This document shows, piece by piece, positions 1 to 64,000 of a stretch of 64,000 nt of DNA; the stretch's first letter is position 1; each line of letters begins with the position of its first letter. Origin of the DNA: Escarpia spicata (Eukaryota; Annelida; Polychaeta; Sabellida; Siboglinidae); assembly GCA_963995525.1 (NCBI GenBank), contig OZ023214.1:55556839-55620838 (forward strand), in the 5' to 3' direction. The position numbers were made by a program, and so were the translations under genes. The notes under the pieces were generated by a model, which ran no database searches, was not told the DNA's origin, and saw only the letters and a list, made by a program, of their open reading frames with translations.

Positions 1-75
1 GGGATGATAATTTATACCAACTTTGTTTCCCGTAGAAGTCATTTTGTGGGATATATTAGAATTAGTCGTGCCAAT

Positions 76-580
76 TCAAAAATTAGTGCTATATAATAGT
101 AGTTTGTCAAAATGTAAACAAACTCAAAGACATTTGCAGCTTAGCGTTAGCCTGTTCTGAAATATTTTAATGACATAATGATACATTTCACATAAATATA
201 TAGGGAGCTAATGGAGAGGCCCATCATAATCCATAGCATTACAAAATGAAGTACCTGAAAGTCACACTTCATATATTGAGTGACACATCTCATATTGTCT
301 TTCTGGACTGTCACAATGTCCAATAGTTTCCTATCACAACCCTTGTGTACAATATACCAAAGCTATATATTTCCAACACCACAACATATGTATTATCATT
401 GGATAGGTAATTGAATAATCTTTCAGATGAACGCAACTTGTAGCAGTAAAAAATGAAGCATACAAAAGTTACACCGCAATCAATGACATGCATTCTCAAA
501 ATGTGATTCAATCAAAAATTAGTGCTATATAATAGTAATTTGTAAAAATTTAAACAAACCCAAAGACAGTTGCAGCTTAC
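76..580. repeat. Dispersed direct repeat, two copies
   Basis: A stretch of about 65 bases beginning 'aaaaattagtgctatataatag' style sequence at 76-140 recurs with a few changes at 512-577 in the same orientation. No coding potential is visible. The surrounding AT-rich DNA (1-660) shows no credible gene on either strand. Confidence 0.6.
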
Positions 581-748
581 TGTCCACCAAGCAGTAGCAG
601 AGCAGTTTTATAATAATAATAATCCACAAGTTAAGTGGCAGTGATCTTCCTTTTATCAGTCATGTGATGTTTATTGTGAGCATGGTGGACAAATGGTTAT
701 CATACGTAGACAGGTACAGAAAGAAACCAACATTTTCTATAAAAAGAC

Positions 749-1395
749 CACATTTGCCTATCAATGGCATGTATTTCCTATTGTTGCTGTTTCTGCCGGC
801 AGAAACAGTTTCTGCCCGGCATAAATCAAACAACCCTGTAGGTAATTATTAATCAAACGTTTTTTGGTGAATCATAGTTACAGATCATTAAGGGTTATGA
901 TGGAAATAAAATGTTTACATGTTTACTGTTCACTGACAAAAAATAGCCCCACAGAACTAATTATAGTTATTGTTAAGATGTTTAACGTAGTTCCATTATC
1001 TGACATTGTGCCAACAGATTGGTGCATTGGGATCATTAAGCCTATATAATTATTATATAAACATAGAGCAGCAGACACTAGGACAGTGTGACTGCTGCCT
1101 GGCTAAATGGATGCAATGGTGCTTTGAAGTTAGTTCTTCTGCCAACTATCCTTTTCACACAAGCCTATAGGTTTAGTAGTTGCCAACACACTACTGAGCC
1201 TAAACTACCATGCAGGTGTGAAAAACGTGCTGATGTATTTGAACTTGACATTTGCCTATCAATGGCATGTATTTCCTATTGTTGCTGTTTCTGCCCGGCA
1301 TAAATCAAACAACCCTGTAGGTAATTATTAATCAAACATTTTTTTGGTGAATCATAGTTACAGATCATTAAGGGTTATGATGGAAGTAAAATGTT
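749..1395. repeat. Pair of ~150-bp direct repeats
   Basis: Bases 749-915 and 1250-1393 are near-identical in the same orientation. Both contain a short run about a TTGCTGTTTCTGCC motif and then an AT-rich tail. The second copy lacks a short 'cggcagaaacagtttctgcc' palindromic insertion seen in the first, near 797-817. Open frames here are short and look non-coding. Confidence 0.65.
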
Positions 1396-1489
1396 TACTG
1401 TTCACTTATTGCACCACGTATTGCATTGAGAGGAAATATTATAATAGAAAAAAAAATGTTGTGGCACATATTTTTAAATACATGCATCG

Positions 1490-1830
1490 ATGAGAAACTG
1501 GGAATTACTTTTCTGTGGCTTAAGAATAACTAATTTCAATTAACTTTCTTGTTATATAAAACGACTGCATAAAATATATATCCATACAAGACACAGACTC
1601 CGCATGTGACATATGTTTTGGGAAGGGGAATAGTATTCTGTTTCTGGTACAAGGTGCTGTGTTTGTTGACCCAAGCCTCTGCCAGTGACCAATTACAGAT
1701 TAGTCATACTTCCTACCACCAGCCACAGTAACCCAAAATTAGAGAAAAAACAAAATGTTACATTTTTACCAGTTTTGGGGTCCTTGGAGGCCTTAGAATG
1801 ATTCAATCAAATACAGATTTCTCATGCATA
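1490..1830. repeat. Dispersed repeat family shared with 61.1-62.8 kb
   Basis: Bases 1500-1690 match 61148-61325 closely. Bases 1683-1735 match 62509-62560 and 62570-62605. Bases 1785-1830 match 62722-62768. The order of blocks is kept, so 61-62.8 kb holds an expanded or rearranged copy of the same repeat. No ORF of note is present. This looks like a non-autonomous element or old transposon UTR. Confidence 0.6.
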
Positions 1831-2736
1831 GTGGCAGTGCCCTAAGATATGTCTATGCAAAATTAGAGAAAAAGTTGCTGAACGGTTTCTGAGATATGGC
1901 AGCTAATGGCGGACGTTGGACGCAGAGTGATGGCAATAGTCCCTTGGACCTTCGGCCAAAGGACTAAAAACGGCCTCGTCGACATCCCTGCCACCCTATA
2001 CACACAGCCAGCCCATACCCACTGCGACACAGAACTCTTAGGTGAGGGGCACAGAGGGCATCCATTCCAATTAATGATTCAATGTTCCCGAACATAGGCT
2101 TTCCAACATTTCTTTTTTATAGCCACAATAATACCTTGGAATAACCTAACCGCCCAATCACTTCAATCTCCCTCTCTAGATTCTTTCAAGCAGTTCCTTG
2201 TCGACACTGCCATGAACAAAGTCAAACTAAGAGTTTGTTGTTAACTTGCACATGATTTTATTTTTTATAGACAGTCACTTACTTAGTTTACTTAGGTTGT
2301 TTCTGACCACACTCGCAGCAGGCCGACCCTTTCAATGCATTCAGAGCATGTTTACAAGGATAGTTTTGGGGTCGAAACAAGCATCCGAATGAGTTATTGT
2401 GCAATATTCCAATGTAATACAAACACTAGTCATCATAGAGGAACAAGCAGTTATCTTACGGTTCCACATGAATCCAATTTTATTCAAAACGATGAATGCG
2501 AATGGGCCTACAAGTCGACTAGGTTTTGCCGAACTTGGGCTCGTTTTTAGAATAATTATATCGGATGCAACCAACGGGAGATAATCTACACGAATAAGCA
2601 TACATAACAAACATATATTGTATCCAACTACAGAAAGTAATGTGTATAATCTTATACTATCACTAGAATATCGATGTATGAAGGAGGAGTTGTACAATTT
2701 ATCATAACAACTTAAATCAGTCACCGAATTTCTGTC

Positions 2737-2820
2737 GGTCCTGCTAGCTCAGTTGGTAAAGGCGTTGGTTCGTTGGCATTTATTTTGTAATCGGGCAACG
2801 CCGATTTAATCCCGACACCA
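2737..2820 (+). other. tRNA-like segment, left arm of palindrome 1
   Basis: TAGCTCAGTTGG at about 2745 fits the pol III box A consensus TRGCNNAGYNGG exactly. A degraded box-B-like stretch lies near 2802-2815. The acceptor arm cannot be paired convincingly, so this is a tRNA pseudogene or SINE-type head rather than a working tRNA. Confidence 0.5.
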
Positions 2821-3270
2821 AACCATTGATTTTCTTTACACTTTTTTTGTTTATGTTTTCACCAAGTAATATAAACCAAATAATTTTTATACTATGATGC
2901 ACTGTTTGTAAATTTTATTTTTATTTTTGTAGTAATTATTTATTCACCAAAAAAATTGAAACATGGGAATTATATAACGATGTTTCTAAATTTTATTTAT
3001 CCAAACAAATGTAATGTTATGGATACATAATTTATTAACTGTATGTGTATAGTGTACGATAATATATTGTAATTATATATGCGAAAACAAGTGGTGATAA
3101 ATAAAATTTAGAAGCATCATTATATATAATTACCATATTTTCATTTTTGTGGCGAATAAATAATTACTAAAAAATATTTACAGTGCATCATAGTATAAAA
3201 AATGATTTGGTTTAGATTACTTGGTGAAAACATAAACAAAAAAAGTTTAAAGAAAATCAATGGTTTGGTG

Positions 3271-3349
3271 TTGGGATTGAACCGGCATCGCCCGATTGCA
3301 AAACAAATGCCAACGAACAAACGCCTTTACCAACTGAGCTAGCAGGACC
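3271..3349 (-). other. tRNA-like segment, right arm of palindrome 1
   Basis: This is the mirror copy of the tRNA-like segment at 2737-2820, on the opposite strand. The box A motif is intact. The B-box region reads close to GGTTCAATCCC on the minus strand, closer to consensus than in the left arm. Confidence 0.5.
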
Positions 3350-3837
3350 AACAGAAATTCGCTGACTGATTTAAGTTGTTATGGTAAATTGTACAACTCC
3401 TCCTTCATACATCGATATTATAGTGATTTTATATTGCAATTACACATGTTACTTTCTGTAGGTGGATACGATATATGTTTGCTATGTATGTATATTGGTG
3501 TACATTATCTCCTGTTGGTTGCATTCGATATCATTATTCTGAAAACGAGCCCAAGCTCGGCGATACCTAGTTGACTTGTAGGCTCATTCGCATTCATCGT
3601 TTTGAATAAAATTGAATTCATGTGGAACCGTAAGATAACTGCTTGTTCCTCTATGATGACTAGTGTTTGTATTTCATCGGAATATTGCACAATAACTCAT
3701 TCTGATGCTCGTTTCGACCCCAAAACTATCCTTGTAAACATGCTCTGAATGCATTGAAAGGGTCGGCCTGCTGCGAGTGTGAGTCGTATGTGATGTTACG
3801 ATACCACGTGATCGCCTAGCTCATTAAATTTTTATTT

Positions 3838-4520
3838 TCCACGGGAATTGCTACACAATTTAAAATCAAATTTATGCTACAAATGTATTTTTCTGTATTT
3901 TCCTTTAAGGTTGTAAACATCCGTCTAATAATTGGCATTATACTGTTTGCTTTATTAATCTTTTGGTTGATATGCTTATCAAATTGTAACTTTGAGTCAA
4001 TCATAACCCCAATATCTTTTTCTTCTTCTATAAGATCTAATTCATACACCATATTATTGATTTTTAAATTGTAAGTATATATATATGTTCATCTGTTTTT
4101 CCTATGTGCATCAGTTTACATTTGTCTGAATGAAATTTCAATAACCACTGGTTAGACCATGATGTAAGTTTATATAAATCTTCTTGTAGTGTGTTATGGT
4201 CATCTGCGTTATTAACTGTTCTAAAAATATTAGTGTCATCTGCAAACATATATAAGTCTGAAGCTATATTGCTTAGTAGATCGTTTATATACAGAATGAA
4301 TAGGATTGGTCCTAGGACACTCCCCTGGGGGATGCCACTGGTTACACTAGTTCACTCAGAGTTTATTCGGTTTATGCTGACCCGTTGTGTACGATCAGAC
4401 AAGAATGCTTCAATCCATCTTAATGTTGAGCCTTTTATACCACATGATTCTAGTTTGCCTATCAATCTTCTGTGGGGGAACGGTATCAAAACAAGACTTC
4501 ATGAAATCTAAATATACTGT
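3838..4520 (-). pseudogene. Non-LTR retrotransposon RT fragment, CR1-like
   Basis: Minus-strand translation gives pieces of a LINE reverse transcriptase in three frames. In order they are an LDFxKxFDTVP-type motif near 4495, a PQG-VLGP-type block near 4310-4340, the catalytic FADD near 4240, and the C-terminal 'KDLGVMID' type motif near 4000. Frameshifts and stops break it throughout. There is no endonuclease part, so it is a 5'-truncated dead copy. The CR1-like label rests on the motif style only. Confidence 0.7.
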
Positions 4521-4984
4521 CACAACCAGACCTGCACACCTAGCGCACGCAACAAACACCACATTATCCACGAAGTCGTCAGTATTACAGTAATGACGGT
4601 GGTGGATTACTGAAGAAGAAGAAGGATAACACCGATGGCGCATGCGCGTTTAGTGCGCGGATATTTATCACTGGCGCACACGGTTTCGATGCTCGGCTTC
4701 GTAACAATTTATAACGTCGTAAAAAAAAATTTTAAGTGCCTACATGTACAGGCTAGTCAGTTAATAGAACTTTGCCGACTACTGGATTATGGAAGCAATT
4801 ACAGCTAGAACTAGAAAAGCAAAAATATCAGTAAAATCACCTAGCAAAGATTGCAGTGGTGCATTCATTGACTCACGTCGATCTCGGCCCATGTTGATTT
4901 CGGCCCACGTCGAAATCGGCCCACCTGATTAGTTGTTAAAATAGGTAGTTGTTGATTCAAAACCAGTCTAACATGAAAAAATGT

Positions 4985-5600
4985 AAGTTTCACTGAGCAT
5001 TAAGTTTGTGTTGTTTGTCTTCGATTTGAATGTGGTGAGAACGTGTGGAGTCAATACAGGAAAAAGTAATCGGCTTGGTGCTCTTGCATTGTTTCATTGA
5101 GCAGATTCTTTCATGTTATTTGTCTTTGATTGGTGTATCATAAGAAAGTGTGGAGGCCATAGTAATCAGCTAGCTGCTCTGGTGTTGTTTCAGTGAGCAG
5201 ATGTGTCTGTTGCTTGTCTTTGATTTGTGTGTGGTAACAACCTATGTACTTGGCAGAGGCATTAGTAATCGGCTTGGTGCTCATGCATTGTTTCTATGAG
5301 CAGATCCTTTCATGTTATTTGTCTTTGATTGGTGTCTCTAAAGAAACTGATGAAGTCATAGTAATCTGCTGGCATGTAGCATTGTTACATTGAGCAGATG
5401 TGTTCGTTGTATATCTTTGATTTGTGTGTGGTAACAACGTACGCAGTCGGCCGCAGCACTGGTAATCGGCTTGGTGCTCTTGCATTGTTTCAATGAATAA
5501 GCAGATCATTTTATATTTTGTTTATTTGTGTCTGATAAAAAAATGTAGAGGCCATAGTAATCAGCATGCTATTCAAGCATTATTTCATTGAGCATGGCTT
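4985..5600. repeat. Sub-terminal tandem repeat, ~100-bp unit, about six copies
   Basis: Units start near 4994, 5095, 5192, 5295, 5391, 5497 and 5588, each marked by a TGAGCAG motif followed by TTTGTCTTTGAT and then GTAATCGGCTTG. Copies diverge by substitution and small gaps. Related units occur at 61.87-62.12 kb. They sit just inside the MULE left end, the usual place for sub-terminal repeats. Confidence 0.65.
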
Positions 5601-5609
5601 TGTTTGTAT

Positions 5610-6760
5610 AACGACAAAGCCATTATACGTACCTGCTTGTTTACTGCACAGACGCTGTAATTAATACGTGCCATTTTGTATATAAAAGTGAAATATTTTA
5701 CACTCGGAGACTGGTTCCACTTTAAACAAGTTTCATGTAACACAAAAAGACTATTCCATAGGTGATGTTTAGTAAATAATACGAATTTCCAGTAATACAG
5801 TTTGTGTTACGTAAAGTTTAAACTATATACACTGTAGTTTACTTTACCTTAATAAATAATAATAATAAAATAATAATTATTGTAAAAATAAAGTAAAATA
5901 CAGTGTATAATCAGGCACACAAAAATACAGAAAAAACACGATAACTGATCATTATTGTTTAACATATCAAAGAACCCAGATGCATTTGATCTGTGATGTC
6001 TACTGTTGTTGAATCGTGAATCGTTGCGACCGCAGTTATGAAGTTGAAGCTGTGTGTCTCATTCACACCTGTCCATTGCACAAAGTGCATCGGAACAAAG
6101 CTCAGAATGTATTTATGGGAAATTATCACGTTTTGATACTGTTCACCTTGAATGTATATTAACATTGAAAGAATTGCTTTAATAATAGAGAATGAAAAAT
6201 CATGTATGACTACTAAAAGCACAAGCAAGAAACATAAATAAACAGATCGTTATAGTGATGCCTTCTAGTACAAATCATCACTTGTATGGTAGCTGCCTGC
6301 CGGAGTATTGAGAAATTATAAAATTTGATAAAACAACCGCGAAAATACACTCATACTATTGCTGTTAGATTTGTATGTCCTAATCAATATCTCCTATATC
6401 ACATGTTCTATGACCAATAGTAGTCATACGCGTTCCCGTACCGACACAGTGGTATCGGAACACGTACGGCAATCGCAGATCAAACCAGTTTAGACTATAT
6501 TGTGCTTTCCAGAGAAGTCGATATGGTGTTTGATGCATTGTTTTTTGTCTATGGATCGATTTGGTGATCTAACTGCATTTTTTGGGAATGTGAACAGCAT
6601 TTATAGAATTAACCAATACCGACACTGGAATTTCCAGATGTGGGCTTAAACTTTTCTATGTGTTCATGATAGCCAATCAGGGCATTGAACGGGGTGTGAA
6701 TGTTTGAGTAGATGATTATGGTAGCTAATCACAGCATGGGGTGGGTGTTGTTTCTATAAA
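5610..6760. other. Internal MULE DNA without a recognisable gene
   Basis: AT-rich sequence between the sub-terminal repeats and the transposase remnant. The open frames are short and carry no recognisable domain. Confidence 0.4.
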
Positions 6761-6804
6761 TAGTGCGTTATTGTAGTAAAAAGGCTATTCACAACTCATT
6801 AGCA

Positions 6805-7509
6805 ATGCCGCAGTTACACCCTTGCGTAGAATGCTACAGAAGAGTACAAACAAATTCTAAAGCCGTGCAGTGCGAATCAAGCGAGAAGTGGTGCCACATA
6901 CGATGTGGAACCAGCATAGATGCCACCACATACCAACTGATGGCAGAAGGTAATGTTGATTTTTTCGTCATACATTGATTGGGTTCAAAGGATTGTGCTC
7001 GACTTCGAGGAGGCTACGTGGCACGCTGCACGTGTCGTGTTTCCCACTATGCAGTTGAAAGGGTGCGCGTTCCATTTTACGCAAGCCATCTGGAGGCGCA
7101 TCCAGGAGTGCGGACTGCAGGTGGTGTATGCCAGTGACGATGGCACCTTTACATTGCTGAGGAAGGTCATGGCATTGTGCTTTTTGCCTGTAGCACATAT
7201 CACACCCATCTTCCGCCGACTGGAACAAGAAGCAACAGTCGCGCTGACTCCTCTGCTTCAGTACGTCGGCGCCACACGTGGATCGAGAGTCGCATCTGGC
7301 CACCAGCGTGTTGGAGTGTGTACTTTCAGTCAGTGCGCACGAATAACGATCTCGAGGGCTGGCACACACGCCTCATCGCCAGGGGTCGTGCTGGGATGAA
7401 CTTCTACATGCTGGTTGCACTGCTACACGATGAGTCCAGTACGCGTGCAGTGCGGTTTTGCGAACTTGACTGCACTTTGTGCACTTCTACACTAGTTGAT
7501 AGTTTTTAG
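6805..7509 (+). pseudogene. MULE transposase remnant with N-terminal zinc finger
   Basis: An ATG at 6805 opens a short Cys/His-rich segment (CxxC ... C ... WCHxxC) of PHD-like or MULE-associated type. From about 6985 the frame changes to a transposase C-terminal core with 'VLDFEEA', a Gly-Cys-x-Phe-His-Phe motif (GCAFHF) and 'LCFLPVAHI', which are typical of MULE-domain proteins. A second frameshift near 7240 leads into '[13 protein letters not shown]'. The region between the zinc finger and the core is missing, so this copy is internally deleted and inactive. It lies within the inverted repeats at 4876 and 7573. Confidence 0.65.
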
Positions 7510-7723
7510 CAATGTTTTTTATGCAAGAAAGTAGGAATATGTGGGCCGAGATCAACATGGGCCGAGATCGACGGACCCCCCATTCATTCACTGACTGGAA
7601 CGTGAGCCTGATTTGAGCCGAGGCGTGACAGCAAACAAGAAACAACACGTTCTGATTTTGCCTCGAATTTGTTTCATTCACTTGGAATCACTGTTTAACT
7701 GTGTCAAAGTATCTTACACTTAC

Positions 7724-7797
7724 CCATCACTTCCAGTGGTTGGCTTACGGTACCAAATTTTACCACATTCTCTCTTACATACATCTAAAGTTGTCAT
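7724..7797 (-). CDS. Possible first coding exon of an unidentified host gene
   Basis: On the minus strand an ATG at 7797 opens 24 codons, including CKRECGKIWYRK, and ends exactly at a consensus splice donor, G|GTAAGT. Upstream (7840-8000) the DNA becomes CpG-richer and contains GGCGCC and GCGATCGC, as at many animal promoters. No downstream exon was found before the MULE insertion. The protein family was not recognised; a chance ORF is quite possible. Confidence 0.25.
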
Positions 7798-7849
7798 TAT
7801 TTCGTTAAGTAGTGGTCCAAATCTGATGTGTTTACAAGAACCGGTTTGT

Positions 7850-8560
7850 TTTCAATATGGCGCCTCAACGAGAACGAGGTTTTGCGATCGCCGCGGCATA
7901 TAACGAAAAGAGAGAGAACCACTACGTCGGATTTAGTTTAGCCTCGATTACCCAGGCGCCGAGAGGTGGCAACACTTTTTCGCCCCTCACAACTGCCCGG
8001 GAAATTAAAGTTGCATTCTGAGTTTAACGCATTTTAGGAAAATTAATGTATACCATGATCAATATTTGCTTATTAGTATACTTGCTATCACATGTGTTAC
8101 TTTGTGTGATTTGATACGTTATTTTTTAGAAATGATGCAACGAAGATGTTTTTGCCTTCCGATCGAACTATCCTGCGAACGAGATTATAAACGATGTCTC
8201 GCACATGCTGCGAATACTGACTGTAACGTAACTGACTTTACGCAGGACACTAATACGTGGGACATTATTGCAGTGTGGGCCCTTGCTGTTCTGATCTCCC
8301 GGCGAGGTAGTCGGTATCGTTGCGTGAATTAAACTCCTGTCAAACACAGTGTTATTACACGTACACTGAGCTGTTGTCAGTTGCATACCTGTCACTGTGT
8401 CACTATACAAAGTATGACACGGTAACATGGTGTCAGATATAAACACGAACCTGTCTCGCAACTTTGAAACCACATTCCGTTGCTGGCTTTGACATTTTAC
8501 ATTACCGTAAAGTCGCGAGTTTAAGACTTGGCAACAGTTAAAGGGAATAAAAACATATAT
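7850..8560. other. Gene-free stretch, CpG-rich at its left edge
   Basis: Bases 7850-8000 are CpG-rich compared with the AT-rich flanks and may be a promoter for the candidate exon at 7724-7797. The rest has only short ORFs with no domain signal. Confidence 0.3.
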
Positions 8561-8680
8561 TGCTTGAATTCATGTTATATTACATCCTGTCTATGTCTAT
8601 ATCATAATTGGCAAAAACCATACGGTCATTACGCCAATATAGGGGACGGGGGGCATATGGCATAGCACTACAGGGAATTT

Positions 8681-10422
8681 TTAGAGTCGTCTGCCCAGCC
8701 TAGATTTAAAAGTATCCACCGTGGCTGCAGACACAACTGTTTCGGTTAGTCCGTTCCAGTTCCTTACTGTTCTATTAAAAAAGCTGTTAGCATAAACCTG
8801 AGTCCTTGCCGGCACCTGAATAAATCGTTCACTGTGGCCACGAGTGTTGTTGATTGAGTGAACGAGGTGGCTCGGCAAAGGAAGGGCTATTTCTCCATGT
8901 ACAGATTTATAGAACATTGCTAGGCGGCTGACCTTTCTGCGGCGCTCTAGTGACTCCCACTTGAGTGTTTTCATCATTAATGTTACGCTGCTTTCCCGAC
9001 TGTTGTTACCCATTACAAATCTCGCTGCTCGTCGCTGTATTTTCTCAAGTTCGTTAATATTTTGTTGGTGTATGGATCCCAAGCAGCGCTCGCGTATTCG
9101 AGATTAGGGCGGACTAGTGCAAAGTAAGCCGATTGTTTAGTTTTCTCTGAGCATTTATACAGATTTCTCTTGATAAAACCTAATATACGGTTAGATTTGG
9201 CAGATAGGTGGGATATGTGAGTGTTCCATCTGAGGTCATCAGAGAACTCCACACCTAGGTACGGGTGATGGTGTACAATTTCCAGGCTGTCTCCATTGAT
9301 GGTATACTGAGATCGGTGGACAGTTCTCTTCTTGGTGATATGCATAACTGAGCATTTATTGATATTAAAATGCATCTGCCAGGTTGCAGACCAGTCCACC
9401 AGCCTATGCAGGTCGGACTGGAGGGCTTCTGCGTCATTACTGTTATTGATACGCCTGTATAAAATACAATCGTCGGCAAAAAGCCGGATATTAGAGGTGA
9501 TCCCCTCTCCTATATCATTGACATATAAAAAAAGAAGTGGGCCCAGTACAGTGCCCTGTGGTACCCCAGACTCGACTGTCACTTCTTCTGACGACTCGCC
9601 ATCTACTACTACATTCTGCTTTCTGTCAGTTAGCCAATTTGAAATCCAGTTGGTGACTCCATCACTGACCCCGTAATACTGGAGTTTTCCCATAAGGCGT
9701 GCATGAGGCACGGTGTCAAAGGCCTTAGAAAAGTCCAGTATTAGGAGATCAGTTTGGTGGCCGTTATCTATATTCTTTGCAATGTCTTCTGTGGCACCAA
9801 TTAATTGTGTCTCACATGAATGTTTATTCCTGAACCCATGCTGGTACTCTACGATGATGTTATTAGAGTCCAGATGGTCCATTATGTTGCTGTAGATAAT
9901 GTGTTCAAATAGCTTGCAGCGTACTGATGTGAGGGATACTGGCCTATAGTTTGCTGCGATTGATTTGTCACCCTTCTTGAATACTGCTGATATATTAGCA
10001 TGTTTCCAGTCAAGGGGGACCTCACCCGTGTCTATGGATTGTTGGAATATTCTAGCCAGGCAAGGTGCAATTTGATCAGCTGTCTCCATTAAAATTTTGT
10101 TTGGGATTGCGTCAGGGCCATGCGCTTTGCCGGGCTTCAGTCTGAGTAACAGCTTGTGTACTCCATGTACAGTGACTGTGATTCCCGGCATTGCGGAATA
10201 TGGTGACTGAGGCATGACTGGGATGTTGACAAGATCTTCCTTTGTGAAGACAGTTTGGTACTGCTTTGACAGTATATCTGCTTTCCCCTTACTAGACGAA
10301 ACCAGGTGATTATTGTGGTCTTTCAGTGATGGTATACCAACAAAGTCCTTTCTTATATTTTTGACGTATGACCAAAATTTCTTAGGGATTGACCTTTCTT
10401 CATTACACTCGACGTCAAGCAT
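8681..10422 (-). pseudogene. LINE reverse transcriptase, nearly intact
   Basis: A 469-residue open frame (9013-10422) continues after a frameshift near 9050 into 8681-9082. RT motifs appear in order: 'NYRPVSLTS' (about residue 159), 'LDFSKAFDTVPH' (about 229), 'GVPQGTVLGPLLF' (about 286) and the catalytic FADD (about 315). The second frame holds the usual C-terminal thumb and a tail with 'FFNRTVRNWN'. It copies element RNA at the target site. The frameshift makes this copy non-functional as it stands. Confidence 0.85.
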
Positions 10423-10606
10423 GCTATCAATATAGTTATGATACGCAGCGGTTAGCTCTGTTTTTACATGTGTCCCGAGCTTCCCGAAGACAGCCCAATC
10501 CTGATTGTTTTGTGTCTTTTTTGCTTTGTTATATAGTCTCTGTTTTTTTGCGGATTAGTCTGTGAATATGTCTTGTCATCCATGGAAGATTATTCCTAGT
10601 TGATAG

Positions 10607-11165
10607 TTACTTTGTGGGAATGAATCTGTTCATGCTATCCAGTACAATTAATTTAAACATATTCCAATTCTCATTAACATATCGCAAATTGAAATCCTCT
10701 CCAAACAAGTTTATATTAAATTCATCTAACTCTTTTTTAATGGCACCAATGTTTGCTCGTTTATATATATAAACGGTTCTGGCTTTCTTGTTCATTGGTA
10801 CTTTCATGTCGAGATCGGTGGTGACAATGTCATGGTCGCTAATTCCGTTGATAGTAGAGATATTTCTGAACAGGTTAGGGTTTGTGGTAAGAATCAGGTC
10901 CAGTATATTGTTGAGGCGTGTTGGTATTCTGACCACTTGGTCCAATGAAAAGTCATTGCAGATATCAATCAGCTTCTGACTCATACCATTGCCATACTGG
11001 GGGTTTCTGATCACCGACTTGGTTTCCCAGTCGATGCCCGGCATATTAAAATCACCCCCCAAAACAATGTTTGCCGCTGGATATTTCGAGCTAATACGGC
11101 CTAGCGAATTCTCCAGACCAGATAGTGCATCGATAGTGGAGTTAGGTGGTCTATAATCCTGCTAT
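10607..11165 (-). pseudogene. LINE APE-type endonuclease, C-terminal part
   Basis: The minus-strand frame contains 'GGDFNMPGIDW' (the GDFN motif) and 'NGISDHDIV' (the SDH motif), the C-terminal catalytic motifs of AP-endonuclease-like LINE nucleases. Translation can be followed upstream in frame to about 11165 ('YRPPNS'), where the element is cut. The link to the RT frame is broken by stops and frameshifts between 10422 and 10607. Confidence 0.8.
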
Positions 11166-11728
11166 CTATTTCCACGTCCACCAAGCCAACAAATTCAATG
11201 AATGAGAAATTCCACATTTTATGCTGTGCATCCGGACATTTTCGAATATGCATATTTTTAGCGGACTTTTCGGGATGCCGAGATGTGACGTCACTTACGA
11301 CTCAAACTCGCACCAGGCCGACCCTTTCCATGCATTCAGAGCATATGTACAAGTATAGCTTTTGGGTCGAAACGAGCGTCAGAACGAGTTATTGTGCAAT
11401 ATTCTGACGTAATACAAACACTAGTCATCATAGAGGAACAAGCAGTTATGTTACGGATCCACATGAATCGAATTTTATTCAGAACAACGAATGCGAATGG
11501 GCCTACAAGTCGACTAGGTTTCGCTGAGCTTGGGCTCGTTTTCAGAATAATTATATCGAATGCAACCAACGGGAGATAATCTACACTAATAAACACACAT
11601 AGCAAACATATATTGTATCCAGCTACAGAAAGTAACGTATATCATCTCATAATATCACCAGAATATCGATATATGAAGGAGTTGTACAATTTATCATAAC
11701 AACTTGAATCAGTCAGAGAGGTTCCGCT

Positions 11729-11810
11729 GGTCCTGATAGCTCAGTGGGTAGGCGCGTTGGTTACTTGTCATTTATTTTACAATCGGGCGACGCCGGTTCA
11801 ATCCTGACAG
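11729..11810 (+). other. tRNA-like segment, left arm of palindrome 2
   Basis: A box-A-like TAGCTCAGTGGG is followed at tRNA-like distance by a good box B (GGTTCAATCC). Acceptor pairing is poor, so it is probably a pseudo-tRNA or pol III promoter carried by the element. Confidence 0.5.
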
Positions 11811-12270
11811 CATGCAAACCATTGATTTTCTTTACACTTTTTTTGTTTATGTTTTCGCAAAGTAATATAAAAAAATCACTGTAATGCACTGTTTGTAAAT
11901 AATTTTTGTTTTTGTAGTAATTATTTATTCGCCACAAAAATGAAAATATGATCATTATATAACGATGTTTCTAAATGTTATTTATCCAAACAACTATAAT
12001 GTAATGGATATATAATTCATTAATTGTAAATATATTGTACGGTAATGTATTGTAATTATATATATATGAAAACATATTGTGATCTGTCTGGATAAATACA
12101 ATTTAGAAACATCGTTATATAATGATCATATTTTCATTTTTGTGGCGAATAAATAATTACTACAAAAATAATAAAAATATTTACAAACTGCATTATAGTA
12201 TAATTGTTATATTACTTCGTGAAAACATAAACAAAAAAAGAAGTGTAAAGAAAATCAATGGTTTGCATGC

Positions 12271-12351
12271 CGGCAGGATTGAACCGGCGTCGCCCGATTG
12301 TAAAATAAATGACAAGTAAGCAACGCGCCTACCCACTGAGCTAGCGGGACC
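12271..12351 (-). other. tRNA-like segment, right arm of palindrome 2
   Basis: Mirror copy of the segment at 11729-11810, with box A CTAGCTCAGTGGG and box B GGTTCAATCC on the minus strand. Confidence 0.5.
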
Positions 12352-12512
12352 AGCGGAAATTGTGTGACTGATTTAAGTTGTTAAGATAAATTGGACAACT
12401 CCTTCATATATCGACATATATAACGACATTCTAGTGATATTATGAGATTATACACGATACTTTATGTAGCTGGATACAATAAATGTTTGCTATGTATGTT
12501 TATTGGTGTAGA

Positions 12513-15500
12513 TTAGGGTGTGGTTGGTGGTATCGGTAGCGCGGTTGTAGGGGCCTCAGGTGGAGCTGTGATCGTCAGTGGAGCCTCGGGCGGTGCTGCG
12601 ATCACTAATGGGATTTCGGGTGGAGTTGCATTCGCTTGGACATCAGGCGGGGTGTCGTCTTCGTATGGCGGGACGTCTTCCGTGTCATCTCCATCCTCAC
12701 GATGACCGGGTACTAAATAGCACTCGGATAGTCGCACCTTGCATGATGAAGTGCGTAGTTGAGATCCGCTAAATTTGCGAATGTAGCACCAACTATTTTC
12801 TAGACTAAATAGCGGTCTCGAACTTGCGACTTATTGCGGTCGGATAGTACGTAAACCAAGTCACCGACATGAATTATCGGTACAGGCGCCTCTTTGCCGC
12901 GAGGAGCCTTCGACGTCTGGCTGTGTGCGTGATTTTGTAGGCGAGACTGGTGTTGTTCAGCGATGATGGCACGATCTAAAATAGGCAACTGCGCGTTGAA
13001 AAACTGGTCTCGTTGGAACCATAGTTCGCGTGCCGATAAGACGCGACCGCGGATTCTGGAGTTGAGTTGAGAGGTAGCAGTTGCCAGTATAAGAGGTGAC
13101 ACCGGTCCCCCGCCAGGCTCCTGTCGTAACAGCTCATCTTCAACCTCTGACACAGCTTTCTCGGCTATGGGGTTTTTGTTACAGTTTTTGATTCTCCCTA
13201 TCTCCAAACGTAACAGAGTTGGGTCGTTTACGAGAGCGATGAACCCTGGGGCTGGATTCACGCGGATGATCACAGGAGGCCCGTCGAGGGGTCGAAATTC
13301 TATGCAGAGTCGAGCGAGGCAGTCACGTAACGCGTCGTGGCGTTCGCTCTCGATGATGCACGTAGAAGTGTATGAGCTAACGGTTTCGCGGACGACCAAT
13401 ATGAGTTGTCGGTTACGCTTGATAACATCTGCTGCGAACGAAACACCAATCGCTTCGGGAGCGTCGGTCGTTGTTTGTTCGATGAGTGTAGTCGGGATAT
13501 TTTTTAGTGACATGCATGTATGGCATGCGTCGGTCACTCGCTCAATCGCGTTGTCGATGTCCAATGCGAAGAAGTTACGACGAACTACGAGTTTGAGTTG
13601 GTGTTTTGATGGGTGGTTCAGCTTTAGGTGGATCGCTGTTAGTAAGCCATCTAACACTTGTCGTGGAACTACGATAAGTTCTTTGGTTGGCGCGAATGTT
13701 ATGTCGCACTTGACAACCATAACGCCGTCGCGAGCCAACGTTGTAGTAGATAAGTAACGTTTTACGTCCTTGGCATTGGTTACATTTTTGGATGGACGTG
13801 TGCCTTGTTTTAGGTGAGCTCTGACGCGCCGTAGGTCAGGGCACTCTGGTTGTGTAGAGAGCCATGCGGACCTGCTCGTGAACGGAAGGCGAGTGAAACC
13901 GGATATGATATCTTCCACAGCAACACTCATAACGACAGATTGTTCGATTTGCGATATGAAAGAGCATATCTTGCAATGTGGTTCATGGCATTCAGGTGCG
14001 TTTCTGCTTGCGAAGTCGGATGGTATGTTTGATGAACCCGCCAGGTGGCGCACTGTGACATGGTATCGGGCGACAACTGACAGAAACGATGTCACGCGAG
14101 GGCTAGATGAAAATTCGCCACGGCATAGTTTGTCAATGGCCTGCACACACGGATTGTTGTCGGTGAGTAGACACGGCTTCGACTTTGATTGTATGATGTA
14201 CGGGCTGAAGTGTTTGACTGCTGCAGCAATGCATAACGCTTCGATTTCGCAGGGTAACCATGTAACTTGGTTTTTCTTTAGTTTGGCGCTTAAAAACCCG
14301 GCAAGACGGGTCTGTCCATTTCGCGAAACGTATAGTGTGGATCCGATGCCACGTTTGGTAACCGAACCGTCGGTAACGATCCATAGTTGGTCACTGGGCC
14401 GCGGTAATGTGATCGATCTGTTGGTGGAGAGTGTGTTTTGGGCTACACCGAACGCCTCGCGGATGTCATCAGTCCATGTCAATGTCTCCTGTGATTTCAT
14501 GCCCGCAATGTACGACTCGAGGGGTGCAAGTACTTTGGAACACTGAGAGATGACGCGTCCCAACACTTTATATGCTCCAACGAAGGAACGAAGTCCCAGA
14601 ACGGTTTGTGGCGGTGTGCACGATGCCAGAGTAGCGATGCGGTGAGGACTGGCATGTAGTGTACCTTCTGACCACACCCAGCCTAGGATGGTCGTTGATT
14701 TGGGGCAAACCCTGGACTTCTTTGTTGAAAGTCGTAAGTCGCATCGAGCAAGGGCATCAAGGACACGACTCCAGTTGTCTAGTAGCTCTTGTGGCGAGTT
14801 GCCCCCGCAGTACAAATCGTCAGCCAACTTGGCGACGACGCCCTCTTGTAACAGATCACCAAAGACTCGGCACATGAGTTCTTCCAATGCCGTCTCCGAG
14901 CCGGGCATGCCCATGGCACATCGTGTGTACACGAGAACTCCACGAAAGGGTGTCGCAACTCCGCAGTATTTGAATGAGTCCTTCGATAGAGGGATCTGAT
15001 AGAATGCATTCGTCAAGTCTGATACAACGATGTACTTCCAGCAAGCTATGGATCTTAGTGTCGAATCCACGTCTGGCATGAGAGAAGGCTGCGGCTTGCT
15101 ATAACGTCCTACTTCCGTGAAGGCAGTGACAAGTCGTGATCCTCCATTAGCTTTGCGTACTAGAAATGACGGGTTAAGGTATTTGACCACCACCCCGATA
15201 TCTTCTGGACGACGGAATACACCGGCCGCCTCCAAATCATCAAACTTTTCCTGAAGTTCGACGAGTTTGTCGCGAGCGTATTGCGGACACCTCCCCTTTC
15301 GCTGCAGGGGTTGGACTGGTCCCATGTTTACAGTTGGTGTGAATGGACCCGCATTCCCGTTGTATCCTACGATTTTCGAGTTGAACACGGTGTCAAATTG
15401 TTGATGCAGATTGCGGAACTGGTTGCGCAAGTCGTTAGACAAGAGGTTGCCACTGTCTAGTTCGATAGTGTCTGAAAATTGCACGTCTACTGCGTGTGTG

Positions 15501-16310
15501 CTTGTGTTTTTGACTACGATGTCTTCCACGTAGTTGGTGTCACATGCAGTGGTACCACGCACTTGGCAAAAGTGCTCGTTGCGTCCTATTTTTAAGGGAT
15601 GTGTACACGTGTTTAGTAAACGGATTTTGTCCCCGACTGCCTCGACAATGGCAGGTTGGGGCCAATCTTGGTAGTGCAATGTTGACTTATGATCGTTAGG
15701 AGGTTCGATCGCCACTTCAAGATCGCCGAGTGCTGATGGAATAGACAGTTCTATGTAGTCGCCTGGCCAAACAGTAATGGACGCGGGTGGCGCACGCAAC
15801 ACGTAGGCCTGCGCTCTGCGAATCGTGTGATATTGGGAACGGTTGACGTTCTCCATCCCGTAGTGTATCACAGTTTCGTCAATGCTGGTCTGATTTTTGG
15901 CGGGACGAACGGATATGTCATTGGTTGTCATGAATGGTGTTCCCGCAAGTACATCGACATCCAAGACTTTAACGACAAGGGCATCGAGGTGTAGGTCAAG
16001 ATTATCCCGCGATAACACGAGCCTTGTTTCTCCGACTACATTGTGTGGGGTTACACGTATTGGGTGGTGACGATGGAACGCCTTGAAGAATGGAGACTGT
16101 TTCGTATTTACGCTACAAGTCGCCGACACGTTTTGTACGTAATTGACGTAGTCGTCATTCACTGGTGGTTCATCGTCTCCGCTATCTTCGCAGTTTAGTC
16201 CTGTCACGTTGCGTGCCTTAGTCATGAACAGTCTGTCTTGCTCGGGCAAGTACTTGCAAGCGCTTAGATAGTGGTCTACTATCGGTCTACCAGCCTGCTT
16301 ACAGAGTGGG
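12513..16310 (-). pseudogene. Gypsy 1 pol: zinc knuckle, RT, RNase H, integrase
   Basis: One open frame of 1149 codons (12800-16249) extends upstream without a stop to a CPLC...H...C zinc knuckle near 16300. It shifts frame near 12800 into a Pro/Ala-rich tail ending at 12513. Domains in ORF residues: protease-like region (about 60-115, no clear DTGA motif), RT (about 320-520, catalytic LADD near 475), RNase H (about 620-760, 'TDGSV', 'LLTDNN') and integrase zinc finger (H...H...CHTC, about 870-920). The integrase core has 'FAAD' and 'AEKAV', but the position where relatives usually have the second Asp reads 'RVNPAP', so that Asp is probably Asn. The tail frameshift and this change argue against activity. 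Confidence 0.85.
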
Positions 16311-17114
16311 CATTGTTTGCTCGTTGGGTTCGTTGGTAGCTTTGTGGGCGAGCGGGCCCAGAGCGTGTGCGTTGTTGGTAGTAGGTTGACTGTCTCAGGA
16401 TATTTGTCTCTGACATAGAATGGATCTCGTCCAGTAGGGACCCCAGGGCCTGAGAGATCTCTGGTTTAAGACTGGCTAGTGTGCGGCTCCGCAGTTCGGT
16501 TCCGTAGCGCTGTTTTACGAGTCTATGTAGCTCCTGATGGATAAGTCTAAGCCAGCTCAATACAACCATGTTCTCTAGCGTCGGTGATAAGTCCTCATCT
16601 ACGGTCGGGAACTCGTCGTGGTGTGATATACCGCCACCCACTGTCAGCAGACTATCATCAACGAACGCCATGAGGCGTTGGAATAGGTCCTCGTGGTTTT
16701 CGTCTGATTAAAATTTTATGTCGGCGAAATCTATGAAGTGAGCGCCGCTTGTCTGAAACCCGATGTGAAGTCTGATTGCCTGCCATATGGAGTTGACGGG
16801 ATGTCGAGTTTTTGACGATGGTATTTCGCGATATGATCGGACAGAAGTTGGCAATCTGCCCAAGCATTAATTCTAAGTGCTCGACGTTTTGTTGTGCCGT
16901 TTGCCTAACCAAGCCTGGTGTGTCTTCGGTATCGTCAAGTAAGCCTCTGAGTGGAGAAGTGTTAGTTTTCTTTCCCCATGTTGCCTGGTCGATTAGGAAT
17001 GGTGCGAAATTCGCGTCCAATGATAGAGTATATTGGAGGTTTTGGTGCCAGCTCTTCTGTGTTTCGTGTTTTGAAATAGACCACTGTTTTGGAGCTCTCT
17101 GTGACTGTGCCATT
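16279..17114 (-). pseudogene. Gypsy 1 gag
   Basis: ATG at 17114 begins a capsid-type polyprotein (starts [11 protein letters not shown]) rich in charged and Gln residues. A frameshift lies between about 16660 and 16810, after which the frame 16279-16671 continues to just before the zinc knuckle. The gene is 90% or more like the piece at 28.1-28.96 kb, which is open over this same stretch. That comparison shows the frameshift is a later defect here. Confidence 0.8.
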
Positions 17115-17261
17115 GTCGCGTTTGACCTGTAGCTCAATCGTCTGTACAAATGCCGGCAATGTTCAATGTTAATTACTGCGTACGGAAAGTACGCATTCGT
17201 CGTGCCGTTTGTTTGGCTATACGAGTATATATCCACTTCAGTAGTGAAAACGCTGCCACCA

Positions 17262-17425
17262 CGCCATTATAGAAGGGAAAGACTCGATAACGACCAGAAC
17301 ATTTATTGAACAGACTTATCTCAAAGCGGAAGTCGAGGCAAGAGAACGTACAACAGGAACAAGGTATGGAATTAACAGACGCAATAATACAGGAAGCGGA
17401 AATGTGATACTTATCCAATATGGCG
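17262..17425 (-). repeat. Gypsy 1 5' LTR
   Basis: Identified by comparison with the copy at 29105-29243. The two agree up to 'ccaatatggc' and then diverge into different flanks, which marks the outer LTR edge near 17425. An AATAAA lies inside on the minus strand, and a possible primer site TGGTGGCAG follows at about 17257. The second copy lacks about 30 bases from the middle. Confidence 0.6.
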
Positions 17426-17429
17426 CTGC

Positions 17430-18287
17430 CTGTTCTCATTGGTATCGGGCACGGAAGTCGGAAATAAAGTGTCACCGTCACCATACCGACCTCGAATGGC
17501 ACGCGTCGCCCAATGTCTCTTATATCGATCTCTATCGTCCCGAACTCTTTACACAAAGAGGGACGCACTGGACAATATCGAAACTCTTGGACACGGGGCC
17601 CCGTTCCGTCCGATAACCGCAACGCTCCGCAACAACGGTGCGAGACTCACCGATGACACGTGACTCCACGACGTCCGTGTAGACGTACATGATGGTGAAT
17701 CCTTGATGCAAGTCCACCACGAAAGCGGCCTCTTTTTCGTAGGCGTACTCAACACCACCAAAACTGTCTGGTGTATCGCTGGTCGACGGAGGTCTGATGT
17801 TGTTTCTATGCATGGGCGGGGGGACTTTGTGTCAGAACTGGAGATCACCGTCGTATGGAAACCTGTTATGGTGTCCATGACACTCCCTACTGATATGCTA
17901 AACTCGGTTGTGGGTGTCATGTGCAAGGTTACCTTGTGAGAGATGTCGATGTAGCTCAGTTTCGCCTTTATCTTATCCGTCCACATTTTCAGCAGTTCCC
18001 TGTTGATTGCGCGCAACAATTGGATCACGTTGTAGTAATACTCGTGTTCGATTTTGGCAGATGGAGTGAATCCTGTACTATCGGACTCGTAGAGGTAGAA
18101 CGTGGTATTCTCCTCACGAACGTTGTACCAAGTGTGCGAACTCAAGCATATCGCAGTCCCACTCGCCGCTGCCCGATAGCACAACACGACGAGGCAAGTC
18201 CGTGATGTAATGAGCCACGGTGTTATCGGGATGCGTGCAAATGGAAGCGTTGCTAGGCAACGTCAGATAGAAATCACTCGTCGTCAT
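17430..18287 (-). pseudogene. Polinton penton-like (minor) capsid protein, frameshifted
   Basis: ATG at 18287 gives an N-terminus with 'FYLTLPSNAS' and 'FPDN/THPDNT' style, characteristic of the single-jelly-roll protein found in Polintons. After a frameshift near 18140 comes 'HTWYNVREE', then more shifts near 17815 and 17650, and finally 'FGTIEIDIRD' and 'VPFEVG' near the C-terminus at about 17450. All parts of the family are therefore present in order but spread over three frames. Its start overlaps the end of the membrane-protein gene by 14 bases. In a virion it would form the five-fold vertices. This copy is dead. Confidence 0.75.
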
Positions 18288-18555
18288 GTTTCAACGGCGG
18301 GTTGGGTTGTAGGTAACCCAACGAACTGCTCAACAGGGCCGTCCACAGAGTCGGATTACCGTGCCCGATCGACAGGTTGTAGATGCTGACCAAGAAGACA
18401 GTGTAAAAGACGACGACCTGACACAGAAACACGATCTTCTCTTTGCAACACGTGGTGCCGAAGATGTGCCACGGAGTCCTCTCTTTCCGCGGCGGCGGCG
18501 GCGGCGTCGGAGCGTCGACTTCGTCAACGGAGATTGTTGACGTCTCGTCCGTCAT
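18274..18555 (-). CDS. Polinton small membrane protein
   Basis: A 93-codon ORF, open from ATG at 18555. It has an acidic N-terminus with a run of seven prolines (about residues 16-22), a hydrophobic helix (about 43-62, 'FLCQVVVFYTVFLVSIYNLS') and a conserved-looking end 'LLSSSLGYLQPNP'. Similar single-span proteins accompany capsid and integrase genes in other invertebrate Polintons; function is unknown. It lies between integrase and penton, overlapping the latter by 14 bases, which suggests a shared transcript. It is one of the few intact frames in this copy. Confidence 0.65.
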   Translation of the reverse strand: MTDETSTISVDEVDAPTPPPPPRKERTPWHIFGTTCCKEKIVFLCQVVVFYTVFLVSIYNLSIGHGNPTLWTALLSSSLGYLQPNPPLKHDDE

Positions 18556-18588
18556 GGGTGGGCGAATGAAAGTTTGTCGGATGCGTGA

Positions 18589-19791
18589 CTAGTCCTTATA
18601 GCCAACGAGGGCCTTGGCATCGATCCAGCTGTTGAATTTCGAAGGGTATCCTAACCATTTCACCAACACCTCCCTTCGCCTGCCCACTTTGCGTCGCTCC
18701 ACTATAGATTCCACGTGGTACAGTTTATCGGCCGGAACCATCACCTTCTGCAACTCCGGTTCGTAGAAGATTCCATCCAATGTCTCGCTGTGATCGTCAG
18801 TCAATCAATAGACGGGCGGATCGGACGGATGCACCTCGCGTATAATGAATATTTCCTCGGTTCAATTCGCCATGTACCCTTTGATGAAAAGTCTCTTGAA
18901 CTTGCTGATACTCACGCGATCCGCCACGTGGTACTTGGGCACGCCCTTGCCATACAGATCGCCGTACAAGCGCTGCCACATCTCTTCCTGATTCGATGCA
19001 TTCACCTGCGACGGAGGCATACCGATGCTGCGGTGGAGGGTGTCGTTGTTCGAGCATACCATGTCCTGAAATATATCGATGTATCGCCTCGTCTCGTGTT
19101 TCGTCAGGTATCGCCACATACGCGTCTTCAACGTGCGATTAAAGCGTTCCACGATGCTCGCCTTGGTCTCCTCGTTGTAGGTGTAGAAGTGATGGATACC
19201 GTACCTTTCCAATAAACCCCGAACGCCGCGGTTCAGGAATTCCAGTCCTCTATCGGTCTGCAACGTCAGCGGACGATCGTCGTCGGTGAACAGTTCGTCC
19301 AGCGCCCTTACCATCGACGTCGCCGACTTGTTCTTCAGCGGAACGCATCGGGCGACTTTCGAGAAGACGTCGATCACCGTTAGCAGGAACGTCGTACCGT
19401 CGTTGTCTCTTTTCAGACTGGACACGTCGACGAGATCGGCCTGCCACTGTTGATTCCGGTCTCCTACGACAACGCGTCTGCGCCGGAAACGAACTCTCAC
19501 CGGTTTATGTATGGTATAGGCGTTCTGGTTCGATAGCCATTGTTTGAAGACTTTCCTCGGCACACGCTCGATAGGTCGGAAGGTGGCGCGACGCAGACTC
19601 GATTCCCCGTAACTCCCCACCTTGGTGGGATCGAAGTAAACTCCCTGCAGCTGTTTGCGACGGCTAGCAATGATGTACGAATAATATAGTCGATAGTAAT
19701 CACGCTCACGATGTGAAGTCCGGCGTAAGCGATAGCGGCAAACAGACAACGCAGACTGTCCCGTGGATCGAACATTATGCTGACGATTCAT
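18589..19791 (-). pseudogene. Polinton retroviral-type integrase with chromodomain, two in-frame stops
   Basis: The catalytic core lies in the 309-residue frame 18862-19791: D119 ('WQADLVDV'), D180 ('TDRGLEF') and E216 ('SIVERFNR') give a perfect D-D-35-E spacing. The upstream part holds the usual 'YYRLYY...DPTKVGSYG' segment. In the same frame, after stops near 18862 and 18805, follows a C-terminal chromodomain ('HVESIVERRK', 'EVLVKWLGYP', 'NSWID'). Chromodomain-bearing integrases are the hallmark of Polintons and insert the element with 6-bp duplications. Apart from the two stops the gene is well preserved. Confidence 0.88.
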
Positions 19792-19989
19792 GACGGTGGG
19801 CCTCCTTTAAGGACTCTCCCATTCCGATGTCTTGCGTCCTTCCGACGGTGGCGCGGATAGGGCGGACGGGTCCCTTCATTGTCGACGCCCGAGTGGTGTC
19901 CACTGCAGCGTTCGTCGTGCTCTACCGAGCGATTATGTGGCTGCTGCCGCCACTGCACTCTTCTTTTGTGTTTATAAAATGTGTAGTTT

Positions 19990-20356
19990 CCTAGCCTCGT
20001 TACCCACCAACTCCATAGGTAGATTCGTGTCGCCGAATTGGCGCGCAAACACCTGCCATCCCGTCAGATCGCCGACGGTCTTTTTCGCGCGCCACAGATT
20101 GTTCAAGAGATCCACCACGTTACTTCAGGATACCGCTACTCCTTTGTGGATGAGTTCTCCGCGCGCAATCCACACAATGTCTCGTTTGAGACATTCCATC
20201 AGTCGTCTGGCTTTGGGCCGAAGCTTTGGGAATGCTGTCGACGACTTCCGCTTCTATACCTCCCACCCCAGTAGTTATTAGGGCCCGGAGAGCCCGGTGC
20301 AAGATTGAAAGATCAAAGGACATCAAAGGGTTTCGGGGCAGTAGCCCCGTTTTCAA
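19990..20356 (-). pseudogene. Unassigned Polinton gene upstream of integrase
   Basis: Minus-strand coding-like sequence starts at an ATG at 20356 ('MKTGLLPRNPLMSFDLSI'), shifts frame near 20270, and continues as a basic segment with 'NNLWRAKKTVGDLTGW' before ending near 19990. Frame changes and a stop near 20125 show it is broken. Small basic proteins in this position occur in related elements, but I cannot assign a function. Confidence 0.4.
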
Positions 20357-20362
20357 TCTTTA
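20302..20362. other. Double hairpin
   Basis: AAGATTGAAA at 20302 pairs with TTTCAATCTT at about 20353, and inside it GGGGCAGTAGCCCC (about 20334) forms a tight stem-loop. It overlaps the start of the unassigned minus-strand gene. It could be an RNA structure or a repeat remnant. Confidence 0.4.
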
Positions 20363-20499
20363 CTTATAAAAAAGAAATGATTATTGACCTGTCATAAAAA
20401 TCTACTAATAAAAAACCTCTTATCTTAATTGGTTTTTGACAGCCTTACTTACATATAAAAAAGTTTGATTGATGACCGTGCTGCCGACCAACCGCGGCA

Positions 20500-20795
20500 C
20501 GCCGCCTGTTCATCTAAGTACATTAGAGCTGACCTCTAGTGGTTATACATGTTATGATAACGTAGAAGGTAGCGTCTCTAATAGCTATGCCCTTTAGTGG
20601 TATGATAACGTTGACCTTAGCGCCTCTAGTGTAAGAATGAGTAATCAGTCATTTATGCGAAATAGGTTATATAGTGGTTATACACGAGGAATAACGTAGA
20701 AGGTAGCGCCTCTAGTGGCTATGCCCTCTAGTGGTATGATAACGTAGACGGTAGCGCCTCTAGTGTAAGAATGAGTAATGCGTGAAAAATAGAAG
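20500..20795. repeat. Tandem repeats, GTAGCGCCTCTAGTG-type unit
   Basis: Repeats of a unit containing 'ctctagtggtatgataacgtagaaggtagcg' with variants occur between 20525 and 20770. They are part of the gene-free middle of Polinton A (20360-21430), in which no ORF with a domain signal is seen. Confidence 0.55.
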
Positions 20796-20904
20796 TGTTA
20801 TAATCAGTGTAGGACGGTGTATTAATTGCATGTGTTGTGAGCTGGTTGTTTTATTCTCTCGCTTTCCCATACAAACTTGTAGTCGGTGATGAAATACAAC
20901 GGCG

Positions 20905-21185
20905 GCTGTTGGTGTCGCTAATGATGACGATATTGGTGATCTATGACTTTGACGCCGTCGGTGCCCTAGTTAAGCCTAGCTGTAAGCTGGCGTACATAAA
21001 TGATGACGATATTGATGACTTTGACGCCGTCGGTGCCCTAGTTCAGCCTAGCTGTAAGCGATTTGCCGTGAGGCGGAACGCTAAGCGCTAAAAAATATAG
21101 ACTGACGCTGACTGCCCTAGTTAAGCCTAGCTGTAAGCGATTTGCCGTGAGGCGGAACGCTAAGCGCTAAAAATATAGACTGACG
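20905..21185. repeat. Tandem repeats containing GCCCTAGTTAAGCCTAGCTGTAAGC
   Basis: Three overlapping copies of a unit with 'gccctagtt[ac]agcctagctgtaagc' are seen near 20968, 21033 and 21112. The last two also share about 70 bases including 'tttgccgtgaggcggaacgc'. That last block returns inverted near 24780. Confidence 0.6.
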
Positions 21186-21435
21186 CTGATTGGGGAACAC
21201 TACTGTATTACTATTCATACCGTAACCTAGGTAGAAATAAGACTAGTTTCTAATAAGGGTGCTGTATTTTTAAACTAAAGTTGACTTTATAGTGGATTAT
21301 TATGCACAAGTAGTTGGAATATTACACGAGGACCATATTGTGAACATAGGAAAGGAGACGGTAAGCAATATATTTTTATTAATGCATTTTACAACGTTAG
21401 TCAGTTTTAGCGTATATAATATTTCAAAAAAATGT

Positions 21436-22068
21436 TTAATAACCTCCATAATCCATAGGTGGTCCGCCACCGGAGTACGATGGTCGAGGGGGTCCTGTGT
21501 AAGGGGGAAAGCTATCCCCGAATTGACGACGAGGTGGTGGTGATGGTAGTTCATCGGTTGAGTGTGACTGAGGCGGCGCCGCGTCACGGCCGAGCATTCG
21601 TAGCACGACGCCGCGACCGAGCACTCGCTGTTGAGTCGGTCGACGTTGCACACCCACCACGGCGGCCGTGGTGCGCTGTGTTTCCACTCGACGTTGATGC
21701 CCTCCCCCTGCCGATTTGACGGTAGCACATTGTAGGCGGCGCAACAATGTTTCCTCCACGGCCGACAACACCGGGTATCGGCGTAAATGTAACGATTCCA
21801 CGCGTATGTGAATCCTCTTTCTCCTTCGTGGGTCTAGGCGGGGGTAGTCCAAACCTGTTTTGTGGTTAATTTTTTTCGATATGTAAAACATATAGATACA
21901 AATTTATAGTTATTAAAGGTAAAAAATAGTAGAATTAGTCAATTATATAGAGTGAATATTAAAAGAAAAGATAGGTGATGTAGTAACGTACCGATCAGGT
22001 TCGTGATGCTCTCTTTCTACATAGTGGTCCGGTTCTTTGTAGGAAATGTGTTCCGCCATAGCTTTCAT
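21436..22068 (-). CDS. Polinton proline-rich gene with one predicted intron
   Basis: Exon 1 (21992-22068) starts at ATG 22068 and ends at donor CG|GTACGT. An AT-rich intron follows to acceptor AACCACAAAACAG|G at 21854. Two frames stay open in exon 2. The simple splice enters one rich in Pro, Gly and Arg that ends near 21590. The longer frame runs to 21436 and ends in 'PPYTGPPRPSYSGGGPPMDY'. Which is real is unclear and a small indel is possible. The gene is divergent from the RPA-like gene, sharing the 22069-22474 spacer. Function unknown; Pro/Tyr-rich small proteins are common virion components. Confidence 0.4.
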
Positions 22069-22283
22069 TTAACGGTATGTCAGCAAATGTTTTTTTACGC
22101 CGTTCGCTGTATGCGCGCTTATGAACGCCTGACGCTTGGCACCATCACGTAGGCCTTTACCCGACTGGGTTGCGTAATTTTCTAAATTCTTAATAAAAGC
22201 TTAGATGTGTAACATAAACGGTCTATAATATGAAACAAGGAATAGAGACTCTTATGGTAAACTTATAGTTGAAAATAACGCTG

Positions 22284-22291
22284 TATAAAAG
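22284..22291 (+). promoter_or_regulatory. TATA box upstream of the RPA-like gene (Polinton A)
   Basis: TATAAAAG in the divergent spacer, 184 bases before the ATG at 22475, placing a transcript start near 22315. Confidence 0.5.
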
Positions 22292-22474
22292 CGACGCGAA
22301 GTTTGTGCACTAACACGACCGCTCGTTTTTTGTATTTTCAAAAACCTTGTTAGACTCGGCTGTTTTGTGGTATACGTGTTCTAGCGCCCGTAGGCCATTC
22401 ACTATGCTCTGTATTCACTCGTTTTCGGTGTGTTAACGTCGTTTATTTTTCTTCGTTACCAGACTGCGGTTGTC

Positions 22475-23308
22475 ATGTCGATGCAAGGATAACAAGGTGT
22501 ATTGGGGCCTCTACTGAAGAAAAGGAAGAAGTTGACGCCAAAGCCTTCTACGTCGGCAACTGTCTCCACTGCTACCGGTATCAACGCGCCCGTTGCCGCC
22601 GCCGCTGCAGCAACGCCGCCCGTCGCCGCAGAGGCGATCAGCGCGCCCATTGCCGCAGCAGCAGCAACGCCGCAGAAGACCGTTTCTACGGCAGTCGCTG
22701 CAGAGGCGCCACCCGGTATCAGCGCGCCCGTTACCGGCCACACTGCAGAGGCGACACCCGGCATCAACGCGGCGGCGGTCCCTGTGGATGATCCCGCGTC
22801 GTCGCTCTACGCGCCAACACCTGTGAGTTTGAGCGAGCTCATACAGGCGGAAGACGGCTTGTATAAGATAGCTACGCCCGTAAGGATCGTAGCTATCACG
22901 TGGAGGAGTAAGTGCACGTACGCGGGGTGCACCCAGTGCCGGCGTAAGGTGGTTCTTTCGAATGCCGGAACTATGATGTGCTTATCCCAAGGGATGCAAA
23001 GTGAGCCGAAAAACTATTTTTCGGTTCGCGCAATGGTGAAGGAGGATGTCGAACCGGAGAGCGATCACGAAATTTGGCTCAGTCTATTCGATAACGTTAT
23101 GTCGCAGCTCGTCCCCTTCCACGCCGACTATATAGCGTGTATGGGTCCGGAAAAATTGCGCGACATGATCCTGACGCTCGTCGGTACGAAAAACTGTAGG
23201 ACTGCTGTAGGACGTCGACCGGGCTCTCGACAGTATAATCGCCGACGGTTTGAGGACTGTGCACGAGGCACCGGTTGTGCCGCCGCCGCCGTAGGCGGTG
23301 GAAGTTGA
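22475..23308 (+). pseudogene. Polinton RPA70-C-like single-strand DNA-binding protein, copy A
   Basis: ATG at 22475 is followed in frame by a stop at 22490-22492; the same frame then stays open to 23308. It opens with a basic, nuclear-signal-like KKRKKLTPK (about 22520), then a low-complexity Ala/Pro repeat of about 85 residues, then a domain matching the copy at 30729. That domain has 'DGLYKIATPVRIV', a zinc-ribbon-like CTQCRRKV...C, 'FSVRAMVKED', and 'IWLSLFDNVMSQLV' followed by 'YIACMGPEKLRDMI'. The order matches the zinc-ribbon OB fold (DBD-C) of RPA70. The 3' end drifts out of frame near 23195. Predicted role: coating single strands during element replication. Inactive as it stands because of the early stop. 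Confidence 0.6.
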
Positions 23309-23684
23309 GCACAAGCCTGCTGATATCGCCCTTGCCGACGCTGTGAGGAACTCCGCGGAGGAGCTCCGCGCGAAGCGCATGGAAGTGGAGTTTGACGCTG
23401 CCGCTGCACCGTGGCCACTATTGGAGGTGGTCAACTTTCTACCCACTTGCGACGAAGCGTATTCGACCGGCTCGACGTCATCGCCACCGGCACCGCCAAC
23501 GTACGCGACCCTATACCCCGTCGTTTCGTCGCCACCGCCGGTCGTAACAATTTCATCGGCGGCGTCGTTGTTGTCGTCGTCGTCGTCGGAATGGCTACCG
23601 CCGTTGATACCGGCCACTCAACTACCATCCACGGTGGTCGAATCGCAGCAGCCGCCACCGTTGCTACCGATTCACGACGGCTGA
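23211..23684 (+). pseudogene. Pro/Ser-rich ORF downstream of RPA-like gene
   Basis: An open frame with one internal stop near 23294. It has an Ala/Glu-rich helical stretch ('ALADAVRNSAEELRAKRMEV') followed by a Pro/Ser/Thr-rich tail ending at 23684. It occupies the same slot as the acidic ORF at 31297 in Polinton B, but no clear similarity is visible. Function unknown. Confidence 0.35.
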
Positions 23685-23699
23685 AACCAGTACCAGCCG

Positions 23700-24153
23700 C
23701 TCCTCCCAAGGACGAACGAAGCGCGGACGAAATATTTACTGTACGCGTTCGCCGAAGCGATCGGGGAAACGATATTGGGACGGGCGCGGCGCTACTGCGG
23801 TTAGTGCGCCCCCGACGAAGGGTGCCCCTTCGTTCACATGGACGGGTACCGAGCCGGCCGACCTAACCGACGCTACTGAAGGATGTACGAAAATGTGGCT
23901 GACATATCCAGTCGTTTCTTCCAGCACGTGCTCGATTCGTACCTAAATCGGTCGCTCGTGCCTTACGTGACGAGACTTATACTCATCCTGCATGATCAAT
24001 GCGCGCTCCAACCGGACCGATCCGCGGAAGCCGACCTCGTGAAACAGGTAGCCGAGTAGTTGTTAGGCACCGACTGGACTGCCTGCTTCCACAACGCCAT
24101 ACTAGAGAGCGCGGTAGAGGCTTACTTGTTGAGAAGAGCCGGACTCGATGTCT
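23700..24153 (+). pseudogene. Helical accessory gene remnant, Polinton A
   Basis: One frame, with stops near 23800, 23878 and 24055, reads a helical protein ('KYLLYAFAEAIGETILG' ... 'FFQHVLDSYLNRSLVPYVTRL' ... 'YLLRRAGLDV'). It sits in the same place as the duplicated helical gene at 31591-32181 in Polinton B. The pattern of hydrophobic residues is similar, but sequence identity is too low to be sure. Confidence 0.35.
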
Positions 24154-24164
24154 GAACATTAATT

Positions 24165-24490
24165 ATTACTCTGCTGGCTATTATAACGAACTTTAATCGG
24201 CTTAATAACCGTTGAAAACGTATGCACGCCAGATCGACTTCTATAACGAACTTTAATCATCTCGATACTACTATAACGAATTTTAATCTGCTTAATAAAC
24301 GTTGAAAACGTATGCACGCTAGTAGATGAAGAAGAAGAAGACTTCTATAACGAACTTTAATTTGGTTAATAAAACGTTGAAAACGTATGCACGCTGGAAG
24401 ACTTCTATAACGAACTTTAATCATCTCGATAGACTTAGTAGCGCTTGATGTATTATGCTTAATAAAACGTTGAAAACGTATGAACAATCT
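24165..24490. repeat. Minisatellite, CTATAACGAACTTTAATC ... CGTTGAAAACGTATGCACGC unit
   Basis: About four irregular copies of a two-part unit: 'ctataacgaactttaat' at 24180, 24242, 24347 and 24406, and 'gttgaaaacgtatg' at 24213, 24301, 24375 and 24470. Confidence 0.7.
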
Positions 24491-24835
24491 TGTTTACTAT
24501 TACGCAAAACACGTTTAATTTCACCATACACGAAACGCCCTAATAAAGGCTCATATGCTGCTGCCCCTACATTTATTTGAAAACAATACGCAAAACCACA
24601 CGCTTAATAAAGGCTCATACACGAAACGCTGCTGCTGCCCTACATTTAATAAAGGCCCACACCGTCAGTTAGTTGCCTCAACAACAACAGCGGGCTACCT
24701 CTACATTTAATACAGGCCCACACGTTAAGCCACCAGCGCTTGCTCTCTCACCCGCCCGTTAGTTTTAGCTCTACTAACATCGTTCCGCCTCACGGCAACA
24801 GCGAGCCGTGTAATTAGGTCAAAGTGTGGCTATTT
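24490..24835. repeat. Tandem AATAAAGGCTCATAC / AATAAAGGCCCACAC repeats
   Basis: Five or so copies of a unit with 'taataaaggc[tc]ca[ct]a' between 24540 and 24725, mixed with 'cgaaacgctgctgctgcccctacattta'. Each brings an AATAAA, so the block could serve as a 3' processing region for the plus-strand genes of Polinton A. No coding signal. Confidence 0.5.
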
Positions 24836-25237
24836 AACTCACCAATATTTCAAAGTCCGTCACCAGTTTGGGGCGAAATTGAGGGGTGTCAGGTTTTAAT
24901 GGATTATTCTACAAAATGAGGTATGAGAATGTCACGAGTTTTCCATAGCACTTGTGTCAATGGAGATAGAATATGCGTGAATTTTTCAAAAACATCGTAA
25001 CACAATTTTTGCAGGAAATGAATCAAACGTTATAATGGCCGCCTATATAAAATATAAATGTGGTCTTACAACAAATTTTAAATACGGCCTGTTTTATCAT
25101 GAAACCACTAAAATGTGATTTGAACGATTGGTGTTGGTTTTTCGGCTGCATTGGGAAGCTGATGTAGACCAGAATATCGTGCAGTTATGGCATTCTGTTA
25201 GTATTACGTCTAAAAGAGATTTTAAAAGTCATTAATA
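24836..25237. other. Flank between the two Polintons, no gene seen
   Basis: AT-rich sequence with short ORFs only. It is the left flanking DNA of Polinton B's insertion site. Confidence 0.4.
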
Positions 25238-25243
25238 AGCCAG

Positions 25244-25310
25244 AGTAGTAGTATTGTCCATCTGGGTAAGTGGCGTCATTTTGTCGTCAAGATGGCGGCG
25301 TCTCTTTCAG
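25244..25310 (+). repeat. Polinton B left terminal inverted repeat
   Basis: Pairs with 39022-39088 over about 67 bases with scattered mismatches. The first 11 bases are identical. Target duplication AGCCAG directly precedes it. Confidence 0.9.
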
Positions 25311-25317
25311 GTATCAA

Positions 25318-25690
25318 TACGTGTGTATGTATGAGTAGTCACGTGACCGGATGTGTGTGTGAGTAGTCATGTGACCGGATGTAGTGCACCCCCTGACGGA
25401 AGAGAGCGGAGTGAGTACCCATGGAAGTCCTATTGTGTATATGGAAGAAAGGAACGAAAGATCAAAGAGGAAAGTGTAATAACGAAAGATCAAAGAGGAA
25501 AGTTTTAAAAGGTGTTTAAAGGTGGGTCATTAGAGATAAAGAAGTATACTAAATGATGTATTGACGAAGTGACAGGTATGTGTATAAGTCGTCCTATGTT
25601 GTATCGTGTATAACAAGCATAAAAGGTGTAGGAAGGTAGGTCATTAGAGATAATGAAGTATACTGAAAGATGTGTTGATAATGTTTATAA
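25318..25690. repeat. Sub-terminal tandem repeats of Polinton B
   Basis: Two copies of 'gagtagtca[ct]gtgaccggatg' (25333-25381), two of 'aacgaaagatcaaagaggaaagt' (25453-25503), and two longer copies around 'ggtcattagagataa[at]gaagtatact' (25523 and 25637). No ORF. Confidence 0.6.
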
Positions 25691-25694
25691 ATCG

Positions 25695-27510
25695 TGCTAT
25701 GTGTTATAATAATAATAATAATAATAAGATAACTTCTATTGCGCCTAAATCCTTGGAAACCAAGCTCAGAGGCGCATCAAAACAAAAGGGTTGGTCAATC
25801 TCAAAGTCCATAAGTAGTTTTCCAGTTGTCAACAGATGGGTCAAGGCGCTAGGGAGCTAAGGTGGATAAGCAAGGTTGTAAAGATACGTTTTTAAATGAC
25901 GACGGAATTTTGTAATATTTTCAACTGATCTAACACTAAGAGGAAGCATATTCCAAAGAGTTGGTGCAGCAACAGAAAAAGCCCTAGTTCCAATGTTAGT
26001 GTTGGCTCTAGGAACAAAAAGTAGGTCAGAACTAGATGATCGAAGCTGGATAGATTTTCTTACAGGAGTAAGCAATAAATGCAAATAAGATGGTTGCTTA
26101 TTGGACAGTGCCTGATATGTAATGGTACAGATCTTAAAAATTATACGATATCGTACAGGAAGCCAATGTAAAGACTTCAAAAGTGGCACAGAGCGAGAAA
26201 AACGAGGAGATCTTGTAACTACTCTTGCTAGACAATTTTTGACACGCTGAAGTTTTGTGATATCCTTGCTAGCGATATTATAAAGGAGGGAATTGCAATA
26301 GTCAATTCTGCTGCTAACAAGCGCTGTTGCAATAGTCTTAGCAACAGAAAATGACATATACCGGCGAATACGGCGAAGATCACGAATATGATAAAAACAG
26401 CAGCGACATGTTTGAGATATATGTTGTCGGAAATTGAAGTTTCTATCAAAGATTACTCCTAGATTACGCACCGAGGTTGCTGGCGTGATGTACTGATTCA
26501 AAATACGCGTAGGGAAAAAACCATCCAGTTTACAACGCTGCATTCGAGTACCAATAATGATCAATTCAGTTTTATTTGCATTTAATTTCAACTTGCTGTC
26601 AGTCATCCAATGGAAGATATCTTGAAGGCAATCACTAAGTTGGTTAAGGGAGCGATTTGTATCTGGGGTAGCCAACGAAATGTAAATCTGAATGTCATCA
26701 GCATAAAGATGATGATCTAAGTTATGTTTTTGTATAACAGAGCTTAGTGGCGTGGTGTAAAGAGTAAAAAGCAAAGGCCCAAGAACAGAACCCTGGGGAA
26801 CACCAAATAAAGCCGGCAGTGCAGCTGAAAAGCAGTTCCCAATCTTTATAGTTTGGTATCTATCAGTTAGATACGAAGAAAACCAGCTTAGAGCTGTGCC
26901 AGATATGCCGCACCACTTTAATAGGCGTTCAATGAGAATGCTGTGATCAATCGTGTCAAACGCGGCAGAGAGATCTAGTAAGGTAAGTGCAGTCACTTTA
27001 CCATTATTAATGTTCAAGGTAATGTCATTATGAACCTTTAAAAGGGCAGTCTCTGTTGAATGAAACTGCTTATATGCTGATTGTGACACATTAGTTAACA
27101 CATTTGTGCTAATGTGAGACCTTAGACGACTTGCTACAACCTTTTCTAGTATTTTGGAAATGAAGCTGAGATTAGAAATAGGTCTATAACTGTTTAGGTC
27201 TTGCTTAGGCAGAGATGACTTCTTAAGAAGTGGTGTGACATGGGCGTATTTAAAATCATCAGGAAAACAGCCAGAGCAAAGTGATGCATTTATAATATTT
27301 GTTATAGGTCCAATTAGTGTATCGAGACATGCTTTTAGCAGCATTGTTGGAAATGGATCAAGTGCACAAGATTTATTTGGGGAGGACATAATTATTTTCC
27401 TAACTTCATCAACTGTTGCAGTATAACGAGGAATAAACGAAAGAGTATGAAACTTTAAAATATGTATGTATGTATATATGTATGTCTGTATGAAAGAAAA
27501 ATTATACCTA
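25695..27510 (-). mobile_element. L2-like non-LTR retrotransposon inserted in Polinton B
   Basis: Minus-strand LINE, 5'-truncated near 27430-27510, with a 3' tail of short (ATT)n repeats at about 25707-25728, typical of L2/CR1-group elements. It interrupts the left part of Polinton B and so is younger than it. Confidence 0.8.
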
Positions 27511-27542
27511 AGGTAATAACCAACAAAACAACAGATTTCCAA
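25857..27542 (-). CDS. L2-like LINE reverse transcriptase (open 561-codon frame)
   Basis: A long uninterrupted RT frame; the first 40 or so residues probably belong to flanking DNA. RT motifs: 'SYRPISNLS' (about 118), 'LLDLSAAFDTIDH' (about 188), 'GVPQGSVLGPLLFTLY' (about 247), the catalytic YADD (280-283), and 'KTELIIIGT'. The C-terminus has the usual 'RIDYCNSLLYN' and 'LHWLPVRYRI' blocks. No endonuclease domain remains. The open frame and clean 3' tail show this is a fairly recent insertion. Without its 5' half it cannot move by itself. Confidence 0.9.
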   Translation of the reverse strand: MEICCFVGYYLRYNFSFIQTYIYTYIHILKFHTLSFIPRYTATVDEVRKIIMSSPNKSCALDPFPTMLLKACLDTLIGPITNIINASLCSGCFPDDFKYAHVTPLLKKSSLPKQDLNSYRPISNLSFISKILEKVVASRLRSHISTNVLTNVSQSAYKQFHSTETALLKVHNDITLNINNGKVTALTLLDLSAAFDTIDHSILIERLLKWCGISGTALSWFSSYLTDRYQTIKIGNCFSAALPALFGVPQGSVLGPLLFTLYTTPLSSVIQKHNLDHHLYADDIQIYISLATPDTNRSLNQLSDCLQDIFHWMTDSKLKLNANKTELIIIGTRMQRCKLDGFFPTRILNQYITPATSVRNLGVIFDRNFNFRQHISQTCRCCFYHIRDLRRIRRYMSFSVAKTIATALVSSRIDYCNSLLYNIASKDITKLQRVKNCLARVVTRSPRFSRSVPLLKSLHWLPVRYRIIFKICTITYQALSNKQPSYLHLLLTPVRKSIQLRSSSSDLLFVPRANTNIGTRAFSVAAPTLWNMLPLSVRSVENITKFRRHLKTYLYNLAYPP

Positions 27543-27567
27543 AGTTTAATAATATTTATTCGATAAC

Positions 27568-27765
27568 TTAGACAAAACCATCATCATCATCACTACCATC
27601 GGAAACACAATTCTCCCTATCTCCTGTGTCAATTGGCGGTGTGGGAGGTGGACTATACCACGGACTAGGTGGTTCGATGCGCTCTCGTGTACTCAGCAGT
27701 TCCCGCATGACATAGCAGAAGAATATTTCGTGTTCAGCACGTAACTCTTCTTCTCTGGAACATAT
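27568..27765 (-). CDS. Polinton B proline-rich C-terminal exon
   Basis: Minus-strand frame from a possible acceptor TTCCAG|A near 27760, reading an acidic helical start, then 'SPWYSPPPTPP' and an Asp-rich end 'SDDDDGF'. It sits on the minus strand to the left of the RPA-like gene, the position held by the proline-rich gene at 21436-22068 in Polinton A, so it may be its counterpart. The upstream exon is not found. Confidence 0.3.
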   Translation of the reverse strand: MCSREEELRAEHEIFFCYVMRELLSTRERIEPPSPWYSPPPTPPIDTGDRENCVSDGSDDDDGFV

Positions 27766-27836
27766 ATGAAAAGTTTGAAAATATCTTCTCTGGAACATAT
27801 ATGAAAACTTTGAAAATGATATTATATATATATATA

Positions 27837-27881
27837 TTTCACACAATATATATATACATATATATATATATTGTGTGAAGT
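27837..27881. repeat. AT-rich perfect hairpin
   Basis: TTCACACAATATATATATA pairs with TATATATATATTGTGTGAA around a short loop. A cruciform-prone simple repeat. Confidence 0.6.
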
Positions 27882-27897
27882 ACAGTCGGTGGGAATA

Positions 27898-28110
27898 GAC
27901 CACCAATGTAACCAGACACCGCATAGGTAGGCGACACGATAAAAGGGCATGTTAGGTCAACAGACAGGAGAGATAAGAATGGACTATGACACAATACGTA
28001 GACGTCTGCTGGCGCGCTCGGAGCAACGTAACCAGACACCGGGTAGCTAGCCGAAACGATAAGAGGGCAGGCTAGGTCAACATACGCATAGATAAGAAAG
28101 GACTGTGACA
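27898..28110. repeat. Tandem duplication, ~112-bp unit
   Basis: Bases 27903-27990 and 28020-28110 share 'gtaaccagacaccg...taggtag', 'cgataa.agggca', 'taggtcaaca' and 'gataagaa.ggactgtgacaca' in order. Non-coding. Confidence 0.55.
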
Positions 28111-28119
28111 CAAAATGTA

Positions 28120-28958
28120 TATACATTGCAGAGAATGAGAATCGTGGTACGCCAAGACAGAGTGGGCATTGTTTTGCTCGTTGGGTTCGTTGGTAGCTTT
28201 GTGGGCGAACGGGCCCAGAGCGTGTGCGTGGTTGGTAGTAGGTTGACTGTCTCAGGATTTTTGTCTCTGACATAGAATGAGAGGGCCTGAGAGATCTCTG
28301 GTTTAAGACTGGCTAGTGTGCGGCTCCGCAGTTCGGTTCCGTAGCGCTGTTTTACGAGTCTAGGTAGCTCCTGATGGATAAGTCTAAGCCAGCTCAATAC
28401 CTCCATGTTCTCTAGCGACGGTGATAAGTCCTCATCTACGGTCGGGAACTCGTCGTGGTGTGATATACCGCCACCCACTGTCAGCAGACTATCATCAACG
28501 AACGCCACGAGGCGTTGGAATAGGTCCTCGTGGTTTTCGTCTGATTCAAGTTTTATGTCGGCGAAATCTATGAAGTGAGCGCCGCTTGTCTGGAACCCGA
28601 AGTGAAGTCTGATTGCCTGCCATATGGAGTTGACGGATGTCGAGTTTTTGACGATGGTATTTCGCGATATGATCGGGCAGAAGTTGGCAATCTGCCCAAG
28701 CATTAATTCTAAGTGCGCGACTTTTTGTTGTGCCGTTCGCCTAACCAAGCCTGGTGTGTCTTCGGTATCGTCAAGTAGGCCTCTGAGTGGAGAAGTGTTA
28801 GTTTTCTTTCCCCATGTTGCCTGGTCGAGTAAGAATGGTGCGAAATTCGCGTCCAATGATAGAGTATATTGGAGGTTTTGGCGCCAGCTCTCATATGACG
28901 TCAGTGTTTCGTGTTTTGAAAGAGACCACTGTTTTGGAGCTCTCTGTGACTGAGCCAT
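28120..28958 (-). pseudogene. Second copy of Gypsy 1 gag, inside Polinton B
   Basis: ATG at 28958. The frame stays open to about 28077 and matches Gypsy 1 gag (16279-17114) almost base for base, but without the frameshift of that copy. About 16 bases differ near 28279, where this copy lacks sequence. It stops at the start of the zinc-knuckle region, and pol is absent. With the LTR at 29105-29243 it is the 5' part of a truncated insertion. Confidence 0.8.
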
Positions 28959-29104
28959 TGTCGCGTTGACGTGTAGCTCAATCGTCTATGCAAATGCCGG
29001 CAATGTTCAATGTTAACTACTGCGTACGGAAAGTACGCATTCGTCGTGCCGTTTGTTTGGCTATACGAGTATCTATCCACTTCAGTAGTGAAAACGCTGC
29101 CACC

Positions 29105-29243
29105 ACGCCAATATAGAAGGGAAAGACTCGATAACGACGAGAACATTTATTGAACAGACTTATCTCAAAGCGGAAGTCGAGGCAAGAGGACGTACAGACG
29201 CAATCATACAGGAAGCGGAAATGTGATACTTATCCAATATGGC
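29105..29243 (-). repeat. Gypsy 1-family 5' LTR, second copy
   Basis: Matches 17262-17425 except for a loss of about 30 bases in the middle (near 29195). The match ends at the same base, after 'ccaatatggc', confirming the outer LTR border. Confidence 0.65.
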
Positions 29244-29299
29244 GGTAAGTAGGTTATAAATAAGTAAAAGTAAGTATATAATCGTTGAACAGTCACGTC

Positions 29300-29379
29300 C
29301 ATTCCGAGTCGCAGTCACTGTGAACACTGCTGCTGCTATCATCGTCAGCACTGCTGCCATCATCGTCAGTATTATACCT
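29300..29379 (-). CDS. Possible acidic terminal exon
   Basis: After a pyrimidine-rich acceptor (ttttAG|G near 29380) the minus strand reads a 27-residue Asp/Ser-rich tail ('DDDGSSADDDSSSSVHS') and a stop. It could be the last exon of a small minus-strand Polinton gene. Upstream exons are not identified. Confidence 0.2.
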
Positions 29380-29557
29380 AAAAGAGAAATATAGACAACG
29401 GTGACACAAAACGAATGAAGTGAGTATAAATAAGCGAAAGGAATACTAATGAATTGGAAAGAAGAGGTTAGATACACACGTCACAGGTAGGTTGCGTGAA
29501 GAACACTGTGTAATTATGCATATGATATTTATCGAATGAAACAAAGCAAAGACAGAA

Positions 29558-29559
<2 letters not shown>

Positions 29560-29592
<33 letters not shown>
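29560..29592. repeat. (TA)n microsatellite
   Basis: About 15 TA units within the gene-poor stretch 29400-29970, which otherwise shows nothing recognisable beyond a repeated 'aaagtacaa.cctatatcagtcatatgaca' at 29738 and 29800. Confidence 0.8.
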
Positions 29593-29980
29593 TATTGCCG
29601 ACATAGTTGCAGATGTGAATGGAATGATATGAACGTAACAAACGAGATATATATATAGGATAGATGATATGTAGACACACTGTAAAGTCAAGTTTTATGA
29701 CACACTGTAAGGAAAAGTTTGGTGTATGAAAAGTGGTAAAGTACAAACCTATATCAGTCATATGACATAGGAACCAGCTGGCAATGTATGGCCAGTAGTA
29801 AAGTACAATCCTATATCAGTCATATGACAGAGGGAGCAACTGACTGGCAATAAGCGCGTGATGTTCGAAAGGAAGCAAGACGACAATGCATGAGGAATGC
29901 GCCTTATCGGAACGCAGACAATACAGGCGAGGACGGGACCACGATAAGAACTCTGTGAGTGCGCGTGGTCAGTACTAACG

Positions 29981-30471
29981 ATGAAACATATGGCGGTCAG
30001 CAGCTTGGATATACAATTCAGGGGTGCCGGACACTTCCTATCGAGTTTTTATCCGTGTGATACACACATATGGGGCGAAGACTTCACTTCACGTGCAGAG
30101 TCAGCCTATCAGTATAAAAAGCCAGACATTTTCATGATGAGAACACAGCAAGAAAGCTTAAGACTGCCCGCAATGGATTACAGGCGAAATACTTGAGTAA
30201 ATATATTCAATGGAGTCCCGATCGAACGGCTTCATGGCTTGCACAAAGGCGATCCGTGATGTACGCGATAGTAGCCGTGAAATTCCGTGCGTCTAAACTA
30301 TGGCAACGCTTGCTTGCCACAGGTGACGCGTGTCTTATTGAGAATGTACCTAGTGCGGAAGGGTATTGGGGGAAGAGTTCTAGACGGAACGAAGCAGGTA
30401 AGAATATACTTGGCATTATTCTCATGCAAGTGAGAGACTTCATTAGGCAGAGCTCTGTACGGCTTACATAA
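29981..30471 (+). pseudogene. NADAR-family (YbiA-like) protein in Polinton B, one frameshift
   Basis: ATG at 29981 starts a domain reading 'FRGAGHFLSSFYPC' then 'FTSRAESAYQYKKPDIF', the family's N-terminal 'LSNFYP...F.s.E.ayQ..K' block with its conserved Glu. A one-base shift between about 30105 and 30133 moves into the frame that ends at 30471. It carries 'NGLQAKYLSK', 'MYAIVAVKF', 'LLATGDACLIEN', 'GYWG' and 'AGKNILGIILMQVRDFI', the standard C-terminal blocks. Total about 160 residues, the family's usual length. NADAR proteins are linked to ADP-ribose and to cleavage of N-glycosidic bonds in riboflavin intermediates. Here a nucleotide-metabolism or anti-defence role can only be guessed. It lies about 260 bases before the RPA-like gene on the same strand. 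Confidence 0.8.
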
Positions 30472-30628
30472 GGCGCTCATTAAAAAAAACAGACAGCCAC
30501 ACGGTGATAGAGTACGAGAGAGAGAGAGAGAGATAAGGTCACGCGCCTGATAAGACGCGAACACCCAGGGACGCATGATGGCTTTGTCTAGGGTATCACA
30601 TGGACGATGCCTGGAGGGAATAATTATG

Positions 30629-30636
30629 TATATAAA
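30629..30636 (+). promoter_or_regulatory. TATA box of the RPA-like gene (Polinton B)
   Basis: TATATAAA, 93 bases before the ATG at 30729, followed by a pyrimidine-rich likely start region (ctctctctccgactcgctgcc). Confidence 0.55.
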
Positions 30637-30728
30637 CCCAGCCTAAATCTAACAGAACAAAAACTCTCTCTCCGACTCGCTGCCGTTCGAAGATCTTCTC
30701 TCACACACACCGATTCCTGCACGACAAG

Positions 30729-31229
30729 ATGACGGCGGCGCCTAACTTCAAGTCGAGCTCTGAGGAAATGCAGCTGACAGACCTCGAGAAAGTAAGTGAT
30801 GGAATGTACGCATTTGTTCGACCACTCACACTCGTAACATGTGCTCTGTCAGCTGAATATGTGTGTTATCCAGCGTGTCGTATCTGTAACCGGAAAGTCC
30901 TTCTCGAAACGATGAAAGGCCACCATAGCGCCAATGCATGTCCGGTCAATGGGCGACAGAAGGGGGTTCCCGTATACAACTATGCTATGGGCATGCTGTT
31001 CGCCGATCGCAAGGGCAACGAAGTGTGGGCGTCGGGATTTGACCGTCTAGTCCCGCGGGTCGTAGAGGGACTGACAGCAAGCGACTATATGTCGCTTAAA
31101 ACCGACGACGAACGCTACCAGGCAGTGAGTGTCCTACGTGGCAAACAGGCTAGGGTGATAATTAGAAAGACAAAAAAAACAGGCTACCGGAACTACACCG
31201 TGATAGCCCTGAAAATAATCCAGTCGTAA
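30729..31229 (+). CDS. Polinton RPA70-C-like single-strand DNA-binding protein, copy B (intact)
   Basis: An intact 166-codon ORF with good start context and a TATA box upstream. After about 25 residues comes 'DGMYAFVRPLTLVTC'. Then 'YPACRICNRKVLLE' gives the first half of a zinc ribbon, with His/Cys (HHSANAC) as the likely second half. Next is an OB-fold-like core 'YNYAMGMLFADRKGNEVW' with 'GFDRLVPRVVEGL', 'YMSLKTDDERYQAV', and last strands 'ARVIIRKTK' and 'YTVIALKI'. The order of these blocks parallels eukaryotic RPA70 domain C (YPAC..C.KKV ... W...F ... LG...EL ... R...K). Copy A at 22475 shares the layout. Predicted role: ssDNA binding in protein-primed replication, next to the element's polymerase B. 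Other zinc-ribbon OB proteins are possible. Confidence 0.7.
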   Translation: MTAAPNFKSSSEEMQLTDLEKVSDGMYAFVRPLTLVTCALSAEYVCYPACRICNRKVLLETMKGHHSANACPVNGRQKGVPVYNYAMGMLFADRKGNEVWASGFDRLVPRVVEGLTASDYMSLKTDDERYQAVSVLRGKQARVIIRKTKKTGYRNYTVIALKIIQS

Positions 31230-31296
31230 GACCTGTCTGTCTGTCTGTCTATTTGACACCGGAAGCGATTACGTAAGTTCCTATATCGTGTTGTAG

Positions 31297-31548
31297 ATGT
31301 ACCCGGTCGATGTGTCCCCCTGGTCGACAACGCCCCAGGTAACACCATCTCATCATGATGTCATTGAGTCGTCACAGGTGACACCATCCCATCATGGCGT
31401 CAAACGTCGTCTTAGCTTCACGAACAAATCCGACGACGTCGATGATGAGGCAAGTGTAATCTGTGTGGGGTCATGTACGTGGTCTAGTGATGATGCTAAT
31501 GATGCTGATGATGATGATGACGTCCGTAGGCGTAGTGAATTACAGTAG
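31297..31548 (+). CDS. Small acidic ORF, Polinton B
   Basis: An 83-codon frame starting at ATG 31297. It contains a repeated 'QVTPSHHDVIESSQVTPSHHGV' type segment (two copies of QVTPSHH) and a C-terminal Asp-rich tail ('DDANDADDDDDV'). It is preceded by a (CTGT)n tract. No family recognised. It lies 67 bases after the RPA-like stop, so is probably read from the same transcript unit. Confidence 0.4.
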   Translation: MYPVDVSPWSTTPQVTPSHHDVIESSQVTPSHHGVKRRLSFTNKSDDVDDEASVICVGSCTWSSDDANDADDDDDVRRRSELQ

Positions 31549-31590
31549 GCGGTATAGAAGGTGAATAGCATTCAGAAGCGTACGGAGAGA

Positions 31591-32181
31591 ATGATAAACG
31601 AGGAACTATTTATAGCCACTCTAACCACAGCCTGCGTGCGCTACGCAGCCAAGGGACTGCGTCGCCACTATGCGGACGTTCACGAGGACCTGTGCAGTGT
31701 GGATCGGACACGTATATTTAATAGTCTCCTTATGGTAGTGGCCGACCTGACATGTACAACGTACAAACCGAGGTTTGCTCGTGATATTATACCACGGGTG
31801 AAAGCGATTCTGCGTAGCCGAGGTATAACCGTAGCAGATGTGAAGGAAGACGAGGAGAAGAAAGAGGAACAACAAGACAGATCGCCCAGGGAGGAATCGC
31901 TGGACTGGGACTATGGTCTGCGCACAGTAACAGTCGATACCATCGTCCGTTTCATAAGCAACGAACTGTGGCGCACTTTTGCAGATGAGGACAACGACAT
32001 CTACATGGTACGTAGTGACCTGATATACGACAATGTGAAGTGGGCAGTGGTCTATTACATGTATGCAGTGGACACACCGAAGTGGACACGTGACACTTTA
32101 GCACGTGTGCAAGCCATCCTGCGATTACATGATATATCACAGTTGTACGACACTGACAAGGAACCATACTACCCCTGCTAA
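31591..32181 (+). CDS. Helical protein with internal duplication, Polinton B (intact)
   Basis: ATG at 31591 (an in-frame GTG at 31561 precedes it) begins an intact ORF of about 197 residues. Two halves of about 70 residues are alike: 'TACVRYAAKGLRRHYAD...FARDIIPRVKAILRSRGI' and 'DTIVRFISNELWRTFAD...WTRDTLARVQAILRLHDI', joined by a Lys/Glu-rich linker. All predicted helix, no Cys motifs, no signal peptide. No known family recognised. It sits between the RPA-like and polymerase genes, suggesting a role in replication or DNA packaging; that is inference from position only. Confidence 0.55.
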   Translation: MINEELFIATLTTACVRYAAKGLRRHYADVHEDLCSVDRTRIFNSLLMVVADLTCTTYKPRFARDIIPRVKAILRSRGITVADVKEDEEKKEEQQDRSPREESLDWDYGLRTVTVDTIVRFISNELWRTFADEDNDIYMVRSDLIYDNVKWAVVYYMYAVDTPKWTRDTLARVQAILRLHDISQLYDTDKEPYYPC

Positions 32182-32199
32182 TGTTGTTGTTGTTGTTGT

Positions 32200-32840
32200 G
32201 TTGACAGGACGCCGGTGCTGCCTCCAGCGGATTGGACCGTATACGGAAGGCGTATACGGACAAGAAGCTGGAGTGGGCACCACGGAAGAAGCGTCGCCAC
32301 CACGTTCCCGTGCCGCTACGACGTGCGCTCTTGGTGCACCTCCACGAGAAGCGTCACACGTCATCTTCACCCCTGGAGATGACGTGCGACAATGTAACAA
32401 CGCCACCGGCATCCGATGCCACACCTCTCCAGATGAGTTGTGATGACGAAGATGAGGTCATCCTAACGGAGTCGGTATACGCAGCCCTCCAACCCGTCAC
32501 GGATGACGACTATAACGTCACCACAACGGCATCGGAGTACGAGGCGCTCCGTAGTGACACATCCACGATCGATCTATCCTACGATGGACACATGGACTTG
32601 TCCATAGTCTATACATCGGTCCCGTACGCCTATGCAGCCCCGTTCGAAGGTATGCGTTAGATCGAATGCGACATCGAACGGTTAGCCGGCGTCATCCTGG
32701 CAACCCGCGCGTCGTACACGGTGCGCGACTCGGTGCAGTTGATATGCGCGGAGCTAGCACGGAACATTATCCGCGATGAGCACGTGAACTACGTCGCCGA
32801 GACTCTTTGTAGTAATCTGCAGACTAGTCAGATTCAGTAG
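32200..32840 (+). pseudogene. Basic-to-acidic ORF upstream of polymerase, Polinton B
   Basis: An open frame follows a poly-TTG tract and a good splice-acceptor-like TGTTGACAG|G at 32206. It begins basic ('KKLEWAPRKKRRHH'), then Ser/Thr/Asp-rich ('PLEMTCDNVTTPP', later 'PLQMSCDDEDE', a weak repeat), with a stop at 32658-32660. The same frame then stays open to 32840 with a helical segment ('VILATRASYTVRDSVQLICA'). The upstream exon is not identified. Function unknown. The basic stretch could bind DNA. Confidence 0.4.
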
Positions 32841-33151
32841 GTTACCCAGTGACATACAAGAGGAAATGCGCTCCTACGCCAGTTGGGGTTATAGGCGTAT
32901 CTTGTATATCACACGTAGAGTACTTATTGTACTTGCATGTTGTTCTTGTACATTGCCGAGTGGCGTTGCGAGCCACACCTCCTCGCTGACATCTATCCAC
33001 CTTCATACTTCGTTGCCCTTGCGATCGGCGATCAGACAGACATATATACATACATAGATACACACGCACACTCATACAAGGTACCTCCCCGTGCTATCTG
33101 ACTATGCAATGTATTATACGTAGCCACACCCCCTCTGTCCACACACCTATA

Positions 33152-33179
33152 TGACGTCACGCAGTGTAGGATATATAGA
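33152..33179 (+). promoter_or_regulatory. CRE site and TATA box of the polymerase gene
   Basis: A full palindromic TGACGTCA (33152-33159), the binding site of CREB/ATF-type bZIP factors, lies 12 bases upstream of TATATAGA (33172-33179). The ATG is at 33227, so transcription would start near 33205. The spacing suits a compact viral-type promoter. Confidence 0.55.
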
Positions 33180-33226
33180 AACGTGCAAGGATCTCGCATC
33201 CTTCAGTTGTATGTACATACAGCACG

Positions 33227-36200
33227 ATGAAGCAACACTCGTGTCGCCACTGTGGAATCGTCCTCGATACATACGACGACATACAACGCCACATAGACCG
33301 AACGCATTTATCAACACACGTTGACGATCATGCCTACAGCAAACCACCGTCGCGAGTGGTGCCATCTGACGAACCACCGAAAGTCACTAAGCACCCCTGT
33401 CCGACATGTGGAAGAGCCTTCACGAGACGATATGACCAGGTACAGCACACGAGGACGTCATGCAGGGGCAGGTCACAGAAAAGCGATACACACAGCTGTG
33501 AGACTTGTGCACGTGAGTTCACGAGACGTGACGTCTTGTTACGTCATATCAAGACGGTATGTTGCAGACGTGCAGAGGTAACCGACCCACCGCTACCCAA
33601 GCCAGCGAGACGCACAGAGCGGCCAAGTGTGAGCGCCGACGACGACGTCGACCCAATACAGCCGCCGCCCCGACTGCCCTTCGTCGACACTCTATCGAGG
33701 GAGCTGCGAGACGTCGTCCGAGATCACTGGTCAACCATCCGCACCCACGTGTACAGAGGACCCGTGCAATCCAGGTACAATTACAAAGTGTCGACACCGG
33801 ACACGTCTCGTCTAGAACCATCACTGAAAATCATGTTCCGCGAACAGACGCACGCGTTCAAAATTAATCTTAGTTACGGTTTTGTGCTGAGGAACAAGAT
33901 CACTAACCGATACCAATATTACCATTCGTCCTGTAACTGTTGTGGTCGTTACATCGATGAACCTTGTCTTATCACCAACACCGAAAAGGTTGATGCATTT
34001 CTGGAGCGTATCCGAGAAACAGACGTGTTGCAATGGGTCATCAATCAACGTCCGGACTGTCAATGGGTATGCGAGGTGGTCACGAATGTCACCTTCTTCG
34101 TCAATCACATAGTCGATCATCCGATGTGGACGTCCGAGGTACATCAAACGGAACAAAGCCGTCATCGGATTGGAAAGAGAACCCAACAACGCGAAGAGGT
34201 ACACCGACAATCTGTGTCTCTTCCGGTGCCTGGCTCTGCATCGTGGATGCGACAGACACCACCTGTAACCCACTGTGAAGGTACTCCACGCGAAGTACGA
34301 CCGAGACGGAGTGGCTAGTAAAGACTTTGACTGGGTGACGATGGACGACCTCTATCGCATCGAGACCACCTTTGAGACCAACGTGTGCGTCTACACGCTC
34401 GTCGAACCGGAAGAAGAAGGTGGAAAGACGACTGCCGAACTCGTACGCCTTTCGTTGTGTCACTATCCCGAAACGTTGTACGTCAATCTTCACGAGACAC
34501 ACTTTTCCTACATACAAGACGTGAACATGTACTGTCATTCGTATCGATGTAGGAAGTGTGGCGACTCGCTATGGCAATACGCATCCAAACTAGAGAGACA
34601 CGAGCGCGGGTGTACGGGAGGTGTGCGAAAGATCTATCCCGGTGGCGTCTACCGTCCGTCGCCGACAGTCTTCCAGCGGTTGGACGACGAAAACATTCGC
34701 GTTCCCGAGTGGATGTACTACTATCCCTATCGCGCCACCTTCGACTTCGAGACCTGGTTCGATACGTCACACCTTCCATCGGACAGCGCCAAGGTCCACT
34801 GGGTGGCTCGTCACGTACCGTTGAGTGTGTCCCTGGCGAGTAACGTACCCGGATTCGAACAGGTGCAATGTCTCATCACGGACGGCGACAGCAACAAGTT
34901 GGTATCCGACATGATGACCATCCTTCAGGCGATGAGCGATGCAGCCTACGAAGCCATCATAGACAAATACGAGGGCACCCTCCACGAACTCGCGGAGGCT
35001 ATCGTGACGAGGGACGAACAGGAGGCGCACGCCACTGATGGGGACAAAGAGTCACGGCAACAATCGACCAATCCCTACAAAACACTCATGGGTCAATAGA
35101 ACGGTTGGCTTCATCAGTTGCCCGTCATCGGCTTCAACTCGGGCAGGTACGATCTGAACGTCGTCAAACAGTTCCTGGTACCCTACTTCCTGTCCACAAA
35201 GAAAGCAACAGAGGACGACGACGGGGAGGAAGAGGAGGAAGCCGGGACGTTTCACGTGATCAAACGTGGCAACACGTTTATGTGTCTATCGACGGACGAC
35301 CTTAAATTCCTCGACATGACTCATTATATCGCCCCGGGATACTCGTACGACAAGTACCTGAAAGCGTACGGTTGCGAGGTCACGAAAGGTCACTTCCCGT
35401 ACGAATACATGGACAACTTGGAGAGACTCGACGACACCGCTCTACCTCCCAAAGAGGCTTTCTTCAGTCGACTGAATAACGAAGGTAAATCCGACGACGA
35501 CTACACTTTTGCGGGACTTTCTCGTCTGGTACAACAACAGGGACGTCGTACCGTTCTTGGAGGCCATCGCCAAACAGTTTGACTTCTACCGACACCGCGG
35601 TCTCGACATGTTCAAACAAGGGATCAGTATACCTGGTTTGACCTTGACCTACCTGTTCAACTACGTGCCGGAGAGGACGTTCTTTACGCTCTTCAACGAG
35701 ACAAACAAGGACGTACTCGTCCGAGAGAACAACGTCGGAGGACCGTCACTCATCTTCATCAGACATCACGAGAAGGGGGTCACGAAGATATGTCGTAACG
35801 ACTAAGGCGATACGGCTCGAACGTGTCAGTCCATCGTTGGATATGATGCAAACGCATTGTATATGTGGTCGTTATCGCAAGAGATGCCGACGGGATGGTA
35901 CACGCGACGACGGGAAGAGAAGGAGTTCCGACCCGAAGCGGCACAGCCCACAGGTCAGATGGCCGCCGAATGGCTGACGTGGGAGTCCGAAAGCACGGGA
36001 CGCACCATACGTCACCAGTTCAACGGTCGAGAGAAGCGCATCGGTAAACTGCTGGTGGACGGTTGGTGCAGCGAAAAGAAGACGGCCTATCAGTTTCACG
36101 GATGCTTCTACCACGGCTGTCCGTGCACCGGACGTGAAGTCAACGAGGTCAACGGGAAACTGCTCGCCGAAACGCGAAAGAACACGGCCTACCTACGTCA

Positions 36201-37160
36201 CTTTGTGAGGGTCGTCGAGTTGTGGGAATGCGAGTGGGAGGTCGCGAGACGCGGTCCGTGCGTGAAACAGTTTCTGGACGTGACCTTTCGCTGGCGCCGT
36301 CGACACGTGCACTGGAAAATGACGTCACAACAGATCCTGACAGGCGTACGCAACGGTAGCGTGTTCGGTATGATTCAGTGCGACATACGTGTACCGGAGG
36401 ACCTGCGCGCGCACTTTGCCGAGATGCAGCCCATCTTCAAGAACATTCACCTGACCCGCGATGACCTCGGGCCGTTCATGCGTCGCTACGCCGAAGAACA
36501 CGACATCATGGCAACCCCGCGTCGCATGCTCGTCGGGAGTTATCGTGGGGATAAGATCTTGCTCGCCACACCTCTCTTGTGATGGTACCTTGAGCACGGA
36601 CTCGATATGACGCACGTCTACCAGGTCATCGAGTACACACCGGTCGCCTGCTTCCGACGATTCGGCGAGGCGGTGTCCATCGCACGTCGCGAAGGAGACG
36701 TCCACCCCGACAAGGCCATGATCGCAGACACCAACAAACTTATGGGAAATTCTTCCTATAGGAAATTTATCACCAACGTCGTTAAGCACGGCGAAGTCAC
36801 CTACTGCACGGAGAAGAGGGCGTCGATCGCGATCAACAATCGTCGCTTCCGCCAACTCGACGTCGTCACTGCCGATGCGTACGAGATCGAAATGCACAAG
36901 CGCACCGTCAAATACACCCTGCCCACGCACGTGGGATTCTTCGTGTTGCAGTGGGCCAAACTGCGTTTATTGGAGTTCTACTACGAATTTATGGTCAGGT
37001 ACGTGGAACGTCCGCTGTTCGAGTACTGCGAAACCGATACGGACAGCGCCTATTTAGCTCTGGCCGGAGAGTCCGTCGACGACCTCGTGACCCCGGCACT
37101 GCGCGACCACTACTTTCGTCACCGCTCCGAATTGCTACCGTCCGAATGTTGCGTCGATCG
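33227..37160 (+). pseudogene. Polinton protein-primed DNA polymerase B with N-terminal zinc fingers, C-terminus lost
   Basis: ATG at 33227. Three C2H2/C2HC-type fingers lie in the first 110 residues (CRHCG..., CPTCGRAF..., CETCAREF...). Then come the exonuclease motifs 'FDFETW' (Exo I, 34743) and 'GFNSGRYDLN' (Exo II, 35127), and polymerase motif A 'DANALY' (35845). Next are the 'GYQFHGCFYHGC'-type block (36090), motif B 'KLMGNSSYR' (36739) and motif C 'ETDTDSAY' (37032). The frame shifts near 34135 and 35505 and has in-frame stops near 34267, 35097, 35803 and 36580. About 40 residues after motif C it runs in frame into capsid sequence. It would replicate the element from protein-bound ends. 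Dead in this copy. Confidence 0.9.
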
Positions 37161-38082
37161 CACGATGCTACACATTCAGGCGAAGGTGACGCGTGTCGAC
37201 GGAGCCGATCTCGTCGCCGCCGATCCCGTCCGTCCCGTGAATAACTGGCTCCATTCGCTGTTCAGTCAGGTCGACGTCTACCTGAACGGAACGCTCGTGA
37301 CTCCCTCGACCAACACGTACCCGTACCGCGCCTACATAGAGACGCTGCTCAGTTACGGCGACGACGCCAAGGAGACACAACTAAAGAGTCAGATGTGGCA
37401 CAAGGACACGGCCAATCGTATGGACGTCGTCGTAATAGACGCCGATGATTCCGTCGCCAACGCGGGGTTCGTCAACAGACGCAACATGATCGCCCAGAGT
37501 CGCGTGGTGGACATGGTGGGTCGTCTCCACGTGGACCTCTTCCTACAGGATAAATTCCTCATCAACGGCGTCGAGGTCAAGATACGTCTGGTGCGCAGCA
37601 AGGATGCGTTCGCGCTCATGGCCTGCGGAGGCAACCCCGATTACAAGATAAAGATCGTCAACGCTACACCACGATTCGTCAAGAAGGTCACCCTGAATCC
37701 GAGCGTTCAGATGGCTCACATCAAAGCCCTCGACAAAACCACCGCCAAGTATCCGATGCGACCCGTCGACTGCAAGGTCTACTCCATTCCCACAGGTGTC
37801 AGGTGCTACCATAACCTGTTCACCTCGACAGGTAAGGTGTGACAGGACGAAGGCAACGGCTTGTCTCGCGCCAACTTCCGACACGGCTACACCTTCTTCG
37901 GCTTGGACCTCACCCCCGATGCGTGCGACGACTGCTGCTTCCATCTGGTACAAAAGGGCAACCTGCGCATCGAGATTCATTTCCGCGACGCGCTGACGAC
38001 CACTGTGAACGTCATCGCCTACGCCGAGTTCGAGACCGTGCTGGAGATCGACAAGAGTCGTAGCGTCATCTACGACTACTGA
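37161..38082 (+). pseudogene. Polinton major capsid protein (double jelly-roll), N-terminus lost
   Basis: From about 37161 the polymerase frame continues without a stop into the Polinton hexon-type capsid family: 'VNNWLHSLFSQVDVYLNG', 'TYPYRAYIETLLSYG', 'FVNRR', and later 'HGYTFFGLDLTP' and 'VNVIAYAEFETVLEID' to the stop at 38080. A single in-frame TGA at 37840 splits the last 80 residues. About 300 of the usual 500-600 residues remain. The N-terminal part is gone through the deletion that joined it to the polymerase. Invertebrate database entries of this family are often labelled F54H12.2-like. Confidence 0.85.
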
Positions 38083-38083
38083 G

Positions 38084-38535
38084 ATGGAAACCATGCAGCT
38101 CGTCCGCCTACTCGCCCTCGATATGCACGCCCGTGCCATCATCCGTGGGATCGTACTCAAAGACGTACTCCTCGATCTCCGGATAGACGCTTACCCCGTC
38201 GCCTTCGTGTGCAACACGCACGACGCGGTTAAACCCGGCGAACATTGGATAGCACTCTACGTAGACGCCAACGGTCACGGCGAATACTTCTGCTCTTACG
38301 GCTTGGCGCCACGGCACGTCGAGTTCCGCCGCTTCTAGAATAAACATTGTGTAACGTGGACTCATAATTCTAAGAGACTGCAGAGTCCCTTGTCTAACGT
38401 TTGCGGACAATACTGTGTTGCTTATCTCATGTTTCGCTGTCGTGGTCTTGTCATGAAGGATTTCGTAAACGGTTTCGGCACTGATCTGGTAGCAAACGAT
38501 TGCCGTGTATTTGATTGGCTTAAACAACTGCGATA
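38084..38535 (+). pseudogene. Polinton adenovirus-type cysteine protease, one in-frame stop
   Basis: ATG at 38084, one base after the capsid stop. The frame shows 'GEHWIALYVDANG' (catalytic His in HW), 'CSYGLAPRHVEF' (relatives usually have DSYG), an in-frame TAG at 38336, then 'NSKRLQS' (oxyanion Gln) and 'CGQYCVAYLMFRCRG' (catalytic Cys), ending at 38535. These are the motifs of the adenain/Ulp1-like maturation protease of Polintons, which cuts capsid precursors. The start is short compared with relatives. The stop kills it. Confidence 0.85.
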
Positions 38536-38539
38536 ACCG

Positions 38540-39020
38540 TGTTTCATTAACGAACAGGTATCATCATCATCATTATATGATTCGAGCCTATGGCGCGGTG
38601 GTCACACACCCGTAAGCTCACGGCCTCTGGCGCGGTGTTCGCTCACCCGTAATTCGTACTACCATCATTATCCTATGAGCCACTGGCGTGGTCGTCTTGA
38701 CCCCTAAGCTCACGAACTCTGGCGCGGTGTTCGCTCACCCGCAAGTCACCGTCGTCCACTTGTCTTCGGTTAATAAAACACGGTTTCATGTCGTACGTAT
38801 GCTTGTATCTTTCGTCAATAAAATTCGTGTGCACTCGTATACTCTTGTGTTTCGTTAGTTCTTTCATACACGCGCATTCATACACACTCCCTCCATAACA
38901 TTCAACCGGTAGGGACAGGCCCTCTCTATACTCCACCAGGGGGCGTCACGTACTATTTCTCCTCTGCGGCAGCCGCCAAGTGGCGCCTCTCTTTACATTT
39001 CTTTCCGCTAGGGGGAGATA
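38540..39020. repeat. Right sub-terminal region of Polinton B with CTCTGGCGCGGTGTTCGCTCACCCG repeats
   Basis: Four copies of a unit containing 'tggcg[ct]ggt' and '[ct]tcaccc' with 'taagctcacg' occur between 38585 and 38745. AATAAA at 38771 and on both strands nearby could end the protease transcript. No ORF with a domain signal. Confidence 0.5.
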
Positions 39021-39021
39021 G

Positions 39022-39088
39022 GTCACGTGTGCGCCGCCATCTTGGCGACGAAATAACACCACTTACCCAGATGGTCCATACTACTACT
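39022..39088 (-). repeat. Polinton B right terminal inverted repeat
   Basis: Reverse complement of 25244-25310 with scattered mismatches. It ends ...ATACTACTACT and is followed directly by the duplicated AGCCAG. Confidence 0.9.
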
Positions 39089-39109
39089 AGCCAGCTTTAA
39101 GGTGATGTT

Positions 39110-39336
39110 TGTTCTGTAGTGTAGTGTGTTTGTCTCACATTGGACTGTTTACTAATAGACTTGTACTTAAGAGATTTTAACTCTAGTAGACACTACACAG
39201 GCTGCATTGCCATGGCAGTGGCAAGATTAATGATGTGTCATTGAGGGGCACTGGACTGGAAATAAAGTAGCCATGTAAACTAGTACCACTGCGTTGAGTG
39301 TTGCCTTCATTGATATTGTACGTAACAGCATTACAT
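39110..39336 (+). repeat. Gypsy 2 5' LTR
   Basis: Shares 'gactgtttact', 'taactctagtagacactacacagg.tgcattgcca' and 'ccatgtaaactagtaccactgcgttgagtgttgcct' with 43290-43505. It ends near 'cagcattaca', followed by TGGTGTAAAAAC, a possible primer-binding site. The left edge is approximate. Confidence 0.65.
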
Positions 39337-39399
39337 GGTGTAAAAACACGGGATCTAAGTGAACATTATCTCAAACATGGCATATATTATGGAAATTAC

Positions 39400-40145
39400 G
39401 TTAAAGCCGCCTGGAAATTCACCCTTACCGGCGATCTATCTGTGGGCTAGGAGAGATGGGTGGAACGCTTTGACTGTTACATGATGGCAACGGAAAGAGA
39501 CAAGAAGGCAGGGGGAATTCAGGTCGCAACATTGTTGACGCTGATGGGACCCGAAGCCATGGATGTGTATCGTTCGTTCGATTTGGGGAATTGAAGAAGA
39601 GAAACACGATATAAGCAGGTGAAAGTGAAGTTTGCACGATATTTCACACCACGTATCAATGTAACGTATGAACGGTATAAGTTTCTGTAACGAAACCAGG
39701 AACTTGGCGAGACGTTCGATGCATTTCTGACGGATTTAAAGAACCTGATCTCTTCATGCAAATATCACGCTGACGAGAGATACAATATCATGCGAGATCA
39801 AATCGTTATGAACATTACATCAAACGTTTGCCGCAGCAGTGAGATAACTGGTCAGCTTATGGCAGACGTGGGCCAGCAAGAACAGACACACACAGTGAAA
39901 GGCACTAACAGTAGCCGTAACCGTAATGACACTTGACAGCGTTCCAAGAACCCGAGTAGGAATGACCAGGGTTTTAAGGTCAAGTCATGTAAATTCTGTG
40001 GTACAACACACGCACCCAGAAATTGTCCGGCGTATGGTAGGAATTGCAATTAATGTGGTATACGCACCCACTCTGCACGATGCTGCAATACCTTTACAAT
40101 GCATGTGCAGAAGAAGACGCCGGTGCATACAGTTAAGCCAGATAC
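39400..40145 (+). pseudogene. Gypsy 2 gag with zinc knuckle
   Basis: Three frames together give a gag-like protein: 'GIQVATLLTLMGPEAMDVY', 'VKFARYFTPRINVTYERYKF', 'LGETFDAFLTDLKNLI', then 'CKFCGTTHAPRNCPA' (CCHC knuckle) and a second degraded knuckle near 40065. Stops near 39590, 39688 and 39935 disable it. Confidence 0.65.
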
Positions 40146-40189
40146 AAACAACCACGTTGATGTTTGTATATACAGTGCACAATTATTGT

Positions 40190-40504
40190 GAGAGGAAAAG
40201 CATCCTTCATAGCTGAGTACAAGCAGAAGTACTATCCCGTCGATTTCGTTATTGTGAGAGGAAATGCGCCAACTATCTTGTTCTTACAGAGCAGTGTGGA
40301 ACTAGGGTTGATCTCAAGAATCGACGGACAACCAATGCAGGGAAACTGGTAGATGATTATCGTCATGTATTCCGTGGACTGGGCTGTCTAAAAGGGGAAC
40401 ACCACATCCAACTGAGGTGTGATGCTAAGCCAGTAGTTCACCCAGCGCGACGTGTGGAAATGGAAGAAAATCAGCTTAGATTAGTGTTGCGTAGAAAGGG
40501 TACG
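40190..40504 (+). pseudogene. Gypsy 2 protease/RT linker fragment
   Basis: The end of the protease region ('FIAEYKQKYYPVDFVIVRG') is followed in another frame by 'FRGLGCLKGEHHIQL', the conserved stretch that precedes the RT of Gypsy elements. It then breaks off abruptly at about 40504, where antisense LINE sequence begins. Confidence 0.6.
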
Positions 40505-41158
40505 ATGTGTGATAGTGGCTAATTTGAATTGTATTCGATATGTAACTGGAAGCCAATGCAACTGTCTTAGTAGGGGCAGAGGTGGTGAGAAACGAGGTGC
40601 TTTTAGTACTACACGTGCTAAACAATTCTGTACACGTTGGAGTTTAGCTAAGTCCTCTTTAGCAGTATCGTTTAGGAGTGAATTGCAGTAGTCAAGGCGA
40701 CTGCTAATTAGAGATACTGATATAGTTTTAGTAGTAGATAAAGACGAATGACGCAGAATTCGGCTGAAATCACGTATATGTTAGAAACTGGATTTACATA
40801 CTTGAGAAATATTCTGCTTAAAGCTGAAATCACTATCAAATATAACACCTAGATTACGAACAGTATCTGGTGGTGATGTATCATTACCAAGCAATTTAAC
40901 TGGCAAGTAGTTAACAACCTTGTTTCATTGTTGTATTGTGCCAATATATAATTAGATCAGTCTTATCTGGATTTAGTTTCAATTTACTTGCTTCGATGAG
41001 GCGATGTAAAAGAATGTCGTGATCTACTGTATCAAAAGCAGGTGATAGATCTAGTAAGGTGAGAGCAGTCAATTTGCTATTATCCATATTGCATATAATG
41101 TCATTGTGTACTTTAGGAAGAGCCGTCTCAGTTGAATGAAATCGCTTATATGCAGATT
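40505..41158 (-). pseudogene. L2-like LINE RT fragment inside Gypsy 2
   Basis: The minus strand reads L2-type RT blocks. Near 41150-40985 are '[13 protein letters not shown]' and '[15 protein letters not shown]'-like parts. After an internal loss come 'KTDLI', 'LGVIFDS'-like and 'DYCNSLL', with 'LHWLPV' near 40530. It resembles the LINE in Polinton B but is older and deleted. It occupies precisely the space of the Gypsy RT catalytic core. Confidence 0.75.
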
Positions 41159-42060
41159 GTAGATCATACTTTTGATAAATGCAGGGTTCTAGACCGGTGC
41201 CTAGAGGAAGGCCTGAAGTTGAGCAGAGCGAAATGCAATATAAAGTGCTTTGAAGTCAAGTATCTAGGTCACGTCATATCGGCAGAAGGATTGAAACCTG
41301 ACCCAATGAAAGTGTAAGCAATACAGAACATCCCAAAACCAACGTATAAAGTGGACGTTAGACGTATCCTGGGCATGGTTACGTACTTGGTACTGTTTTG
41401 CCCGAATTTGACGCAATAATCAGCTGTTCTTCGTGACCTGACACGCAAAGATGTTGACTGGTTCTGGGACTCGAATCACGACAAATGTTTGTGGAAGATT
41501 TAAAAAGTGGTAACTTCAGCAGCAGATTTGGGATTGTACGATCCGTCCAAGCCAGTGACTGTATCTGTTGACAAGTCACAGAGAGGCTTGGGAGCATGTT
41601 ATGCTGCAAAATGAACGACCAGTAGAGTTCGCGTCGTGTGCAGTCACAGAAACACAACAACGTTATGCGCGAATTGAGAAGGAAATGTTAGCGGTGCAGT
41701 ACGAACACGTATTCATAAGTACGTGTACGGACAGGTAGTCACCGTTGAAACTGATCACAAGCCGTTGTTGGGAATCAATCAGAAGCCAATTGCAGACTTA
41801 CAACTTGAAGTACAAGCCAGGTACATACTTGGTCTTGGCTGACACCGTAAGCAGGGCGTATTTGTCAAATGTCACTGATCAAACTGACAAGTTTGACACG
41901 GAACAGATCCACGGAGTGTACAAGTACACCATGACATCCGATATGTCCAGAGAGCGCATCAGGACAGCCACATACAGCGATCCAGGGCTTACCCTACTGA
42001 AGCAACATAAGATGGATGGATGGCCTCAGGATAGAAGAAGTTGTGCCCTGAAACAGTGAA
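41159..42060 (+). pseudogene. Gypsy 2 RT C-terminus and RNase H, broken
   Basis: Restarts after the LINE piece with '[24 protein letters not shown]' (RT C-terminal block), then 'GLYDPSKPVTVSVDKSQRGLGA' (RNase H start, usual first Asp present) and 'VTVETDHKPLL' (RNase H later Asp). Each is in a different frame with intervening stops. Confidence 0.7.
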
Positions 42061-42289
42061 GCCGTACTGGATAGTTCGGAATGACCTCACAGAATACAAG
42101 GAGATCGTATTCAAGGGTCAGCAGATCTTAGAGCCAGTGGCGCTACGCAATAAGCGACAACCACGAGGGATTCTTGGGCATCGTAAAGTGCACGGAGAGA
42201 GGGAGACGGCAGTGAACTGGCCAGGGAACATACATCAAATACGTGACGCAGAGAAAGTTGTGCGGAGTGCCAACAAAATAGATCGGCAA

Positions 42290-43355
42290 ACTCAGCGATG
42301 CCGCTACAGCCACACGAAGTGTCAAGTCACCCATATCAAGTGGTAGCGAGCGATTTGCTCGAGCTTGACGGACACTCGCATCTCCCAGTGGTCGACTGTT
42401 ACAGCAAGTGGTCAAATGTCGTCAAACTAGCCGACACGAGAAGTAGTACAGTGATCGGGCATCTAGAGAAGTTTTTACGATTTTGGGATTCCTGAAAAAT
42501 TCCTCAGTGACAACGGTGCTCAATACAGTAGTTCTGAATTCCGTGAGTTTGCGAAGCGAATGAACATGATACATGCAACATCTAGTCCACATTATTCCCA
42601 AAGTAATGAGATGGCTGATAAAATGGTGCAAACGATCAAACGAAGCTTGAAGAAGATGTCGTCTGACGGGAAGAGTTTGCTGCAGACTCTGGCAGCAGTG
42701 CGCAGTACGCCAATAGTTGATGGATTGCCGTCAACAGCAGTCTTACTGCAAGGTAGAACTATGCGTACCAATGTACATAAGATGGAACACATGTTAAAAC
42801 CATAGTACATTGATGTAGAGATGGTTCGATGAAAACTAGAAACAAGACAAGCGACAACTGCATACTATCACGATGCCGTCACGTCGAGGTTCCGTCGGGA
42901 ACTTATACCCAGGCGAGGCCGTGAGAATGAGACACAACGGAAAGTGGCAGCTGGCGACAGTGAGACGACACGATAGGACGCCACAGTCTTACTGGTTGGA
43001 AACGGAAAGTGGATCGGTGCTGCGGCGGAATCACAACCAGATCAACCCGACGGCCAGGGGCAGTGCTACACCTGCTGCTGACAACCCTAGTGACATCAGT
43101 AGTGGACGTGCGTGTCCTGTTACTACCCAATCATCGGGCAGTGTAGAGCAGCCGATTAACAATTTGCCGAGTCGTACAGGCAGATCGGAAGAGCCGACGC
43201 TTCGCCGCAGCGAACGTACCAGTGTGCGTCCGAAATATCTCCAAGACTTTGTATCCAGTTGGAAAGCATTTGTAGTCAACGCGAAGTGGACGATACATAA
43301 ATGTAATAAACTTGGAGACTGTTTACTAAAAGACAGTGTCTTTAAGCGACTGTAA
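42290..43355 (+). pseudogene. Gypsy 2 integrase and C-terminal region
   Basis: Integrase core: 'VASDLLEL' (first Asp) and, after a frameshift near 42490, 'FLSDNGAQYSS' (second Asp). Then 'SQSNEMADKMVQ' stands where relatives have a Glu in an 'AERAVQ'-type motif, so the third acidic residue appears changed. Frame 42873-43355 holds a C-terminal beta-barrel-like segment ('GEAVRMRHNGKWQLATVRR') and a 'TLRRSERTSVRPKYLQDF' tail typical of Gypsy elements. Confidence 0.7.
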
Positions 43356-43505
43356 CTCTAGTAGTAGACACTACACAGGTTGCATTGCCACCTTATAGGC
43401 TGATGTACTGGTGTAAACCGGCAGTTGCCGAAATAAAATAACCATGTAAACTAGTACCACTGCGTTGAGTGTTGCCTTAATTGATAATGTGTGTAACAGC
43501 ATTAG
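43290..43505 (+). repeat. Gypsy 2 3' LTR
   Basis: Counterpart of 39110-39336; see that entry. Contains 'aataaaataacc', which supplies a poly(A) signal. Confidence 0.65.
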
Positions 43506-43509
43506 GAGT

Positions 43510-44816
43510 CGTCTACAATTGTCAACATCAATGCAATAGTACAAAGAGTACTCTTTTTCTTGACCCCTTCCCAAAGAGTACACTAAATGTTTATTGTTGT
43601 GACTAATACGTACCAACAGTAGCATGTAGGCTACAATAGTTACATGTATTTTAAATAAAACAAATATACTGTAGGTATCGGGAAAAAAAACCTGTTTCAC
43701 CAACACATTTTTATTGGTCCATTGTTCAAACGTAAAAGACCGCCAATCTAAAACAAAGACGGGACGCACATGCAGACGGGACGCACATGCAGACGGGACG
43801 CACAGACAGAACGAGTACATCATGAGTGCTCACGCGCCGCAACAGAATTCTGTTTAATGCTTTGTTTGGCGACTTTTAAAACGAAAATGAGTGGCCATTC
43901 ATTTTGTGAAATAAAATAAATGTTGATTTTCGGAAAAAAGCATACGAAAGCCCCCGACCCCTCCCCCTAGCGTACGGTTTGTACGCTTCGGGAAATGTCA
44001 ACAATTGTGGTCGACCCCTTACTGCGTAGCAAGTGACTACGTAACAATGTGCATGGAAAATAAAGTGATAATTTAGATAGTGTGAAGGTTAAAAACTACA
44101 TTCCAAGTATATTATATGATACTGAGTACCACGAAAGCTTGTGTAAAAAGTGCATATGTGTCAGAGCGTGGAGTTTCTTTTAAATCTGCATCATGTGCGA
44201 CAATATTGACATATTTCCAGTAATTTCCAGTAAGATGAATTTCGCCTCAATTATGTCATTTATATTTTTGTAAGCGACATATATAAATGCGTGTTTCCTA
44301 ACCCCAATACTAACGTGAGTGTTTCTCCTGTTCCAACTTATCCTTCCTAATTATATGGCACTTGTATATATCATACTTGGATCGCACAATAACCAATAGT
44401 GGGCAAGTAGGCAACATTTCGATTCCATACCCCCCTAACGCAGCCCTAATTTTAGTGAAAAGTTGGCCATCATAGGAAGCAGGTTGTCCACACATTTCTA
44501 CCAATCAGGCATTTAGCACCTGTTTTACAGTAACTGAGACAGCAAGAACAATTGAGAATCTGCATAAATATACCCCGGATGTGACTGAGAATATCATAGC
44601 AGTGTGTGACTGTCCAAATATGCAGCGACCGCAATGATCCGACTTTAACCATAAAAATTAAAACTGGTCATCTAACAGAAGTGCCATATGATGTTGAAAT
44701 TGTGTACAGGGACTGGCATGCTATTATTTTCGACGGTGGCGCCACCTTTTGGAGAACGCTTTCATAACTTGCCTCGATAACTTCAACTTGCCTAGATCAT
44801 CGGGTTTAAATGTCTA
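43510..44816. other. Intergenic DNA between Gypsy 2 and 3, no gene seen
   Basis: Contains three tandem copies of a 17-bp GACGGGACGCACATGCA unit at 43758-43808 and a small hairpin AGCGTACGGTTTGTACGCT near 43969. Open frames lack domains. Confidence 0.5.
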
Positions 44817-45190
44817 TGTTGTGATATGCCCTATGGGCCGACGCGGATGAACACAATAAAACAGTTCCGTTCACATCTAACATGCCGTTCACATCATCAG
44901 CACGATAACGACAATACTTGTACCCGAACTGATAACACAACATGGTGGCCGATATGCGGATCAGAATCGACGACGGCTAAAGGATTGAGTGTGAGTGTTG
45001 GGGGAAGGCAATAACGCTACGATGTCATGTTAGAGATGGAAGTTGTACGTGGCTGCGTGCGGAACTTTGAGAAAAATGGCTGCCGGGCATTGTATGTGGC
45101 AAGCCGGGATGGTGTTTAACGCTATGCGGAGGCGACACCTAGCGTAGAAGGCTGAACTGAACGAGGAACGCGCCATCTAACGGACTAGTT
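44817..45190 (+). repeat. Gypsy 3 5' LTR (right limit unresolved)
   Basis: The start is fixed by comparison with 49219. The end lies somewhere before the gag ATG at 45202 but cannot be placed, because the other LTR runs into the N gap. Confidence 0.6.
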
Positions 45191-45201
45191 AAAACGACGA
45201 G

Positions 45202-45835
45202 ATGGCTGCCAAGTTCAATCCTCCAAAAGAATTCGATTTTCTGCCGGAAAACTGGTCTGAATGGATCAGTATCAAGATTAGACAACGAGGACGACAGCTT
45301 GCAGATAGACAGCCTGATATACAGTATGGGCTCGAGGGCAGAATCGATTTTCTCTAGTCTGGGCCTGAGCGAGGAACAGCTGCGTAGCTACGACGTGGTG
45401 AAGCGAGCCTTTGATGAATACTTCAGCCCCAGGCGGTATGTCATCTACGAGAGGGCGAAATTCTGTCGGCGCGTTCAAGCTGAGGGGGAAACAGTCGAGC
45501 AGTTTATACGTGCGTTGAACGAATCGGCCGACCGATGCGAATTCCCAGATCGCTCTACTCAAATTCGCGATCGCATAGTCGTCGGCATCCTGGATCAGAC
45601 GGTATCCCGGGAGATGCAGAGAATGGACATATCCCTACTGACGGAGTCGAAAGCGGTGTCCATGGCTCGTCAAGCCGAAGAAGTTGAGAAGCAGATGCGC
45701 GACCTGAATCTACCAAAGTCCGTGGATGAAATGAAGTCGAGCTGTCGACGCAAGCCTAAAGTGGCGCCATCCAGCGGACAGTCGAATACTAAGTTTAAAA
45801 GTGACACGCAATGTTCCGTGTACTCGCTGTGGTAG
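45202..45835 (+). pseudogene. Gypsy 3 gag
   Basis: ATG at 45202 ('MAAKFNPPKEFDF'). A frameshift near 45290 leads into a frame with 'YDVVKRAFDEYFSPRRYVIYERAKF' and 'ETVEQFIRALNESADRCEF', the standard Gypsy gag capsid region. The zinc knuckle lies in the next frame (45815-45905: CTRCGRLSHRDGKC and CNLCFTIGHFACCC). Confidence 0.8.
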
Positions 45836-46247
45836 ATTGTCGCATAGAGATGGTAAATGTGCTGCCATAGATCGCAAATGTAATTTGTGTTTCACAATAG
45901 GCCATTTTGCATGCTGCTGCAAGTCTAAAACGAGCGTGCCGAGAAGGGCAAGGGTTAATCAACTAGTCGACGTGTCGTTCCTGGGCGAGATCGATAGCAA
46001 GTCTAGTAGTTGGTTTCAACAAGTCTATGTCGGTGGGTTACATTTACCAGTGCAGTTCAAGTTAGATACTGGTGCAGATGTGTCAGTTGTGCCGAGTAGA
46101 CGATGTGAACACGTGAAGTGGCGTCCTACCGTAAAGCGATTGCTAGGACCTGGTAACTTGCGTATACCCGTGTTAGGCGAGTTTGACAGTGTACTCAGAG
46201 TAGATTCACGTGAATGCTGTGAACGATTGTATGTCGTCAACCAATAG
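45801..46247 (+). pseudogene. Gypsy 3 zinc knuckles and aspartic protease
   Basis: Two CCHC-like knuckles, then a retropepsin with catalytic 'KLDTGADVSVVP' (about 46060). The frame ends with an in-frame TAG at 46245, after which RT continues in the same frame. Confidence 0.82.
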
Positions 46248-47195
46248 AATGCACTACTGAGTAGAGATGCGTGTGTAAAACTTGGGTTGAGTACGTGTCA
46301 CGTCAGCGATGTTAGCTCGAGCAAGTTTAACAGTGAGTTTAAACAGATGTTTCAGGGGTTAGGTCAGATTAGCGAGGAGTACGATGTCCAGTTGAAAACG
46401 GACCCACGTCCATTCGCAATATACACTTCTCGTAACGTCCCATACCCACTGGTAGACAAGGTCAAGGTTGAGCTAGATCAAATGTTGGCCCAAAAAGTGA
46501 TATTTGCAGTGGACCAACCCACGGAGTGGTGCGCACCGATGGTGGTCGTGACGAAGGGAGGCAAGGACGAGAAGGTGAGAATCTGTGTAGATTTCACGGA
46601 ATTGAACAAGTCAGTTCGTAGGAATGTATATCCTATGGCCGATGTGGAAGCCAGTCTGGCTAAGCTAGGCGCAGGCAAAGTTTTCACGAAACTTGACGCT
46701 AATTCCGAATTCTGGCAGATCCCTCTCTCCGAACAGTCCAAACTGCTTACAACATTCCTAACGCCGCACGGACGGTACGCGTTCAATCGTCTGCCGTTTG
46801 GGCTCTCGTCGAGTCCCGAGATCTTTTCGAAGATCGTGTCTAAAATCCTAGACGGGGTCGAGGGTGTAATTTGTCATATGGATGACATTTGCATCTGGGG
46901 AGCGTCTCTCCAGGAACATGACGATCGCGTTCGCCGTGTCTTGACCCGTCTAAGGAACGCAGGCATGACGCTGAATGCGTCAAAGTGTGAGTTTGGTGTG
47001 AGTCAGATCAGATTCCTCGGTCACGTGATAACGAGCACAGGTGTGCACGCGAATCCAGAGGCTGTACACTTCAAAACTCCAACGTCTGTGAATGACGTGC
47101 GTAGCTTTCTGGGAATGGCTAATCAATTAGGCAAGTTCTCACAAAAGCTCAGTGAACTCAGTCAGCCGATGCGCAGCAATACCGAGTGGTATTAG
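46248..47195 (+). pseudogene. Gypsy 3 reverse transcriptase
   Basis: RT motifs 'RICVDFTELNKSV', 'FTKLDANSEFWQI', 'FNRLPFGLSSSPEIF', catalytic HMDD ('VICHMDDICIWG') and 'FLGHVI' in one open frame. An in-frame TAG at 47193 separates it from RNase H. Confidence 0.88.
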
Positions 47196-47729
47196 GGAGA
47201 TGCACAGGAGAGAGCTTTCCGTGACGTAAAGTCCGTTGAACTTGCCGTGTATGATCCCGAGAAGGAGACTGTTATTAAGTCAGATGCTAGTCGACACGGT
47301 ATCGGAGCCACGTTATCTCAAATTCAGATAGACGGTACTCTCCGAATGGTGTGCGCAGCATCACGATCGTTGACGGAGACAGAACAACGACATGCCACAA
47401 TCGAACAAAAGGCTTTGGCGATTGATTGGGCATGCGAAAAGTTTCGCAATTACATCGTTGGTCTCCATATCCGTATCCAAACGGATCATAATCCATTGGT
47501 CCCACTGTCCAATGACATTAGCTTAGATAAGCTACCAGTGCGAATTCAGAGATTTCGACTTCGCATGATGAGATACTGTTACACAGTCGAGTATATCACA
47601 GGGAAAAACAATGTTGTTGCTGATGCGTTGTCACGGTCTACCGCTAGTCCTACGAAGGTAGATGAACTTTTTTGTAGAAGAGGTAGAGTCCTATGCAGAA
47701 CAGTCGATAAACTTATGTGCGTCTCCTAA
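47196..47729 (+). pseudogene. Gypsy 3 RNase H
   Basis: 'IKSDASRHGIGATL' , 'TIEQKALAIDWACEKF' and 'IQTDHNPL' supply the usual D-E-D residues, ending in 'NVVADALSRS'. The frame shifts near 47660 into the integrase frame. Confidence 0.85.
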
Positions 47730-48936
47730 ACGGTTAGTCGAAATGCGTCGACTTCAGGCTCATGACGAAGTACTAGCACAAGTGCTAAAGTACGTGCGAA
47801 CTAGTTGGCCTCCGTACATATCGTCTGCTGATTCTCTTCTCAGACCGTTCTGGGAAAGCAGAGGGCAACTCACGATCGTAGATGACGTTCTTGTGTATGA
47901 GAACAGAATCGTGATCCCGCAATCTGAACGTCTTGACGTTCTCCAGCGTCTACATGAGGGTCACCTCGCGATAACCAAATGTCGCGAACGTGCCAAACAG
48001 TTGGTTTGGTGTCCTGGCATGACTCAGAGAATCGCAGAGATGGTACGAAACTGCAACACATGTCGCACACAGGCCAATGATGTTGCTGAGCCGCTGTTGT
48101 CAACAGCGTTTCCGACCAGACCGTGGGAACATGTAGGCAGTGACCTGTTTTACTGCAAGAAACGTTAGTACTTGCTGCTAGTAGATTACTACTCTCGTTT
48201 CATTGAGGTGTCATTGCTAGCTGAGCTCAGTACTCATGAAGTGATCGAGCACATGAAGTGACACTTCGCTCGTCATGGTATTCCCGAGATACTTACGTCG
48301 GACAATGGTCCGCAGTATGCATCAGACGAATTCCGCAAGTTCTCGGAAGGAAAGTACTACTTTCAACACGTGACTATTTCTCCCAGGTACCCACATTCCA
48401 ACGGGGCGGCCGAACGCGCCGTGCAGACGATTAAGTCGATCATGAAAAAGGCAGATGATCCATACTTGGGTTTGCTTGCGTATCGGACGTCACCGCTAGG
48501 CAATGGTGTATCGCCTGCTGAACTTCTGATGGGTAGGAAGTTGAAATCCACTGTTCCAGCGCATCCTAAGGTGTTACAGCCTGAGTTGCCTAACGCAGTA
48601 CAGGTTCGTCATAAAGAGGCTTCGTCGAGGGCTTCGTCGAAGCTAAACTTCGACAGGAAGCACCGTGCGAAGGAGCTTCATCCACTCTCTGTAGGAGACG
48701 ATGTGTGGATCACTGATTTCAAACGTCCTGCTAAGGTAGTCGATACTAACCCTGGTACCCCTCGTTCCTATGTTGTCGATAGTGACGGCAGCAGTGTTCG
48801 TCGCAATCGCAGGACTCTGAGAGAACTCAGTCAGCCATCAATCGATCCTCCGGTTGTGCAATCTGAGGAGCCCACTAACGTGAAAGTGTCGCGTTACGGT
48901 CGACATATCAAGCCAGTTCAGATGCTTGATCTGTAG
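47662..48936 (+). pseudogene. Gypsy 3 integrase
   Basis: N-terminal zinc finger 'HEGHLAITKCRERAK...CNTC', catalytic Asp in 'VGSDLF', second Asp in 'TSDNGPQYAS', Glu in 'NGAAERAVQ'. A C-terminal tail is 'LSVGDDVWITDFKRP'. In-frame stops at 48166 and 48259 interrupt an otherwise open frame to the TAG at 48934. Confidence 0.85.
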
Positions 48937-49208
48937 TAATTGTGTTTAGCTAATGTTTATAGCTAGTTCAGCTAACGTTTATATCTACCAGTTAGTTAAT
49001 GTGTACATCAACTGTCAGCCCAATTAATGTTGTGTGTAGCCTACTTAAATAAGCATGTTTCAGGATACACACACTTATGATTGTATGCATGTTACAATTT
49101 AGTTATTACTATTGTATTAATTGACATACATTAGCCTTACGACAACTCATGCATCGTTCAGTTGTAATGCAAGTTTTATTCGTAATCAATAATTATTATT
49201 GCATTCTT

Positions 49209-49302
49209 AGAAGGGAGGTGTTGTGGTATGCCCTACGGGCCGACGCGGATGAACACAATAAACCAGTTCCGTTCACATCTAACATGCCGTTCACATCATC
49301 AG
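49209..49302 (+). repeat. Polypurine tract and partial 3' LTR of Gypsy 3
   Basis: AGAAGGGAGG followed by TGTTGTGGTATGCCC at 49219. Identity with the 5' LTR continues up to the N gap at 49303. Confidence 0.85.
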
Positions 49303-49502
49303 NNNNNNNNNNNNNNNNNNNNNNNNNNNNNNNNNNNNNNNNNNNNNNNNNNNNNNNNNNNNNNNNNNNNNNNNNNNNNNNNNNNNNNNNNNNNNNNNNN
49401 NNNNNNNNNNNNNNNNNNNNNNNNNNNNNNNNNNNNNNNNNNNNNNNNNNNNNNNNNNNNNNNNNNNNNNNNNNNNNNNNNNNNNNNNNNNNNNNNNNNN
49501 NN
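49303..49502. other. Assembly gap (200 N)
   Basis: Exactly 200 N, probably a fixed-size scaffold gap placed in the repeated 3' LTR. Real length unknown. Apparent ORFs across it are meaningless. Confidence 0.95.
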
Positions 49503-50205
49503 AAGAAGAATCCACCCCTCAGTCCCAGCAACGGGAAGAATGATGGCACAAGGGAGACAACTTAATACACGGAGATACCCTATAAAAAGTCAGCAGTACA
49601 AAATATGTAGGCGTGGAAACCACGAAGGATCTCCACTGGGGCAAACACATCGAAAACACCGCAGCAAAGGCAAGCAGCTGCAAGTGCCTTTGTGTATAGA
49701 AATATAATTTGCCCAAAATCAATCCAAATCACCTGTTATAAGGTGGCCGTCCACCCTATCATGGAATACGCGGTTAGTGTGTGGGATCCACATCAACCGT
49801 ATCTATTAAACTCCACAGAACGTGTCCAGCGACGCTCGGCACGTTACATCTCACAAGACTTCCGATAAACCAGCAATGGCACAGCCCTTGTCACAGAACT
49901 TGGCCTCCAAACACTCAAACTCGACGCATCATCACAAGGCCACCACGATGTATACAGTTATGGGTGGTCTTGCTGACATAAACCACAGGGAAAACAACAT
50001 AATTCCGTCCACCCGACTCGCACGAGGCCAACCTTCCAAACCTTCCTTCCCCATCCCCCATTCCAGAACCGACACATATATGCACTCCTTCTGTCATCCG
50101 CTTCTGGAACTCAATCACATCAGAAGCCTCCACGCAGACTCACCAGCTGCGTTCAGAACTATCTTTGAAGGGTGGCTCCGGGCGCCCCCCTTCCTCTAAG
50201 TACCT
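49503..50205 (+). pseudogene. LINE reverse transcriptase C-terminal fragment
   Basis: Plus-strand pieces in several frames: 'TTKDLHWGKHIENTAAKA' (49610-49670), an 'RPIMEYAVSVWDPH'-like block (about 49745-49790), 'ERVQRRSARYI' (about 49820), and 'RTDTYMHSF' to 'LHADSPAAFRTIFEGW' ending at 50197. These are the post-catalytic blocks of CR1/Jockey-type RT. Broken by frameshifts; the catalytic part is missing or in the gap. Confidence 0.7.
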
Positions 50206-50452
50206 TCTACCTCTACACATCCCCCAGCTTTTAACTAGTTTTTATCCCATTTTATATTGTTTACTAGCCAGCAAACACATCCCATTGCGGGGCATTGCCC
50301 AATATTGGGTTTACCACAATATTTAAAAAGACAAACAGAAAGAAAGAAGGAAAGAGAGGGAAGTGAGAGGGAGGGATATGACATAACCAAAATATACGCC
50401 TGGATATAAATCCAATGTAGACCCCCAGGTAAGATACATGTCGTCATCATCA

Positions 50453-51290
50453 TCATTGTGCAGCCGTAATGTCCCGTGGTTTGGCGAAGTCCTCAGCATA
50501 TTGTTTCCAGGTCTGCCTGTCGTGCGCTATCATCTGCCATATTAGCCTTTTCAATATCCGTCTATAGTTCGTTTCTCCACCGTCTCGCCGGTCTTCCTCT
50601 AGGAGTGTAGATCGTTTCCCTTCGTAAGGCCTCCATATAGTGATATGCGATGTCCATCGGTTATCTCTACTAATGTGCCTTCCCCAGGTACAATTCTGTC
50701 TTCTGATTTTTTCTATCACTCCTGTGACCTTTGTCTTTTCTCTTATCCAGATGTTTTTTTTCTTCCCGATATGTGATGTTTAATATATTTCTTTCCACAT
50801 TTGTTTGTGCGGCTGCTAGCTTGTTCTTTGCCTAGTTGGTCAGTGTCGATGTTTCCGCGCCGTATGTCATCGCTGAAGTACGCATGGATTGTATACTTGT
50901 CTCTTCAAGCTGGTTTTAAAGTTACCCTTGAAAATGTCGAGGTGTACTTCCCGGTGTCATCCTTCGCTTTCTTTTTGATGGCCTTGCATATTTTGCGTAC
51001 TCTATTTGTTTTTACGGTTGCCGTTTTGCACCATTTATCGTCGTTTCTTCGTTACGACTCTACTTTCTTGTTGATTGCTTTGGCTACACTTGGATCATCT
51101 CTGTGGTTTTCTCTCATGGTGTCGATACCGTTTAGTTCTTGTAGTGTCTCAAATCGATGTTACAATTCGAGTCGGAATTCGATCTTTTTGTTCCTATTTG
51201 TGTGGTATTTACTCTTCGTGGTCGCTTATCAACTTCTTCCTGTCAACCTCTACGTCCAGTTTGAAGTTGCTCATTGTCATCCTGTGCACC
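50453..51290 (-). pseudogene. LINE reverse transcriptase C-terminal tail, minus strand
   Basis: An 88-codon frame (50453-50719) has the WGRHISRDNRWTSHITIWRP and 'KRSTLLEEDRR' style tail found at the C-terminus of many LINE polyproteins. Upstream, near 50790, 'ERNILNITYREEKK' continues the family pattern. Further upstream, to 51290, only scattered pieces remain. Clade not determined. Confidence 0.6.
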
Positions 51291-51299
51291 ATTAGGGTG

Positions 51300-53155
51300 A
51301 CCCAAATTCACAAAATTAAAAGTTACTAGCCTCAAATGTTTGTGAAAGAAGTTATCAGAAGCCACAATTAGCAATTTATCATCCAACCACTGCATACCAG
51401 TGGGCATATTGTCTAGGCCTTCCCTCATACGAATGGCTGAATGACCAGCCAATCCCAGTTACCCCAATGTATTTTCCTATTTACATGAATCTGAACTGTG
51501 ACTGAAGGTTTGTTGGAAATGGAGGAAATACCTTAGTACCGTGGACTGGAGATGTTGGACACTGATTAATAACACATTTTCAATGGGCAATTAATTGAGA
51601 ATTAATTACGAATTTGTGAATTCTATAAAATTAATGTAGGCTTTCTGAAAAAGTCAAGTAATGAAAATACTGATGCCATTGCCAAAAATCGCTTAAATAA
51701 AATTATGATACAACAGTATCAGTAACCTAATTACTCCCCACATAACATAATTATCCAGTAGGATATAAAACACGAAGCTAAAATAGGTGGGAGGTTTGTT
51801 CAAAATAGTCGTGGGAAGTTGAACCATAACACCAATGAGAAGTTGACTCTTTTAAAAACTAAGCGAAATTAACCTTTTTTATTCCCAATCTGAATGAAAT
51901 ATAATCTAAAAATAGTGTCCTGATATTCAACTATTTTTGTAACCCCTTCCGTCATCCTTTTTAAGGCTCTTTTCGGTCGCGCTTTTCTGCAGCTTGTTGC
52001 GACACCTAGCGGTCGTTGTGACGTCACCGCAGGTAGCCGCGCTAGGATGTAGCATGACGCGCATCTATGCGGATTGGTGTTTCAGGCCGTACTGCAATCG
52101 CGCAATTTAATATTGTTTTGTCACCATAGAGATAATAATCTTACATACAAACGTGTTGCTGGACGCACACAGGATTTTAAAAACAGTTTGAGTTATTACC
52201 GTTTGAACACTGCAAATGCGCAATGGGATTTAATGTTTTTGATATCACAGTAAAGACAATAATCTTATGAAATAACAGGCTGCACTGCCGCGTAAAGGGT
52301 AGGGCGTGCCCAGCTGCACTGCCTGTGGTGACGTCAGCAACATCTGACGGATTGTGACACGCAAATGACCACGTGTGAGCAGGGTTAGTGACATGAGTTC
52401 GCAATGAACAGGCTTTATATTTGGCATGTTACTTCACAATTGTATTAAGTTTATGTATACGAAGTTTCAGACATTTAAAATTAAATTTCAGTCTTTAAAA
52501 TCGTAGTTGGCCCTATAACAGGTAGACACAACAGTCACAATGCATTTTATACGAACACTTTTATTCGGAAAAACAAAATTGTCAATCAATACATGGATGA
52601 TGTGGCTACAATGTCTGCTTGAGAATATTGTAACTTGTAGGTTGATGTTTATGTCGCGTATTTGTATAATTGATATACATATGATCTACTGGTACATTAT
52701 AAACAATTAAACATGTTATTCATCATATTAAATGGGTATACAACTCATAAGTAAGCTACATTTTGAGAAAATGTTTAGTATTAGACCATAGTTGAACCCT
52801 CCCAGACCACTGTCAGTAAGACACTACAGTGGCTGCACTGATACAAGGGCCGTAGTTTACTTTCAGCTTACCGACTGTAAGAGATTTGTATAGGATGTGG
52901 TGTAAAATTGTGTAGAGTTATTGAAAATATGTGGTTTGTCACATTCACATACTGTACATGATCGACTTGTCTCCAGCAATATGTCGTTTTTTTTTTTTTT
53001 TTTGCAACATCCAATGAACGTATTGTCTCAGTCACAGGAAGGATGTTCAAACAGCAGTCATACTTCACAATCATCAACACCAGCTTAGACAACACACACC
53101 TAACACATTGTATCGCAATTCATTAAACGTTGTTTCACCTCCCAATGTACGTCAC
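51300..53155. other. Intergenic DNA, no gene seen
   Basis: AT-rich with a GC-richer patch at 52000-52110 and a poly(T) run at 52987-53003. No ORF with a domain signal. This is downstream of NAA38, and its 3' end lies at the right border. Confidence 0.45.
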
Positions 53156-53158
53156 TGT

Positions 53159-53164
53159 TTTATT
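53159..53164 (-). promoter_or_regulatory. NAA38: NAA38 poly(A) signal
   Basis: AATAAA on the minus strand, 71 bases beyond the stop codon at 53235-53237. Confidence 0.65.
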
Positions 53165-53234
53165 TATACACACCTACAAAGTATTTGTCATGAAACTGTC
53201 TTGTGCCATTCTGCCACCCAGTGGCAGACTAATG

Positions 53235-53347
53235 CTATAACACATTATCTACTGTCTTCATCTGGTCACAGTCCATCTCAATAGACACAATGTGATGACC
53301 GGGTATCATTGCCAAACCAATCGTCTTTGGTTCCTCTTTGTCGTCAT
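53235..53347 (-). CDS. NAA38: NAA38 (N-alpha-acetyltransferase 38, LSMD1) last coding exon
   Basis: Minus-strand exon after acceptor TTCTGTAG|A, beginning in codon phase 1. It reads 'EEPKTIGLAMIPGHHIVSIE', the second Sm motif region of NAA38, followed by about 14 residues and a TAG at 53235. NAA38 is the auxiliary Lsm-fold subunit of the NatC N-terminal acetyltransferase complex, with NAA30 and NAA35. The phase fits the exon at 57028-57099. The intron between them, about 3.7 kb, holds two minisatellites and a LINE endonuclease remnant. Confidence 0.88.
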
Positions 53348-54235
53348 CTACAGAAGAACAAAGAGAAAAGCCTACAGATTAGAAAACTAACCTGTTGTTG
53401 TAAATAAACCTCGCGCGTTGAATACCATCACTGAACACCAACAAACAACTACAAATGAACATGCCAAGGTACTGAGGTAACTATTTATATATTAAATTAA
53501 TATCAGAAGCACTCCGAGATGCCAAGGTCCATTTGCTTCTTTCTATGGTCATTTGCTTCTTTGGACCATTGGTCTCTGATCTACCAATTAGCAATGCTTT
53601 AAAAACACAATAATTATAAATGGTCGGCCTTTGTCATCTAGTGGATAAATATGGAAACCATGTGTATCAACCTCCTTACAGAGGGAACAACTATTGCTTA
53701 GAGCACGGGTCCGCAAGCTGTAATTAACATATTGACAATTGTTGTTTGTTGTGGAATTCCTACCCTCCCAGAAATAACAACAAAATCAGGATTGTAGTAT
53801 TTTAGGTGCAGTTCGAGATTTTTGTGATGAGCCTCAATGGGCCAAATCCCAGAGGATGCAGTTTTTTGTTGAGACTCATGGGCGGGGTGCTGTTTGAGGT
53901 GTTTTACTGAGGCTCAGTTGGGGTGCAGTTCAATGTCTCAAGAGGTATGCAGTTGAAGGGTTTTGGTAAGCCTCAAGAGGTGCAGTTGGAGGTTCCAATG
54001 GGTGCGCTGTTGGAGGGTTTTTGATGAGCCCGAAATTATCTTAGATTTCAAAACGCAAAAGTGGGTAGATATACGGGTGCTTTAGAGTGCCGAACATTTT
54101 GTTTGGGTTATTTACACAGCCAATCATCTTAATTGCAGTGCTAAAATGGCAAGAATATTGAATATATTTTGTACTATTGTTATATATGTGCATTTGGTTT
54201 GTCCCTCCAAGGACTAGTGTAAGCTAGTTGGGCCA
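53348..54235. other. NAA38 intron, left part, with degenerate GAGGTGCAGTTGGAGGG repeats
   Basis: Bases 53810-54035 contain about five poor copies of a unit with 'gaggtgcagttggagggttttgatgagcctca'. The rest is AT-rich with no further exon seen. Confidence 0.5.
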
Positions 54236-54239
54236 TGGA

Positions 54240-54720
54240 TAGTTTTATTACTGCAATAGTATCACAGCTATTGTGATAGTATCACAATAACTGTATTACT
54301 ATGGCAATAATACGGTGATAGTGCCTCAGCTATTGCGATAGCATCACAATAACTGTACTACTATGGAAATAATATGGTGATAGTGTCACAGCTATTGCGA
54401 TAGTATCACAATAGCTGTATTACTATGGCAATAATATGGTGATAGTATCACTGCTATTGCAATAGTATCACAACTGTATTACTATGGCGATAATATGGTG
54501 ATAGTGCCTCAGCTATTGCGATAGTATCACAATAACTGTACTACTATGGCAATCATATGGTGATAGTGTCACAGCTATTGCGATAGTATCACAATAGTTG
54601 TATTACTATGGCAATGATTTGGTGATAGTGTCACTGCTATTGCAATAGTATCACAATAACTGTATTACTATGGCAATAATATGGTGATAGTGTCACAATA
54701 GTATCACAACAGCATTATGG
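54240..54720. repeat. ~62-bp minisatellite in NAA38 intron
   Basis: Seven copies of a unit containing 'tattactatggcaataatatggtgatagt' start near 54293, 54356, 54418, 54477, 54538, 54600 and 54661 (spacing 59-63). Each carries self-complementary GTGATAC/GTATCAC-type segments. Confidence 0.85.
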
Positions 54721-54724
54721 ACTA

Positions 54725-56055
54725 GTGAAAACCCAGGAAAAGTAGTCCCAAGCCATAATGCATCCTCCGTTTGTGCTGGTACCTTGTTGATGGTGGGGAG
54801 GCTTGTGTGTCCCAAGGACTCTGGGAGCTATACTGTTGGGGGCTTTGGCCCCTGGTAAGTTTAACCAAGCCGGGCAGGTCCCAGAGGAGGGACCAGACGA
54901 AACCCAGCATCTGATCCTCCAGGTTGGCGGTTGGGTTTGGGGCTAACAAACCCACCCTGTAAAAACACTATCCTGCTACGGAAACTATAACAAACACAAC
55001 TACCACAAGGGGCCCCATAGCAGATTTGAGCCAGCCATCTGGTAATATAACCATCTCTGCTCAAAGCCTGCACCAGGAAGGCAGGAGTGCGAAAGATAGT
55101 CTGCTCGGACCCAAAACTAAGATCTAATAAGTACATGGAATGTCCGCACTATGAATGAGCCATGAAAGCTAGCACAGGCCACCCACGAGATGAAAAGATA
55201 CAGACTGGACATCCTATGGGTTAGTGAGTGCCGATGGACTGGTTCTGGACGCCAGGTGACCAGCGATGGTTCAGTCATCCTATATTCAGGACATGACGAC
55301 ACACACATCCATGGTGTAGCCCTTATAGTCTCCAGAGAAAAAGCCAACACCTCATTTGAATGACAACCCATCAGTGAAAGGATGATCAAAGCACATTTCA
55401 ACTCTAAACACTGCAACCTTACACACCAACTAATGAGGCTGACAAAGAGGAAAATGAAGACTGGTACGAGCAATTCAGAGTCTCCAAAGTCCCACAACAT
55501 GACATGCTTTTGACCATCGGAGATATGAATGCCAAAGTTGGCACTGATAACTCTAACTGTGAAAGGGCTATGGGCAAACACGGTTGTGGTGTGATGAATG
55601 ACAATGGTGAACGTCTTGTCGACATCTGCTTAAACAACAACTGTGTAATCGGAGGTACCATCTTCACACACCGAGACACCCACAGGCTCACCTGAAAATC
55701 ACCTGATGGTAGAACACGCAACCAAGTTGACCACATCATCATCAATGGAAAGTGGTTCCTTCAAGATGTGAGAGCTTGCTGCGGAGCTGACATTAACAGC
55801 GACCACCAGCTGGTAACAGCATGCATCAAGTTGAAGCTCTGCAGAGTGGTGCAACAGAGTCAGCATTGGAAACAACTGACATCACAAGGCTCAAATGTCC
55901 AGTCACCAACAGGGAGTTTGTCTTGGAGCTGAGAAATCGCTTTAGTGCATTAGATGACACATCAGGGGAGTCTGACCATGAAACCACCAGCAAGTGGGAT
56001 ACCATCAAGAAGACCTATGTTGAAGTAGCTACCAAAGTCTTGGACTATTGTTAGT
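54725..56055 (+). pseudogene. LINE 5' region and APE-type endonuclease in NAA38 intron
   Basis: A plus-strand remnant begins with a conserved-looking untranslated head (54725-54960), then endonuclease pieces in several frames. The best is 55455-55695 with 'DMLLTIGDMNAKVGTD' (GDxN motif), 'NDNGERLVDIC' and 'GTIFTHRDTHRLT'. It is followed across a stop by 'SPDGRTRNQVDHIIING' and 'CCGADINSDHQLVTA' (SDH motif). The RT part is absent. The style is that of endonucleases often annotated as craniofacial development protein 2-like. Opposite in strand to NAA38. Confidence 0.75.
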
Positions 56056-56300
56056 TCAATGTTATGTGCTATCAGTAGTAAAATTTAGTATCCACTGTAC
56101 ACTAACGTCACATTGAGTATTGTGATAATTGATAGTTTGATATATTGTTGCACCACATCAAGATATATTACAGGTATATTAGTACAAGGCAATGTTGCTT
56201 ATAATTATGCATTATCAATTCCTTCTCGTCAACACATCATGTAATATGTTCAGTAAAATCTTACAAGGTTGGTTTGCAATAAAACATGAACTTGTAATAT

Positions 56301-56660
56301 GCCATACTGTTCCAATACTACAGCAATACTAGTGATGAACAAAGTGCCATACTGTTCCAATACTACAGCGATACTAGTGATGAACAAAGTGCCATACTGT
56401 TCCAATACTACAGCAATACTAGTGATGAACAAAGCGCCATACTGTCCCAATATTACAGCGAAACTAGTGATGAACAAAGCGCCATACTGTTCCAATACTA
56501 CAGCGATACTAGTGATGAACAAAGCGCCATACTGTTCCAATACTACAGCGATACTAGTGATGAACAAAGCGCCATACTGTTCCAATACTACAGCGATACT
56601 AGAGATGAACAAAGCGCCATACTGTTCCAATACTACAGCGATACTAGTGATGAACAAAGT
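56301..56660. repeat. 45-bp minisatellite, eight copies, in NAA38 intron
   Basis: Units begin at 56301, 56346, 56391, 56436, 56481, 56526, 56571 and 56616, each 'gccatactgttccaatacta...gatgaacaaag' and 45 bases long. Because 45 is a multiple of three, frames stay open on both strands (plus 56299-56679, minus 56250-56828). These ORFs are by-products of the repeat and are not called as genes. Confidence 0.95.
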
Positions 56661-57027
56661 GCTGTACGTATTTTTCTGATTCCCTCCCTGTGAATAGACC
56701 AGAATTGAAATGACTAGCGGACGCATCGAGTGAAAGTTGGTCAGGGGAAATGACGGAGATCTCTTAATTTTTGACGTAACTATGAAAACAACATTGTAGA
56801 GCTGCCAAACTTCTTCCCACATATGCAATGTGCATATACATTCATACTACATTACCACTAAATTATATATTCTTATAACGATGAACACCTACTGTTCTGG
56901 CACAGTCTGACCGTTCTTGCTTTTTTAATGTGATTGTAGTTGCAAATGGTTAGTTTGTATTAACTTTTTATGTGCATAACCCCCAACATTTGTCTCTTGT
57001 TTCCTTTTAATGTAGGGAGATCCACAC

Positions 57028-57099
57028 CTGGTTCACCCAGATATTCATTGCATGAGCCTAGGATGACGTTCCTGTCTTTGTCAGTGCAGACGAACACAC
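57028..57099 (-). CDS. NAA38: NAA38 internal exon (Sm motif 1 end)
   Basis: Minus-strand exon after acceptor GTGTTGCAG|G. It reads 'VFVCTDKDRNVILGSCNEYL', which closely resembles the central Lsm segment of NAA38, where vertebrates have a 'CTDRDCNVILG' stretch. Two donors keep the same phase: CCAG|GTGTGG (exon end 57028) or CTGG|GTGAAC (exon end 57037), which would differ by three residues. It joins in phase to the exon at 57544. Confidence 0.88.
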
Positions 57100-57543
57100 C
57101 TGCAACACCACAACACTCGGCTTCACCACATACAGCTGTATGTCGATTACACATTATGACAAATTAAAAATCCACCTATTTCTATTACAGTGCTTTATTG
57201 TGTATCCTGACAGTAGGCAGAAATACCTTTCTCCCCTAGTTTCTGCTTTAGGGCAAAAACTCAAAAAATTGTCATATAACACAATACTCGTATCCACTGT
57301 ATTAAAACCAGGGAATCACCAGGGAAACGCAAGCACTGCAAGGCAGAGACAAAGGTATGTTATTACACACCCTGATTGATTTTATACTTGTAAGCAATAA
57401 CATTTTACAAGATATCATTGCCATGTCCTCAATTGGGGTATCTTTCATTATGCCACTGAAACATAACCCAATTGTGGATATGACAGTTAATTATTACTTA
57501 CAGTTTAAATTACAGTTCCTGCCATTTCTGAATCTTGGATTAC

Positions 57544-57646
57544 CTATTAAAACTCGTCCATCAGTCATCTTAACTTTCATGGTGGTGTTGAGCCAAGATT
57601 CTAACTTCTTGCAGCCTGGTAAGTCTTTCTCAGGTTGTGAATTCAC
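57544..57646 (-). CDS. NAA38: NAA38 upstream exon (start of Lsm domain)
   Basis: Minus-strand exon between acceptor AAATTACAG|G (57647-57648) and donor AATAG|GTAATC. It reads 'KKLESWLNTTMKVKMTDGR' and 'VLIG', the first strands of the NAA38 Lsm domain, and ends in phase 1 to join the next exon. About 14 residues precede the domain. The first exon with the start codon was not found up to 64 kb; it may lie beyond the window or be hidden among the repeats at 57.7-64 kb. Confidence 0.88.
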
Positions 57647-57749
57647 CTGTAATTTTAAAACAAAATATTGCTCACATCATCACGATGCCATTCACATTAA
57701 TCACAGTATTTCTCAGTTCGAAACGTTATAACTTCACAGTGAAATTTTG

Positions 57750-58750
57750 AAAATAGTAACTAGATTTGTCTGCCACCGACAGGTTTTGTTCTGAACAGAA
57801 ACATTTGAACAGAGTAATACATAATGCAAAATCTCAGTATTGGAACAACCAATTTGTAAAATCAAACAATGACATCAAACAAACATGGTCAAACATTAAA
57901 AACAAACTGCAATTTCAAACAAAACAAAATTTACCCTCTTCATTTCAAATTGACAACCAAATAAGCAATGACCCAAAGGAAATAGCCAACGCACTTCAGA
58001 AATACTTTTCAAATATTGGCCCAAAGTTAGCGAATAAAATAATCCTTACAAACAATTACAAAGATTACATGCAGAATCAGTTGCCAAATAGTATTATCAT
58101 GGAAGAAACGACTTGTGCAGAAATAGTTTATATCACTGGAAGTATGAAATCAAAATTAAGTACTGGATATGATAACATATCAACTCAATTGATGAAACAA
58201 GTTATAGAAAATATTGCCTTGTCTATGTGTGAACTTTTTAATTCTATGATACGATCTAGTATATTCCTGAATCAACTAAAAACTGCCAAAATCATACCAT
58301 TTTACAAATCTGGCAATGCCCATTTGTTCACAAACTACAGGCCCATAGTGCTATTATCAGCTTTTTCCAAACTCTGAAAGATTGATCTATAATCACTTGT
58401 ACAGCTTTCTTGATAAGTACAAAATACTATTTGCATCTCAATACAGTTTTCATAAACAATGTTCAACCGAACATGCCACTCTCAAACTAATAGACAGCAT
58501 AGTAAATAGTTTGAATGAAAAACAGCATGCACTTGTTGTATTCAAGCATTTGGCACTCTAGACCACAATATCCTGCTTGGAAAATTATGGTATTATGGAA
58601 TAAGAGGGGGTCCTATCTTGAAGACAGAAAGCAATTTGTCATAAATTAAAATAAGGATAAATTGTCTGAATTCCAATATACAACAAGTGGAGTCACACAA
58701 GGATACCTTTTAGGACCATTTACTATTTTTGATTTACATAAATGATATAG
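57750..58750 (+). pseudogene. LINE reverse transcriptase fragment
   Basis: An open frame to 58377 carries the N-terminal RT region ('SKLSTGYDNISTQLMKQV', 'AKIIPFYKSGNAHLFTNYRP', 'VLLSAFSKL'). In shifted frames, 'IYNHLYSFLDKYKILF', 'STEHATLKLID' and a degraded 'TSGVTQG' with 'LLGPF' follow up to about 58740. The catalytic YADD part is missing. It is cut at the left edge of the inverted-repeat element. It probably sits in NAA38 intron 1, in the opposite orientation. Confidence 0.75.
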
Positions 58751-59408
58751 TTGAGGGACACTAAAGTAATAAATTTTCACATCTGGACAAAAGCATGAAA
58801 TTTGGTACAGATGACCTTGATACCATACTATTTCAGAATTTTGATGGAAGCAACCTGAGATTTGGATGCTTCTGCCATTTTGTGAAAAATTCAAAATGGC
58901 CGCAACCCGAAATCGAAAATTGCCAGATCTCTGGAACCTGTGCTCCGATTTGGATGATCTTAATGATCTAGGGTTTTTGGGAGTGCTGAAGTGATTGATA
59001 TGAAGGTGAAATTTCTGCTAAAGCACTACTTTCTTAATAATTTCTCTCATTTATCTCTGGTATCCTCCAGTACGATTATTATTATCTTGATGTCTTTCAT
59101 GTATCCTTAGTCCATCGATGAGATCGTTCCATCTATATTGGGGTCAAGGTCCCATGTTAAGGGATCAAGGTCAGTATGGTTTCATAACTTTGCTGTTTAT
59201 CAAAGCTACGTGTATGTGGCATTGGGCCTTTCACGGAATATGATATAGGCAGTGGATATCACAGCATGATATTGGCTGTGGAAAATATAAAGTTTAAATA
59301 TAAATATATTGTAGTGGAAAACATAGTTTATTTCAAATCAGTGAAAGGAATACCCTTAAGACCATGACATAGGGCTTAGGCATCACCAGTAACACATTTA
59401 CGTACTAT

Positions 59409-59861
59409 TTATAGGCAATCAACTTGCAGGATCGCATCAAAATCCTTCTCGCCAGCAAGACGTTTTGCATACATGAAATCACTGTCGACTGTGCGGATGA
59501 AAGCCTTTGAGTGACCATGTTGTGCGGCATGAGAGAGATGCAGAAATATCCTGCTATCTGCCTCCAGGTGATTGCATGGCATGATCGTGTCCAAGTCAAC
59601 TGCCGATTGGCTGTGAGAGGTATTCACCAGGACTAGATCGTCATACGTGGAGCAAACCATAACATTGGTGAGCTGAGACGATGCCTCATTAACAGCTTTT
59701 GAAAGGAACCTAAACAGCTGGACCTTGTTTTCTGAATTTACCAGGAACTTCTTCCAGTCACGAGGGACAGGTGTAGAGGCTTCGACGATGATTGTCACGC
59801 CAGGGGCACCCCATTTAGCTTGAGTCTGGGCTTTCACAGTCGACAGCGATATTGTCATCAT
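59409..59861 (-). pseudogene. Transposon-type protein, N-terminal half (inverted)
   Basis: Minus-strand frame with 'RDWKKFLVNSENKVQLFRFLS', 'CNHLEADSRIFLHLSHAA' and 'KAFIRTVDSDF'. These correspond to the 'NHEEADTR...RTVDTD' part of a protein family that is highly repeated in corals, molluscs and fish. The continuation of the family lies at 59893-60135 on the other strand. Confidence 0.65.
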
Positions 59862-59892
59862 TGCTGTTGGCCACTTTGGCAGCCTTGGTTTG

Positions 59893-60135
59893 ATGGAGTT
59901 GTGGATATGCTTTGGAACTAGAAAAGCCTTTCAGCACATCCCCGTTCTTGCAATCACCCAAAGACTTGGTCCTGAGAAGTCGCTCACGCTTCCACCGTTC
60001 CATTCCTTCACCGGGTGTGATACGACGTCATCTTTCCTTGGCATTGGTAAGAAAACTGTCTGGGCAGCATGGCAGGCATACCCAGACCTTACTGAAACAC
60101 TACTTGCTCTTTCCGATGATCCTAGACTCTGGTGA
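59893..60135 (+). pseudogene. Transposon-type protein, C-terminal half
   Basis: Plus-strand frame 'ELWICFGTRKAFQHIPV', 'LGPEKSLTLPPFHSFTGCDT' and 'GIGKKTVWAAWQAYPDLTE'. This is the block that should directly follow the half at 59409-59861, but it is on the opposite strand. An inversion inside the element has separated the two. Confidence 0.7.
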
Positions 60136-61007
60136 TGCCTAATGTCATGGTCTTAAGGGTATTCCTTTCACTGATTTGAAATAAACTTTGTTTTCCACTC
60201 CAATATATTTAAACTTTATATTTTCCACAGCCAATATCATGCTGTGATATCCACTGCCTATATCATATTCCATGAAAGACCCAATGCCACATACATGTAG
60301 CTTTGATAAACAGCAAAGTTATGAAACCATACTGACCTTGATCCCGAACATGGGACCTTGACCCCAATATAGATGGAACGTTCTCATTGATGGACTAAGG
60401 ATACATGAAGACCCCATGAACTACATCAATATAATAATAATCGTACTGGAGGATACCAGAGATACATAAGAGAAAATATTAAGAAAATAGTGCTTTAGCG
60501 GAAATTTGACCTTCACATTGACACATAGCATGTGACATTGACCCTAAATCGATTCAAAAATTTCACCAATCACTTCAGCATTCCCCAAAACCCTAGAAAC
60601 GACACTAAGATCATCAAAATCGGAGCACAGGTTCCAGAGATCTGGCAATTTTCGATTTCGGGTTGCCGCCATTTTGCACAAAATGGCAGAAGCATCAAAA
60701 TTTCAGGTTGCTTCCATCAAAATTCTGAAATAGTATGGTATCAAGGTCACCTGTGTCAATTTTCATGCTTTTGTCTCGATGTGAAAATGTATTTCTTTAA
60801 CGTCCCTCACTATCACGATTGCCATGCCAGTGGATACAAGGGGGTCATTGCACCTTGATCAAAATGTGTGACCATAACCCCCAAATGAAAACAAACCTTT
60901 ATCAATTCACCAGGGTGTATGTAAACCCCACAATGGACACCAATTACCTATGAACTGGTAGTGAGGACACACAGCTGGGTGTTTACTCGTGTTTTAGTTT
61001 GACCCTA

Positions 61008-61150
61008 TCATTGACCTCTAGCATGTGACCTTGACCCTAAATCGATTCAAAAACTTCACCAGTCACTTCAGCACCCCCAAAATCCCTAGAAACGACACTA
61101 AGATTATCCAAATCGGAGCACAGGTTCCAGAGATCTGGCAATTTTCGATT
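61008..61150. repeat. Extra partial copy of the inverted-repeat arm
   Basis: Matches 60525-60660 ('gtgac.ttgaccctaaatcgattcaaaaa.ttcacca', 'ccctagaaacgacactaagat', 'tccagagatctggcaattttcgatt') in direct orientation, then joins directly to the dispersed repeat shared with 1500 (61148 on). Confidence 0.65.
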
Positions 61151-61334
61151 ACTTTTCTGTGGCCTAAGAATAACTAATTTCAATTAACTTTCTGCTTATA
61201 TAAAACAACTGCATAAAATAGATATCCATACAAGACACAGACTCCGCATGTGACAGATGTTTTGGGAAGGGGAATAGTGTTCTGTTTCTGGTACAGCAGT
61301 GTGTTGACCCAAGCCTCTGCAAGTGACAAATTTT

Positions 61335-62170
61335 GGATTTCCAGTGATTTCGGCCTTTTGTGATATCAGCCTTTTGTGATCTCGGTCTGTTTCGGTGATC
61401 TCGGCCTGTTCGGGGAGTGATCTCGGCCTGTTCGAGGAGTGATCTCGGCCTTTTTATGTGAGTGATGCTAACCAGAAATAATGAAGTTGCATCCATCTGT
61501 ATGTTACAATATGCAATGCAATGTTTTGACGATCTGTCGTGATCTTATTCTTACTTCCTACCTTAGTGCAAGTGCTTATCCCATGAACGGTCAATAGTTG
61601 TCCAAATTTGAGGTCAACAGTTGCTCAAGTTTGAGCATTGAGGCTGTCTCAAGTTGTAGTTTTCTGTAGTTGTCTTCCCAATTTCTAATTAATGTTTACG
61701 AAAACCATTTTTATGCTATTGTTGTTATTGCTAAAGTCACAATTACGTAACCAATTTATTATTACAATACACAAGAATCAGCTTTAAAATATTACATGTA
61801 TGTTAGAAAGGGTAGGTGTCATGGTAATTTGCTTCATAATCTCCCTTAGTTATCTTTTTATGTTAACCCTATCTTTGATTTGTGTCCGTTAAGAAAGTGT
61901 GAAAGTGTAATTGGCTTGCTACTCCTGCATTGCTTCAATGAGCAGATCTTTTCTTTGATTTGCATGCTGTGAGAATATGTTGAGGCAGAAATCAGCTCTC
62001 TACTCTTGAAATTCTTTATTGAGCAGATTTCTTGATTTTGCTTGTCTTTGATTTTTTTGTTTGTGAGGAAGCCACAACAATTGGCTTGTTAGGCATGTAT
62101 TGTTTCACAGAGCAGGTGCTTTGTTTGAACGGTGTAATCATTGTATGCAAGGTCGACTTATTTACTGGCC
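61335..62170. repeat. MULE-like terminal region with TGATCTCGGCCT repeats and ~100-bp sub-terminal units
   Basis: Six copies of a short 'gtgatctcggcctgtt' unit (61346-61455) resemble the end of the MULE at 4876. At 61870-62120 come units like those at 4985-5600 (TTGTCTTTGATTTG ... TGAGCAGAT), and the block 'gctttgtttg...cattgtatgcaagg' mirrors 5595-5625. It is probably the left end of a related element. No transposase seen. Confidence 0.6.
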
Positions 62171-62179
62171 TATTACCAA

Positions 62180-62770
62180 ACATATAGATCAGAAAATTTA
62201 GTTGGAAACAGAAAACATGTATGACATATACGTCCTAGTGAGTTCCAAGCACGAATATAACATTGTCCTCGCAAAACTTCTGAAATATTACAACAAATTA
62301 TAATTATGTGACCATTCAAACTACAAGTGTACTGGCGTAAAATTGCAAGCAATACGAATGTTCAACTTCACACATATGTCTAATGCTCAAATGTAGGAGC
62401 TCTATTACAGAAAGTATCACATTATAGGAACACATCTAAATTTACCCCCTTAGAGCTGGAGATAAGACAGCAATGCAGTTGCTGAAGATGTTTGCCAGAC
62501 TGATTACACGACCAATTACAGATTAGTCACACTTCCCACCACCAGCCACAGTAACCCAAGCCTCTGCCAGTGACCAATTACAGATTAGTCACACTTTAAC
62601 CAGCCAGCTACAGTGAGGTGTGAAAGATGTTGTGGGAAAAGGGATTAGTTGGAACAAAAGGACTGGAAGCCTGCTAGATCTGCTGCTACTGTAGACCATT
62701 TAGTTAACACATTTAGCATTCTAGGGGACCTTTGGAGCCCTTAGAATGATTGAATCAAATACAGATTTCA
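62180..62770. other. Repeat-derived, no gene
   Basis: Mosaic of the dispersed repeat blocks listed at 1490-1830, some duplicated (62509-62560 and 62570-62605). No coding signal. Confidence 0.45.
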
Positions 62771-62777
62771 TCGCCAA

Positions 62778-64000
62778 ATGTTTGTTGCTGCACGCGATGA
62801 GTGCAATAACATTATATCTCCTACAAAGACGAAGTACTACCAGGACAAGTTGCTAAATGCTGACAAGAACCTCTTTAAAGTCGTCAGTTCTCTCAGTGGG
62901 AAGCCACCACTTGCGTACCCAGAACATACCTGCGCATTTGATTGCTGCAATGCATTTTCCGTCTATTTTGAAACTAAAGTTGCTGGAATTCGCAGTGAGT
63001 TACACGTTGCCCGACAGCGCATCACGCCGCCGCACGAACCGCGTTGCTACGTGACGCCGATTGACAGTTTCACACCTACAACAGTTTGTGAAGTAACATC
63101 TACCATCAGAGCGAAGTGTAAAACGTCTACACTTGATCCTCTGTCCTCTAATCATGTAAAGCAGAACATTGACACACTTGCTATCACTGCTGCCAGTATA
63201 ACAAACGCGTGCCTAATGGAAGGAGAAATGCCGCTTGAATTGAAACGTGCTCTTGTGCACCAATTATTAAAGAAACCATCTCAGTGCAAAGACACGATAA
63301 GCAACTACCGCCCAGTCAGCCATCTATCACAACTCTCAAAGATAATTGAAAAGGTGGTGGCCACCAGACTGAACACTCACTTGGTCAATCAAGCACTGAC
63401 TGATCCTCTTCAGTCTGCATACAAACAACACCATTCAACGGAGACCGCCCTACTTTGTGTGGTAAACGAAATTAGGACGGCCCTTGACCGTAGACAAGGC
63501 ACTGTCGTCATGCTCACTGACCTAAGCGCTGCGTTCGATACGATCGACCACACAATACTTCTCAATCGTCTACAACGGCGCTATGTATCTTTGCGATCGC
63601 AGGCAAAGTGTTGTTGTCGGTAGCGCAACTTCAAGAGAAACGACTCTGCACATCGGTGTACCGCAAGGATCAGTGTTAGGTCCACTGCTGTTTTCTTTAT
63701 ATGTGCAGCCGATCGGTGACATAATTCATAACCCTAATTTGAAGTATCACCATTATGCCGATGACTTACAATTGTTATGTCATTTTGACTTTAATGTCAT
63801 TTCTCTTACTACCGCTGTGCATCGTGTCGAGCAGTGCATCGACGACATCAAATCCTGGATGACTTTCAACTACTTGCTGATGAATGATGCAAAAACCGAG
63901 GTTCTACCGGTTGTACCCAGGTCGGCATCTGATTTGGTTGCTGGACTGCATGTGCACGTTGAATCTGAAGTCGTCTATGCTGCGGAATGTGTGAGAGATA
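62778..64000 (+). pseudogene. L2/CR1-like LINE reverse transcriptase, runs off the window
   Basis: A frame of 281 codons (62778-63623) with 'NYRPVSHLSQLSKIIEKVV', 'QSAYKQHHSTETALL' and 'TDLSAAFDTIDH'. An internal loss near 63575 removes about 30 residues and shifts the frame. The new frame carries 'IGVPQGSVLGPLLFSLYV', catalytic YADD ('YHHYADDLQLL') and 'KTEVLPV' up to the window end. The ATG at 62778 is probably not the true start, since the repeat at 62722 joins directly to the coding part. It is related to, but clearly different from, the LINE in Polinton B. Confidence 0.82.

Follow-up and report, generated by a model that had tools for sequence, protein, structure and literature searches.

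Does a Polinton, a DNA element whose PolB is reported to use protein priming (PMC11071308), carry a single-stranded DNA (ssDNA)-binding protein of the eukaryotic RPA type as its own? The question is raised by an open reading frame (ORF) of 166 residues, termed copy B, at positions 30729–31229 on the plus strand of the window, the 64,000-nucleotide stretch of Escarpia spicata contig OZ023214.1 (55,556,839–55,620,838) that was analysed here. An earlier note on this DNA had described an intact RPA70 domain C (DBD-C)-like gene of a Polinton that is shared by two copies (A and B) and forms part of the core gene set of its lineage. The frame indeed runs from ATG to stop as placed and has a Pfam match. 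The relatives of copy B described below are of two types, a short type to which copy B belongs and a long type.

Copy B matches the Pfam family PF08646 (Rep_fac-A_C) over residues 40–150 with an E-value of 3.2e-9 and 37.1 bits, above the cut-off of 28.5. The cut-off is also exceeded by the only relative found in databases, from an Escarpia laminata data set (P0001; 38.8 bits), by a long-type protein (L005; 44.5 bits) and by all six further copies scanned. The best match to an unrelated zinc-ribbon protein that the earlier note had named as refuting its assignment did not appear, as RPA70 DBD-C was the sole family above cut-off in the Pfam scans of copy B and its relatives. Against the PDB, copy B alone retrieves a single chain, 4gnx_C (E = 0.0014), which is named 'putative uncharacterized protein' and which we take to come from an RPA structure. 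L005 retrieves 6i52, presumably yeast Rfa1, at 1.6e-6 and, with E-values of 0.004 to 0.1, six more chains that bear an RPA or replication factor A name. A profile built from seven proteins retrieves nine chains at E ≤ 1, seven of them with such a name (best 1.4e-10); the remaining two are 4gnx (eighth) and lemA (ninth, 0.52). The NCBIfam model rpa1 aligns with L005 at model positions 439–550 of 608 (E = 4.4e-11), far under the cut-off of the full-length model, and matches neither copy B nor the E. laminata protein; PHROGs returned weak unnamed matches only (best 0.005). The Pfam match and the RPA chains found by the profile uphold the assignment to RPA70 domain C.

The relationship covers most of the domain and includes its DNA-binding face. 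In human DBD-C, Trp528 and Phe532 are reported to be important for contact with DNA (PMC10250233). Copy B residues W100 and F104 align with this pair in the profile alignment to the human chain, and the two DNA-contact aromatics are invariant in all seven aligned proteins. The regular expression used for the protein ends includes the W..F motif, and its rows cannot test that motif. The zinc-ribbon entry CxxC-RKV, which had been claimed for both window copies, is seen in both. The expected set of four zinc ligands is present in most relatives examined and incomplete in the window copies: copy B and the short-type locus L042 have Asn as the fourth residue, and copy A has Gln. The pattern C..C and C..H occurs in all 27 non-window rows (24 distinct places, three of them fetched twice, with the E. 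laminata contig included), each with His as the fourth ligand, and His is also found at four of five further short-type loci, the exception being L042. Whereas the fourth ligand of RPA70 DBD-C is Cys, nearly all the Polinton relatives seen have His at this place, and the window copies have lost it.

AlphaFold models based on the two window copies and the E. laminata relative reached mean pLDDT values of 43 and 48, and Foldseek searches with these low-confidence models gave no match at E ≤ 0.001. Because the underlying models are poor, the Foldseek lists carry no evidential weight. Block means of 59–75 pLDDT are reached by the ribbon region (residues 41–80) of the second model and nowhere else, as might be expected if the protein were a zinc-ribbon regulator, acting in transcription or packaging, that no longer bound ssDNA. 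Also missing from the short type is an aromatic residue ahead of the last strand, which in the long type aligns, by eye, with a Tyr of yeast Rfa1. Such a regulator is nevertheless improbable, given that both DNA-contact aromatics are kept in seven of seven proteins and that no other family rises above cut-off.

The relationship is confined to one domain of RPA70. Of DBD-A, DBD-B, DBD-C and the C-terminal trimerisation helix, Pfam finds only DBD-C, which here is the single domain of a protein of 162–273 residues. The trimerisation helix is a feature of the RPA70 C-terminus. The family proteins end 8–15 residues beyond the conserved YTV-type strand, so there is no room for this helix.

Copy B lies within a Polinton of 13.8 kb (25244–39088). 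An inverted-repeat search identified 57-bp terminal repeats at the left end (25244–25300, plus strand, starting AGTAGTAGTA) and at the right end (39032–39088, minus strand, 89% alike to the left). They are flanked by the target-site duplication AGCCAG, seen in the sequence at 25238–25243 and 39089–39094. Inverted repeats starting with AG and 6-bp duplications, as in Polinton ends, are found both here and in a complete element on contig C9 (duplication CCTGCT). Together with relatives that carry integrase, packaging ATPase and PolB genes, these ends confirm the Polinton setting that had been claimed. A reverse transcriptase ORF on the minus strand of the left part (25857–27542; RVT_1, E = 2.4e-35) belongs to a retroelement inside the Polinton and not to the Polinton itself. 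The remaining genes lie on the plus strand. A NADAR-domain gene with a broken frame (29890–30468), detected by tblastn with relatives that match the NADAR Pfam family, precedes copy B. Comparison with the E. laminata contig places homologues of its 278-aa and 192-aa ORFs at 31396–32145 and 32199–32822, respectively. Pfam gives no match to the 278-aa ORF or to the window ORF at 31594–32178, and the latter shows no similarity to the 184–201 aa ORF found in long-type elements. PolB follows in broken frames with C2H2 fingers at its N-terminus (33227–37218; tblastn, with relatives matching DNA_pol_B_2). A 32-nt stretch of the RPA ORF (30996–31027) recurs inverted, with 94% identity, at 33004–33035, just before PolB.

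The distal part of the element is decayed. Rearranged pieces of a putative major capsid protein gene (37168–38076) abut PolB and are followed by a putative maturation protease gene with an internal stop (38084–38530), both detected by tblastn. The capsid, minor capsid and protease labels used throughout are presumptive and follow gene position; the putative capsid and protease genes have no Pfam match, and the capsid candidate has no sequence match in the PDB. A tblastn search at E = 1e-3 found no integrase, ATPase or minor capsid gene in the copy-B element. Because its capsid and protease pieces point the same way as PolB, whereas in the other mapped elements they are opposed to PolB, the element is rearranged, and since it is decayed and its RPA-like protein has lost one zinc ligand, copy B is the relic of a once active family. 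Elsewhere in the window, a large inverted repeat lies at 11577–12515, with arms of 98–185 nt that are 87–92% complementary; no link to the Polintons was seen.

Copy A is a longer-type RPA DBD-C-like ORF on the plus strand (22502–23308; Pfam and tblastn), whose frame is open from 22493 to 23305 with TTG at 22502 as the first listed start. Its PF08646 match (3.2e-6, 27.4 bits) falls just below the cut-off. Similarity to L005 in tblastn spans 22817–23191 (45.6% identity over 125 residues) and stops near 23191, and inspection of the three printed frames by eye revealed no C-terminal strands. The claim that copy A shares the layout of copy B holds for the motif and the DBD-C match, but copy A is less complete and its last strands were not seen. 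Judged from its sequence, copy A is a diverged member of the longer type. Downstream, at 23730–24146 (plus strand; tblastn), lies a relative of the 184–201 aa ORF found next after RPA in long-type elements. On the minus strand, tblastn detected an rve integrase (18604–19725; rve E = 1.1e-12 for 18862–19788) and several pieces of a putative minor capsid protein gene (17458–18281). Integrase, putative minor capsid gene, RPA and the following ORF make up the copy-A Polinton remnant, in which PolB gave no tblastn match.

The arrangement of an entire element is displayed by the C9 Polinton (9506705–9523853), which has 224-bp inverted ends that are 98.7% alike. In its gene map, drawn by tblastn and with some frames broken, p145 on the other strand is followed by RPA, the 184–201 aa ORF and PolB. 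After PolB, the opposite strand carries the putative protease, capsid, p141, minor capsid, p202, integrase, p241, p149, ATPase and NADAR genes. Pfam searches identified an integrase (rve, 6.8e-13) and a packaging ATPase (Adeno_IVa2, 6.4e-8) in region L012, both of which are also present in the C9 element by tblastn. DNA_pol_B_2 was matched at 28.0 bits by the L011 polymerase, above the cut-off of 25.8, and at 20.2 bits, below it, by that of L010. This family appears only with the whole frame, the C-terminal piece of PolB alone having no PDB or Pfam match; the whole L010 frame retrieves only zinc fingers and one unrelated chain from the PDB. Both families have a NADAR gene, which neighbours RPA in one family and lies distally, next to the ATPase gene, in the second (window 29890–30468; L012:5081–5554; L020:28–585). 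Integrase matches flank the RPA gene of the C1 element (L012:2562–5554, L027:7667–7999), which suggests that the element is adjoined by another Polinton or by a rearrangement.

Homologues next to PolB, which the earlier note had proposed to look for in other Polintons, proved to be common within this genome. Ten long-type places were selected by eye throughout the genome match list; PolB was present within the 4.5 kb fetched at eight of them and the 184–201 aa ORF at nine. PolB also follows in all nine other long-type regions, which were chosen by no sampling rule (L009/L010, L011/L012, L013/L014, L015/L016, L017/L018, L021/L022, L024, L025 and L026); L019 and L023 were left out of this count because the fetched DNA ended too early. 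All five sampled short-type places display the order NADAR-RPA-ORF-ORF. The PolB N-terminus lies 2.4–2.6 kb after the RPA start at four of them, and the 4.1 kb retrieved at the fifth showed no PolB. In the two long-type exceptions, L030 and L031, which resemble deletion derivatives, capsid-side genes directly abut RPA or the ORF after it. PolB is lost there and the RPA frame is still open, comparable to Mothra Helitrons, which are described as keeping RPA without RepHel (PMC4683698). Retention of RPA without PolB can mean either that it is useful to the derivatives or that the deletions are recent.

Plant, fish and cnidarian Helitrons are reported to carry RPA (PMC6431247, PMC4683698), so the gene might be a mere passenger in or close to a Polinton, either host RPA1 sequence or part of a Helitron with an RPA gene. 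This is scarcely credible, since the gene is multicopy, is housed in elements that have the ends and genes of Polintons, and has its neighbours arranged alike in the E. laminata contig; the complete C9 element also speaks against it. RepHel gave no match among the frames scanned, a subset of all frames. Sequences resembling host RPA1 are separate and grouped on contig C10 (L001–L003; the exon was read in L001 and L002, and L003 was assigned by family match), and the exons of L001 and L002 have a CxxC ribbon end. On C10, three RPA1-exon-like matches lie within 94 kb and two Polinton RPA copies about 38 kb away (C10:19677296–19681453 and C10:19719476–19813131).

A gene proper to the Polintons is also what the copy number indicates, and the 'two copies' of the earlier note, which themselves come from two distinct Polinton families, greatly understate it. 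Of 710 candidates in a PF08646 search of the genome (1.06 Gb, 1097 contigs), 150 were scored and each exceeded the cut-off; 147 of these are long-type and the other three are L001–L003. By hand count, 146 of the 147 long-type matches scored contain no stop in the matched stretch. The copy-B query gave at least 150 matches scored of 1186 candidates, itself included, at 69–100% identity, of which 137 of the 150 scored are free of stops (hand count). These numbers are lower bounds and count gene matches, with the Polinton setting mapped at the sampled loci. Four same-strand copy-B-type genes on C3 (52183724, 52200923, 52218110 and 52235298) are spaced by about 17.19 kb, as in a head-to-tail tandem array of Polintons. 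The RPA proteins of the two Polinton families share 27.5% identity, whereas NADAR shares 40%, PolB pieces 45–56%, the capsid candidate 53% and the protease candidate 61%. On these identities, RPA is the gene that diverged faster between the two families than the others compared. Two long-type RPA proteins (L015:7259–8083 and L017:9066–9884) end in six or seven Asp residues, in one case followed by Tyr, and acidic C-terminal tails are known in other ssDNA-binding proteins.

Outside this genome, relatives are scarce. Protein database searches returned only P0001 (one of 34 candidates; one among 7996 scored) or none (0 of 1090), viral contigs scanned with RPA, PolB and capsid queries yielded no relatives, and phage records contained none. 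P0001 is filed in the bin 'bacterium endosymbiont of Escarpia laminata'. Its contig (QGON01000011.1, L020; 4,088 bases) carries NADAR, RPA, two ORFs and the PolB N-terminus with C2H2 fingers, a gene order that suggests tubeworm Polinton DNA probably filed in a bacterial symbiont bin. The window and E. laminata genes were considered as a simple species pair, and this was rejected: the E. laminata copy is 91–94% identical to L043/L044 and 74% identical to the window copy. The high identity to L043/L044 points to a probable vestimentiferan host of the window that is related to E. laminata. Because it is nearer to L043/L044, the dN/dS values span subfamilies as well as species. For the short type, dN/dS is 0.21–0.42 with a median of 0.27 (21 pairs, seven genes), and for the long type it is 0.16–0.22 (three pairs). 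Between the window and E. laminata, RPA (0.24) and the PolB N-terminus (0.27) give lower values than the ORF that comes after RPA (0.50). The RPA-like gene is under purifying selection that is similar to that on the PolB N-terminus, for which one pair was compared. Conservation in two Polinton families, purifying selection and a usual position upstream of PolB bear out its description as a core gene of this lineage.

Selection and position also bear on a role directed against the host, in which the RPA fold would be kept to compete with or decoy host RPA partners, or to damp the DNA-damage response to displaced strands. With no room for a trimerisation helix, simple incorporation of the protein into host RPA would not be expected; basic stretches are seen by eye in the long N-terminal extension of the long type, and two sampled derivatives retain RPA without PolB. 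An anti-host protein is nonetheless unlikely, as a role in replication is favoured by the position next to PolB that is usual in both families and by selection like that on the PolB N-terminus.

The gene most likely encodes a stand-alone OB-fold/zinc-ribbon protein of the RPA70 DBD-C type that serves as the Polintons' own ssDNA-binding protein in replication, in what is probably a lineage of deep-sea annelids, a reading held with good confidence on sequence and gene context. The putative protein would comprise a single OB fold into which a zinc ribbon is inserted. Its predicted role is to cover the strand that the neighbouring PolB displaces in protein-primed synthesis, which would shield that strand and help the polymerase to advance. 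A single DBD-C of RPA has weak ssDNA affinity, which counts against this function. Even chances are given to the fuller proposal that, in a protein-primed Polinton lineage, a cell-type RPA module pared to DBD-C has become the element's own ssDNA-binding protein and takes the place of host RPA when strands are displaced during synthesis. The gene may be needed enough to persist in derivatives without PolB.

Among known systems, the Helitron RPA-like proteins are the nearest precedent, as transposon-borne relatives of RPA; Helitrons are rolling-circle elements, whereas the elements here have Polinton ends, PolB and integrase. Adenovirus DBP and the Bam35 and phi29 SSBs share with the Polinton protein a presumed function, covering displaced strands in protein-primed replication (PMC8276246). 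As described in that source, DBP has no clear OB fold and Bam35 SSB contains a highly divergent OB-related domain, whereas the Polinton protein belongs to the RPA group. Known animal Polintons and adintoviruses resemble the present elements in PolB, rve integrase, packaging ATPase, putative capsid and protease genes, inverted ends and 6-bp duplications, and differ in that the elements here carry the RPA-like gene and a NADAR gene. A term search within the accessible papers found no report of RPA in Polintons, adintoviruses or their kin. Polintons would be the second kind of transposon, after Helitrons, to carry RPA. If the proposed function is true, protein-primed dsDNA elements are no exception to the use of ssDNA-binding proteins with OB folds of the RPA group. 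An RPA relative ahead of PolB may explain how DNA is protected while Polintons copy themselves, and with an RPA-type protein beside PolB in many copies, the protection of displaced strands in Polintons becomes directly testable.
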